The translations under genes were made by a program, and so were the position numbers. The notes beneath the pieces are model-generated. The model did not search any database and was not told the origin of the DNA. It worked only from the letters and a program-made list of their open reading frames with translations. Shown here in pieces: positions 1 through 40,387 of a stretch of DNA of 40,387 nt. The stretch comes from an uncultured Trueperaceae bacterium (GTDB lineage: Bacteria; Deinococcota; Deinococci; Deinococcales; Trueperaceae), in assembly GCA_913062675.1 (NCBI GenBank), contig CAJXWR010000011.1:1-40387 (forward strand). The letters run 5' to 3'. Position 1 is the first letter of the stretch. Each line of letters opens with the position of its first letter.

Positions 1-2
1 AG

Positions 3-761
3 CGTGCCGATCGGCTTGGCCTTGCGCAGCTCTACCAGTTGCGGGGGCGCGTCGGACGAAGGAACACCGAAGCGTGGGCGTACCTCCTCTATCCCGGCCG
101 CTTGACCGAACAGGCGCAACGCCGCCTGTACGCCATCGCGGAACTCAACGACCTTGGGTCTGGACACCTGCTCGCCGAGAAGGACATGGAGATTCGCGGG
201 GTCGGCAACCTGCTCGGACCCGAGCAGCACGGCCACGTGAGCGCCGTGTCGCTCGAGGTGTACACCGAACTCCTCGCCGAGGAGGTCGCCAAGCTCAAGG
301 GTGAGGACGCCCCCAGCGACGCCCAGGCGGCACCGTCGATCGACCTGAACGTCGATGCGCGCCTGACCGCCACCTACCTCCCCGACGACGAGGAGCGCAT
401 CGCGGCGTACGGAGCGCTGGCCGAGGCGACCGGCCTCGCGCAGGTGAGTCGCATCGCCAAGGAACTCCGCGAACGCAGGGGTCCCTTCCCACCCGAGGTG
501 AACGCCTTCTTCGAACTCGTGAAACTACGGCTCCTCGCGCAAGGCAAGGGCGTCGCGTCGATCGTCGAGCACATGACCGACGTGCAAGTCTCGTTCCACG
601 CCACGTTCGACGATCTGGATTACGACCCCCGCAAGTTGCGGGAACTTCCGTTCACGGTGGAAGCCACCCGTTACCCACCCGGCTTCAGCATGCCCAAGCG
701 CGGCATCGCTTCCGATGCGCTCCCCGGTCACCTGCAACGCCTGCTGTACCTCGTGGGTTGA
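3..761 (+). CDS. mfd: Transcription-repair coupling factor Mfd, C-terminal part (5' end outside window)
   Basis: This is the last 252 residues of Mfd, the ATP-driven translocase that removes stalled RNA polymerase and recruits the UvrA repair machinery. The frame is open from the window edge. It begins inside helicase motif VI ([19 protein letters not shown]), followed by the Mfd-typical stretch with [16 protein letters not shown] and [11 protein letters not shown]. From about residue 115 comes the C-terminal regulatory (TRCF) domain, with [20 protein letters not shown]. RecG in this window shares motif VI, but the TRCF domain and [10 protein letters not shown] are specific to Mfd. The stop is a TGA at 759-761. 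The next gene converges from the other strand 37 bases on, and I see no clear terminator in that gap. The start lies upstream of the window. Confidence 0.95.
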
Positions 762-798
762 ACGCGACCCGGAGGCTCGATGCCCTTCGCACGGTCGA

Positions 799-1278
799 TC
801 AGTCGAGCGGAACGTTCACGCCTAACCGCACGCCCCCCACCGTCACCCCGAGAGGACCCAGGAAGTACGTGTTCGCCTGGAACTCCGCGAAGCCGGTCAG
901 GCTTGGCGTGAAGGGAAACGCCGCGCCTGCCAACAGGCCGAGCCCGGCCAGGCCGTCGCTTTCCACCAGAAAGGCGCGCGGACCCACACCTAGGTACACG
1001 TCGGGTCCATCCACGCTCGGCAGGGTGTACAGCGCATCGACGTGCACCTCGGCGCCGTCACCACTCCCCACGTAGTACGTGCCGCCCACGCGCACGTCGA
1101 CCTGGCCGAACAGCACGTCCTCGAAACCCACGTGCGCGCTGACGGGAAGGCCGACGTACCCAAGCAGCGAAACGGCACCGGTCGAGGCGCCAAGGTACGA
1201 ATCTCGGTCTTGAGCGTGGGCCAACGCCAGGAACGACACGGCGGTGAGAAGCAAGATGCGAAGGATGCGTGGCTGCAT
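799..1278 (-). CDS. Small secreted, probably outer-membrane beta-barrel protein (paralogue 1)
   Basis: A 159-residue protein with a clear signal peptide (MQPRILRILLLTAVSFLALAHA, cut about residue 22). The rest is glycine-rich with alternating hydrophobic and polar residues, as in small outer-membrane barrels. It has no lipobox cysteine and no recognised enzyme motif. It is a paralogue of the next gene upstream (1419-1910): both carry G-(L/Y)-P-(V/G)-SAHVG near the mature N-terminus and a Y-L-GVG stretch in the middle. The ATG at 1278 is preferred over the upstream in-frame start because GGAGGT lies 6 bases before it and the signal peptide starts there. A TAGCGT box (about 1339-1344) upstream is a weak -10 candidate. 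The function is unknown; the barrel assignment is inferred from composition. Confidence 0.7.
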   Translation of the reverse strand: MQPRILRILLLTAVSFLALAHAQDRDSYLGASTGAVSLLGYVGLPVSAHVGFEDVLFGQVDVRVGGTYYVGSGDGAEVHVDALYTLPSVDGPDVYLGVGPRAFLVESDGLAGLGLLAGAAFPFTPSLTGFAEFQANTYFLGPLGVTVGGVRLGVNVPLD

Positions 1279-1354
1279 GGCGGTACCTCCAGGGGTCACG
1301 TCGGTCCGGTTGGTTCGGTCCGATCTCGCGAAACGCTACCCCATGGGCGTACCT

Positions 1355-1394
1355 GAGAGAAAACGTGCCGGTCTCCACGAGGGAGACCGGCACG
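1355..1394 (-). terminator. Intrinsic terminator after the paralogue at 1419-1910
   Basis: A perfect 13-bp stem (1364-1376 paired with 1382-1394, core GTGCCGGTCTCC/GGAGACCGGCAC) with a 5-base loop lies 25 bases past the stop of the 1419-1910 gene. Read on the minus strand, the hairpin is followed at once by TTTTCTCTC, the layout of a Rho-independent terminator. It separates the two paralogous secreted-protein genes, so they are probably separate transcripts. Confidence 0.85.
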
Positions 1395-1418
1395 CGGTCG
1401 TTCGATCCGTAACGAGGT

Positions 1419-1910
1419 TTAGAAGTCGAAGTGGTAGTTCACGCCTGCGCGGGCAAGGAAGCCAACCCCGGTCGCGCCTTCGTCGCCATCCTCGGTGTCG
1501 TACACGTCAATGCCGTAGTTCACGCCGCCTTCGGCGAACAGGCTGAAGTCGGCAAGGTCGAGACCGAGATCCATGAGGGCAACCTCCACACCGGCAATCC
1601 CGTGCACGGTGAACGAGGTCGAGGGGATGGTCATTCCACCCACGCCGAGGTACAGGGCGCCAGGAATGTCACCCGTGTCGACGGGAAGCCCGTAGAGAAG
1701 ATCCGCGCCGAGCGCGAGGCCGGTCGGTTCGACGTAGTCGTAGCCCAGGTTGACGCGGACGGAGAGGCCTTCGAGGCCCACGTCGGCAATCCCCACGTGC
1801 GCAGAGACGCCGGGGTAGCCGGCGCTTACGCCTGCCCAACCGGAATCCTGTGCCAGGGCGGCACCGCCAAGAACGAGCGAAGCGAGGAGCGTAACGAAGA
1901 TGGTGCGCAT
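1419..1910 (-). CDS. Small secreted, probably outer-membrane beta-barrel protein (paralogue 2)
   Basis: A 163-residue exported protein with signal peptide MRTIFVTLLASLVLGGAALA and mature start at about QDSGWAG. The mature part is rich in glycine and alternating hydrophobics, with repeated 'VGYxxP / SAHVG / YLGVGG' elements shared with the neighbouring 799-1278 gene. It ends in GVNYHFDF: a terminal phenylalanine with aromatics at alternating positions is the classic outer-membrane insertion signal read by BamA. I infer an 8-strand-type barrel. The ATG at 1910 is chosen over the much longer open frame because the signal peptide begins there and GAGGGACATC precedes it. A strong terminator follows the gene and a stem-loop lies in its leader. 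No enzymatic motif is visible and the role is unknown. Confidence 0.72.
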   Translation of the reverse strand: MRTIFVTLLASLVLGGAALAQDSGWAGVSAGYPGVSAHVGIADVGLEGLSVRVNLGYDYVEPTGLALGADLLYGLPVDTGDIPGALYLGVGGMTIPSTSFTVHGIAGVEVALMDLGLDLADFSLFAEGGVNYGIDVYDTEDGDEGATGVGFLARAGVNYHFDF

Positions 1911-1936
1911 GATGTCCCTCCAAAGAATGAGCGTTC

Positions 1937-1956
1937 TGGCGCGACGATTCGCGCCA
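1937..1956 (-). other. Stem-loop in the 5' leader of the 1419-1910 gene
   Basis: A perfect 8-bp stem, TGGCGCGA/TCGCGCCA, with a 4-base loop sits 26 bases upstream of the ATG. It is not followed by a T tract, so it does not look like a terminator. A TAGGGT box preceded by TGC (extended -10 form) lies just upstream, which would put the stem near the 5' end of the mRNA. Such 5' stems stabilise several abundant outer-membrane protein mRNAs; that role here is inference. Confidence 0.5.
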
Positions 1957-2022
1957 CATCCACCCAAAACCCTAGCACGCGACTTCAGGCGACCATGTGC
2001 AAAACACGGCATGACATAGGAC

Positions 2023-2313
2023 TTACGATTCGCTTGCGAAGCGTTCGCGCAACCGTCGTTCGTTCGACCGCACCAGCGGCGTGGCGCGGTTGCACGGCGG
2101 CAGGTCGCCATGCTGCTCGCGGTAGCGAGCGAGCAGGTCCGCCTCCTCCGTCTTGGGCACCCGGCTGTACGACCAGCGCCAGTACGACGCCACGCTCGCG
2201 ACGCACGCCCCCTCGCTCAAATGCTGCCGGATGCGGCGCGGCACGTCGCTGCCCGACTGTCCGATGTACACGAGGCGCTTCTCCGCATCGGCAATCTCGT
2301 ACACGCCCGGCAT
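2023..2313 (-). CDS. Stand-alone GIY-YIG nuclease-superfamily protein
   Basis: A 96-residue protein made of a single GIY-YIG domain. GVY (residues 3-5) and YIG (16-18) form the core; the expected Arg (about R29, in RRIRQHL), a Glu (about E57, in KTEEADLL) and an Asn (about N75, in PCNRATP) fit the metal-dependent active site. UvrC and homing nucleases carry this domain with extra DNA-binding parts, and none are present here. Small single-domain members are common and mostly uncharacterised. The ATG at 2313 has GGGAGGG before it. It lies 62 bases downstream of era in the same direction and may be co-transcribed with it. The domain call is good; the substrate is not known. Confidence 0.8.
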   Translation of the reverse strand: MPGVYEIADAEKRLVYIGQSGSDVPRRIRQHLSEGACVASVASYWRWSYSRVPKTEEADLLARYREQHGDLPPCNRATPLVRSNERRLRERFASES

Positions 2314-2375
2314 GGGATCCCTCCCACGGGGTCCGGGCAGTGTGTCGATGCGGCGCCAACGCGCGAAGATCGGCA

Positions 2376-3335
2376 CTACGATCCGTACCCCAACTCCCTG
2401 AGCGCTTCTGGGTCCATGCGCCAATCACGGCGCACGACCACCTCGAGGTCCAGGAAGATCTGCTGACTGAGGAATACCTCGAGTTGCTTGCGGGCCGTGC
2501 GCCCAATCTCCTTGATCATGCGGCCCCCGTGGCCAATCGCGATGCGGCGATGCTGCGGCTTCTCGACCCACAGGTCGGCTTGAATGATCAACGGTTGGCC
2601 GCGCGCCTCGTCCGCCTCCTCCCACCCGGTCACTTGAACCGCCACGCTGTACGGGAGTTCCTGGCGCAGGTGCATCATGGCGCTCTCGCGAATCAACTCG
2701 GCCGCCCATTGTTCGCGCGACTGGTCGCTGCGCAGGTCCTCGGGAAAGTAGAAGGGCGCCTCGGGAAGCAGTGCGAGCAGGTCCTCCCGCAGGTCGTACA
2801 CGGCCTCGGGATCGTCGAGCGCGGAGAGCATGTAGCGACGCGCGATGGTCGGACCGAGGTCGCCATACAGGTCCATGGCTTCCTCGGGGTACTTCGCGAC
2901 GTCGAGCTTGTTGCCAATCAGGTAGATGGGCGTCGTCGGGTCGATGCCCGTCAGCAGCCGCGCCACGTCCTTGTCCTCGTCGCCTGGGGGGCGGCGCAGG
3001 TCGACGACCCACAAGATGACTTCGACGTCGGCGATCGCCCCGCGAATCTCGCGGGTCATGAAGGTGTCGAGTTCGGTGCGGCCACGGTGAAGGCCCGGCG
3101 TGTCGACGAACACGAGTTGCCGGCGGTCCTCCCGGTCCGTCCAAATGCCGCGCACTCCCTTGCGGGTCGTTTGCGGCTTGGGGGTGATGGGCGCCACCTT
3201 CACGCCGAGAAGCGTGTTCAGGAGCGTGGATTTGCCCACGTTGGGCTTGCCGAGGATGGCCACGAACCCGCTGCGCATGGGTTCATCGCTTGCCTCGGGC
3301 GTGTTCATCAACAGGTGATCAGTGTCGTCGTTCAT
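2376..3335 (-). CDS. era: GTPase Era (16S rRNA/30S maturation)
   Basis: A 319-residue Era. The N-terminal G domain has Walker A GKPNVGKS (residues 29-36), DTPG (G3) and NKLD (G4). The C-terminal KH domain has the typical GHGGRMIKEIG loop. Era binds the 3' end of 16S rRNA and helps assemble the small subunit. The length is slightly above the usual 300 because of about 20 extra N-terminal residues. The first ATG is kept since AGGAGGT lies 4 bases upstream; the ATG at 3278 (before RSGFVAILG) is an alternative start that would give the common length. The initiator tRNA gene lies 61 bases upstream in the same direction, with a hairpin in between. The GIY-YIG gene follows. Confidence 0.96.
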   Translation of the reverse strand: MNDDTDHLLMNTPEASDEPMRSGFVAILGKPNVGKSTLLNTLLGVKVAPITPKPQTTRKGVRGIWTDREDRRQLVFVDTPGLHRGRTELDTFMTREIRGAIADVEVILWVVDLRRPPGDEDKDVARLLTGIDPTTPIYLIGNKLDVAKYPEEAMDLYGDLGPTIARRYMLSALDDPEAVYDLREDLLALLPEAPFYFPEDLRSDQSREQWAAELIRESAMMHLRQELPYSVAVQVTGWEEADEARGQPLIIQADLWVEKPQHRRIAIGHGGRMIKEIGRTARKQLEVFLSQQIFLDLEVVVRRDWRMDPEALRELGYGS

Positions 3336-3367
3336 GACGACCTCCTCGTCTGCACCGTCACGAGGAA

Positions 3368-3386
3368 GGGCCCCTTTCGGGGCCCC
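3368..3386 (-). terminator. Hairpin after the initiator tRNA gene
   Basis: A perfect 7-bp GGGCCCC/GGGGCCC stem with loop TTTC (GAAA on the minus strand) lies 10 bases past the tRNA 3' end and before era. On the minus strand it is followed by TTCCTC rather than a pure T tract, so it may terminate only part of the transcripts and let some reach era. It could also be a processing signal. Confidence 0.55.
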
Positions 3387-3396
3387 TCTCGGCGTT

Positions 3397-3473
<77 letters not shown>

Positions 3474-3487
3474 GCGGTGCAAACCGA

Positions 3488-3517
3488 AGTATACGAGATT
3501 GCTTGTCGTCAGGTCAA
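3488..3517 (-). promoter_or_regulatory. Promoter of the initiator tRNA
   Basis: On the minus strand, TTGACC (-35, 3512-3517) is followed after 18 bases by TATACT (-10, 3488-3493). The predicted transcription start is about 7-8 bases before the mature tRNA 5' end. Both boxes are close to the sigma-70-type consensus, as expected for a strong stable-RNA promoter. Confidence 0.85.
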
Positions 3518-3591
3518 GGTCATGTATTGGTTCAGGGCGTGGGGGACTTGCGCAAAACGTCGGTCGTCGCGGGTAGGCGAGGGTCGTTGCT

Positions 3592-4461
3592 TCAAGTTCC
3601 CGGAAAGGGATCGCCCGACAGGCAGGCCGCCTCGTCGAGAACGAGACGATCGATCGTGGGGGCGTCACCGCAGGCAGCGCAGCTTGGCCTCCGGTCGACC
3701 GCCACGCGCTGCGTCATCCACGTCCCCAAGTCCAGGTGCAGCAACCCCAATGGGGTTGCGGGCAGGGTGCCGGTCACGACCCGCATGGCCTCGAGCGCCA
3801 TCCAGGCACCCATCACGCCCGCGGCGGGTCCAATTATGCCCGCCTCCGCGCAGGACGGAATCGAGCCTGCGGGTGGTGATTCGGGGTGCAGGCAGCGGTA
3901 GCACGGGGCGCGCCGCCAGGCGCCATCCTCCCCGCGGTCGCGCACCAGTCGCGCCACTTGCCCCTCGACCCGCGAAACCGAGCCGAAGACGAGCGGGACG
4001 TCTTCCAGCACGCAGGCGTCGGACACCAGGTAACGGGTGGCGGGATTGTCGGTCGCATCGATTACCACGTCGTGGCCCCGAACCAGTTCACGCCCGTTGT
4101 CGGGTGAGAAGACCGTGGCCTGCGCCAACACGTGCAACTCGGGATCCACCTCCCGCGCGCGGGCGGCGGCGACCTCCACCTTCGGCCAACCGACGTCCTC
4201 CTCCCGGTAGAGGATCTGCCGGTGCAGGTCGGACCGGCGCACCTCGCCCGGTTCCACGAGCGTGAGGCGCCCCAATCCCGCACCGGCCAGGTACGCCACG
4301 GCCGGCGCGCCCAGGCCTCCGACCCCGACCACCAACACCGACGCCTTGGAAAGGGCGGCCTGGCCCTCCGGTCCCACTTCGGGCAGCACCAAGTGCCGCG
4401 CGAACCGTTCACGCCGCTCGGGCGGCAGGTTCGCGTGCAGCGCAGCGCGACGCTCGCTCAC
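3592..4461 (-). CDS. MoeB/ThiF-family adenylyltransferase
   Basis: A 289-residue E1-like enzyme that adenylates the C-terminal Gly-Gly of a ubiquitin-like sulfur carrier (MoaD, ThiS or TtuB type). The nucleotide motif GVGGLGAP (residues 46-53), DATDNP (135-140), CAEAG (204-208) and two zinc-binding CxxC pairs (187/190 and 261/264) are all present. There is no C-terminal rhodanese domain, so it is the short form. The GTG at 4461 overlaps the TGA of the upstream phosphorylase gene (GTGA), which fixes the start; the longer frame upstream lies inside that gene. A MoaD-like protein is encoded far away at 36899-37144 and is a possible partner. Whether it serves molybdopterin, thiamine or tRNA thiolation cannot be told from this window. 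Confidence 0.88.
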   Translation of the reverse strand: MSERRAALHANLPPERRERFARHLVLPEVGPEGQAALSKASVLVVGVGGLGAPAVAYLAGAGLGRLTLVEPGEVRRSDLHRQILYREEDVGWPKVEVAAARAREVDPELHVLAQATVFSPDNGRELVRGHDVVIDATDNPATRYLVSDACVLEDVPLVFGSVSRVEGQVARLVRDRGEDGAWRRAPCYRCLHPESPPAGSIPSCAEAGIIGPAAGVMGAWMALEAMRVVTGTLPATPLGLLHLDLGTWMTQRVAVDRRPSCAACGDAPTIDRLVLDEAACLSGDPFPGT

Positions 4462-5756
4462 GCGCCCGGCTCCCCAAGGGCGGGCAGAACCTCGAAGATC
4501 AACGGTGCCGGGGTCGCATCGTCCGCCACGCGAACGGCGCACGCCAGTGCCTCCCTCGCCTCTTCCAGTCCACGGCCGTCGCGGTGATGCACCGTGACGA
4601 GCGGGTCGCCTGCAGCGACGGCGTCCCCCACCTTGGCGTGCAGGGACACGCCGACCCCAAGGTCGACGGCATCCTCCTTCTTCGTGCGCCCCCCACCCAG
4701 GGCACGCACGACCTCACCCACCGCAAGGGCGTCGAGATCGGCAACGACGCCATCCCGGTCGCTCTCGAGTATCCACGTGTCGGGCGCAACGGCGAGCGCA
4801 TCAGGGTGATCCAGGTCGCCGCCTTGCGCTTCGATCCACGCATCGAACCGTTGGCGTGCCGAACCGTCGTCGAGCGCGCCCTCCACGACCGAGCGGTCGG
4901 TCGTGCGGCCCGACGCGGTCAGCACTTCGGTTGCCAGGGTGACGACCAGCTCGCGCAAGTCGTCCGGCCCTCGCCCTTCCAGCGTTTCGATCGCTTCCTG
5001 CACCTCGAGCGCATTCCCGACGGTGCGTCCGAGCGGCTGCTCCATGCTCGACAAGACCACCGCCACGTTGCGGCCCGCATGCGCACCAATGGCGCGCATC
5101 CTGCGGGCCAGGTCCCGCCCCGCCTCGAGGTCCTTCATGAACGCGCCCCGCCCCACCTTCACGTCGAGAACGATCGACTTCGCTCCCCCCGCCAGTTTCT
5201 TGCTCATCACGCTCGCCGCGATCAACGGGGGAGACCCCACCGTCGCCGTTGCGTCCCGCAGGGCGTAGAGCACGCCATCGGCGGGCGCCATGGCCTTCGA
5301 CTGTCCCGCCACCACGACGCCCACCTCGCGCGCCTGCCGGAGGAACGCTGCCTCGTCGAGTGCCACGCGGAAACCCGGGATGGACTCGAGCTTGTCGATC
5401 GTCCCGCCCGTATGGCCCAAGCCACGACCCGACGCCTTCGCGACCGTTGCACCCAACGTGGCGAGTAGCGGGGCGAGCACGAGCGTCGTCTTGTCCCCCA
5501 CACCGCCCGTCGAGTGCTTGTCGACGGTGTACGGCAAGTCGCCTAGGTCGAGCCGGGCACCGCTATCGGCCATCGCCTCGGTCAGGACGCCCGTCTCGTG
5601 GTCATCGAGACCCCGGAACATCACTGCCATCAGCCAGGCGGCCGCCTGGTAGTCCGGGACGTCCCCCGACGCCACGCTCATCACGAACGCCTGGAGGGAC
5701 GCATCGTCGTGGCGTTCACCATCACGCTTCGCAGCAAGGAACGCGGGCAGGTTCAT
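4458..5756 (-). CDS. pdp: Pyrimidine-nucleoside phosphorylase (thymidine phosphorylase family)
   Basis: A 432-residue member of the thymidine/pyrimidine-nucleoside phosphorylase family, which splits (deoxy)uridine or thymidine with phosphate into base and (deoxy)ribose-1-phosphate. The family signature SGRGLGHTGGTIDKLE is intact, preceded by DKHSTGGVGDKTT, the phosphate and nucleoside site. The length fits the Gram-positive type Pdp better than E. coli DeoA (440), but Pdp and DeoA are not safely separated by eye. The ATG lies 4 bases after the murE stop and its own TGA overlaps the moeB start. Together with the two deoxynucleoside kinases in the same operon it points to nucleoside salvage. 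Confidence 0.93.
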   Translation of the reverse strand: MNLPAFLAAKRDGERHDDASLQAFVMSVASGDVPDYQAAAWLMAVMFRGLDDHETGVLTEAMADSGARLDLGDLPYTVDKHSTGGVGDKTTLVLAPLLATLGATVAKASGRGLGHTGGTIDKLESIPGFRVALDEAAFLRQAREVGVVVAGQSKAMAPADGVLYALRDATATVGSPPLIAASVMSKKLAGGAKSIVLDVKVGRGAFMKDLEAGRDLARRMRAIGAHAGRNVAVVLSSMEQPLGRTVGNALEVQEAIETLEGRGPDDLRELVVTLATEVLTASGRTTDRSVVEGALDDGSARQRFDAWIEAQGGDLDHPDALAVAPDTWILESDRDGVVADLDALAVGEVVRALGGGRTKKEDAVDLGVGVSLHAKVGDAVAAGDPLVTVHHRDGRGLEEAREALACAVRVADDATPAPLIFEVLPALGEPGA

Positions 5757-5760
5757 GCCG

Positions 5761-7275
5761 TCACTCTAGCGAAGGCGACGCAGGCAGCGTGTGCGTCGCG
5801 GACCCCTCGAGCCGCTCGCTCAGCGCCCGTTGGAGTTCCTCGCGCTCGCTCCACGGCAAGGTTTCCCCCGAGCGTTCGAGGGTCGATTCGTGACCTTTGC
5901 CGGCCAGAAGCAGCACGTCCCCCGGCTCCGCGAGACCTACGGCAACGCGAATCGCTTCCCGCCGGTCCGGAATCACGAAGAAGGTCGAACCCTCCACGCC
6001 CCCGGCCGCCACCGCCCCCTCCCGCATTTGCGAGAGGATGGCCGTCACGTCCTCACTGCGCGAATCCTCCTCGGTGAGAACCGCAACGTCCGCGTGCCTT
6101 ACCGCGACCTCGCCGAGCGGTGCGCGCTTCGCGGGGTCGCGCTCCCCCGCGGCGCCCACCAGCACGATGCGACGTCCTGTTGGATTGAGCGCGTCGAGCG
6201 CCTTCGTCAACGCGGCGGGCGTGTGCGCGAAATCCACGAGCGCGACGAACGGCTCCGCCTGGATGCGTTCCATGCGACCGGGAACGCCTGGGAAGGTGGC
6301 GAGGCGCGCGGTGGCCAGCTCGACCGGGACGCCCTCATGCACGGCCGCAGCGATGGCAGCCGCCGCATTCCACGCGTTGAAACGGCCCGGCAACGGGAGG
6401 TCGAAGACGTGTTCGTCGCCCTCCGGTGAACGCAACCGCGCGCGTAAGCCCGCAGGCTGCGATTCGACGTCGAGGAGGCGCCAATCCGCGTCGGCCCGTT
6501 CGCCGTAGGACGTGACGCTCGCCGCCTTCGCAGCGAACGTGTCGAAGGAGGCGTCGTCGCGGTTCAACACCGCGTGCGGCGCGCGCTCCACGAGGGTCGC
6601 CTTCGCCGCTCGGTACGCTTCGAACGTCCCATGGAAATCGAGGTGTTCGGGCGTCAGGTTCGTCACCACGGCCAGGTCGTACGCCACCGCCTCGAGTCGC
6701 TGCAACGCCAACCCATGCGAACTCGACTCGAGCACGACGTGACCCGAACCGTCGTCCACCGCCGTCGCCAGGAAATCTTGCACCACGTCCGCTTCCGGGG
6801 TCGTGAAGTGTCCAACCGGCGCACCCGGTGCGTCACCGAGACGCACCATCGCGGTCGAGAACAGCGCCGACGGGGCGTGACCCTGCAAGGTCCACCAGAG
6901 CAGCGCCGAGGTGGTCGTCTTCCCGTCGGTGCCCGTCACGCCGATCACGCGGAGCTTGCGCGAGGGCCAACCGTGCAACGCCGCGGCGAGTCGCGCCACG
7001 GCTGCGAGATCGTCCTCCACGGTCAGGTACGGCACGCCAGCCAGTGACGCGAGGGGCGGTTCGTTGCGCGACCCGACCACAAGGACGGCACCTGCCTCCA
7101 CCACGGCCGGCAGGAAGTCATGCCCATCGAAGCGGGCGCCACGCCGCGCGACGAAAACCGACCCTGGCGTCACGCGTGACGCATCCTGCGTCACGCCCGT
7201 CACGACCGTGTCCGGCACGTCGAGACGCGTCGCCTGCTCCGGATACGCGGCGAGGATCAGCGCGCGAAGTCGCAT
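5761..7275 (-). CDS. murE: UDP-N-acetylmuramoyl-tripeptide synthetase (MurE-type Mur ligase)
   Basis: A 504-residue Mur ligase that adds the third, diamino, residue to UDP-MurNAc-L-Ala-D-Glu in the cytoplasm. It has the N-terminal UDP-binding domain, ATP loop TGTDGKT (115-121), a Lys expected to be carbamylated (K225, in AAKATL), and the C-terminal domain with GKGHES. The residue-3 selectivity motif that is DNPR in meso-diaminopimelate enzymes reads EDSR here (about 403-406). The Arg is kept and the Asn and Pro are changed. That argues against simple transfer of the 'DAP ligase' label; Deinococcus and Thermus use L-ornithine at this position. The ATG has GAGGAGC before it. Kinase genes lie upstream and pdp starts 4 bases after the stop. 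Confidence 0.92.
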   Translation of the reverse strand: MRLRALILAAYPEQATRLDVPDTVVTGVTQDASRVTPGSVFVARRGARFDGHDFLPAVVEAGAVLVVGSRNEPPLASLAGVPYLTVEDDLAAVARLAAALHGWPSRKLRVIGVTGTDGKTTTSALLWWTLQGHAPSALFSTAMVRLGDAPGAPVGHFTTPEADVVQDFLATAVDDGSGHVVLESSSHGLALQRLEAVAYDLAVVTNLTPEHLDFHGTFEAYRAAKATLVERAPHAVLNRDDASFDTFAAKAASVTSYGERADADWRLLDVESQPAGLRARLRSPEGDEHVFDLPLPGRFNAWNAAAAIAAAVHEGVPVELATARLATFPGVPGRMERIQAEPFVALVDFAHTPAALTKALDALNPTGRRIVLVGAAGERDPAKRAPLGEVAVRHADVAVLTEEDSRSEDVTAILSQMREGAVAAGGVEGSTFFVIPDRREAIRVAVGLAEPGDVLLLAGKGHESTLERSGETLPWSEREELQRALSERLEGSATHTLPASPSLE

Positions 7276-7285
7276 GCCACGCTCC

Positions 7286-7912
7286 TCACTTCCGCACCAC
7301 CGGTGGCGTCACGCCATGCCGCTCCAAGTGCGCGCAGACCGCCTCGAAATCGGCTTCGCGCGCCACGAAGTCCAAACTGTCTGCATCGACCGTCACGACG
7401 CGCGCCGCGTCGAACGACTCGGCGAACGCGTCGTACAGCACGTTCAAGCTCTCGAGGTACGCCACGTCGATGCCGCTCTCGTAGCCACGCCCACGTGACG
7501 CGATGCGGGTCTGCAGCGTCGGGATTGACGCGCGCAGGTACACCATCAAGTCGGGCGGTCGGAGCGTCGAGGCGATCGCCTCGTACATGCGGCGGTACGA
7601 ACCGAAATCCCGGTCGTCCATCACCCCCCGCGTCCACAACGCCCGCGCGAACACCTCGGCATCCTCGTAGATCGTGCGGTCCTGAATGATGCGATCGCCC
7701 GGGTTCACCTGCCGCAAGTGTTGCCGCAAGCGCTCGGCCAGGAAGAACAACTGCGAGTGGAACGCCCAACGCTCCATGTCGCGATAGAAATCGGGAAGGT
7801 ACGGGTTCTCGTCCACCGCTTCGAACACCGGTTCGAGACCGTACCGGTCCGCGAGCCGTCGCGTGAGCGTCGACTTGCCGACGCCAATGTTGCCCGCGAC
7901 CGCGAGGAACAC
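7286..7912 (-). CDS. Deoxynucleoside kinase (dGK/dAK family), copy 1
   Basis: A 208-residue deoxynucleoside kinase that phosphorylates a deoxynucleoside to its 5'-monophosphate. The P-loop GNIGVGKST lies at residues 7-15, the substrate-site glutamate in FEAVDENPYLPDFY, the DR(S/T) motif as QDRTIYED, and a C-terminal lid with the Arg-rich RIASRGRGYE. The start is GTG (7912), one base after the stop of copy 2, so the two are translationally coupled. Bacteria with two such genes side by side usually make one deoxyguanosine kinase and one deoxyadenosine/deoxycytidine kinase; I cannot say which is which. MurE starts 10 bases downstream of its stop. Confidence 0.9.
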   Translation of the reverse strand: MFLAVAGNIGVGKSTLTRRLADRYGLEPVFEAVDENPYLPDFYRDMERWAFHSQLFFLAERLRQHLRQVNPGDRIIQDRTIYEDAEVFARALWTRGVMDDRDFGSYRRMYEAIASTLRPPDLMVYLRASIPTLQTRIASRGRGYESGIDVAYLESLNVLYDAFAESFDAARVVTVDADSLDFVAREADFEAVCAHLERHGVTPPVVRK

Positions 7913-7913
7913 G

Positions 7914-8516
7914 TCAAGCCGCCTTCACAGGGGCGAGGACGCGACGCAGAACCTCCGCGCGATCCTCGGCCGAGGCGACGAAATCCACGTCGGCTGCGTC
8001 GATCACCACGAACGGGTTCGCGTACGTCTCGAAGAACGCGTCGTACGCCTCACCCAGGCGCGCGAGGTAGGTCGGGTCGATGGCCTCCTCGAACGACCGG
8101 CCACGCTTCGCGATGCGGGGAAGCAACAACTCCGGGTCGGCACGCAGGTACACCACCTGATCGGGAGGCGTGAGTTTCGGTTGCAGCGTCGCGTAGAGCG
8201 AGCGGTACAAGTCCCACTCGTCCCCCGTCAGGTTCAGCGACGCGAAGATCCAGTCCTTCTCGAACAGGTAATCGGCGACCGTGTGGCGGGCGAACAGGTC
8301 CCCCTGCTCCTGCTCCTGCGACTGTTTGAACCGCGACAGCAGGAAGAAGGTCTGCACGTCGAACGCCCAACGCTCCGGATCCTCGTAGAAGCGAGGCAGG
8401 AATGGGTTTTCCTCGACCACCTCGAGGACGACGCGCGCGTCGAGCTCCTTGGCGAGCAGGTGCGTCAAACTCGTCTTGCCCACGCCGATGGGACCCTCGA
8501 TTGCAATCGTCGCCAT
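7914..8516 (-). CDS. Deoxynucleoside kinase (dGK/dAK family), copy 2
   Basis: A 200-residue paralogue of the next gene. The P-loop is EGPIGVGKTS (7-16) and VVEENPFLPRFYEDPERWAF matches the substrate region. Where copy 1 has QDRTIYED this protein has ADYLFEKDWIFA, so the usual Arg of the DRS motif is replaced. This variant is known from a subgroup of bacterial homologues, so I do not read it as inactivation. The lid RIAKRGRSFEE is present. It heads a five-gene minus-strand run (kinase, kinase, murE, pdp, moeB). GGGAGGTGC lies just before the ATG. The divergent gene at 8611 is 94 bases away. Confidence 0.9.
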   Translation of the reverse strand: MATIAIEGPIGVGKTSLTHLLAKELDARVVLEVVEENPFLPRFYEDPERWAFDVQTFFLLSRFKQSQEQEQGDLFARHTVADYLFEKDWIFASLNLTGDEWDLYRSLYATLQPKLTPPDQVVYLRADPELLLPRIAKRGRSFEEAIDPTYLARLGEAYDAFFETYANPFVVIDAADVDFVASAEDRAEVLRRVLAPVKAA

Positions 8517-8592
8517 GACGCACCTCCCTTCGCGAATGCCGAGAATACCCCAGCCCCAGAGGCGGAACCGGCCTCCTGGCGAGGCACTGTGC

Positions 8593-8598
8593 TATGCT
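8593..8598 (+). promoter_or_regulatory. Candidate extended -10 box before the CNNM-type gene
   Basis: TATGCT preceded by TGC (extended -10 form) ends 12 bases before the ATG at 8611. No ribosome-binding site is visible between them, and the predicted leader would be only about 6 bases. No convincing -35 was found. Confidence 0.4.
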
Positions 8599-8610
8599 TC
8601 GCGGCAAGAC

Positions 8611-10140
8611 ATGGACGATGACGCCCCTCCGAGTCGATCGCGGCTGACGCCGCCGCATCCACCCTCCCCCCCAAGTTCCAACCCTGCGCCGCTGAAGGCT
8701 GCCGCGCCCCGCTTCCGTGTGGGGCCCCTCCTCCTTGCTGCCGTGCTCCTCGCACCCGTCCTGGCGTTCGCGCAAACGCCCGTTCAGGAAGCCACCGGCA
8801 TTGGTCTGTGGCAGGTGGCGCTCCTCGTCGTGCTCCTCATCCTGTCGGGCCTCATGTCCGGATCGGAAACGGCACTCACCGCGCTCGGGGAGTGGAAGAT
8901 CCGCCAGATGCGCGAGGAGGGTCTCGACCCGACCGGCGTGTTCGGCCTGCTCGAGCGGCAACCCACCCGCTTCATCACCACCCTGCTCATCGGCAACAAC
9001 CTCGTCAACATCGCCGCCACGGCGCTCGTCACGCAAATGTCGATCCAGCTCTCACGCGACCTGGGCTTCGCCGAGTCGCTCGCCGTCGGGTACGCGACGG
9101 GGATCATGACGCTCCTCGTCCTCATCTTCGGGGAGATCACCCCCAAGTCCATCGCCGTGCACAACGCCGTCGGGTTCAGCCGACTCGTGATTCGGCCGGT
9201 CTACGTCCTCTCCGTCGTCCTGTTCCCCATTGGTCGCTTCTTCACGTGGATCACCACGCTGCTGCTACGCACCGTGCGTCTCGAACCCGCCTCGTCCCCC
9301 CTCATCACCGAGAACGAGCTTCGCCTCATGCTGCGTAGCGCGGAGGAGTCCGGCGTCATCGAAGCGCAGGAACAACAAATGATCAAGGGCATCATCGATC
9401 TCGAGGAGACGGTCGTGCGGGAGGTGATGACGCCCCGCGTGGACGTGATCGCCGTGCCGAGCGACGCGACGCTCGAGGAGATGCTCGCCCTCGTCACGGA
9501 GCACGGGTTCAGTCGCCTTCCCGTCTTCGAGGAGAGCATCGACGACGTGCGCGGCATTGCGTACGCACGCGACCTGCTGCCCTACCTCGGGAAACCCGAT
9601 GCGCTGGCCACGACCCGCGTCGCCGACCTCATGGGGGCGGCGCAGTACGTGCCGGAAACGCTTTCGGTGCTCAACCTGTTGCGCGACATGCGCCTCCGCA
9701 AGTTGCACCTCGCCGTTGTGGTCGACGAGTTCGGTGGCACGGCGGGCCTCATCACGCTCGAGGACATCATCGAGGAGATCACCGGCGAGATCTACGACGA
9801 GACCGACGAGGAAGAGGTCGACGACATCGTCTCGTCGGGCGACGGGGTGTACCTCGTGCAAGGCAGCACCAACCTCGAGGAGGTCGGTGAGACGCTGCAC
9901 CTCACCTTCGAGGACGAAGGGGAGTACGACACGCTCGCCGGGTTCCTCATCGCCCGGTTCGGTTCCATTCCCCAGGTCGGGGAGGGACTCGAGCATGACG
10001 GCGCAAGTTTCGAGGTGATCGAAGGGGACGAGCGGCGCGTGAGTCGCGTGCGCGTCACGCTGCACCGCACGCCCTTCCCCGAGCAGGCCAGCGAAGACGA
10101 GAACGGCGAGGCGGTTCCACCCCCCGAAACGCAAGACTGA
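8611..10140 (+). CDS. CNNM/CorC-type transporter with CBS pair (hemolysin C family)
   Basis: A 509-residue membrane protein. A proline-rich cytosolic start of about 30 residues leads to a hydrophobic segment (LLLAAVLLAPVLAFAQ), then the CNNM (DUF21) domain with ILSGLMSGSETALTAL and FGEITPKSIAVHNA. A CBS pair follows, including EVMTPRVDVIAVP and VVVDEFGGTAGLITLEDIIEEITGEIYDE, and then the CorC/HlyC C-terminal domain. Characterised relatives (CNNM, CorC, MpfA) export Mg2+; that is the likely role. The ATG at 8611 is chosen because the extended -10 box lies just before it; the frame is open further upstream, but that part overlaps the kinase gene. A GTG before the first hydrophobic segment is an alternative. 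It converges with alr, only 13 bases apart, with no strong terminator. Confidence 0.88.
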   Translation: MDDDAPPSRSRLTPPHPPSPPSSNPAPLKAAAPRFRVGPLLLAAVLLAPVLAFAQTPVQEATGIGLWQVALLVVLLILSGLMSGSETALTALGEWKIRQMREEGLDPTGVFGLLERQPTRFITTLLIGNNLVNIAATALVTQMSIQLSRDLGFAESLAVGYATGIMTLLVLIFGEITPKSIAVHNAVGFSRLVIRPVYVLSVVLFPIGRFFTWITTLLLRTVRLEPASSPLITENELRLMLRSAEESGVIEAQEQQMIKGIIDLEETVVREVMTPRVDVIAVPSDATLEEMLALVTEHGFSRLPVFEESIDDVRGIAYARDLLPYLGKPDALATTRVADLMGAAQYVPETLSVLNLLRDMRLRKLHLAVVVDEFGGTAGLITLEDIIEEITGEIYDETDEEEVDDIVSSGDGVYLVQGSTNLEEVGETLHLTFEDEGEYDTLAGFLIARFGSIPQVGEGLEHDGASFEVIEGDERRVSRVRVTLHRTPFPEQASEDENGEAVPPPETQD

Positions 10141-10153
10141 GGCTCAGTGCCGT

Positions 10154-11284
10154 TCAGTCGCCGACGTAGCGACGCTCGACGCGAGGCGAGATGCGCGTGA
10201 GCAGTTCGTACGCGATGCTGTCCACGCGGGCGGCCAGAGCATCCGCACCCGGTGCATCGCCCCCCAGGAGCGACACGCGGTCCCCCACGCGGACGGTCAC
10301 ATCCCCCACGTCCAACAGGAGTTGATCCATGCACACCGTGCCGACCACGCGGACGCGCTGCCCCTTCACGCTGCCATCCCCGAGGTTCGTCAGGGCGCGC
10401 GGGTACCCATCGGCATACCCGAAGCGCACCGTCACGAGGTTCGTGTCGACCGGTGCGGTCCAGCGATGCCCGTAACTCACCGGCGTGCCCGCCCGCACCG
10501 CCTGCGTGAAGACGACCGGCGCGTGTACGTGCATCACGGGCGCGAGACCAGACGCCACGTCATCGAGATCGGCGCTGGGCGGGTAGCCGTACACGGAGAT
10601 GCCGGGACGCACCAAATCGAAATGGGCGTCGGGTCGCGTCAACGTCGCGGCACTATTCGCCGCGTGGCGCAGGGTGGGCGTCACGCCCTCCGCCTCCAGC
10701 ATGCCCAGGAACGTCTCGAACGCAGCGAGTTGCGTATCCGTCGTTTCCACCCCCACCTCGTCGGCACGCGCGAAGTGCGTCCACACCCCCTCCAACCGTA
10801 GACCGTCCCGCCGCGCCACCTCACGCGCGACGGGTAACGCCTCGGCGGGGGAGAGGCCCAACCGCGCCATCCCCGTGTTCACCTTCACGTGCACGCGCAG
10901 GGGATCGCCCGAACGCGCCGAGATGCGCTCCTCGAGCGCCGCAACGTCCTCCAAGGTCGTCACCGTCACGTCCACGCTTGCGTCTGCCAGGGCGTCGATC
11001 GCATCCCCCCGCTGCGGGCCGAACACGAGAATGCGTCCCGGAATGCCCGCCTTGCGTATTTGGAGTGCCTCGTGGGGCGTCGCCACCCCGAACCACGGGA
11101 CGCCAAGATCTGCGAGTGCACGCGCCGTGGGCAGCAACCCGTGCCCATACGCGTCCGCCTTGACCGCGACGAGCATCGCCGCGTCCCCCTTCACGTGGGC
11201 GCGAAGCACCTCCACGTTGTTCGCGAGGGCGGAGAGGTTCACCTCCGCCACGGCGGTCATGGCATCGAGAGCGGACGCTTGCAT
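10154..11284 (-). CDS. alr: Alanine racemase
   Basis: A 376-residue PLP-dependent alanine racemase supplying D-alanine for peptidoglycan. The PLP lysine is K42 in VAVKADAYGHG and the second-domain catalytic Tyr is in VSYGHRW. RHAANSAATL, DLVRPGISVYGYPP, VRFGYADGYPR and VGTVCMDQ are all standard. The ATG at 11284 has no ribosome-binding site but has TAGCGT ending 5 bases before it, fitting a leaderless mRNA. A TTG at 11290 and an ATG at 11260 are alternative starts. The permease gene ends 25 bases upstream. With murE it is the second peptidoglycan-precursor enzyme in this part of the window. Confidence 0.95.
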   Translation of the reverse strand: MQASALDAMTAVAEVNLSALANNVEVLRAHVKGDAAMLVAVKADAYGHGLLPTARALADLGVPWFGVATPHEALQIRKAGIPGRILVFGPQRGDAIDALADASVDVTVTTLEDVAALEERISARSGDPLRVHVKVNTGMARLGLSPAEALPVAREVARRDGLRLEGVWTHFARADEVGVETTDTQLAAFETFLGMLEAEGVTPTLRHAANSAATLTRPDAHFDLVRPGISVYGYPPSADLDDVASGLAPVMHVHAPVVFTQAVRAGTPVSYGHRWTAPVDTNLVTVRFGYADGYPRALTNLGDGSVKGQRVRVVGTVCMDQLLLDVGDVTVRVGDRVSLLGGDAPGADALAARVDSIAYELLTRISPRVERRYVGD

Positions 11285-11289
11285 GCCCA

Positions 11290-11295
11290 ACGCTA
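11290..11295 (-). promoter_or_regulatory. Candidate leaderless -10 box of alr
   Basis: TAGCGT on the minus strand, 5 bases before the ATG at 11284. It has the TAnnnT form and the spacing seen before several other starts in this window. No matching -35 is evident. Confidence 0.4.
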
Positions 11296-11309
11296 CCGCG
11301 CGGCGAGCG

Positions 11310-12509
11310 TCAACGACCGGCGTTCGTGCGGCGCTCGAAGAACCGCAGGAGGCTCGAAGCGCTCAACGTCAACACGACGTACACCACCGCTGCCGAGTTG
11401 TACGGCGGGAACAGGTTCAACGTCGCCGCCCCAAACTCACGCGCCTTCTGCGTCACGTCCCCCACGCCAATCACGCTCAGCAACGCCGTGTCCTTCAGCA
11501 TCGCGATGAACTCGTTACCAAGCGGCGGCAACACGATGCGAATCGCTTGCGGCAGCACCACGAACCGCGCCGTTTGCCAACCCGTCAACCCCAAGCTGCG
11601 TGACGCTTCGATCTGCCCACGAGGAATCGCCTCGATGCCCGCCCGGAAGATCTCCGCCATGTACGCCGCGTAGCCAATCGCGATGGCCAGCACACCCCGC
11701 ACCAGGTCGTTACGGATGCTGATGCGACCGCCCGTCAAGTCGCGGATGGCGCCCGGCAGGACGAAGCCGATGAAGAGGATCACCACCAGCATCGGAATCC
11801 CGCGAATCAGGTCCACGTACAACTCCGCGAAGATTGCGAGGGGATGCTCGCGACTCTGCTGCGCCGCGAAACCCAACAACCCGAACAGGGCAGCGAACGC
11901 AAGCAGGAAGGTTGAAGGGTTCCGCGCCGAGTTCGGCAGGAACGTCACGCGCCACAATTCCGGCAACCCTGCGGGCACCAACTCCGGCGGCAGGAACACC
12001 GCCGTGACACGCTCCTCCTCCAGGAATTGCAGGGCGGTCGCCTCATCCACCGCCGCCAGGAACCGACGCTCGAGCGCACCGTCGGCGTACGCCCCGTCCT
12101 GAATCACGTCGGTCAACCCGTCGGGCGTCCCCCGCACGATCGCCACGCGACCCTCCGGCGCGCCCGCCAGGACCAGTTCATCGCCCGGCGTGAGCAGCAA
12201 GCCACCGCCCGCCAGCCCAAGCAGCGCAGCCAGCGCCAGGAATCCCCTCACCGTCCGTCGACCCAGCGAGAGGAGCATCATGCCCGCCAACGCCAGGCCC
12301 AACACGGCCGCCAGGAGGTACCCCAGCACGGTCACCGACAAGGTGAACTGCAAGCCCGGCAGCAGGAAGCGCAGCGCCGCCTGGTAATCCGGATTGCGCA
12401 CGAACAGCACCACCACGAGCGGCAAGAGCGCCAGCAGCACCAGGTAACTCGGTTTGATGCGTCCCAGCACCCCTACCTTGCGAGGGCCGGATGGATTGGG
12501 GCGAGACAC
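11310..12509 (-). CDS. Amino-acid ABC transporter permease with an inserted extracytoplasmic domain
   Basis: A 399-residue inner-membrane permease of the HisM/GlnP type. The family core is clear: GLQFTLSVTVLGYLLAAVLGLALA (about 52-75), YVDLIRGIPMLV (about 231-243), the EAA loop that docks the ATPase (AGIEAIPRGQIEASRSLG), and LGNEFIAMLKDTAL. Ordinary members are 220-270 residues. Here about 150 residues are inserted between the first two core helices: an extra helix (about 88-106), a soluble stretch of about 90 residues, and another helix (about 200-216). By topology the stretch should lie outside the cytoplasmic membrane. It reads somewhat like part of a type-3 binding protein. The GTG at 12509 has GGAGGT 5 bases upstream. 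The binding-protein gene precedes it; no ATPase gene is nearby. Confidence 0.88.
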   Translation of the reverse strand: MSRPNPSGPRKVGVLGRIKPSYLVLLALLPLVVVLFVRNPDYQAALRFLLPGLQFTLSVTVLGYLLAAVLGLALAGMMLLSLGRRTVRGFLALAALLGLAGGGLLLTPGDELVLAGAPEGRVAIVRGTPDGLTDVIQDGAYADGALERRFLAAVDEATALQFLEEERVTAVFLPPELVPAGLPELWRVTFLPNSARNPSTFLLAFAALFGLLGFAAQQSREHPLAIFAELYVDLIRGIPMLVVILFIGFVLPGAIRDLTGGRISIRNDLVRGVLAIAIGYAAYMAEIFRAGIEAIPRGQIEASRSLGLTGWQTARFVVLPQAIRIVLPPLGNEFIAMLKDTALLSVIGVGDVTQKAREFGAATLNLFPPYNSAAVVYVVLTLSASSLLRFFERRTNAGR

Positions 12510-12532
12510 GACGACCTCCAGGCGAACGGTTA

Positions 12533-12558
12533 CGGGGGTCGGGCAAACCCGACCCCCG
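12533..12558 (-). other. Intercistronic stem-loop between binding protein and permease
   Basis: A perfect 11-bp stem (CGGGGGTCGGG/CCCGACCCCCG) with a 4-base loop lies 28 bases after the binding-protein stop and just before the permease ribosome-binding site. It has no T tract on the minus strand, so full termination is unlikely. It probably protects or partly ends the upstream mRNA so that more binding protein than permease is made. The glucose operon has the same layout at 16907-16936. Confidence 0.7.
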
Positions 12559-12586
12559 AAGGAAGACTACGCTTGTGGCTTACGCC

Positions 12587-13339
12587 TCACTCGTCGGAGG
12601 CGAACCACTTGGTGATCAGCTCAGCGAGCGTGCCGTCCGCCTCGATGGCGGCGAGACCCTCGTTGAAGGCATCCTGGATGGGGTCACCCTCCTGGAACAC
12701 GAGGCCGAGCGGATCGCTCGTCAAACCGCGCACCTCGACCACGAGTTCACCCGCGTACTGCTGCACGAACGCATCGGCAGCCGTATCGTCGATGATCACG
12801 CCGTCCACGTCCCCGTTCAGGAGCGCGAGCACCGCAGCGTTGAACGTGTCGTACAGGCGCAGGCGGTCCGCACCCACGAGCTCCTCACCGAGTTGCGCGT
12901 TCGTCGTGCCCAGCTGCGCACCCAGCGTCAGGCTCGAACCCATGCCCGTGAAATCGTCTTGCGTCAGGTTGGCGTCCTCGACGCGCGTCGTGATGGACTG
13001 ACCCACCACGAGGTACGGCGCACTGAAATCGACGATCTCGTCGCGTTCCGCCGTGATGGAGACGCCCGACGCGACCATGTCGAATTCACCTTCCGCCAGG
13101 GCGGGGAAGATGCCGTCCCACGCGGTCGTGACGAACTCCGGCTCGCAGTTGATCACGTCACAAATCGCGTTGACGACGTCCACGTCGAAGCCGACGGTCT
13201 CGCCCGCCTCGTTCACGAATTCGAAGGGGGGGTAGGTCGTATCGCTGCCCACACGCAACACGCGACCGTCGAGGTCGGCTTGCGCGAAGGCGGGAACGGC
13301 GATGAGGAGAGCGACGAGGGTGACGAGCAGTCGTTTCAT
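12587..13339 (-). CDS. Amino-acid ABC transporter substrate-binding protein (family 3)
   Basis: A 250-residue periplasmic binding protein. The signal peptide MKRLLVTLVALLIAVPAFA is cleaved about A19; no lipobox Cys. The mature protein shows the family-3 pattern: VLRVGSDTTYPPFEF, AWDGIFPALAEGEFDMVASGVSIT, ER-x-E-I-V-D-F-S-APY, and lobe 2 with GAQLGTTN and NGDVDGVIIDD. The YPPFEF, FDM and S-xT-ER elements line the amino-acid pocket in known members; the exact substrate is not readable. A well-formed promoter lies upstream, a stem-loop downstream, then the permease. The ATP-binding subunit must be encoded elsewhere or shared. The ATG has GAGG before it. Confidence 0.92.
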   Translation of the reverse strand: MKRLLVTLVALLIAVPAFAQADLDGRVLRVGSDTTYPPFEFVNEAGETVGFDVDVVNAICDVINCEPEFVTTAWDGIFPALAEGEFDMVASGVSITAERDEIVDFSAPYLVVGQSITTRVEDANLTQDDFTGMGSSLTLGAQLGTTNAQLGEELVGADRLRLYDTFNAAVLALLNGDVDGVIIDDTAADAFVQQYAGELVVEVRGLTSDPLGLVFQEGDPIQDAFNEGLAAIEADGTLAELITKWFASDE

Positions 13340-13399
13340 GGTGGAGCCTCACTTTCCGCGGGTGACGTCCGCGCGGCACGGCGCCACGCGTCTTGCACG

Positions 13400-13428
13400 A
13401 ACATACACGCTCTTGCAACCAATAACAA
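13400..13428 (-). promoter_or_regulatory. Promoter of the amino-acid transporter operon
   Basis: On the minus strand, TTGTTA (13423-13428) and TATGTT (13400-13405) are spaced 17 bases apart in a locally AT-rich pocket. The predicted start leaves a leader of about 54 bases before the binding-protein ATG. Confidence 0.75.
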
Positions 13429-13438
13429 GATGGGGGCT

Positions 13439-14860
13439 TCACGCACGCGTGGTGCGCCTACGACGCAAATCCCACACGGCCAACACGATCGACGTCACCA
13501 CCAGACCTTGCACGACGAGCATCATGTCGTGCAGCGCGCCCACCTCCGCCACGGTCGCGAGGACCGTTCCACCCCCCGCATCGATGCGCTGCCCCATCCG
13601 CGCCGCCCAGAATGTCCCCAGCACCGCGATGCCCGCCGACTGGCCAAACGCCCGCGTCAACCCCAGCAGGCTGCCCGTCACGCCCGTCGCACCATCCGGC
13701 GCGGAGTTCATGATCGCCGTGTTGTTCGCCGACTGGAACGTCGCCATGCCAAGCCCCACGAACACGAACCGCATCACGTACCCCAGCGGCGTCGTATCCA
13801 CCGAAAGGGTCGCCACCAGGCTGAACCCGATGAACGCCAATCCCAACCCAACGAGCGTCACCAACCGGTCCCCAAACCGGTCCGCCATGCTCCCCGCAAT
13901 GGGGGAGACGAACACCAGCAGCAGCGGCGTGATGGACATGAGCAACCCGACGCTGCGAGGTTCGAGCCCCAGCACGTCCTCCAGGTAGAACGGCATCACG
14001 AAGATCGTGCCCGCAATCGAAATGAACACCCCGAGGGCAATGACGAGCCCCACGCTCAACGGTGCGTAGCGGAACAAAGCCAGATCGAGAACCGGCTCGT
14101 CACTCCGCCGCTCCCACGCGAAGAACGTGGGCACCCCAAGCACCACGACGGCAATCAGCAGCCACAGCGTCACGCTCGACGCGCCCACCTCCGGTGCGAG
14201 CGTGAGCGCCAGCGAACCGGACGCAAGCAGCACCATGAGCAGTGCAGCACCCACCAGGTCGAACCGTTGTCGCACCCCCGCCGGGTACTGCGGCACGAAC
14301 GCCGCGGCGAGGACCAGCCCCACGAGGGCGAGTGGAACGCCCGACAGGAACACCCAGCGCCAGCCAATCTGCACCAGCAAGCCCCCCAACGTGGGGCCCA
14401 GCACGATGCCGATCGATAACAGCGATCCGGTAATGCCAATCGCACGCCCCCGCTCATTCGGGGGGAACACGTCGGTCACGATGGCCAACCCAAGACCCGT
14501 CAAGATGGCCGAGCCCACCCCGTGAATCAAGCGGAAGGTGATCAACGCCCCCAAGCTCGGGGCGAGCCCCGTCGCCAACGAACCCAACGCGTAAATCGCG
14601 AAACCCGTGAGGAAGATGGCGCGCTTGCCCACCATGTCCGCCAGCCGGCCAACGACCGGCAGCAGCGCAGCCGTCGTCACCAGGTAGCCCAACACCACCC
14701 ACTGCACCGCAGCGAACGGCACGTCGAACGTCCGCGCCAGCGAAGGAAGTGCAACGTTCACCGCCGTCGCCATCATCGCCGCCACGAACGTCCCGAGGGA
14801 GGCAGCCGCGAGAATCCACCAGCGTCTCGAGGGATCCTGAGCGACCGATTCGAACGTCAC
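13439..14860 (-). CDS. MFS transporter, DHA2 (14-helix) drug-exporter type
   Basis: A 473-residue major facilitator with about 14 hydrophobic helices. MFS motif A is GRLADMVGKRAIFLTG after helix 2; AVNVALPSLARTFDV in helix 1 and GWRWVFLSGVPLAL in helix 5-6 are typical of the DHA2 (EmrB/QacA-like) drug:proton antiporters. The substrate cannot be inferred. The start is GTG (14860) with no ribosome-binding site; TACGCT ends 7 bases before it, fitting a leaderless or nearly leaderless mRNA. It ends 10 bases before the promoter of the amino-acid transporter, so the two are probably separate units. The glucose permease gene ends 22 bases upstream. Confidence 0.88.
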   Translation of the reverse strand: MTFESVAQDPSRRWWILAAASLGTFVAAMMATAVNVALPSLARTFDVPFAAVQWVVLGYLVTTAALLPVVGRLADMVGKRAIFLTGFAIYALGSLATGLAPSLGALITFRLIHGVGSAILTGLGLAIVTDVFPPNERGRAIGITGSLLSIGIVLGPTLGGLLVQIGWRWVFLSGVPLALVGLVLAAAFVPQYPAGVRQRFDLVGAALLMVLLASGSLALTLAPEVGASSVTLWLLIAVVVLGVPTFFAWERRSDEPVLDLALFRYAPLSVGLVIALGVFISIAGTIFVMPFYLEDVLGLEPRSVGLLMSITPLLLVFVSPIAGSMADRFGDRLVTLVGLGLAFIGFSLVATLSVDTTPLGYVMRFVFVGLGMATFQSANNTAIMNSAPDGATGVTGSLLGLTRAFGQSAGIAVLGTFWAARMGQRIDAGGGTVLATVAEVGALHDMMLVVQGLVVTSIVLAVWDLRRRRTTRA

Positions 14861-14867
14861 GCGCGCT

Positions 14868-14873
14868 AGCGTA
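14868..14873 (-). promoter_or_regulatory. Candidate leaderless -10 box of the MFS gene
   Basis: TACGCT on the minus strand, ending 7 bases before the GTG at 14860. No -35 was recognised. It is one of six starts in this window with this arrangement. Confidence 0.4.
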
Positions 14874-14882
14874 CCAGCGCGC

Positions 14883-15749
14883 TCAACCCTTCACCGAACC
14901 CGCCAACAATCCACGAATGAAGTAGCGGCCCAACACGATGTAAATGATCAACGTCGGCAAGGCCGCGAGGATGCTGCCCGCCATCGGAAGGTTCCAGTTC
15001 ACCGCCTCCCCACCCGCCAACTGCGCAAGCGCCACGGTGATGGGTTGCGACTCCTGCCGCGTCAACGTCACGGCAAACAGGAACTCGTTCCAAATTTGCG
15101 TGAACTGCCAAATCACGACCACCACGAACCCGGAGATGCTGAGTGGGAAGAGGATGCGCGTGTAGATGCCGAAGAAGCCCGCCCCATCGATCTTCGCCGC
15201 GTCCAGCATCGAGTCGGGAATCTCCGCGTAGAAGTTGCGGAAGATCAGCGTCGTGATCGGCAAGCCGTACACCACGTGCGCCACAATCAACCCAAGCAAA
15301 TCGCCGTACAGCCCGATGTCCCGCAGGAATTGGAACAACGGAATGAGGATCGCCTGGTACGGAATGAACATGCCGAACAGCATCAGCGGGAACACGACGT
15401 TCGCGCCCGGGAACCGCCACTTCGACAGGACGTAGCCGTTCATCGACCCCATCAAGGCCGACGCCACCGTCGCGCTCACGGCCAGCACCATGCTGTTGCG
15501 CAACTTCGGCGCGAACGCCTCCCACGCCGTCACGAAACTCCCCCAGTTCCACGTCTCGGGAAGGCGCCACGTGTCCGCCAGCGTGATGGCCGCGGGTTCC
15601 TTCAATGCCGTGACGACCACGAGGTACACCGGAAGCAGGTAGAAGAGTGCGGCGAGAGTGAGCAGCAGGTAGATCACCCACCGCCAGCGACCCCGCCGGC
15701 CAGGTTGCGGGCGCCGCCCCAGCGTCAAGGAATCGGTCGACGTGGTCAC
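14883..15749 (-). CDS. Sugar ABC transporter permease, MalG-like
   Basis: A 288-residue inner-membrane permease of carbohydrate uptake class 1. There are six helices, starting with [27 protein letters not shown]. The EAA loop is [26 protein letters not shown] and NEFLFAVTL follows in the next-to-last helix region. The GTG at 15749 overlaps the stop of the MalF-like gene (GTGA), which fixes the start; the open frame of 503 codons continuing upstream is only an overlap artefact. It completes a binding protein, MalF-like, MalG-like set. No ATPase is present, as in Thermus, where sugar importers share one MalK-type ATPase (the sharing here is inference). Confidence 0.92.
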
Positions 15750-16861
15750 CGCCGCACCTCCCCACGCAAACTGCTCCGCAGGTACGGCACGATCACCGTC
15801 GCCACCATGATCAACAACACCATGGCAATCGCCGCGCCCTCCGCGAAGGCGTTGGCACGGAAACTTCGCAGGTACATCAGCAACGCCGGTACGTCGGTCG
15901 TCGCATTGTCCGAACCCGCCATCGCCCAAATCAAATCGAAGATCTTCAAACTGATGTGCCCCAGGATGATCATCGCCGAAAGCGTGATGGGCCCGAGCAG
16001 GGGCAGCACCACGTGCCGGTACACCCCGAACTCCGACGCGCCATCCACCCGCGCCGCCTCGCGCAGCTCCTCCGGTACGCCCCGAAGCCCCGCGAGGTAC
16101 AGCGCCATCGTGTACCCCGACATTTGCCACACCGCGGCGATCACGATGCCGACGAACGCCACGTTGAACCCATGCATCTCCGGGTAGGGAAGCAGCGTCA
16201 CGCCCGGCGTACCCGCCACCGCCCAACCGCCCAGTCCAACCGTCCATGCAGCCTGCACGCCCGCTCGCACGCGCGTGCCCCGTCGCCACGCCCGCCAAGC
16301 CATGAACGCCAACGTCACGGCCGCTGCGCCAGCCAGGAAAGCGGGCACCGAATTCCAATCGAACTGCCAAATCTGTTGCCGCGTCGTCAACCAACGAAAC
16401 TCCAGCGGCGGAAGCCCCACGAGCTCAGGAAGGACGTTCACGCCTCCCTGCGGTTGCAGCATCCAACGCCACACGGTGCCCGTGACGATGAACGCCAGCG
16501 CGAACGGGAAGAGAAAGATCGTGCGGAACAGGCCTTCCATCCGCACCTTTTGATCCAGCAAGATGGCCAACCCGAGCCCCAGCCCGAGCGTGCCCACGAG
16601 AAAAAATAGGGTGAAGAAGAACGTGTTCACCAAGTCTTGACGGAACCGCACGTCGATGATGCCGGTGAACAACTTGCGGTAGTTCGCCAGGCCCGCGAAG
16701 GCGATTTGTGGGTCCAATGCCAACGCCTGCGTCGGATCCGACCCCCAGTTCGAGAGCGACACCCACGCGGTGCGCCCAATGAAGCCGTACACGAAGATCG
16801 CGAGCAGCACGAGGGAAGGCAGCAGCATGAGGAAAGCGACGAGGCGATCGTTCGAACGCAT
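15746..16861 (-). CDS. Sugar ABC transporter permease, MalF-like, with extra helices
   Basis: A 371-residue permease. The core pattern is [18 protein letters not shown] in helix 1, [13 protein letters not shown], and the EAA loop [27 protein letters not shown] (about 263-289). Typical members are near 300 residues; here about 60 residues (roughly 168-230) lie between the 'QPxGG-N' region and the EAA loop and hold two extra hydrophobic segments. The ATG at 16861 is chosen over the longer frame since AGGGGGC precedes it and the first helix starts soon after. It follows the binding-protein gene after a stem-loop and overlaps the MalG-like gene by 4 bases. Confidence 0.9.
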
Positions 16862-16906
16862 GAAGCCCCCTAGGGCAAGGTGACGTGCAAGACGCCGTGG
16901 AAGGGA

Positions 16907-16936
16907 CGCTTGGGGAGCCGGGAGGCTCCCCAAGCG
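16907..16936 (-). other. Intercistronic stem-loop after the sugar-binding protein gene
   Basis: A perfect 13-bp stem (CGCTTGGGGAGCC/GGCTCCCCAAGCG) with a 4-base loop begins 17 bases past the binding-protein stop and lies before the MalF-like gene. There is no T tract on the minus strand. As in malE-malF of enteric bacteria, it would let the binding protein be made in excess over the membrane subunits. Confidence 0.72.
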
Positions 16937-16953
16937 CGTCGGTCAAGGATCGC

Positions 16954-18189
16954 TTACTGACCGAGACCGGTCTGATTCGCGATGGCTTGCGCAGCGTTCG
17001 CAGCAGCGTCCGCCGAGCCGGTGGAGAGGAAAATCTCCATCACCGTCGCGAATTCACTCATGAAGGTCTCCTTCGCCACGGTGCCGTGCGCGAGGCTCCC
17101 CACGAGCTCGTTCTCACTCCAATCCGCCGCGGCGGACTGCAGGTACGCGTTGTACAGCGACAGGTCGCTGTCGAGACGCGGGCTGATCGAACCCTTCAAC
17201 GTGTTGAAGGCATCCTGACCCGGTTGCGAGCCCACGAGGCGGAGCCAATCGACGGCGCCATCACGGTTGGGTGCGCCCACGGGAAGCCCGAACGAGTCGG
17301 ACAGCCACATGAACACGCCATCGGTGCCAGGGCTTGCCGCCCAGCCGAAGCCTTCACCCGGATCGAGGTTGAGCGTGGTGACCATGTAGCCGGCCGCCCA
17401 GTCGCCCATCACGTTGAACGCCGCTTCGCCGCCCACCACGCGGTCGGTGGCCTGCTGCCAGCTGAGGCCGGCCGCATCGTCGTTCGCGCAGTCGAGGATC
17501 GCGCCGAAGGTCTCCCATACGGCAACCGCTTCCGGGTCAGTGAAGGCAACCGTGCCATCCCACAGGCCGTTGTACGCCTCGACGCCGAGTTCGGCGAGCG
17601 CGACGGATTCCCACAGGTGGTTGTGCGTCCAGTTCTCACCCAACACGAGCGGGGTGACGTCCTGCATCTGCAGGGCGGGGCACGTCACGTCGATGAACTC
17701 GCTCCAGTCGGCCGGAACGGTGACGCCCCACGCGTCGAGGTTCCCCGGGACGAACCACAGGACGTTCGAACGGTGAATGTTCACCGGAACGCTCCAAATC
17801 CCGTCCTCGGTGCTGATCTGTTCGATCAGCGTGCTGGGGAAGACGTCCATGAAGCCTTCCTCTTCGAACAGACCGGTGAGGTCCTCCATGCGGTTCGCCG
17901 CCACCCACGTGCCGATGAGTTCCTGGCCGGCGTGCACCTGGAACGAGTCGGGCGGATCGCCGCCGAGCATGCGGGTCTTGAGCACGGCGCGCGCATTCAC
18001 GCCCGAGCCGCCCGTCACGGTGGCGTTGATCACGTCCGTGTCCGCATGTTGCGCTTCGTACAGTTCGATGAGGGCTTCGAGTGCGGGACCTTCGTCGCCC
18101 GCCCACCAGGAGAAGATCTCGATTTCGCCCTGTGCCATCGCGCCGCTCAGCAACAGGGCCGCCATCCAAACGATCAACCGTTGAACCAT
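16954..18189 (-). CDS. Sugar-binding protein, Thermus glucose/galactose-binding type
   Basis: A 411-residue family-1 extracellular binding protein. The signal peptide [19 protein letters not shown] is cut near residue 19. The mature part reads, from memory, very close to the Thermus thermophilus glucose/galactose-binding protein: [60 protein letters not shown], and [14 protein letters not shown] at the end. The double Trp after the first strand and the Trp in GDWAAGY fit aromatic stacking on a sugar ring. Glucose or galactose is thus the likely ligand (family inference). AAAGGAG lies 5 bases before the ATG. It heads the operon with two permeases; recG is divergent, 208 bases away. Confidence 0.92.
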
Positions 18190-18364
18190 GAAACTCCTTT
18201 CCCCGGGCCTTGAGAGGATCCCGAGACGGTCGGCGTGGTCATCGATGCGGGCGAGCTGCGGTGGACGCCGCCCCCTCGTTTGCGCACGATGACGCCTCGT
18301 CGACGCGCTTTTCCTACGCTACGGCGCCTCTCGCTTTGCATGCAGGTCAAATTCACGCCGTGTA
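18190..18364. other. Divergent intergenic region between the glucose operon and recG
   Basis: No gene is seen here. An 8-bp palindrome TGCATGCA (18337-18344) sits beside TTGACC (minus strand, 18345-18350), which is a -35-like box, but no -10 lies at a proper distance (a TAGCGT is 23 bases on). The glucose operon promoter is therefore unresolved. The recG promoter lies at the right edge. Confidence 0.35.
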
Positions 18365-18392
18365 TTGAAGCCCATCGGGTACCGGGTAGCAT
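18365..18392 (+). promoter_or_regulatory. Leaderless promoter of recG
   Basis: TTGAAG (18365-18370), a 16-base spacer and TAGCAT (18387-18392) are followed after 5 bases by GTG (18398). Transcription would start at or within a base or two of the start codon. This is the most complete leaderless promoter in the window and decides the recG start. Confidence 0.65.
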
Positions 18393-18397
18393 GCCGC

Positions 18398-20773
18398 GTG
18401 GCGACGGTGCAGGATCTCCGCGATCGGCTGCGTGGCCCGCTCCGCCAGGAACTGCGGAACGGGTGTCGTGACGACGTGGTGGTGGGCGGCATCGAGAAGC
18501 TCGTCGCCACCCTCGGCGCGCCCCTCCGCGACGTGCACGCGTACCTCGCGGGGTATGCGGACCTCGATGCTCAAGCCCGCGAGGCGGCGATCCATGCGGC
18601 GCTCGAGGAACTCGATCGGGGCGAGTCGGCTGACCGGGCACGCGCCGCGACCCGCGAGGCGGAGCGCGCCACGAAAGAGGCGGAAGCAAAACGAGCCGCC
18701 ATGCCAGGCGCCCACGCGCTCCTCGATGCCGCGCTCGGCGAGCACGACGTCGCCCTCGCCGCGCAGGCGCCCCGCAAACTCGCCGAGGTGGGCGCGAGCA
18801 CCTACCGTGACCTGCTCTACACCTGGCCGCGCCGCTACGAGGACCGGCGTGCCCTCCCCAGTTTCGGTGCGCTCGAAGGCCTTGAGCAGGCCACCGTGAG
18901 CGGCACGCTGCTCGGCCGCAAGGGCATGCGCTCCCGCCGGGGACTGCACGTGCTACGCGGTTTCCTCGAGGACGCGCAGGGGGAACGCCTGACCGCCGTG
19001 TGGTTCAACCAACCCTGGCTCGAAGGCAGCCTGTTCCCCGGTCGCACCGTCATCGTCACCGGCCGCATCAAGACGCGCGGCAGCAACCGTGAACTCCACG
19101 TGGCGCACCACGAAGTGCTCGAGGGGGATGCGAGCCTGTCGACCAACCGCATCGTCGGGCTGTACCGAACGCCCCGCGGCCTGTCCCAGGATTACCTCCG
19201 GCGCGCCGTTCATGCGCTCCTCGATGCCCTCCCGACCGTGCCCGATCACCTCCCCAAGCGGGTGCTCGAGCAGGAGGCCATCGTGCCGCTCGACCAGGCG
19301 GTCCGGCAGGTGCACCTCCCCGACGACGAGGCGGCGCTCGCCCAAGCGCTCGAACGCCTCCGTTTCGACGAGTTCCTCTTCCTCGAGTTGCGCGTCCTCC
19401 GCACGCGCCTCTCGAGTGCCGATGGGCGCGCCACGAGCGTCGACCCGGCCGACCTCGAGGCGTTCGACGCCGCCCTCCCGTTCGAGCTCACCGGTGCGCA
19501 GCTGCGCGTCCGCCAGGAAATCCTCACCGACATGGCCTCGCCCCGGCAAATGGCGCGCCTGCTGCAAGGCGACGTGGGAAGCGGGAAGACGGCGGTTGCC
19601 GCCGCGGCCGCCTGGGCCGCCATTCGTGCAGGCCGTCAAGTGGCGCTTATGGCGCCCACCGAGATTCTCGCGCGGCAACACTTCGAGAACCTGCGCGGGT
19701 ACCTGCATCCCCTCGGCGTGCGAAGCGACCTGCTGCTCGGCTCGCACGGCGCGAAGGAGCGCCGCGAGGCGCGTGCGCGCATCGCATCGGGTGGCGTGGA
19801 TCTCGTCGTCGGGACGCACGCGCTCATCCAGGACGGCGTGCAGTTCGTCGACCTCGGTCTCGCCGTGATCGACGAGGAGCACCGGTTCGGCGTGGAGCAG
19901 CGACGTGCCCTGATTCGCGACCTGCCGGACGTGCTCGTCATGTCCGCCACCCCCATTCCACGCTCGCTTGCGCTCACCGTGTACGGCGACCTCGACCTGT
20001 CGATCCTCGACGAGTTGCCACCCGGTCGCACGCCGATCGTCACGACGTTGGTCAACGCCTCCAAGCGACGCGAGGTGTACCGCGAGGTGTGGCAGGAAAT
20101 CGAGCAGGGTCGACAAGCTTTCGTGGTGGCCCCCCTCATCGAACGAAGCGAGGCGGAGGGCATGGAGGAGATCGTTTCCGCCACGGAAATGGCGGAGGAC
20201 CTCAAGGCCATCCTGCCCGCCGCCTGCCGCATCGAACTCCTGCACGGCCGCATGTCGACCGAGGAGAAGGACGCCGTCATGGACCGCTTCCGTAAGCGAG
20301 AGGCGGACCTGCTCGTTGCCACCACCGTGGTGGAGGTGGGTGTCGACGTTCCCAACGCCAGCGTGATGGTCATCGAGAACGCCGAGCGGTTCGGCCTCGC
20401 GCAACTCCACCAGTTGCGGGGGCGTGTGGGCCGTGGCGCCGCCCAGTCGCGATGCATCCTCGTGGCAGGCGACCGCTCACGCGCCACGCAGCGGCGACTC
20501 GACGTGATCGTCAAGAACACCGACGGGTTCGTCATTGCCGAGAAGGACCTCGAGTTGCGCGGGCCGGGCGAACTGCGGGGCACCCGCCAGTCCGGCTTGC
20601 CGGACTTGCAGCTCGGCGACCTCGCGCGTGACGGGGAGATCATCGAGCGGGCGCGCACCCTCGCGCAGCGCATTCTCGAGGCGGATCCCGAACTGGAGGC
20701 CCCGTGGGCCACGCGGTTGCGGGAGGAGTTGCAGCGACGCAGCGCAGCCGTGGGTCTCCGGCACGTCATTTGA
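18398..20773 (+). CDS. recG: ATP-dependent DNA helicase RecG
   Basis: A 791-residue RecG, which reverses stalled replication forks and branch-migrates Holliday junctions. An N-terminal extension of roughly 100 residues, including a charged Arg/Glu/Ala-rich stretch, precedes the wedge/OB domain (about 130-290). The helicase core has LLQGDVGSGKTAVA (Walker A, near 388), APTEILARQH (Ia), VIDEEHRFG (II, near 491), MSATPIPRSLALT (III), and motif VI in [11 protein letters not shown]. coli RecG is 693 residues; longer N-termini are usual in Deinococcus and Thermus. GTG 18398 is preferred to the TTG at 18365, since that TTG is part of the -35 box. A clean stop precedes serA by 42 bases. Confidence 0.94.
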   Translation: MATVQDLRDRLRGPLRQELRNGCRDDVVVGGIEKLVATLGAPLRDVHAYLAGYADLDAQAREAAIHAALEELDRGESADRARAATREAERATKEAEAKRAAMPGAHALLDAALGEHDVALAAQAPRKLAEVGASTYRDLLYTWPRRYEDRRALPSFGALEGLEQATVSGTLLGRKGMRSRRGLHVLRGFLEDAQGERLTAVWFNQPWLEGSLFPGRTVIVTGRIKTRGSNRELHVAHHEVLEGDASLSTNRIVGLYRTPRGLSQDYLRRAVHALLDALPTVPDHLPKRVLEQEAIVPLDQAVRQVHLPDDEAALAQALERLRFDEFLFLELRVLRTRLSSADGRATSVDPADLEAFDAALPFELTGAQLRVRQEILTDMASPRQMARLLQGDVGSGKTAVAAAAAWAAIRAGRQVALMAPTEILARQHFENLRGYLHPLGVRSDLLLGSHGAKERREARARIASGGVDLVVGTHALIQDGVQFVDLGLAVIDEEHRFGVEQRRALIRDLPDVLVMSATPIPRSLALTVYGDLDLSILDELPPGRTPIVTTLVNASKRREVYREVWQEIEQGRQAFVVAPLIERSEAEGMEEIVSATEMAEDLKAILPAACRIELLHGRMSTEEKDAVMDRFRKREADLLVATTVVEVGVDVPNASVMVIENAERFGLAQLHQLRGRVGRGAAQSRCILVAGDRSRATQRRLDVIVKNTDGFVIAEKDLELRGPGELRGTRQSGLPDLQLGDLARDGEIIERARTLAQRILEADPELEAPWATRLREELQRRSAAVGLRHVI

Positions 20774-20803
20774 GCGTCTGGCGACGCGGCCCGCAGGCAG
20801 CGG

Positions 20804-20809
20804 TACACT
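20804..20809 (+). promoter_or_regulatory. Candidate leaderless -10 box of serA
   Basis: TACACT ends 6 bases before the ATG at 20816, with no ribosome-binding site in between. A -35 at normal spacing is not evident. Confidence 0.45.
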
Positions 20810-20815
20810 CCGCCC

Positions 20816-22387
20816 ATGGCGAAGATCCTTGTCACCGACAAGATTCAACTGGGTGAGGTTCCAGACGGCGCGGTCGAGGTGCACGATCGTGCGGGCATTG
20901 AACGTTCCGAACTCCTGCAAATCGTGGGGACGTACGACGCGATCATCACCCGCTCCCGCACCTTCGTCGACGAGGAACTCCTCGCCGCCGCCACGAGCCT
21001 GAAGGTCATAGGCCGCGGGGGCGTCGGGGTGGACAACATCGATCTCGACGCCGCAAGTCGTCGCGGCGTGGTGGTGTTGAACGCACCCGAAGCGAACAAC
21101 GTCTCGGCCGCCGAACTCGCCATCACCCTCATGCTTTCCGCCGCGCGGGGCGTGGCGCGCAGCGACCGGCAAATCCGTGGGGGCACGTGGGACCGCGGGT
21201 TCCTTGGGCGCGAGGTGAAGGGCGCACGCCTTGGCATCGTCGGTTTGGGGCGCATCGGTTCGCTCGTGGCGCGGCGCGCCCAGGCGCTCGGCATGGAGGT
21301 CGGTGCGTACGACCCGTACATCTCCGCGCAGCGCGCCGAGGATCTTCACGTCACCCTGTTCGATGTGCTCAATGACCTGCTGGCCCGCAGTGACGTTCTC
21401 ACCGTCCACACGCCGCTCACCGACGAGACGGACGGCATGATTGGCGCCGAGCAGCTCGCCAAGCTGCCGGAGGGTGCGGTGGTCGTGAACGCCGCGCGTG
21501 GCGGCATCATCGACGAGCAGGCGCTCGCCGACGCCCTCGATTCGGGTCACGTGTTCGCCGCCGGCCTCGACGTGTTCCGCAACGAACCGCCCGCCGCCGA
21601 CCATCCGCTCGTCGGGCGCGACGACGTGGTCCTCACCGCGCACCTGGGCGCCAACACGCGTGAGGCGCAACAGCGGGTGGGTGCGGAGATTCTCGAGCGG
21701 ACGATTGCCGCCCTCGAGGGCGATTACCAGCGGGGGGTGGTGAACGCGCCCGCCCTTGCGAGCGACGTGCTGCGCGATCTCGGTCCGCACCTTCAACTCG
21801 GTGAGATGCTCGGCTCCATGGCGGTGCAACTCGCGAGCGGCCGCATTCGCGAGTTGAGCGTCGAGTTCGCCGGCGATTTCCCCCGCGATCCCGATCCCGT
21901 CGCCACCGCCGTGACGAAGGGGTTCCTGGAACCCATCCTCACCGAGCCCCCCAACTACGTGAATGCCGCCGCCATCGCGCGGGACCGGGACATTCGCGTC
22001 GCCAAGACGATTGCGTCACGGAGTCGTGGCTACACGACGCACGTGCAGGTCACCGTGCGCAGCGATGAGGGTGAAGCGTCCGTCGCGGGAACGGTACTCG
22101 AGGGGAAGCCCCGCATCGTGGAGATCGACGGCTTCCCGATCGAGATCTCACCCGAGAGCGCCATGCTGGTGTGCACCAACGTCGACCGGCCCGGCGCGAT
22201 TGGGAAGGTCGGCACGATCCTCGGGGACGCGGGCGTGAACATCATCGGCATGCAACTCAGTCGCGTCGGGCAGGACGGTCTCGCCATGTTCGTCCTCACG
22301 CTCGATACGCTTCCACCCGACGACGTGACCGACCTGCTGCGGCAACAGACTGACGTGATTCGCAGCCTGCGGGCGGTTCGCTTGTGA
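20816..22387 (+). CDS. serA: D-3-phosphoglycerate dehydrogenase
   Basis: A 523-residue long-form (type I) SerA, catalysing NAD-dependent oxidation of 3-phosphoglycerate, the first step of serine synthesis. The order is a substrate domain (VIGRGGVGVDNID), an NAD domain with GLGRIG (143-148), catalytic elements NAARGGIIDE and HLGANTREA, an intervening domain (about 315-445) and a C-terminal ACT domain (CTNVDRPGAIGKVGTIL), which is the usual serine-feedback site. The ATG has TACACT 6 bases before it and no ribosome-binding site. The TGA overlaps the start of the next gene, a class V aminotransferase that likely does the next step. Confidence 0.96.
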   Translation: MAKILVTDKIQLGEVPDGAVEVHDRAGIERSELLQIVGTYDAIITRSRTFVDEELLAAATSLKVIGRGGVGVDNIDLDAASRRGVVVLNAPEANNVSAAELAITLMLSAARGVARSDRQIRGGTWDRGFLGREVKGARLGIVGLGRIGSLVARRAQALGMEVGAYDPYISAQRAEDLHVTLFDVLNDLLARSDVLTVHTPLTDETDGMIGAEQLAKLPEGAVVVNAARGGIIDEQALADALDSGHVFAAGLDVFRNEPPAADHPLVGRDDVVLTAHLGANTREAQQRVGAEILERTIAALEGDYQRGVVNAPALASDVLRDLGPHLQLGEMLGSMAVQLASGRIRELSVEFAGDFPRDPDPVATAVTKGFLEPILTEPPNYVNAAAIARDRDIRVAKTIASRSRGYTTHVQVTVRSDEGEASVAGTVLEGKPRIVEIDGFPIEISPESAMLVCTNVDRPGAIGKVGTILGDAGVNIIGMQLSRVGQDGLAMFVLTLDTLPPDDVTDLLRQQTDVIRSLRAVRL

Positions 22388-23529
22388 CGACGCCCATCAA
22401 GGAGCATCTCGCGGCACCTGGCCCGGTGGCGGTACCGCCCGCCGTACTCGAGGCGATCGCCCGGCCCGTGGTGCACCACCGAACCGACACGTTCGCCCAA
22501 ACGCTGAACGAGGCACGCGCCGTCCTGGCCGAATTGCTGGGCGTGCAGGACGAGGGTGTCGCAATTCTCACGGGCAACGGCACGGCAGCCTTCGAGGCCG
22601 CCTTCCTCGCGAGCGTGCCCAGCGGCGCGACGGTCTTGAGCGTGCATGCCGGCAAGTTCGGGGCTCGCTGGGCGAAACTCGCGCGGGTGCATGGCCATGA
22701 GGTGATCGACGTGACGGCGCCCTGGGGTCGCGTCGTCCCACCCGAAGCGATCGCCGATGCGCTCGCGGCGAACCCCGGCGTGCAGGCCGTCACGCTCGTG
22801 CACAGCGAGACGAGCACCGGGGTGCTGCACGACCTCGAGGCGCAAGCGGCTGCCGTGCATGCGGCTGCGCCCGACGCGATCCTCCTCGTGGACGCCGTGA
22901 CGAGTCTCGCGGTCAGTGAACTGCGTCCCGAAGCGTGGCACCTCGACGCGGTCGTCGCCGGGTCGCAAAAAGGCGTCATGCTCCCCCCGGGCCTCGGGTT
23001 CGCGTGGCTGTCGGAGCGCGTGCGCGCCAAGCCCGTCAGCCCGCGTCGCACGCTCGCGTTCGACGTGCACGCCGAGCTCACCGCCCAGGCCAAGGGGGCG
23101 ACCGCGACGACGCCCGCCGTGGGTCTCGTCGCCGGTCTCGTGGCCGCGCGCCCCTACCTGCTCGAGGGGGGCGTCGAAGCGTTGTGGCGTCGGCGCGCGA
23201 CACTCAACGAAGCGCTTCTCGCGGCGGGTACCGCAGCGGGTTGCACGCCCTTCGCGGAGCGGCCCAGCCCCGCCGTCGCCGCCCTCCGCGTCCCCGATTC
23301 GATCGCGGCGCCCGACGTGGTGCACGCCCTCGCTGCACGCGGCGTGCGCATTGCGGGAGGCCAGGACGACGCGAAACCGTTCCTGATTCGCCCCTCCCTC
23401 CTGGGGCACGCCGATGCGTACGACGCACTGGGTCTCGTCGGGATGCTCGAGCTTGCGCTGCGGGATGCCGGTCTCGACGTGCCGGCAGGCGTGGCCGTCG
23501 CCGCGGCCATGACGGTCCTCGAATCCTGA
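22384..23529 (+). CDS. Class V aminotransferase, probable phosphoserine aminotransferase
   Basis: A 381-residue class V, fold-type I PLP enzyme. The PLP lysine is K196 in GSQKGVMLPPG, and D170 (LLVDAVTSL) binds the pyridine nitrogen; the start APGPVAVPPAVLEAIARPVVHHR fits the alanine-glyoxylate / serine-glyoxylate / 'soluble hydrogenase 42-kDa' branch rather than classical E. coli SerC. The GTG overlaps the serA stop (GTGA), so the two are translated together; with serA upstream, conversion of 3-phosphohydroxypyruvate to phosphoserine is the best guess. Serine-pyruvate or alanine-glyoxylate transamination is the alternative. The phosphatase SerB is not in the window. The gene converges with the methyltransferase gene, 21 bases apart. 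Confidence 0.85.
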   Translation: MTTPIKEHLAAPGPVAVPPAVLEAIARPVVHHRTDTFAQTLNEARAVLAELLGVQDEGVAILTGNGTAAFEAAFLASVPSGATVLSVHAGKFGARWAKLARVHGHEVIDVTAPWGRVVPPEAIADALAANPGVQAVTLVHSETSTGVLHDLEAQAAAVHAAAPDAILLVDAVTSLAVSELRPEAWHLDAVVAGSQKGVMLPPGLGFAWLSERVRAKPVSPRRTLAFDVHAELTAQAKGATATTPAVGLVAGLVAARPYLLEGGVEALWRRRATLNEALLAAGTAAGCTPFAERPSPAVAALRVPDSIAAPDVVHALAARGVRIAGGQDDAKPFLIRPSLLGHADAYDALGLVGMLELALRDAGLDVPAGVAVAAAMTVLES

Positions 23530-23550
23530 TCGACTTCCACCCGGGTGGGG

Positions 23551-24321
23551 TTACGGGTGGGCGAGCACCACGAAGTGTCGGGGTGACGCACCCACGGGTG
23601 CACGACCGAAATCCTCGAACGTCTGCACCCGACTGAAGCCTGCTTGCAGGACGGCGCGCTCGAGTTCGAAACGGTGCAGGTACCGCACCGTCAATTCGAC
23701 GTGGCGACGCGACACGCGTCCCTCCCCGTCGAGCGTCTCCACCTCGAAATCGTTGCGCAGCACCTGACGGACCGGGTCGTGCCACTGCACCCGCGTCACC
23801 TTCACCTCACCCCCGTCCATCCGGTCGTCCCGCAGTTCGAGGCGCGGCACGCCCTCCAACACACCCACGGGAGGTGCCATCATGTCGAAGGCGAAGAGGC
23901 CACCCGGCTTCGTGCATTGGTGGGCCGCCTGCAGGAAGGCGTCCTGTGCCTCCAGGCTCGCCGCGTGGAGCAGCACGTTGAAGGGTGCCACCACCAGGTC
24001 GCACGCTGCATTGGGCTCCGCTTGGGCGTACGCCTCGATCGTGTCGCCCCGCACCTCGACGCGCGTCGCACCCTCCCACGCCTCCTCCGTGAGCGCCTCC
24101 TGCAAGGCGAACCGCATGGCATCCGCCGGTTCGAGTGCCACGACCGCCTCCGCGAGACGCGCGAACTCGCGCGTCAAGCGTCCCGTCCCCGCACCAATCT
24201 CGAGCAGTCGACCGGGATGGTCGAGCGCCAGTGACCGGTAGAACGCCACGTCATCGCGGTACGAGCCGTGCAGCAACTCGTAGAACGCCACGTCGCCATA
24301 CGGATCGCGCGCGTGGCTCAC
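23551..24321 (-). CDS. SAM-dependent methyltransferase at the end of the lpx operon
   Basis: A 256-residue class I methyltransferase. Motif I is LLEIGAGTGRLTREFA, the acidic residue after strand 2 is in VVALEPADAM, and motif IV-like VVAPFNVLLHA and KPGGLFAFDMM follow. The small-molecule methyltransferase look (YxxL-YRDDVAFYRSLA at the N-terminus) is like ubiquinone or sugar-type enzymes; no substrate can be read. The GTG at 24321 overlaps the ABC exporter stop (GTGA), which fixes the start and places it as the last gene of the lpx run. A role in modifying the envelope lipid is possible from position only. Confidence 0.85.
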   Translation of the reverse strand: MSHARDPYGDVAFYELLHGSYRDDVAFYRSLALDHPGRLLEIGAGTGRLTREFARLAEAVVALEPADAMRFALQEALTEEAWEGATRVEVRGDTIEAYAQAEPNAACDLVVAPFNVLLHAASLEAQDAFLQAAHQCTKPGGLFAFDMMAPPVGVLEGVPRLELRDDRMDGGEVKVTRVQWHDPVRQVLRNDFEVETLDGEGRVSRRHVELTVRYLHRFELERAVLQAGFSRVQTFEDFGRAPVGASPRHFVVLAHP

Positions 24322-25943
24322 GGGGTCATCTCCACGATCTCGCCTTCCACGACGTGCCACACCCGGTGCGCCGCCCGCGGCAACGCTTCACGGTGCGCCA
24401 CGGCAATCACCAGGCGGCGTTCCGCCTCCCGCATCAACGTCTCCACCAGGGCCGCCTCGGCCTCCGCATCGAGGTTCGCCGTCGGTTCATCGAGCAGCAA
24501 CACGGCCGGGTCGCGCAGCAAGGCGCGCGCCACGAGCAGGCGCTGCCGCTGCCCTCCCGACAAGCCAGCCCCATCCTCGTCGAGGGTCGCATCGAGGTGG
24601 CCAGGCAAGCGCCGCACCGCGTCCGTCATGCCGACGTCCTGCACCGCCTCCCACACCCGCTCGTCCGGGACGGGACGTCCGAGCGTCAACGTGTCGCGCA
24701 GCGAGCCGCGCAACAGGTCGAGCGATTGCGGTACCCACGCCACCCGCGAGCGGTCGAGCGGCACGCCGTCAAGATGCACCGAACCGCGCTCCGCGGTGAG
24801 GAACCCGAGAAGGACCGACAAAAGGGTGGACTTCCCGACGCCACTCTCGCCCGTCACCACGACCAAACCCTGCGCCGGCGCGTGGGCGGACGCGCCGCGC
24901 AGCACCCAGTCCCCCTCGCCATGCCGCGCCCACAACTCTTGAAGCGTCAAACCCGATTCGCCACCCTCCAGGGTGCCCTCGACCACCGGTGGCTCGACCG
25001 TGGAAGCGTGTGCCGTGGGGGCGAGGAGGTCGTCCATGCGGTCGAGCGCAGCTTCCGCTTGCCGCAACAGTGCGTAGCCGCGCGGCAACAACTGTGCGGG
25101 CGTGGAGAGCAGCGCGACGAGCGTCAAGTACTCGACGACCTGCCCCACCGACATGACGCCCGCAGCGGCACGTCCTGCAAGCAACGCCACCAACCCAGCC
25201 AGGGCAGTGAACACAGCAATTTGCGTCACGGGCACCTGCAAGGCGGCAAGCACCGACCGCCGAGAGGCCGCGCGCCGCGTCGCCACGTTCGCCGCTTGGA
25301 ACCGGTCCAACATGAATCCTTCGGCATCGAATGCGCGCACGACCGCATGGTGCTTGAGGCCTTCCTGCAGGTCGGCCGCCACCGCCTCCGTGCCTGCCTG
25401 CGCCCGGTCGGCAGACGCGCGCAACCGCGCACCCAACCGTTCGAGCAGCCAGACGGCAGGCACGCCCAACGCGAGGAGGAGGAGCGTCGCGAGGGGAGCG
25501 CGCCACACCAGCACTGCAACGATGCCCAGCACCGCCACGCTTTCTGCCAGCAGCGTTCCCATGCCGTACTGGTGGAACGTTTCGACCTCCCGCACGTCGC
25601 TCACCACGCGGCCCGCCAGCCCACCCGACGTACCCGGCAGTCGACCCGGCGTGCGCGCCAACAGCGCGCGGTACGCCCGTTCCCGCAGCTGCGCCACGCG
25701 CACGGCCCCCCCATGCGCCAGCGCCGCGTCCTGCACCGCAAGGGTGAGCGCCATGCCCACCACCGCGGCGCCCGCCGTCAACAGAACGCCCGGCAGGGCA
25801 GCCAAGTCTCCCGCACCGATCACACGGTCGATGATGGGGGTCACGAAGAGAGGGACCACCGCCACGCGCAACGCAGCGGAGGTGATGGCGGCCACCACGC
25901 CCACGGCGCCCGGCCAGCCTGCAGGACGCAAGGCGGGTCTCAC
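24318..25943 (-). CDS. MsbA-like ABC exporter (fused membrane and ATPase domains)
   Basis: A 541-residue type IV ABC half-exporter. About six helices lie in residues 1-280, then a nucleotide-binding domain: Walker A GESGVGKS (365-372), Q-loop in WVPQSLDLLRGSL, signature LSGGQ (461-465), Walker B VLLLDEPTAN (481-490) and H-loop His517. All ATPase motifs are intact, so it can work as a homodimer. Sequence alone does not separate MsbA from drug or CydCD-type exporters. The position directly behind the lpxB-like gene, with a GTGA overlap, makes a flippase for the lipid product the leading idea. The start is GTG 25943. MsbA is about 580 residues, so this one is slightly short. Confidence 0.88.
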   Translation of the reverse strand: MRPALRPAGWPGAVGVVAAITSAALRVAVVPLFVTPIIDRVIGAGDLAALPGVLLTAGAAVVGMALTLAVQDAALAHGGAVRVAQLRERAYRALLARTPGRLPGTSGGLAGRVVSDVREVETFHQYGMGTLLAESVAVLGIVAVLVWRAPLATLLLLALGVPAVWLLERLGARLRASADRAQAGTEAVAADLQEGLKHHAVVRAFDAEGFMLDRFQAANVATRRAASRRSVLAALQVPVTQIAVFTALAGLVALLAGRAAAGVMSVGQVVEYLTLVALLSTPAQLLPRGYALLRQAEAALDRMDDLLAPTAHASTVEPPVVEGTLEGGESGLTLQELWARHGEGDWVLRGASAHAPAQGLVVVTGESGVGKSTLLSVLLGFLTAERGSVHLDGVPLDRSRVAWVPQSLDLLRGSLRDTLTLGRPVPDERVWEAVQDVGMTDAVRRLPGHLDATLDEDGAGLSGGQRQRLLVARALLRDPAVLLLDEPTANLDAEAEAALVETLMREAERRLVIAVAHREALPRAAHRVWHVVEGEIVEMTP

Positions 25944-27157
25944 GCCACGCCCTCGAGTCGGGCAAGCACGCGGTCGGCAATCCGACCCGCCGCGCCAGGC
26001 TCCGGCATGGTGGCCGCCAATCGGTCGCGGCGGTGCTGCAACCCCGCCTCGTCCCGCAGCATCGCCTCGAGGCGGTCCGCGAGATCCTCGGCGTTCACGA
26101 TGCCGGTGACCTCCTCGAACACACGCTCCCCGGCAATGCGGTTCGGCAGCGAGACGGGTTGCTTCATGCCCTCCACGAACGCGCGAACGGCCGCACGCTT
26201 CAACGGTTTGCCGACCACGGGCAGGAGACCCAGCCAGTGACCGATCCCTTCGAGAGGAATGCGTTCGGGCGCGTTCATCGGCAGCACCACCAGCGACGGC
26301 ACGCCCGCAATGCCCAGTTCCAACGTGTTCGTCCCCGGGATGGTGAGGGCTGCATGCGCGCTTCGTACGTGCGCCGTGCGAGCCTCCTCCTGCACCATCT
26401 CCACCTGCGCGCCGCCTGGCGTGACGACGCGGGCCTCATCACGCTGACCCGCCACGCCGCCGAGTACCTCCCGCTCCACCCCGTCGATTCCGGCCTGAAT
26501 GGCGTCCTCGCTCAACATGCGACTCACGGGCCAGATGAAGCGTGCGCCGGGCATGCGGGGCGCGAGTCGGTCGACCACCTCGAGGAACAACGGGATCAAC
26601 ACGCGAGCGAACGCATCTCGACTCCCGGGCAGGACGAGGACGTGCGGAGACCCGGCGTCTGCGAGCGGTTCGGCCGCACCGAGCGCGTCCGCCACCAGGT
26701 TGCCCACCACCTCGATCCGGTCGTTGGGGGTACCCAACCGCCGGGCGCGGCGCGCGGTTCGTTCGTCGGGTAGGTACAACCGGTCGAGTGCCCGGTGCCC
26801 ACCGGCGGTGAAGGCGTACCGCTGCAAGGGGTGCCCAAGCCGCCCCGCCAACGCTGCCGCCAGGTTCGCTGCCCCCCCGAGCTGCAGCACCACCCCACGC
26901 GTTGCGCCCAGGCCCTCGGGCGCACGCCCAGCCGGCACGGTGCGGAGGAACTGCGCGGGGGTCGTCACCCGCTCGGCACCCAACGTCGCGGCGATGTCCG
27001 CCTCGCGGCCCGACGCGAATTGGCAGGGCACCACGGCGATGCGAACGGGCAGGTCCGCGTCACGATCCCTCAAGGCATCGAGCACGGGGCGAAGCCACGT
27101 CAACAGTTCGCCAGGACCGTTGCTGATGAGGACGACCTCGCGGTCGCCTCGCGTCAC
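25940..27157 (-). CDS. Divergent LpxB-like glycosyltransferase (lipid-A-disaccharide synthase related)
   Basis: A 405-residue protein related to LpxB (GT19), the enzyme that joins UDP-diacylglucosamine to lipid X. The matches are VVGNLVADAL (150-159; E. coli VGHTMADA), VLPGSRDAF (175-183; E. coli LLPGSRGAE) and PGTNTLELGIAGVPSLVV. The N-terminal substrate loop of classical LpxB (GEASGD) reads SNGPGELLTW (12-21), the form seen in 'LpxB-related' proteins of other phyla. The first half is much diverged. It is translated from GTG 27157, overlapping the lpxA stop. Since it sits between lpxA and an exporter, the LpxB role is likely, but a different acceptor or donor is possible. Confidence 0.75.
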   Translation of the reverse strand: MTRGDREVVLISNGPGELLTWLRPVLDALRDRDADLPVRIAVVPCQFASGREADIAATLGAERVTTPAQFLRTVPAGRAPEGLGATRGVVLQLGGAANLAAALAGRLGHPLQRYAFTAGGHRALDRLYLPDERTARRARRLGTPNDRIEVVGNLVADALGAAEPLADAGSPHVLVLPGSRDAFARVLIPLFLEVVDRLAPRMPGARFIWPVSRMLSEDAIQAGIDGVEREVLGGVAGQRDEARVVTPGGAQVEMVQEEARTAHVRSAHAALTIPGTNTLELGIAGVPSLVVLPMNAPERIPLEGIGHWLGLLPVVGKPLKRAAVRAFVEGMKQPVSLPNRIAGERVFEEVTGIVNAEDLADRLEAMLRDEAGLQHRRDRLAATMPEPGAAGRIADRVLARLEGVA

Positions 27158-27924
27158 GCGCGCCCCCGAAAGGCGGAAATGCCGCGACGGCTGGCCGCGA
27201 TGAATTCACGCACGAACGCCACGTCATGGGAGGCATCCGCCAGCGCTTCGAAACCGCTGTCATCCCGCTTCCGCAGGGCGCGGAAGGCACGCTCGAGATC
27301 GCGGTACCGGTCCCCATCGATGCCGTGCCGCTTGAGGCCCACCCCGTTCAAGCGGTAGTGCTCCGCCATCGTGCCGCGCGCCAGGGCGAAGGGCAGCACG
27401 TCGCGGTTCACGGCGCTTGCCGCACCCACCATGGCGTACGCACCCACGCGCGTGAACTGGTGCACCATCGCCCCTGCACCCAGGGTGGCGTAGTCATGCA
27501 CCTCGGCATGCCCACCGAGCTGCACGGTCGTGGTGAGCACCACGCCCCGGCCCACCTGCGCGTTGTGCGACACGTGCGCGTAGCTCATGACGAGGGCGCC
27601 GCTCCCCACGCGCGTGGCGTTCCCGGTACCGGTGGCGCGGTGGATCGTCGCGAAGTCGCGTACCTCCACGTCATCGCCCACGATCACCTCGCTCGCCTCC
27701 CCGGCATGATCGTTGTCCATGGGGGCGCCCCCCAGCACGGCGTACGGCCCAAGCGTGCAGCGGGCGCCGACGCGCGTCCCGTTCAGCAGGACGGTTCCTG
27801 GGAGCAAGCGCGTGCCGGACGCCACCTCCACGTCCGCCTCGATGACGCACAACGGCCCGACCTGCACCCCGTCCGCCAAGCGGGCGGCGGGGTCCACGAC
27901 GGCGCTCGCGTGCACGTCGGCCAC
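27154..27924 (-). CDS. lpxA: Acyl-ACP:UDP-N-acetylglucosamine O-acyltransferase
   Basis: A 256-residue LpxA (E. coli 262), which transfers a 3-hydroxyacyl chain to UDP-GlcNAc or UDP-GlcNAc3N in the cytoplasm. Hexapeptide repeats fill residues 1-180. IHRATGTGNATRVG and MSYAHVSHNAQVG carry the catalytic His (H120, aligned with E. coli H125). VHQFTRVGAYAMVGAAS and GLKRHGI match the E. coli C-terminal part. At the chain-length ruler position (E. coli G173) it has Ala168. The GTG at 27924 lies 2 bases after the fabZ stop; the longer frame upstream would run into fabZ. Its TGA overlaps the lpxB-like start. Confidence 0.94.
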   Translation of the reverse strand: MADVHASAVVDPAARLADGVQVGPLCVIEADVEVASGTRLLPGTVLLNGTRVGARCTLGPYAVLGGAPMDNDHAGEASEVIVGDDVEVRDFATIHRATGTGNATRVGSGALVMSYAHVSHNAQVGRGVVLTTTVQLGGHAEVHDYATLGAGAMVHQFTRVGAYAMVGAASAVNRDVLPFALARGTMAEHYRLNGVGLKRHGIDGDRYRDLERAFRALRKRDDSGFEALADASHDVAFVREFIAASRRGISAFRGRA

Positions 27925-27926
27925 GC

Positions 27927-28346
27927 TTACACCCGGTACATGAACGACAGCGACGCTTCGGCCGCCACGTCCCCATCGACCCGCGCTTCCGCCGACACCT
28001 TGCACAAGCCGCGACGGAAGGTGAGGATCTCCCCGTGCAGGTGCAGCACGTCACCGGGCACGACGGGCCTGCGGAAGCGTGCCCCATCCACCCCGGCGAG
28101 GTAGCCCACCTCGCCTCCCTCGAACCCCTCACGCGCCGCGAGGCCCAACCCCGCCGCTTGCGCCAAGGCTTCGAGAATCAACACGCCTGGCATGACGGGT
28201 TCGCCCGGGAAGTGTCCCTGAAAGAACGGCTCGTTGTACGACACGTTCTTCACGGCGTGGAAGGCGTCCCCCTCGAGACCGAGGAAGCGGTCGACGAGCA
28301 GGAAAGGATAGCGGTGCGGCAGGACCGTCTGGGGCGTGTTCTCCAT
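27927..28346 (-). CDS. fabZ: 3-hydroxyacyl-ACP dehydratase FabZ
   Basis: A 139-residue hot-dog-fold dehydratase of fatty-acid elongation. [12 protein letters not shown] at the start and [19 protein letters not shown], with the catalytic pair His45 and Glu59, define FabZ. It competes with LpxA for 3-hydroxyacyl-ACP, and fabZ beside lpxA is the classical arrangement in Gram-negative bacteria. The ATG lies 5 bases after the oxidoreductase stop. Confidence 0.95.
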
Positions 28347-28351
28347 GCCGG

Positions 28352-29380
28352 TCAGTCTACCTGAGGGGTTAGGACCTTCTCCGCCCAGGCACCCACCTCG
28401 ACGTCGGCGCGGGTGGGGACGACGCTGGGCGTGATGCGGCGCCGCAAATCGCTCGCCACTTGCAGGGAACGCAAATCGTCGTCGAGCGTCCCGATGGGAG
28501 GCGCACCGTTCAAGATGCGGTCCAGGAAGTGCGCCAACTCCTCCCGAAGCGGATTGTCCTCCGCCACGACGTGCCGATCGGTGCGGACGTGGGTGTCCCC
28601 CTGGGCGTCGCGGTGCGATTGGTACACCGCCACTTCGGTGTGCGGCTCGCGTAGAAAGTCGACGCGGAAGGTGCGGTCCTGCTCCGCCACCACGAGGCTC
28701 CGCTCCGCGTCGGGGGAGACGCGGGAGGCGAGGAAGCGGGCAATGCAGCCGTTCTCGAAGGTGAGTTGCGCGGCGGCCACGTCCTCACCCCCATGGTCGG
28801 GATGCACGACGTGACCCGAGACGCTCACCTCGGCAATCTCGGAGGGAACGAGGCTCAACACGATGTCGATGTCGTGAATCATCAGGTCGAGGATCACCCC
28901 GACGTCGGTGATGCGTGCGTGGGGCGTGAGGCGGCGCGCCTCGATGAGGTAGGGAGCCTCCACCCGCTCGGTCAGGAGTCGAACGGCGCGGAAGAAGCGC
29001 GTGATGTGACCCACCTGCAGGACCAAACCGAGTTCGCGGGAGCGGGCGGCAAGCTCGCGCGCGGCGTCCACCTCCACCGTGACCGGCTTCTCGACGAGCA
29101 GGTGCACCCCGGCGTTCATGAGTTCATGCGCGAGGGCGTGGTGCTTGGTGGTGGGCGCGACGATGCTGGCCGCCTGGATCGAGGTGGCCGCGAGCAGGCT
29201 GGCCACGTCGGGATAGGCGGGGCACCCGAAGCTCGCCTCGGCACGCGCTCGCGCCGTGGGGTCGGGATCGACGATGGCGACGAGTTTCGCGTTGGGGAGC
29301 GAGAGGTAGTTCTGCGCGTGGTGGCGACCCATGACGCCCGCGCCGATCACGGCGACGGGGACGCGGTCACGGCGGTTCAC
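28352..29380 (-). CDS. Gfo/Idh/MocA-family sugar oxidoreductase (possible UDP-GlcNAc 3-dehydrogenase, GnnA-like)
   Basis: A 342-residue NAD(P)-dependent dehydrogenase. The Rossmann motif is [13 protein letters not shown] (8-20) and the catalytic-lysine motif is [19 protein letters not shown], with its HDID motif, places it among sugar dehydrogenases acting on nucleotide sugars. It lies between lpxC and fabZ and starts with a GTG overlapping the lpxC stop. In Acidithiobacillus and Leptospira a GnnA of this family oxidises UDP-GlcNAc at C3, and the aminotransferase GnnB then gives UDP-GlcNAc3N for an amide-linked lipid A. No GnnB-like gene is in the window. A GnnA role is inferred from position; other sugar oxidations remain possible. 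Confidence 0.82.
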
Positions 29381-30165
29381 GCGCTTACGCCTTGACCCTC
29401 GAGGTCGAGCACGTGGCGGGCGAGCCGTACGTGGAGGTCGTGCCCCCCGCGCGCGACGCGGAGACGCCCGTCGAAGGGTTGGCCGAGGAGGTACGCATCT
29501 CCGAGCGCATCGAGCGCTTTGTGGCGAACGGGTTCGTCGGGGAAGCGGAGAATCGGGGGCACATCGTCACCGAAGACGATAGCATTCGCGTCGCTCGCCC
29601 CTCGCGCAAATCCGGCTGCCCGCAGCGCTTCGGCGTCGCGTGCGAACCCGAACGTGCGGGCCTTCAGCAGGTCGGCCCAGGCTTCGGGCCCGCCGGTCCA
29701 GCGTTGCGTCCCCACGTGCGGATGGTCGAACGCGATGCTCACGTCGAGCTGGCGCGCCCCAGCGTCGAGACTGGCCATGCGGCCGTCCCCGTCGTCGATG
29801 CGCCCCCGCCAGGACCGTGGAGGGGGCGCGGCGGGGAAGGGGTCGAGCGTGGCGAGGGCCTCGTCCCAAGGGGCGGCGGAGCCGTCGAGGATGGGGAGTT
29901 CCTCCCCGTCGATTTCGATCAGCAGGCCCTCCCAAATGCCGCGGACGTGCAGGGCGGCGAGCAGGTGCTCCACCATGCCGATGCGGACGCCGTCTTGGGC
30001 GAGGGTCGTGGCCCCGCGCGTGTCCACCACGTGACGTACGTGAGGGGTGAGCGTGACGCCGGAGGCGAGGAAGCGGACGGCGCCGTCGACGCGGTGCAGG
30101 GTGACGCGCGTCGTGACGCCCGAGTGCACGCCCACGCCTTGCAGGTGGGCGGCCGCTTCGCTCAC
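29377..30165 (-). CDS. lpxC: UDP-3-O-acyl-N-acetylglucosamine deacetylase
   Basis: A 262-residue LpxC, the zinc enzyme of the committed step of lipid A synthesis. GVGVHSG (10-16) starts the fold. The zinc ligands are H67 (VEHLLAAL), H215 and D219 ([11 protein letters not shown]), and the general-base Glu66 precedes the first. H242 (GGHDLHVRL) matches E. coli H265; the spacing of the last three residues (4 and 23) is the same as in E. coli. KARTFGF is conserved. At 262 residues it is shorter than E. coli (305), but no catalytic residue is missing. The GTG at 30165 overlaps the lpxD stop. Confidence 0.93.
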
Positions 30166-31226
30166 GCGTCGGGAGTCTCTGAACGCTTTGCGTCGCGCGT
30201 CGCGGTGCACACGAATTGCCAGATTCGTTCGAGGTTGCCAATTAGGTAGCGTTCGCGCACCCACTGCCGCATGGGGGTGGCGGGAAGCCCGCCCCAGGTT
30301 TCCCCGGCGGGGATGTCCTTGGAGAGTCCCGATCCACCGGCGAGGGATGCCCCGTCGTGCACGGTGAGGTGGTCGCTGATGCGTGCACCCCCTCCGATGC
30401 GGACGCCGTCGCCGATGCGGGTCGACCCGCCAATGGCGACCGTGCCGGCGATGAGGGTGTGACGACCCACCTCCACGTTGTGACCAATCTGGCAGAGGTT
30501 GTCGACCTTCGTGCCGGCGCCAATGCGCGTGGCGCCGAGCGTGCCGCGGTCGATCGTGGTGTTCGCCCCGATTTCGACGTCGTCCTCGATGACGACCGTG
30601 CCCAGGTGGTGCACCTTCTCGGCGCCATCTGGACCTGCGGCGTACCCGAAACCGTCGGCGCCAATCACCGCGCCGGCGTGCACGCGGACTCGTGCACCGA
30701 GCCGAACCCCGGGATACAGCGTGACGTGGGGGAAGAGTCGCGTACCGGCACCGACGTGAACGTTCGGGCCGATGATGCAGCCCGCGTCGATGATGCAGCC
30801 CGCCTCGACGGTGGCGCCGGAGCCGATGACGACGTGCGGGGCGAGCGTCACGTCGGCCTCCACGTGGGCATCGTCGGCGACGATGGCGCTTGCCGCACGC
30901 CCCGGAGCGGGGCGCGCTTCGGCGTCGAAGAGGGCGGTGAGTTTCGCGAACGCAAGGCGAGGCGCGTCGTGGCGAAGGACGGGAGGCGCACCTTGGGGCA
31001 CCTCGAGGTTCGCTGGCACGACGAGGGCGGCCAGTTCGTTGCCGTTGGAGGCGTTCAGCGTGGCGTGCAGTTGCTCGGCATCGTCGATCGTGACGACGTG
31101 TCCCGCTTGCGGCATCGTGTGGGTCGACAAGCCGGTCACGGTGACACCCTCGAGCGTGGTGGGATCGTCGGGCGTGGCGCCGATGCGTCGAGCAAGCTCG
31201 GTGAGGGGAAGGGGGTGTGGCTTCAT
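30162..31226 (-). CDS. lpxD: UDP-3-O-acylglucosamine N-acyltransferase
   Basis: A 354-residue LpxD, which adds the second 3-hydroxyacyl chain after LpxC. The N-terminal uridine-binding domain (about 1-110) is followed by left-handed-helix hexapeptide repeats and a C-terminal helix. [10 protein letters not shown] and [15 protein letters not shown] are the family motifs, with catalytic H249 equivalent to E. coli H239. The length is close to E. coli (341). The ATG overlaps the stop of the S55-like gene (ATGA). A canonical OmpH/Skp or bamA neighbour, usual in proteobacteria, is absent. Confidence 0.94.
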
Positions 31227-32920
31227 GGGGTGTTCACCTCCGCATCGGTCGTCGTGTCACTCGCCGAGGGGGTCTCGCTGGCGACGACCGTGACCGTGAC
31301 GTGCTGCACGCCGGTCACGATGGCGCCGTCGTCTCCTCCAAGGTCGAGGCGGGTGAGGCGACGGGGCCGATCCTCGCCGGGCGCTTCGACGAGCAGGTCG
31401 CGCGCCTTGGGTCGATTCTGCAGCGCGGCGAGCAGTTCGCCCCACGATACGATGGGCGGCAGGTCACTGATCGCCTGTTCGAGAGGGTCCCGATCCTCGT
31501 TGGCGACGAGGTTCTCGCGCTCCGGATCGGGAATCGTCGCGCCGCGGAGGGTGAGGCGGAGCGGTCCCTCCTTCACGTCGTCGGGCACCTTGATCGACAA
31601 CGTCCGGACTTCGGCTTCCGCGCGGTACGGCTGCAACCGGATGAACGCCTGCACCGTGCCGCCGGGCGTGACGGTGGGCGTTTCGAGCGCAACCTCGACG
31701 AGTTCCACTTCCCTCGGCGCGTCGAACGTGCGGACGTGCACGTCGATGCCTGCAAGCCGTGGATCCTGGAACGGGTTGCGGGTCAGCACGGCGATGGGCG
31801 CTCCGGCAAGGCGCGCAGTGGCGGTGGCGAGGTCGACGTTGGAGCTTCGGTCCTCCTGCAGGGTGATGTCCCGTTCGTTCTCGAAACCGATGCGCCACGC
31901 CACCGTGGCACTCCCACCACGAATGGCGTCCCGCACGTCATCGATGGCGGTGTGGACCACGGTGGCCACGACGGAGGGAAGCAGATCGGGGTCGCGCGTG
32001 ACCTGCACGTCGACCGTCTCGCTGCCCATGGGCCCCTCGATCGTCACGCGGAGGGGCACGTCGCTGGGCGACACCGCGCGCGTCGCGGCGAGACCGGCTG
32101 CCGCGTCGCGGTGCACGGTGGCGAGGGCGGTCCTTCCGACGTTGGCGAGTTTGTAGGGAATGCGTCGACTGGGCACGATGGCTGTGACGTTGGCCGGAAC
32201 GACGGCGAGGGCGCTCGCACCGCGCCCGAGCAGCGGGTGCCCGAGGAGGAGCAGCTCGTCGCCCGCTACGTCGGTCAGGGTTCCGACGACGGCGATGGTG
32301 ACGTCCCCGCGGGCCAGGGCGATGCCGATGGCGTCGCCGGGTTGGAGCGTGGTGGGGTCTTGTGTGACGTCCGCCGTACCGCCCACTTGCAGGGGAAGCA
32401 GCGTTTGCCCCGCCGCCTCGACGAGCGGCGCGAGGTGCGTTTGCGCCCGGATGCTGAGGCCACTCACGAGGAGGGGCGCTTGCAGCGCCACGGCGGTGCC
32501 GACGTCGAGTTCGACGCGTGGGGGTTGCGGTTTCGTGAGGTTCCGCATCGCTTCGATGGGGGTGAGCAGCGCGAGCGTGTGGTCGGTGTCGGGGAACCCG
32601 TAGGCGAGGGCGCCCGCGAGGCGGGGTACGCCGTCACGCTCGAGGTAGACGGGACTTCCACTCATGCCGGCGGCCACCCCGCCGACCGATTCGAGGAACG
32701 CGCCGGAGGTGCGCACGAGAATCGTGGGGAAGGTCGGGCCGTCGGGTCGTTGCACGCCGAGGACCTCCACGTCGAAGCGCGCAAGCCCGTTGGGACCCGC
32801 GGTCACGCCGTAGCCGACGTCCCCAACGCGGATTTCGTCGAGGGGAAGGTCTTGGGCGACGCTCCACGCGAGGAGTGTGCACGCGAGGAGAAGCAGCAGC
32901 GTGGCGAGCGGGCGCGCCAC
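31223..32920 (-). CDS. Exported SpoIVB-type (S55) peptidase-domain protein
   Basis: A 565-residue protein with a signal peptide ([22 protein letters not shown]). Residues 30-280 match the S55 domain: [24 protein letters not shown] near the start and [13 protein letters not shown] with the presumed nucleophile Ser89. [15 protein letters not shown] could carry the His. The rest (about 290-540) has a beta-rich C-terminal region with no family I recognise, ending in a Thr/Ser-rich tail. It is not a sporulation gene here; S55-domain proteins occur in many non-spore-formers with unknown role. The start is GTG (32920), 7 bases after the mreB stop, and the end overlaps lpxD. A link to cell-envelope control is inferred from this position. 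Confidence 0.85.
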
Positions 32921-32927
32921 GAACGCC

Positions 32928-33968
32928 TCAGCGCCGCAGGAAGTTGTCGGAGATCAACGCGTCTTGCAGGACGTGCAGCATGTCGAGTGCCTGCCCCGTC
33001 CCGAGTGCCACGGCGTCCGTCGCGTTCTCCGCGACGATGACGGGAATGCCGGTCGTGCGGCGCAGCAACTCGTCGAAGTTCGCGAGCAGGCTGCCACCTC
33101 CGGTCATAATGATACCGCGGTCGATCACGTCGCTGACGAGTTCCGGGGGCGCCTTCTCGAGCACGCGGCGCACACCGTCGGCAATCTTCTGGATGGGTTC
33201 CTCGAGCGCTTCGACCGTGTCGCTGGTGCGGACGGTGATCGTCTTGGGAAGGCCGTTGATGAGGTCGCGACCGCGCACTTCGAGGGTGCGGTCCTCCTCG
33301 TCCTCACGCAGCATGGCGGCGCCAATCTTCGTCTTGATCTCCTCGGCGGTACGTTCCCCGATGAGGAGGTTCTCCTTGTGGCGGATGTAGCGGATGATGG
33401 ACTCGTCGAACTCGTTGCCGGCAATGCGGAGGCTTTCGCTGACGACGATGCCGCCGAGGCTGATGACGGCCACGTCGGTCGTGCCGCCGCCAATGTCGAC
33501 GATCATCGAACCGCTCGGCTCGGCGATGTTCACGCCCGATCCAATGGCGGCTGCGAGCGGTTCCTCGATGAGGAAGGCCTTGCGGGCCCCCACCTCGCGG
33601 GTGGCTTGCAGCACGGCGCGGCGCTCCACCTCGGTCACGCCGGAGGGGACGCACACCATGACGTGGGGCCTGAAGAAGCGTCCGGGGCCGGTCACGACCT
33701 TGCGGACGAACGCTTGCAGCATCTTCTCCGTCAGGTCGTAATCGGCGATGACGCCGTCCCGCATGGGACGCACCGCGGTGATGTTGCCGGGCGTGCGGCC
33801 GAGCATGTTGTACGCGTCTGCGCCCACGGCCTTCACCTCGCCGGTATCGCGCACCATGGCGATGACTGAGGGTTCACGCAGCAGGATGCCCTGCCCTTTC
33901 ACGTAGATGAGAACCGTGGCGGTTCCCAAGTCCACGCCGATTTCCTGCCATGGTTTGAATCCGAACAT
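32928..33968 (-). CDS. mreB: Rod-shape-determining protein MreB
   Basis: A 346-residue actin-like ATPase that guides lateral cell-wall growth from the cytoplasmic face. GVDLGTATVLIYVKGQGI (phosphate 1), VCVPSGVTEVERRAV, DIGGGTTDVAVISLGG (phosphate 2), GERTAEEIK, and IMTGGGSLL (adenosine motif) are standard. MreC and MreD do not follow; an S55-type protein and lpxD do instead. The ATG at 33968 is chosen over the two upstream GTG codons since GGAG lies 5 bases before it and MFGFKP suits the family. Confidence 0.96.
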   Translation of the reverse strand: MFGFKPWQEIGVDLGTATVLIYVKGQGILLREPSVIAMVRDTGEVKAVGADAYNMLGRTPGNITAVRPMRDGVIADYDLTEKMLQAFVRKVVTGPGRFFRPHVMVCVPSGVTEVERRAVLQATREVGARKAFLIEEPLAAAIGSGVNIAEPSGSMIVDIGGGTTDVAVISLGGIVVSESLRIAGNEFDESIIRYIRHKENLLIGERTAEEIKTKIGAAMLREDEEDRTLEVRGRDLINGLPKTITVRTSDTVEALEEPIQKIADGVRRVLEKAPPELVSDVIDRGIIMTGGGSLLANFDELLRRTTGIPVIVAENATDAVALGTGQALDMLHVLQDALISDNFLRR

Positions 33969-34072
33969 CACCACTCCAAGCCCCGTCGAGGAACGCGATG
34001 GTTCCCGCGTGTAGGTTCGTTTGGGTCGAGCGTCACCGACCGCGGGTAGGTGGGCAACGCAACGATGCTACG

Positions 34073-34078
34073 ACTATA
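34073..34078 (-). promoter_or_regulatory. Candidate -10 box for the mreB-lpx operon
   Basis: TATAGT on the minus strand, in the 120-base gap between tsaB and mreB. It is the best -10 match there, but no good -35 is seen at 16-18 bases. The leader would be about 100 bases, with no clear hairpin or riboswitch in it. Confidence 0.35.
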
Positions 34079-34088
34079 CCGCGCGCGT

Positions 34089-34649
34089 TCACCAGTAGCG
34101 CGGCGTCACGGGGGTCGAGGGGGTTGCGTGCGAGGTCAACCACGTGGCGTCCGGTGGCGCGTCCTCGATCCAATGGGCATCCGGCCAGGCGGCTTGCACG
34201 TCCTCGCGCGGACGTTTGGCGGCCTCCTCGAGGACGTGCAGCGTTCCTTCGCGGCGTTCGAACGTCGCGGCGTACACGTTTCCGCGGCGCGCGTCCATCA
34301 CGGCGACACCGGTTGCGCCCTCGGGTAGGGAGCCCCAGGCGAGCGTGGCGAGGGAACAGCCACCGTTCAATTCGCAGCGCCAGGCGGAGGCGAGCCCCTG
34401 CGCAGCGGCGATGCCGACGCGCAGGCCGGTGTACGACCCAGGACCGATACCGACGGTGACGCGGCCAATGCGAAGGCCGTCGACCTGCCCCTCCTCGAGC
34501 AGGGCTTCGAGGTGGGGGACGATCAGGGCGGCGTGTTGACGATCGACGCGTGGAGCGCCTCGCGCAAGGATCTCGCCTTCGCGGGTGGTGAGGGCGAGGG
34601 CGAGGTGCGCGCCTGCAGTGTCGATGCCGAGCTGGATGTCCCTTTTCAT
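34089..34649 (-). CDS. tsaB: tRNA threonylcarbamoyladenosine biosynthesis protein TsaB
   Basis: A 186-residue TsaB, the non-catalytic partner that dimerises with TsaD in t6A37 formation. The N-terminus has IQLGIDTAGAHLALAL, then GIGPGSYTGLRVGIAAAQGLA, the hallmark of the family. ATGVAVMDARRGNVYAATF is in the middle. It is somewhat shorter than E. coli TsaB (231). The ATG at 34649 overlaps the tsaE stop (ATGA) and defines the start; the longer frame extends into tsaE. Confidence 0.92.
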   Translation of the reverse strand: MKRDIQLGIDTAGAHLALALTTREGEILARGAPRVDRQHAALIVPHLEALLEEGQVDGLRIGRVTVGIGPGSYTGLRVGIAAAQGLASAWRCELNGGCSLATLAWGSLPEGATGVAVMDARRGNVYAATFERREGTLHVLEEAAKRPREDVQAAWPDAHWIEDAPPDATWLTSHATPSTPVTPRYW

Positions 34650-35107
34650 GGGGCCGTCGCGTCGCTTGCGCGTGGGGCTTGGAGGGTGGCGTGTCGTTCT
34701 CCGGTCGCTCCGTGGGGCCGGGAGAGCGTGAGGTGCCACGCCTCGGGGTGACGGTCGGCGAGGCGGCCTCCCCATTCGATGACGACGAGGCGCGCCCGGT
34801 CGAGGTACTCGTCGAGGGCGAGTGCGTCGAGCGCTTCGTCGCTTTCGAGCCGGTACGCATCGACGTGAATCACGTCGCCGTTGGGTGTCGGGTACTCGTG
34901 AATCAGGGTGTAGGTGGGACTCGATGCGCGGTCGGGGCCGTCGAGGGCGGCGACGAGCGCGGCGGTGAGCGTCGTCTTGCCTGCGCCGAGGGGGCCGTCG
35001 AGAAGGAGGAGGGCGCCGTGGGGGAGACGCGTTGCAAGCGAGGCGGCGTACGCACGCGTCGCGGTTTCGTCGCTGAGGATGGTGGTACCCGGCGTGTCGG
35101 CAAGCAC
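34646..35107 (-). CDS. tsaE: tRNA threonylcarbamoyladenosine biosynthesis ATPase TsaE
   Basis: A 153-residue P-loop ATPase that drives the TsaBD complex in t6A synthesis. Walker A is DGPLGAGKTTLT, SSPTYTLIHEYP is the family switch region, and VVIEWGGRL is the conserved C-terminal strand. The start is GTG 35107, with AGGAGGT 7 bases before it, inside the last codons of the upstream gene. It lies one base past that gene's TAA and overlaps tsaB by 4 bases. tsaE-tsaB adjacency is common in bacteria. Confidence 0.92.
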   Translation of the reverse strand: MLADTPGTTILSDETATRAYAASLATRLPHGALLLLDGPLGAGKTTLTAALVAALDGPDRASSPTYTLIHEYPTPNGDVIHVDAYRLESDEALDALALDEYLDRARLVVIEWGGRLADRHPEAWHLTLSRPHGATGERHATLQAPRASDATAP

Positions 35108-35108
35108 G

Positions 35109-36794
35109 TTAGGACCTCCTGCGCGCTCCCGACACGAGCCCCCCACCCGGTCGAAGCGCGGGGGTGTGCATGGCGCGCAGGCCGGAGAGGAGGACGAGGA
35201 GCCCCGCGGTGATGGCAATCCAGGCGATCGCCTCGCTCGCCGGGTGCTCCGAGGGCGCCCAGGCGGGCAGTGCGCCGCCGAGGGTGAGGCCGACGGAGGC
35301 GAGCAAGGCTGGGCCGGCCGACATGGCGAACTCGGTCATGAGGGGGAGCAAGACGAGGGCGAGTCCAATCGTGACGCGGGTCCGTCCCGCGCTTGCCATG
35401 CGGGCGGTCGTCACGAGCAGGGTCACCATGAGGAGCAGAAGCAGGGTCAAGGCGACGGCGTCGACCGGTCCGCTGCGCAAGGCGTTCACCTCGGCCCGCC
35501 AGGCGAGGTGGGCTGGGCGGGGGGTGCCGTCGAGGGTGGTGGGCAGCGCGGCGAACTCGCGTTGCAGGCCCAGCGCGTCACCGCGTTGGGGCGTCGCCGC
35601 GGTGAGTCGCGTGAGGTACCCGCGGATGGCGCGGTCGCTGCTCGGGTCGATGGCGACGACCAGTGGCGCGAGCGTCGTTTCGAAGGTGCGGGCGAGCGTT
35701 CGCGCCGCCTCGAGCGCTTCGCTTGCTTCCCCGTGGAGGGTGACGTGCGCGAGTAGTGCGGCGTCCGCGAGGAGCGAGCGCGTGGCCTCATCGATGCTCG
35801 TCACGCCACGACCTTCAAGCAGCGTGGCGAGGCGTTCACGTTCACCATTCGTGAGCGGGTAGCCCGCGAGCTCACGGGTCAGCGCGTCGCTGGCGGCCGG
35901 GGCCGGTGGCGTCGTTGGATTGACCCCATCGTCCGTTTCGGGTGCAGCCTGAACGGTGGTGGGCGTGGCGTCGACGGGTGCGCTTGCCTCGTCGGCAGCG
36001 TCACGCAGGGTGGTGAGGTCCATGACGACGTCGCCCACGTGCGCGAGGTAGGTGTCCACCTCACCAGCGAGGAGGGCAGTGATGGCGGAGGCGAAGCGTT
36101 CGGTCGTGCCGGCTGGAAGGTCGGGTGCGTCTTGCACGAGGAGGTAATCGGCGTAACTGCGCGACAGCGCGAGGTACTGCTCGGCGACCGTGCCGGTGCC
36201 GCCGGCGATCAGGAGGGCGTCGAGGTTGCCGATGATGCGTTCTGCACTGGCGGCCTCCAGGGCGCGCCGCATTTGCGGGACGTCGCTCGCGCTTCGCAGC
36301 GCGGTCCGGCGAGCGCTGGGGAGGGCCAGGTCACGTGCAAGCGCATCGATGCGCGCACGCGCCGTCGCGGCGTCGCCTTCGCCTTGAGCGCGGAGGGCGG
36401 CTTCGTACAGGAGGCGTCGCGTGGCGCCTTCGAGGGTGGCGAGCTGCACCTCGACGTCGCTTTGGCTTCCCCGCGTGATCGCCGCCTCGGCCCGTTCGCG
36501 GGTGGCGTCGATGGAGTCGAGGAGGGGGCGGGACACGTCGGGCGTGAGCGTGCGCAGCGCGCGGATTCCTCGGTCGAGACGCGTGACGGCTTCGGTGGGG
36601 TCTTCTCCGAGGGAGGGAAGCACGAGATCGAACTCTTCGAGCGTGCGTTCGTAGCGGATGAGGAGTTCATCCTCGCTGACCGTGTTCTGCGCCAGCGCGT
36701 GGTTCACGAGGAGGGGAAGCGTGAGGGCGAGGAGGCTAAGCGCCCGCGCGAGCGTGCGCGTTTGGAGCGGGGAGGGGAACGAAACGTTCGTCAC
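35109..36794 (-). CDS. Unrecognised exported helical protein with C-terminal membrane anchor
   Basis: A 561-residue protein I cannot assign to a family. The signal peptide ends in LLALTLPLLVNHALAQ (about residue 33). A long Ala/Arg/Glu/Leu-rich, mostly helical extracytoplasmic region follows (about 34-450), interrupted by a Pro/Thr/Ala-rich linker near 280-310. The last 110 residues hold three or four hydrophobic helices (from ALTLLLLLMVTLLV on) and a short, Arg-rich cytoplasmic tail (SGARRRS). No catalytic motif, TPR or PDZ signature is evident. The start is GTG 36794, with AGAGGAG 5 bases upstream; the longer frame upstream has no such site. It is directly upstream of tsaE and its tail holds the tsaE ribosome-binding site. 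Confidence 0.72.
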   Translation of the reverse strand: MTNVSFPSPLQTRTLARALSLLALTLPLLVNHALAQNTVSEDELLIRYERTLEEFDLVLPSLGEDPTEAVTRLDRGIRALRTLTPDVSRPLLDSIDATRERAEAAITRGSQSDVEVQLATLEGATRRLLYEAALRAQGEGDAATARARIDALARDLALPSARRTALRSASDVPQMRRALEAASAERIIGNLDALLIAGGTGTVAEQYLALSRSYADYLLVQDAPDLPAGTTERFASAITALLAGEVDTYLAHVGDVVMDLTTLRDAADEASAPVDATPTTVQAAPETDDGVNPTTPPAPAASDALTRELAGYPLTNGERERLATLLEGRGVTSIDEATRSLLADAALLAHVTLHGEASEALEAARTLARTFETTLAPLVVAIDPSSDRAIRGYLTRLTAATPQRGDALGLQREFAALPTTLDGTPRPAHLAWRAEVNALRSGPVDAVALTLLLLLMVTLLVTTARMASAGRTRVTIGLALVLLPLMTEFAMSAGPALLASVGLTLGGALPAWAPSEHPASEAIAWIAITAGLLVLLSGLRAMHTPALRPGGGLVSGARRRS

Positions 36795-36898
36795 GATGAC
36801 TCCTCTTTCGGCGCCGGTGGGTGCCCGTCGAGCATGGCGCAATGCTGCCGATGATAGGCCACGCAGGTCACGGCGCGCGGTGACGGACTTCGCGCCGG

Positions 36899-37144
36899 TC
36901 AACCCCCCGAGACGGGGGGCAGGAAGGCGACGGTCTCGCCTCCCTCGAGCGTGGCGTCCGGTTCGGCGTACGCTTCGTTGACGGCGCACATGGATCCGCG
37001 GAGCGTGAGGCCCTCGTAGCGGCCTTCGAGAACGTCGGCGAGGTTACGGACGCTGCTGCCGGCGGGCAGCGTGACGTTCGTTTCGCTGGTTCCGACGGCG
37101 GTGCGGAGCTGCGCGAAGAAGCGGACGGTGACGTCGATCGTCAT
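36899..37144 (-). CDS. moaD: MoaD/ThiS-family ubiquitin-like sulfur carrier
   Basis: An 81-residue beta-grasp protein that ends in the diglycine PPVSGG. VRFFAQLRTAVG near the start and AVNEAYAEPDATLEGGETVAFLPPVSGG are MoaD-like rather than ThiS- or TtuB-like. MoaD-GG is adenylated by MoeB, then thiocarboxylated, and supplies sulfur to molybdopterin synthase. The ATG overlaps the hrcA stop (ATGA), an unusual partner. MoaE and the other moa genes are not nearby; the E1-like gene at 3592-4461 could activate it. Confidence 0.88.
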   Translation of the reverse strand: MTIDVTVRFFAQLRTAVGTSETNVTLPAGSSVRNLADVLEGRYEGLTLRGSMCAVNEAYAEPDATLEGGETVAFLPPVSGG

Positions 37145-38109
37145 GCGAGACCCCCGTAGGCCTCGTCCGACCCGTCGAGTTGCCGTGCCACGCCATTCGC
37201 CACGCTGAACACGCGGTCGTAGCGCATGCGGGAGGGACCCACCAGCGTGAGGCGTCCGGCGCCAAACGCACTGGAGAGGGGCGCCGCGATCAGGGCGACG
37301 TCCTCATCGTAGGCGAGGTCGACGGGTGCATCGTGCACGGTGGCCCAGGGGTGCGTCCCGCGCTCGAGGTGCAGCGCGACGCGGCGCAGGAACGACGGGT
37401 CGTTCGATTCCGGTTCGTCGAACAGCAGGCTCAACCCGTGCGAGAAGAGTTCGGCGGGGTGCAGCGCCGGCCAGGCGTCGGCAAGCGCGTGCAGCGTGCG
37501 GCGAATCTCCTCCCCCAGGGTTCGGGCGCGTTCACGCATGGCGTTCGGCATGTCGGTGAGGGGGACGGCGAGATCGCGAATTGCGCGTTCCGCGTCGCTG
37601 AGGACCTCCTCGTCCGGCGTTGGATCGAGGTCGATCGACAGGTCGCGCGTCAAACCGTTCTCGAGGACGGCGACGGCAAGCACCCGCCGTTCGGTGAGCG
37701 GGGAGAGGTGCACCTCGAGTGCGCGGACCGAACCATCACCCGGCACTTCGAGCACCACGGCGTACCCCGCGAGGTTCGCGGTGGAGGCGGCGAGGCTGCG
37801 CAGGAGCGCACTGCCGTGTTGAGCGGCGAGCGTGGCGTGCAACCGTTCGCGCGCCGCGTAGGGGAGGGGGCGTGGCGGGAGCAGGTCGCGTGCGTAGCGT
37901 CCGAAGCCAAGGGGCGTGGGGATGCGACCCGCAGACGTGTGGGGTTGCATGAGGAGTCCCTGTTCTTCGAGCGCAGCGAATTCGTTGCGGACCGTTGCAC
38001 TGGAGCAGGCAAGGTGACGCGCCACGTGGGAGGACGGAACCGGCTTGGCGGTATCGATGTAGGTCTCGGCCACGAGGTGCAAGACGCGGGTCTGGCGCTC
38101 CAGCAGCAT
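37141..38109 (-). CDS. hrcA: Heat-inducible transcription repressor HrcA
   Basis: A 322-residue HrcA. The winged helix reads VPSSHVARHLACSSATVRNEFAALEEQGLLMQPHTSAGRIPT (near 25-65), the typical DNA-binding part. The GAF-like middle and C-terminal IAAPLSSAFGAGRLTLVGPSRMRYDRVFSVANGVA follow. HrcA represses groESL and dnaK operons by binding CIRCE. No CIRCE (TTAGCACTC-N9-GAGTGCTAA) is visible upstream. An inverted repeat lies at the promoter instead. The ATG at 38109 has TAGGGT ending 5 bases before it and no ribosome-binding site. grpE and dnaK do not follow; moaD does. Confidence 0.92.
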   Translation of the reverse strand: MLLERQTRVLHLVAETYIDTAKPVPSSHVARHLACSSATVRNEFAALEEQGLLMQPHTSAGRIPTPLGFGRYARDLLPPRPLPYAARERLHATLAAQHGSALLRSLAASTANLAGYAVVLEVPGDGSVRALEVHLSPLTERRVLAVAVLENGLTRDLSIDLDPTPDEEVLSDAERAIRDLAVPLTDMPNAMRERARTLGEEIRRTLHALADAWPALHPAELFSHGLSLLFDEPESNDPSFLRRVALHLERGTHPWATVHDAPVDLAYDEDVALIAAPLSSAFGAGRLTLVGPSRMRYDRVFSVANGVARQLDGSDEAYGGLA

Positions 38110-38114
38110 GCGAG

Positions 38115-38136
38115 ACCCTACCACCCGTCGGGTGGT
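38115..38136 (-). promoter_or_regulatory. hrcA -10 box with overlapping inverted repeat
   Basis: TAGGGT (minus strand, 38115-38120) ends 5 bases before the hrcA ATG, a leaderless layout. Starting at its edge is a perfect inverted repeat ACCACCC-N3-GGGTGGT (38120-38136), in the -10/-35 spacer. A bound repressor there would block transcription. Which protein binds it, if any, is unknown. Confidence 0.45.
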
Positions 38137-38181
38137 CGTTGCGTGGCTCGCGCACGTGAGGCGCGCCGTTCGAGATGGCTG

Positions 38182-38658
38182 CTAGGCGTCGGGTGCGGGT
38201 TGGTCGGCCATGGCGATGATGCGGTCGGCATCGGCGTTCTCGACCGGCATGATGCTCAGGCGGTTGCCCTTGCGGAGGAGGGGAAGGTCGGCGAGGCGAG
38301 CTTCTTCACGCATCTCGGCGAGACTGACGAGTCGCGGGAGGGCGCGGACGGGCGTGACGTCCACGAGCATCCAGCGGGGGTTCTCCTCGCTCGACTTCTC
38401 GTCGAAGTACTTGCTCTTGGGGTCGAACTGGGTGGGGTCGGGGTACGGTTCGCTCGCCACTTCGGCGATGCCAGCCACGCCGGGGGGTTCGCAGTTCGAG
38501 TGGTAGAAGAGCACGCGGTCACCCACGCGCATCTCGTCGCGCATGAAGTTGCGTGCCTGGTAGTTTCGGATGCCGTCCCAGAGGGTGCGGCCTTCGCGTT
38601 CGAGGTCTTCGTAGCTGTACACGTCGGGTTCGCTTTTCATCAGCCAGGTGCGTGCCAT
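38182..38658 (-). CDS. EVE-domain protein
   Basis: A 158-residue protein made of one EVE domain (PUA-like fold): MARTWLMKSEPDVYSYEDLEREG at the start, WDGIRNYQARNFMRDEMRVGDRVLFYHSN, GVAGIAEVASEPYPDPTQFD, and a C-terminal half ending in LSIMPV. EVE domains bind modified bases in DNA or RNA; family members of this exact architecture are widespread single-domain proteins with no confirmed physiological role. The ATG at 38658 lacks a ribosome-binding site, but TACCGT ends 6 bases before it. The gene stands apart from hrcA (72-base gap). Confidence 0.9.
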   Translation of the reverse strand: MARTWLMKSEPDVYSYEDLEREGRTLWDGIRNYQARNFMRDEMRVGDRVLFYHSNCEPPGVAGIAEVASEPYPDPTQFDPKSKYFDEKSSEENPRWMLVDVTPVRALPRLVSLAEMREEARLADLPLLRKGNRLSIMPVENADADRIIAMADQPAPDA

Positions 38659-38664
38659 GAGCGA

Positions 38665-38670
38665 ACGGTA
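38665..38670 (-). promoter_or_regulatory. Candidate leaderless -10 box of the EVE gene
   Basis: TACCGT on the minus strand, 6 bases before the ATG at 38658. No clear -35 was found. Confidence 0.35.
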
Positions 38671-38724
38671 TCGCGAACCCGGGGTCGACTCTGCGGGCCA
38701 AGCCAAGGTCCGCGGGGTGGCTCG

Positions 38725-38871
38725 CTATTCCTTCTTGCGGAGCGCTCCGAACAGGGCGACACCGAGCGCGATGGCGACGGCCGTGCCCGCCCCCGCGCCT
38801 GCAGACCCACCGATGGCCAGGCCGACACCTACGCTGAGCGCGAGCGGAACGGCAACACGTCGTACGTTCAT
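38725..38871 (-). CDS. 48-residue predicted membrane protein after guaA
   Basis: A short frame ATG to TAG encoding MNVRRVAVPLALSVGVGLAI, then a Gly/Ala-rich turn (GGSAGAGAG) and a second hydrophobic stretch (TAVAIALGVALFGAL) ending in RKKE. This gives a two-helix hairpin with positive ends. It begins 4 bases after the guaA stop. GGGAGTGA, a good ribosome-binding site, covers the guaA stop codon, so translation is probably coupled. No homologue comes to mind and the function is unknown. It is too small to be certain, but the site, spacing and composition are all coherent. Confidence 0.6.
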   Translation of the reverse strand: MNVRRVAVPLALSVGVGLAIGGSAGAGAGTAVAIALGVALFGALRKKE

Positions 38872-38875
38872 GGCA

Positions 38876-40387
<1,512 letters not shown>

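Follow-up and report, generated by a model that had tools for sequence, protein, structure and literature searches.

What is made of the LpxB-like protein that is encoded among the lpx genes of an uncultured Trueperaceae bacterium of the phylum Deinococcota, i.e., is it a lipid-A-disaccharide synthase with a changed N-terminal loop, as an earlier note on this DNA had it, or an enzyme in its own right? The question is addressed here from the gene itself, its neighbours, its relatives in other phyla and the lpx gene content of the Deinococcota. The window refers to the whole stretch of DNA analysed (40,387 nucleotides).

Gene and operon

The open reading frame at 25940..27157 is real and lies within an lpx operon, as had been proposed; on the minus strand, it translates into 405 aa from a GTG start at 27157 to a stop at 25940, while translation of the plus strand of the same interval gives no such protein. 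The protein exhibits several motifs, namely SNGPGELLTW (residues 12-21), after which it is called here the NGPGEL enzyme, GNLVADAL (152-159, with GNLVAD at 152-157), PGSR (177-180), PGTNTLE (274-280, within IPGTNTLELG), and LPN (337-339). The gene order in the window is lpxD-lpxC-gfo/idh-fabZ-lpxA-[NGPGEL gene]-msbA, a tight operon on the minus strand where the NGPGEL gene overlaps by 4 bases (GTGA) both the upstream lpxA and the downstream msbA-like gene. The features are as follows:

24318..25943, minus strand: MsbA-like ABC exporter, next downstream of the NGPGEL gene (TIGR02203, 202 bits, below the cut-off of 602)
25940..27157, minus strand: putative GT-B glycosyltransferase of the NGPGEL clade, LpxB superfamily, 405 aa (motifs, alignment and tree)
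27154..28005, minus strand: lpxA, UDP-GlcNAc 3-O-acyltransferase (NCBIfam NF003657, 254 bits, cut-off 226)
27927..28346, minus strand: fabZ (NF000582, 170.5 bits, cut-off 113)
28352..29380, minus strand: Gfo/Idh/MocA oxidoreductase (Pfam GFO_IDH_MocA; NF040723, 168 bits, below the cut-off of 450)
29377..30264, minus strand: lpxC, deacetylase (Pfam LpxC, 190 bits; TIGR00325, 162.7 bits, below the cut-off of 187)
30162..31226, minus strand: lpxD, N-acyltransferase (NF002060, 330 bits, cut-off 207)
32928..33974, minus strand: mreB, bounding the conserved neighbourhood on its upstream side (NF010539, 479 bits; synteny)

The Gfo/Idh/MocA gene is possibly GnnA-like, its nearest named family being UDP-N-acetylglucosamine 3-dehydrogenase. 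For the three Lpx neighbours, the residues compared, which we take to be catalytic in the E. coli enzymes, are conserved in the window, namely (i) His147 of LpxA, aligned to E. coli His125, (ii) the equivalents of E. coli Glu78, His79, His238, Asp242, and His265 in LpxC, and (iii) those of E. coli His239 and His276 in LpxD. Other E. coli LpxA positions are changed in the window protein (K76 to D, G173 to A, and H191 to M); the Meiothermus LpxA row was left out of this residue comparison. Across four families, the order fabZ-lpxA-NGPGEL gene recurs in 19 of 20 Deinococcota stretches, and 12 of the 20 carry the full lpxD-lpxC-gfo-fabZ-lpxA-NGPGEL-msbA set.

Relationship to LpxB

Against the LpxB profile TIGR00215, the NGPGEL enzyme scores 18.9 bits (cut-off 190.25; E=5.5e-4) over residues 172-214 only, and against Pfam LpxB (PF02684) 20.7 bits (cut-off 22.6; E=2.2e-4), the best of all profiles being the LpxB-related TIGR03492 at 26.5 bits, far below its cut-off of 219.2. 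In keeping with the departure from canonical LpxB already suspected, these searches returned neither a full-length LpxB match with all active-site residues nor a better match to an unrelated family. Judged on sequence, the likeness to LpxB is weak, though more than chance would give, with a profile-profile comparison to canonical LpxB at E=9.5e-25 (probability 99.6). Among 35 members of the NGPGEL clade, 26 match TIGR03492 at E <=0.01 (best 1.5e-12, 47 bits), and no NCBIfam model is matched above its cut-off by any of the 35; the Pfam scan covered the window protein only.

The AF2 model (pLDDT 95.2, pTM 0.92) displays a GT-B fold, and Foldseek pairs it with LpxB 5w8n (E 6.3e-10, probability 1.00). 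Its top fold matches are UDP-GlcNAc 2-epimerases (Z 24.9, rmsd 4.4, 331 aligned, Foldseek E 1.3e-11), as would be expected of a non-transferase, i.e., an enzyme of the non-hydrolysing UDP-GlcNAc 2-epimerase type that would act on one of the pathway's UDP-sugars. This ranking is not decisive, however, since GT-B folds match broadly and the C-terminal domain swap of LpxB depresses its single-chain fold score; that LpxB lies outside the VIA top-50 fold matches has no weight as evidence. By sequence profile, the best PDB match is LpxB (E=6.4e-17), epimerases (E 0.19) and MurG (E 0.38) being not significant, and the window protein matches no epimerase family in Pfam/NCBIfam at E 0.01, which makes an epimerase very improbable. 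A PDB search with the single sequence gave no match.

On the donor side, residues P198-G199-S200-R201, T277, E281, and N316 of E. coli LpxB align to P177-G178-S179-R180, T276, E280, and N339 of the window protein, the roles of the E. coli residues, including D98 as the predicted base, being those given in a passage of PMC5785501. Together with GNLVADAL, PGSR, and IPGTNTLELG, this alignment agrees with the view that the C-terminal landmarks of LpxB are retained. Across 56 clade members, the R201 equivalent is K in 19 and the T277 equivalent A in 17; in the uracil pocket, V233 and G261 of E. coli LpxB become S212 and R260 in the window protein. The N-terminal loop does differ as described, with SNGPGELLTW in the window protein versus GExSGD in the four canonical LpxB compared (GETSGD in E. 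coli). E15, S17, and D98 of E. coli LpxB are replaced by P15, E17, and Q92, where the D98 column, which depends on sequence alignment within the stretch that is hardest to align, is variable among the 56 members. None of the 56 has an equivalent of the V125/W126/W128 groove, into which donor acyl chains of the E. coli enzyme were docked according to the same passage (PMC5785501), and this speaks against an acylated donor. The span E280-N339 is 24 residues longer than E281-N316 of E. coli LpxB, the extra residues lying at ~301-324. Positions N13, G16, E17, W21, and P24 are invariant across the 56 aligned sequences, and the NGPGEL motif is therefore not private to the Trueperaceae protein. E52 is likewise invariant and, together with E17, is a candidate for the carboxylate that would stand in for D98.

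Phylogeny and coexistence with LpxB

Relatives were collected by a contig scan with two peptide patterns, the best 80 of 582 loci being kept. The tree comprises 65 rows, namely 56 NGPGEL rows (proteins from 55 of these 80 loci and the window protein), 4 canonical LpxB, and 5 TIGR03492. The NGPGEL rows form one clade (support 100/99), the LpxB rows a separate one (100/99, with the E. coli row on a long branch) and the TIGR03492 rows another (100/100). In this tree, the LpxB superfamily falls into three clades, of which the NGPGEL proteins, a sister family of LpxB without a name of its own, form one beside LpxB and TIGR03492. The clade occurs in Cyanobacteria, Synergistota, Armatimonadota, and Deinococcota, as well as in Bacillota, and named hosts include Meiothermus taiwanensis and M. 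granaticius; a plasmid collection gave no match.

In three loci of Synergistota and Bacillota (L120, L132, and L138), a true lpxB immediately precedes the NGPGEL gene, in the order lpxB-NGPGEL-msbA, the msbA-type gene of L138 being cut by the contig end; in L119, a partial lpxB lies ~1.2 kb upstream. Strong LpxB matches (at least 86 bits) were found in 20 of the 21 non-Deinococcota genomes tested that carry the NGPGEL gene; for the cyanobacterial genomes tested, LpxB is present in 12 of 13. This coexistence suggests that the older role of the NGPGEL clade was probably distinct from that of LpxB. The idea of a canonical LpxB with a mutated loop was consequently abandoned, given the sub-cut-off profiles, the changed residues, the separate clade, and the coexistence with true LpxB in other phyla. 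Cyanobacterial NGPGEL loci show no lpx gene in the flanks examined, and clustering of their neighbourhoods yields lineage-wide synteny only, with a weak ABC match ~5 kb from the NGPGEL gene in Prochlorococcus/Synechococcus-type loci. In L127 and L146, an NGPGEV/NSPGEV-msbA pair occurs with no lpx genes in the flanks examined.

Gene content of the Deinococcota and candidate functions

In a sample of 111 Deinococcota genomes, where control genomes were positive for the LpxH/LpxI/LpxK/KdtA models, LpxH, LpxI, LpxK, and KdtA were each found in 0/111. No full-length LpxB was found in the 111 either, the best stretch reaching 27.4 bits (35 when the matches in one frame are added up). A short Pfam LpxB stretch exceeds the low cut-off of 22.6 in 44/111 genomes, and, among the 49 genomes that have an LpxB-model stretch, 48 have it inside the NGPGEL gene. 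Since such a match in an lpx operon can be to a sister enzyme, lpx genes plus an LpxB profile match alone do not show lipid A disaccharide synthesis. The source Trueperaceae genome (~90% complete) carries elsewhere a true TIGR03492 gene (G000:C18:17365-18498, 268 bits). The NGPGEL gene and LpxC occur together in 59 of the 111 genomes, the NGPGEL gene alone in 3, LpxC alone in 2, and neither in 47, a co-occurrence for which the Fisher test ignores kinship among genomes. One genome (G098) combines LpxC with a partial match to the LpxB model, and has no match to the NGPGEL protein. Another, a single-contig Trueperaceae MAG (G084; L046/L084), keeps the NGPGEL gene, lpxA, fabZ, and msbA; lpxC and lpxD are missing from their usual place and no LpxC was found genome-wide, so that, if this is not an assembly gap, the NGPGEL enzyme there needs no UDP-2,3-diacylglucosamine.

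The tight co-occurrence with LpxC would suit a functional substitute that took over once the Deinococcota had lost LpxB; lipid X would then come from a pyrophosphatase that has escaped recognition, and the product would be a reduced, cyanobacteria-like lipid A free of phosphate and Kdo. The NGPGEL gene is indeed the sole LpxB-superfamily gene of the operon, right after lpxA as lpxB is in E. coli, and its main donor residues are identical to those of E. coli LpxB. According to a passage of PMC3087551, Kdo, heptose, and phosphate are all absent from the LPS of Cyanobacteria, which have just four of the nine genes (lpxA, lpxC, lpxD, and lpxB); an LPS outer membrane has moreover been inferred for the Deinococcus/Thermus ancestor in a passage of PMC5007114. 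The presence of true LpxB beside the NGPGEL gene in other phyla, the loss of the acceptor-side E15, S17, and D98 and of the Trp groove, and the lack of LpxH or LpxI in the sample nevertheless render such a substitution rather unlikely.

The lpxB-NGPGEL-msbA order points in another direction, i.e., a tailoring or first-core glycosyltransferase that would add a plain sugar from a UDP-sugar onto a lipid A-type precursor before the MsbA flip, which could be the role in Synergistota or Cyanobacteria. A conserved UDP site lacking the donor acyl groove of LpxB, the persistence of the gene in the MAG devoid of lpxC and lpxD, and the lpx-free pairs with msbA all fit. The sampled Deinococcota have, however, no recognised LpxB to make a disaccharide for decoration, and retain the NGPGEL gene as strictly as LpxC, so that a tailoring role there is doubtful.

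The reading tentatively preferred, though held at somewhat less than an even chance, is that of a GT-B transferase using the UDP-2,3-diacylglucosamine made by LpxA, LpxC, and LpxD together with an acceptor other than lipid X. In this scheme, we infer the identity of the donor, the class of the acceptor, and the order of the steps: (i) to go by their conserved catalytic residues, LpxA, LpxC, and LpxD would yield UDP-2,3-diacylglucosamine; (ii) the NGPGEL enzyme, the sole LpxB-like gene product of a shortened lpx operon in Deinococcota and probably a membrane-associated, UDP-sugar-dependent GT-B glycosyltransferase in which the main UDP-site residues of LpxB are conserved, would move the acylated glucosamine onto the non-lipid-X acceptor; and (iii) the MsbA-like transporter would then flip the acylated-sugar product. 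As such, a different acceptor or product, which the earlier note had proposed, is plausible, the altered substrate itself being what the scheme presumes. Against this preferred reading, the UDP contacts of LpxB do not read acyl chains, and an ordinary UDP-sugar might serve as donor; likewise, lipid X could come from an unrecognised pyrophosphatase, as seems needed in Cyanobacteria.

A more specific and quite unlikely extension holds that the Deinococcota lpx operon makes an acyl-glucosaminyl glycolipid and not lipid A, and that the NGPGEL enzyme attaches the acylated amino sugar to a glycerolipid. The Meiothermus product would then be a glycolipid whose hexosamine bears a 2- or 3-hydroxy fatty acid in amide linkage, and the NGPGEL enzymes of Cyanobacteria would make, in addition to lipid A, another lpx-derived lipid that has gone unrecognised. 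Passages of PMC3035268 and PMC3035272 describe, in all Thermus and Meiothermus examined, a dihexosyl-N-acylhexosaminyl-hexosyl-diacylglycerol lipid. The Meiothermus idea is favoured by Oceanithermus profundus, in which a passage of PMC3111992 reports no glycolipids detected, and by the f4 genomes (presumably Oceanithermus-like), which lack the NGPGEL gene except for G009 (presumably Marinithermus-like). It is weakened by the 27 g30 genomes (probably Thermus, next to Meiothermus), which have neither the NGPGEL gene nor LpxC; the control Thermus composti also shows no LpxC match. It is further weakened by the acyl linkage of the published glycolipid, described as amide only, unlike the 2,3-diacyl sugar that LpxA and LpxD would yield, and by the fatty-acid passage on Truepera radiovictrix (PMC3072082), which names no hydroxy acids. 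If lpx enzymes do feed another lipid, the presence of LPS in such phyla needs re-reading, and a clade of Cyanobacteria, Synergistota, Armatimonadota, and Deinococcota gains a testable pathway. Literature searches found nothing on "lipid-A-disaccharide synthase-related" proteins or on LpxB in Synergistetes and Negativicutes, and nothing related on lipid A or lpx in Deinococcota.

Comparison with known systems

With the Raetz (Kdo2-lipid A) pathway, the window shares LpxA, LpxC, and LpxD with their catalytic residues, whereas LpxH/LpxI, LpxK, KdtA, and full-length LpxB are missing from the Deinococcota sample. With LpxB (GT19; TIGR00215, PF02684; E. coli b0182), the NGPGEL enzyme has in common the GT-B fold, the PGSR, T, and E donor residues, alignable LPN and C-terminal regions, and the post-lpxA place in an lpx operon; it differs by NGPGEL.TW in place of the GExSGD loop and, across its clade, by the non-conserved Asp98 base and Trp126/Trp128 groove. 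MurG and the UDP-GlcNAc 2-epimerase WecB share the GT-B fold but no significant sequence-profile relation. TIGR03492, an NCBIfam hypothetical equivalog named "lipid-A-disaccharide synthase-related protein," belongs to the same superfamily with PGSR and, in some members, an SNGHGE-type loop, yet reads SNGHGED where the NGPGEL protein has SNGPGEL, and the five rows compared have no E281 and N316 equivalents. The cyanobacterial and Synergistota homologues belong to the same clade as the window protein, with the same invariant residues at 25-32% identity to the window protein, the cyanobacterial ones differing by PGSK and GANTAE instead of PGSR and GTNTLE.

Gene and Operon Context

An earlier note had singled out the open reading frame at 25940-27157, which proved to be a real gene on the minus strand, and two further genes of the same region deserve description:

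25940-27157, minus strand: the NGPGEL gene, named after its N-terminal loop SNGPGELLTW (GExSGD in canonical LpxB); GTG start, 405 aa
28352-29380, minus strand: Gfo/Idh oxidoreductase in the lpx operon; nearest family UDP-GlcNAc 3-dehydrogenase, 168 bits (cut-off 450)
31223-32920, minus strand: protein of 565 aa; signal-like N-terminus, GMSGSPV motif; no Pfam or NCBIfam match

Along transcription, the order is mreB, the 565-aa protein gene, lpxD, lpxC, the Gfo/Idh gene, fabZ, lpxA, the NGPGEL gene, an MsbA-like exporter gene and a methyltransferase gene. Since the NGPGEL gene overlaps both lpxA and the exporter gene by 4 bases (GTGA at both), it is likely translated together with them. It occurs as one copy in its own genome, an incomplete assembly of 2.5 Mb (~90% complete), and its nearest named relatives among the best 80 of 582 are Trueperaceae MAGs, with locus L082 at 70% identity. 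In six of seven own-family stretches, the 565-aa protein gene separates mreB from the lpx genes, and its GMSGSPV motif is presumably that of S55-type peptidases.

Relation to LpxB

Taken alone, the NGPGEL protein gave no full-length match to canonical LpxB, scoring 18.9 bits with TIGR00215 (cut-off 190) and 20.7 bits with Pfam LpxB (cut-off 22.6), and 26.5 bits (cut-off 219) with TIGR03492, the "lipid-A-disaccharide synthase-related protein" family, some members of which have a SNGHGE-type loop. For a profile of 35 relatives, the best solved structure was LpxB (E=6.4e-17) and 324 columns aligned to a profile of three canonical LpxB (E=9.5e-25); the protein is therefore a member of the LpxB superfamily. 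When 35 clade members were scanned, 33 matched TIGR00215 and 26 TIGR03492 at E 0.01 or better, the top scorer, L119, reaching 79 and 47 bits, respectively, both far below the cut-offs. A 65-row maximum-likelihood tree, in which E. coli LpxB and the TIGR03492 half of L132 have long branches, resolved the NGPGEL (56), LpxB (4) and TIGR03492 (5) sequences into one clade each (support 100/99, 100/99, and 100/100). Judged from sequence, the NGPGEL family is not LpxB. In the alignment of relatives, cyanobacterial rows carry PGSK and GANTAE in place of the PGSR and GTNTLE of other members; the clade therefore contains subfamilies, possibly with different donors.

The AlphaFold2 model (56 sequences; mean pLDDT 95.2, pTM 0.92) adopts a GT-B fold, for which Foldseek placed a UDP-GlcNAc 2-epimerase at rank 1 (E 1.3e-11) and LpxB 5w8n at rank 3 (E 6.3e-10), while VIA-align gave Z 24.9 for epimerases (331 residues, 4.4 A) and 21.7 for MurG. 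Relative to the UDP-binding residues of E. coli LpxB described in the accessible part of PMC5785501, most are kept, namely P177, G178, S179, R180, T276, and E280, with N339 aligning to N316, whereas S212 and R260 take the place of V233 and G261 in the uracil pocket. Conservation does not extend to the acceptor side, where P15, E17, and Q92 stand at the positions of E15, S17, and D98, the last being the predicted base. Of the earlier description as an LpxB-like enzyme with a changed N-terminal loop, the kept LpxB landmarks and the differing loop thus stand, but the protein belongs to a clade of its own. Invariant in the 56 sequences are N13, G16, E17, W21, P24, G50, E52, G94, and G95. The E280-N339 span is 24 residues longer than in E. 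coli LpxB, and residues 305-336, with five basic and one acidic, may touch the membrane.

Distribution in Deinococcota

Among 111 Deinococcota genomes, the NGPGEL gene was present in 62 and LpxC in 61, i.e., both in 59, NGPGEL only in three (G030, G084, and G089), LpxC only in two (G073 and G098) and neither in 47, counts that ignore kinship. Pfam LpxB matched in 49 of the 111 (best stretch 27.4 bits, or 35 when summed over one frame), at the NGPGEL gene in 48 of these, the exception being a partial match in G098. LpxK, LpxI, LpxH, and KdtA were each found in none of the 111 genomes, the E. coli or Caulobacter controls being positive; LpxL-type acyltransferases matched in six (five above cut-off), with no match in the ~90% complete own genome. 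A stripped lpx pathway in Deinococcota is thus well supported.

Across 20 fetched stretches from four families, fabZ-lpxA-NGPGEL was found in 19 and the whole set lpxD-lpxC-gfo-fabZ-lpxA-NGPGEL-msbA in 12.

Fetched stretches without the whole set
L031, L034, L038: msbA, NGPGEL gene, lpxA, and fabZ shown
L033: without msbA
L032: without the Gfo/Idh gene only
L043: stretch ends before lpxC
L046: without lpxC and lpxD
L037: only the NGPGEL gene found, with an MsbA-like gene on the other strand

The Gfo/Idh gene was not found in the four stretches fetched from family group f3. In L046 and L084 (genome G084, Trueperaceae bacterium bin86), the Gfo/Idh gene follows the 565-aa protein gene without lpxD and lpxC in between, the rest of the operon being present. 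G084 is a single-contig MAG; LpxC is absent genome-wide, and searching the usual place of lpxC and lpxD gave no significant match to either.

A TIGR03492 gene occurs in 80 of the 111 genomes (79 above cut-off; own copy at G000:C18:17365-18498), including 13 of 27 genomes of genus group g30, probably Thermus, all without LpxC, which means that lipid A cannot be a requirement for TIGR03492 in these genomes. LptF/LptG-type permeases, found in 110 of 111 genomes, some of them without LpxC, may carry another lipid.

Coexistence with LpxB in Other Phyla

In two Synergistota loci (L132 and L138) and a Bacillota MAG (L120), the NGPGEL gene is flanked immediately by a canonical lpxB on its upstream side and by an msbA-type gene on its downstream side. 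The spacing is wider in L119, from an Aerophobetes MAG, where a partial lpxB is found ~1.2 kb upstream and the downstream msbA-type gene is not adjacent. A TIGR03492 gene is present in both L120 and L132, as is an lpxI-type gene, which scores 142 bits in the former and 98 bits in the latter (cut-off 400). In L132 (Synergistaceae UBA4088), the TIGR03492 gene is fused to lpxK (11265-13508; one 747-aa protein with a SNGHGED domain), which suggests that the TIGR03492 family works there with the lipid A 4'-kinase. Whole genomes of 21 non-Deinococcota loci from among the best 80 of 582 relatives were searched with Pfam LpxB, giving strong matches (86 to 347 bits) in 20 and none in a 1.4 Mb Prochlorococcus record; in four Meiothermus genomes, the match was weak and located at the NGPGEL gene only. 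Coexistence of the clade with LpxB in other phyla is thus well supported.

Proposed Reaction and Alternatives

The residues that we take to be catalytic in LpxA, LpxC, and LpxD are kept in the window, hence UDP-2,3-diacylglucosamine would be their likely product. The simplest reading is that the NGPGEL enzyme, next in the operon and with an LpxB-type UDP site, would take this product as donor. Lipid X is probably not the acceptor, because LpxH, LpxI, and LpxB were not found in the 111 Deinococcota genomes and the clade coexists with LpxB elsewhere. The earlier interpretation is supported in part: a different acceptor or product is plausible, the substrates being inferred rather than observed. 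The Gfo/Idh gene may be a sign of a 2,3-diamino sugar and could mean an amide-linked 3-acyl chain, as proposed for gnnA/gnnB in other bacteria (PMC7663294, in excerpt).

Two rivals remain serious. The enzyme could be a functional substitute for LpxB: of the nine enzymes, Cyanobacteria have just LpxA, C, D, and B and yet make LPS (PMC3087551, in excerpt), so a missing LpxH is no proof of missing lipid X. Alternatively, it could be a tailoring transferase: the V125/W126/W128 groove, where the donor's acyl chains were docked in E. coli LpxB (PMC5785501, in excerpt), finds no equivalent in any of the 56 members, a result in favour of a plain sugar donor, and G084 keeps the gene despite lacking LpxC, which counts against UDP-2,3-diacylglucosamine as donor there unless the loss is an assembly gap.

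Comparison With Known Systems

A link to the Meiothermus glycolipid is weakened, since Thermus makes the same lipid class (PMC3035268 and PMC3035272, in excerpt), apparently without the NGPGEL gene and LpxC. Among open-licence papers, none was found naming the NGPGEL clade or separating it from LpxB. The lpx genes of Deinococcota are themselves not new, as Antunes et al. (2016), in the accessible part of PMC5007114, worked with Pfam profiles of LpxA, B, C, and D and inferred an LPS outer membrane for the Deinococcus/Thermus ancestor; a separate NGPGEL clade alongside LpxB is well supported.
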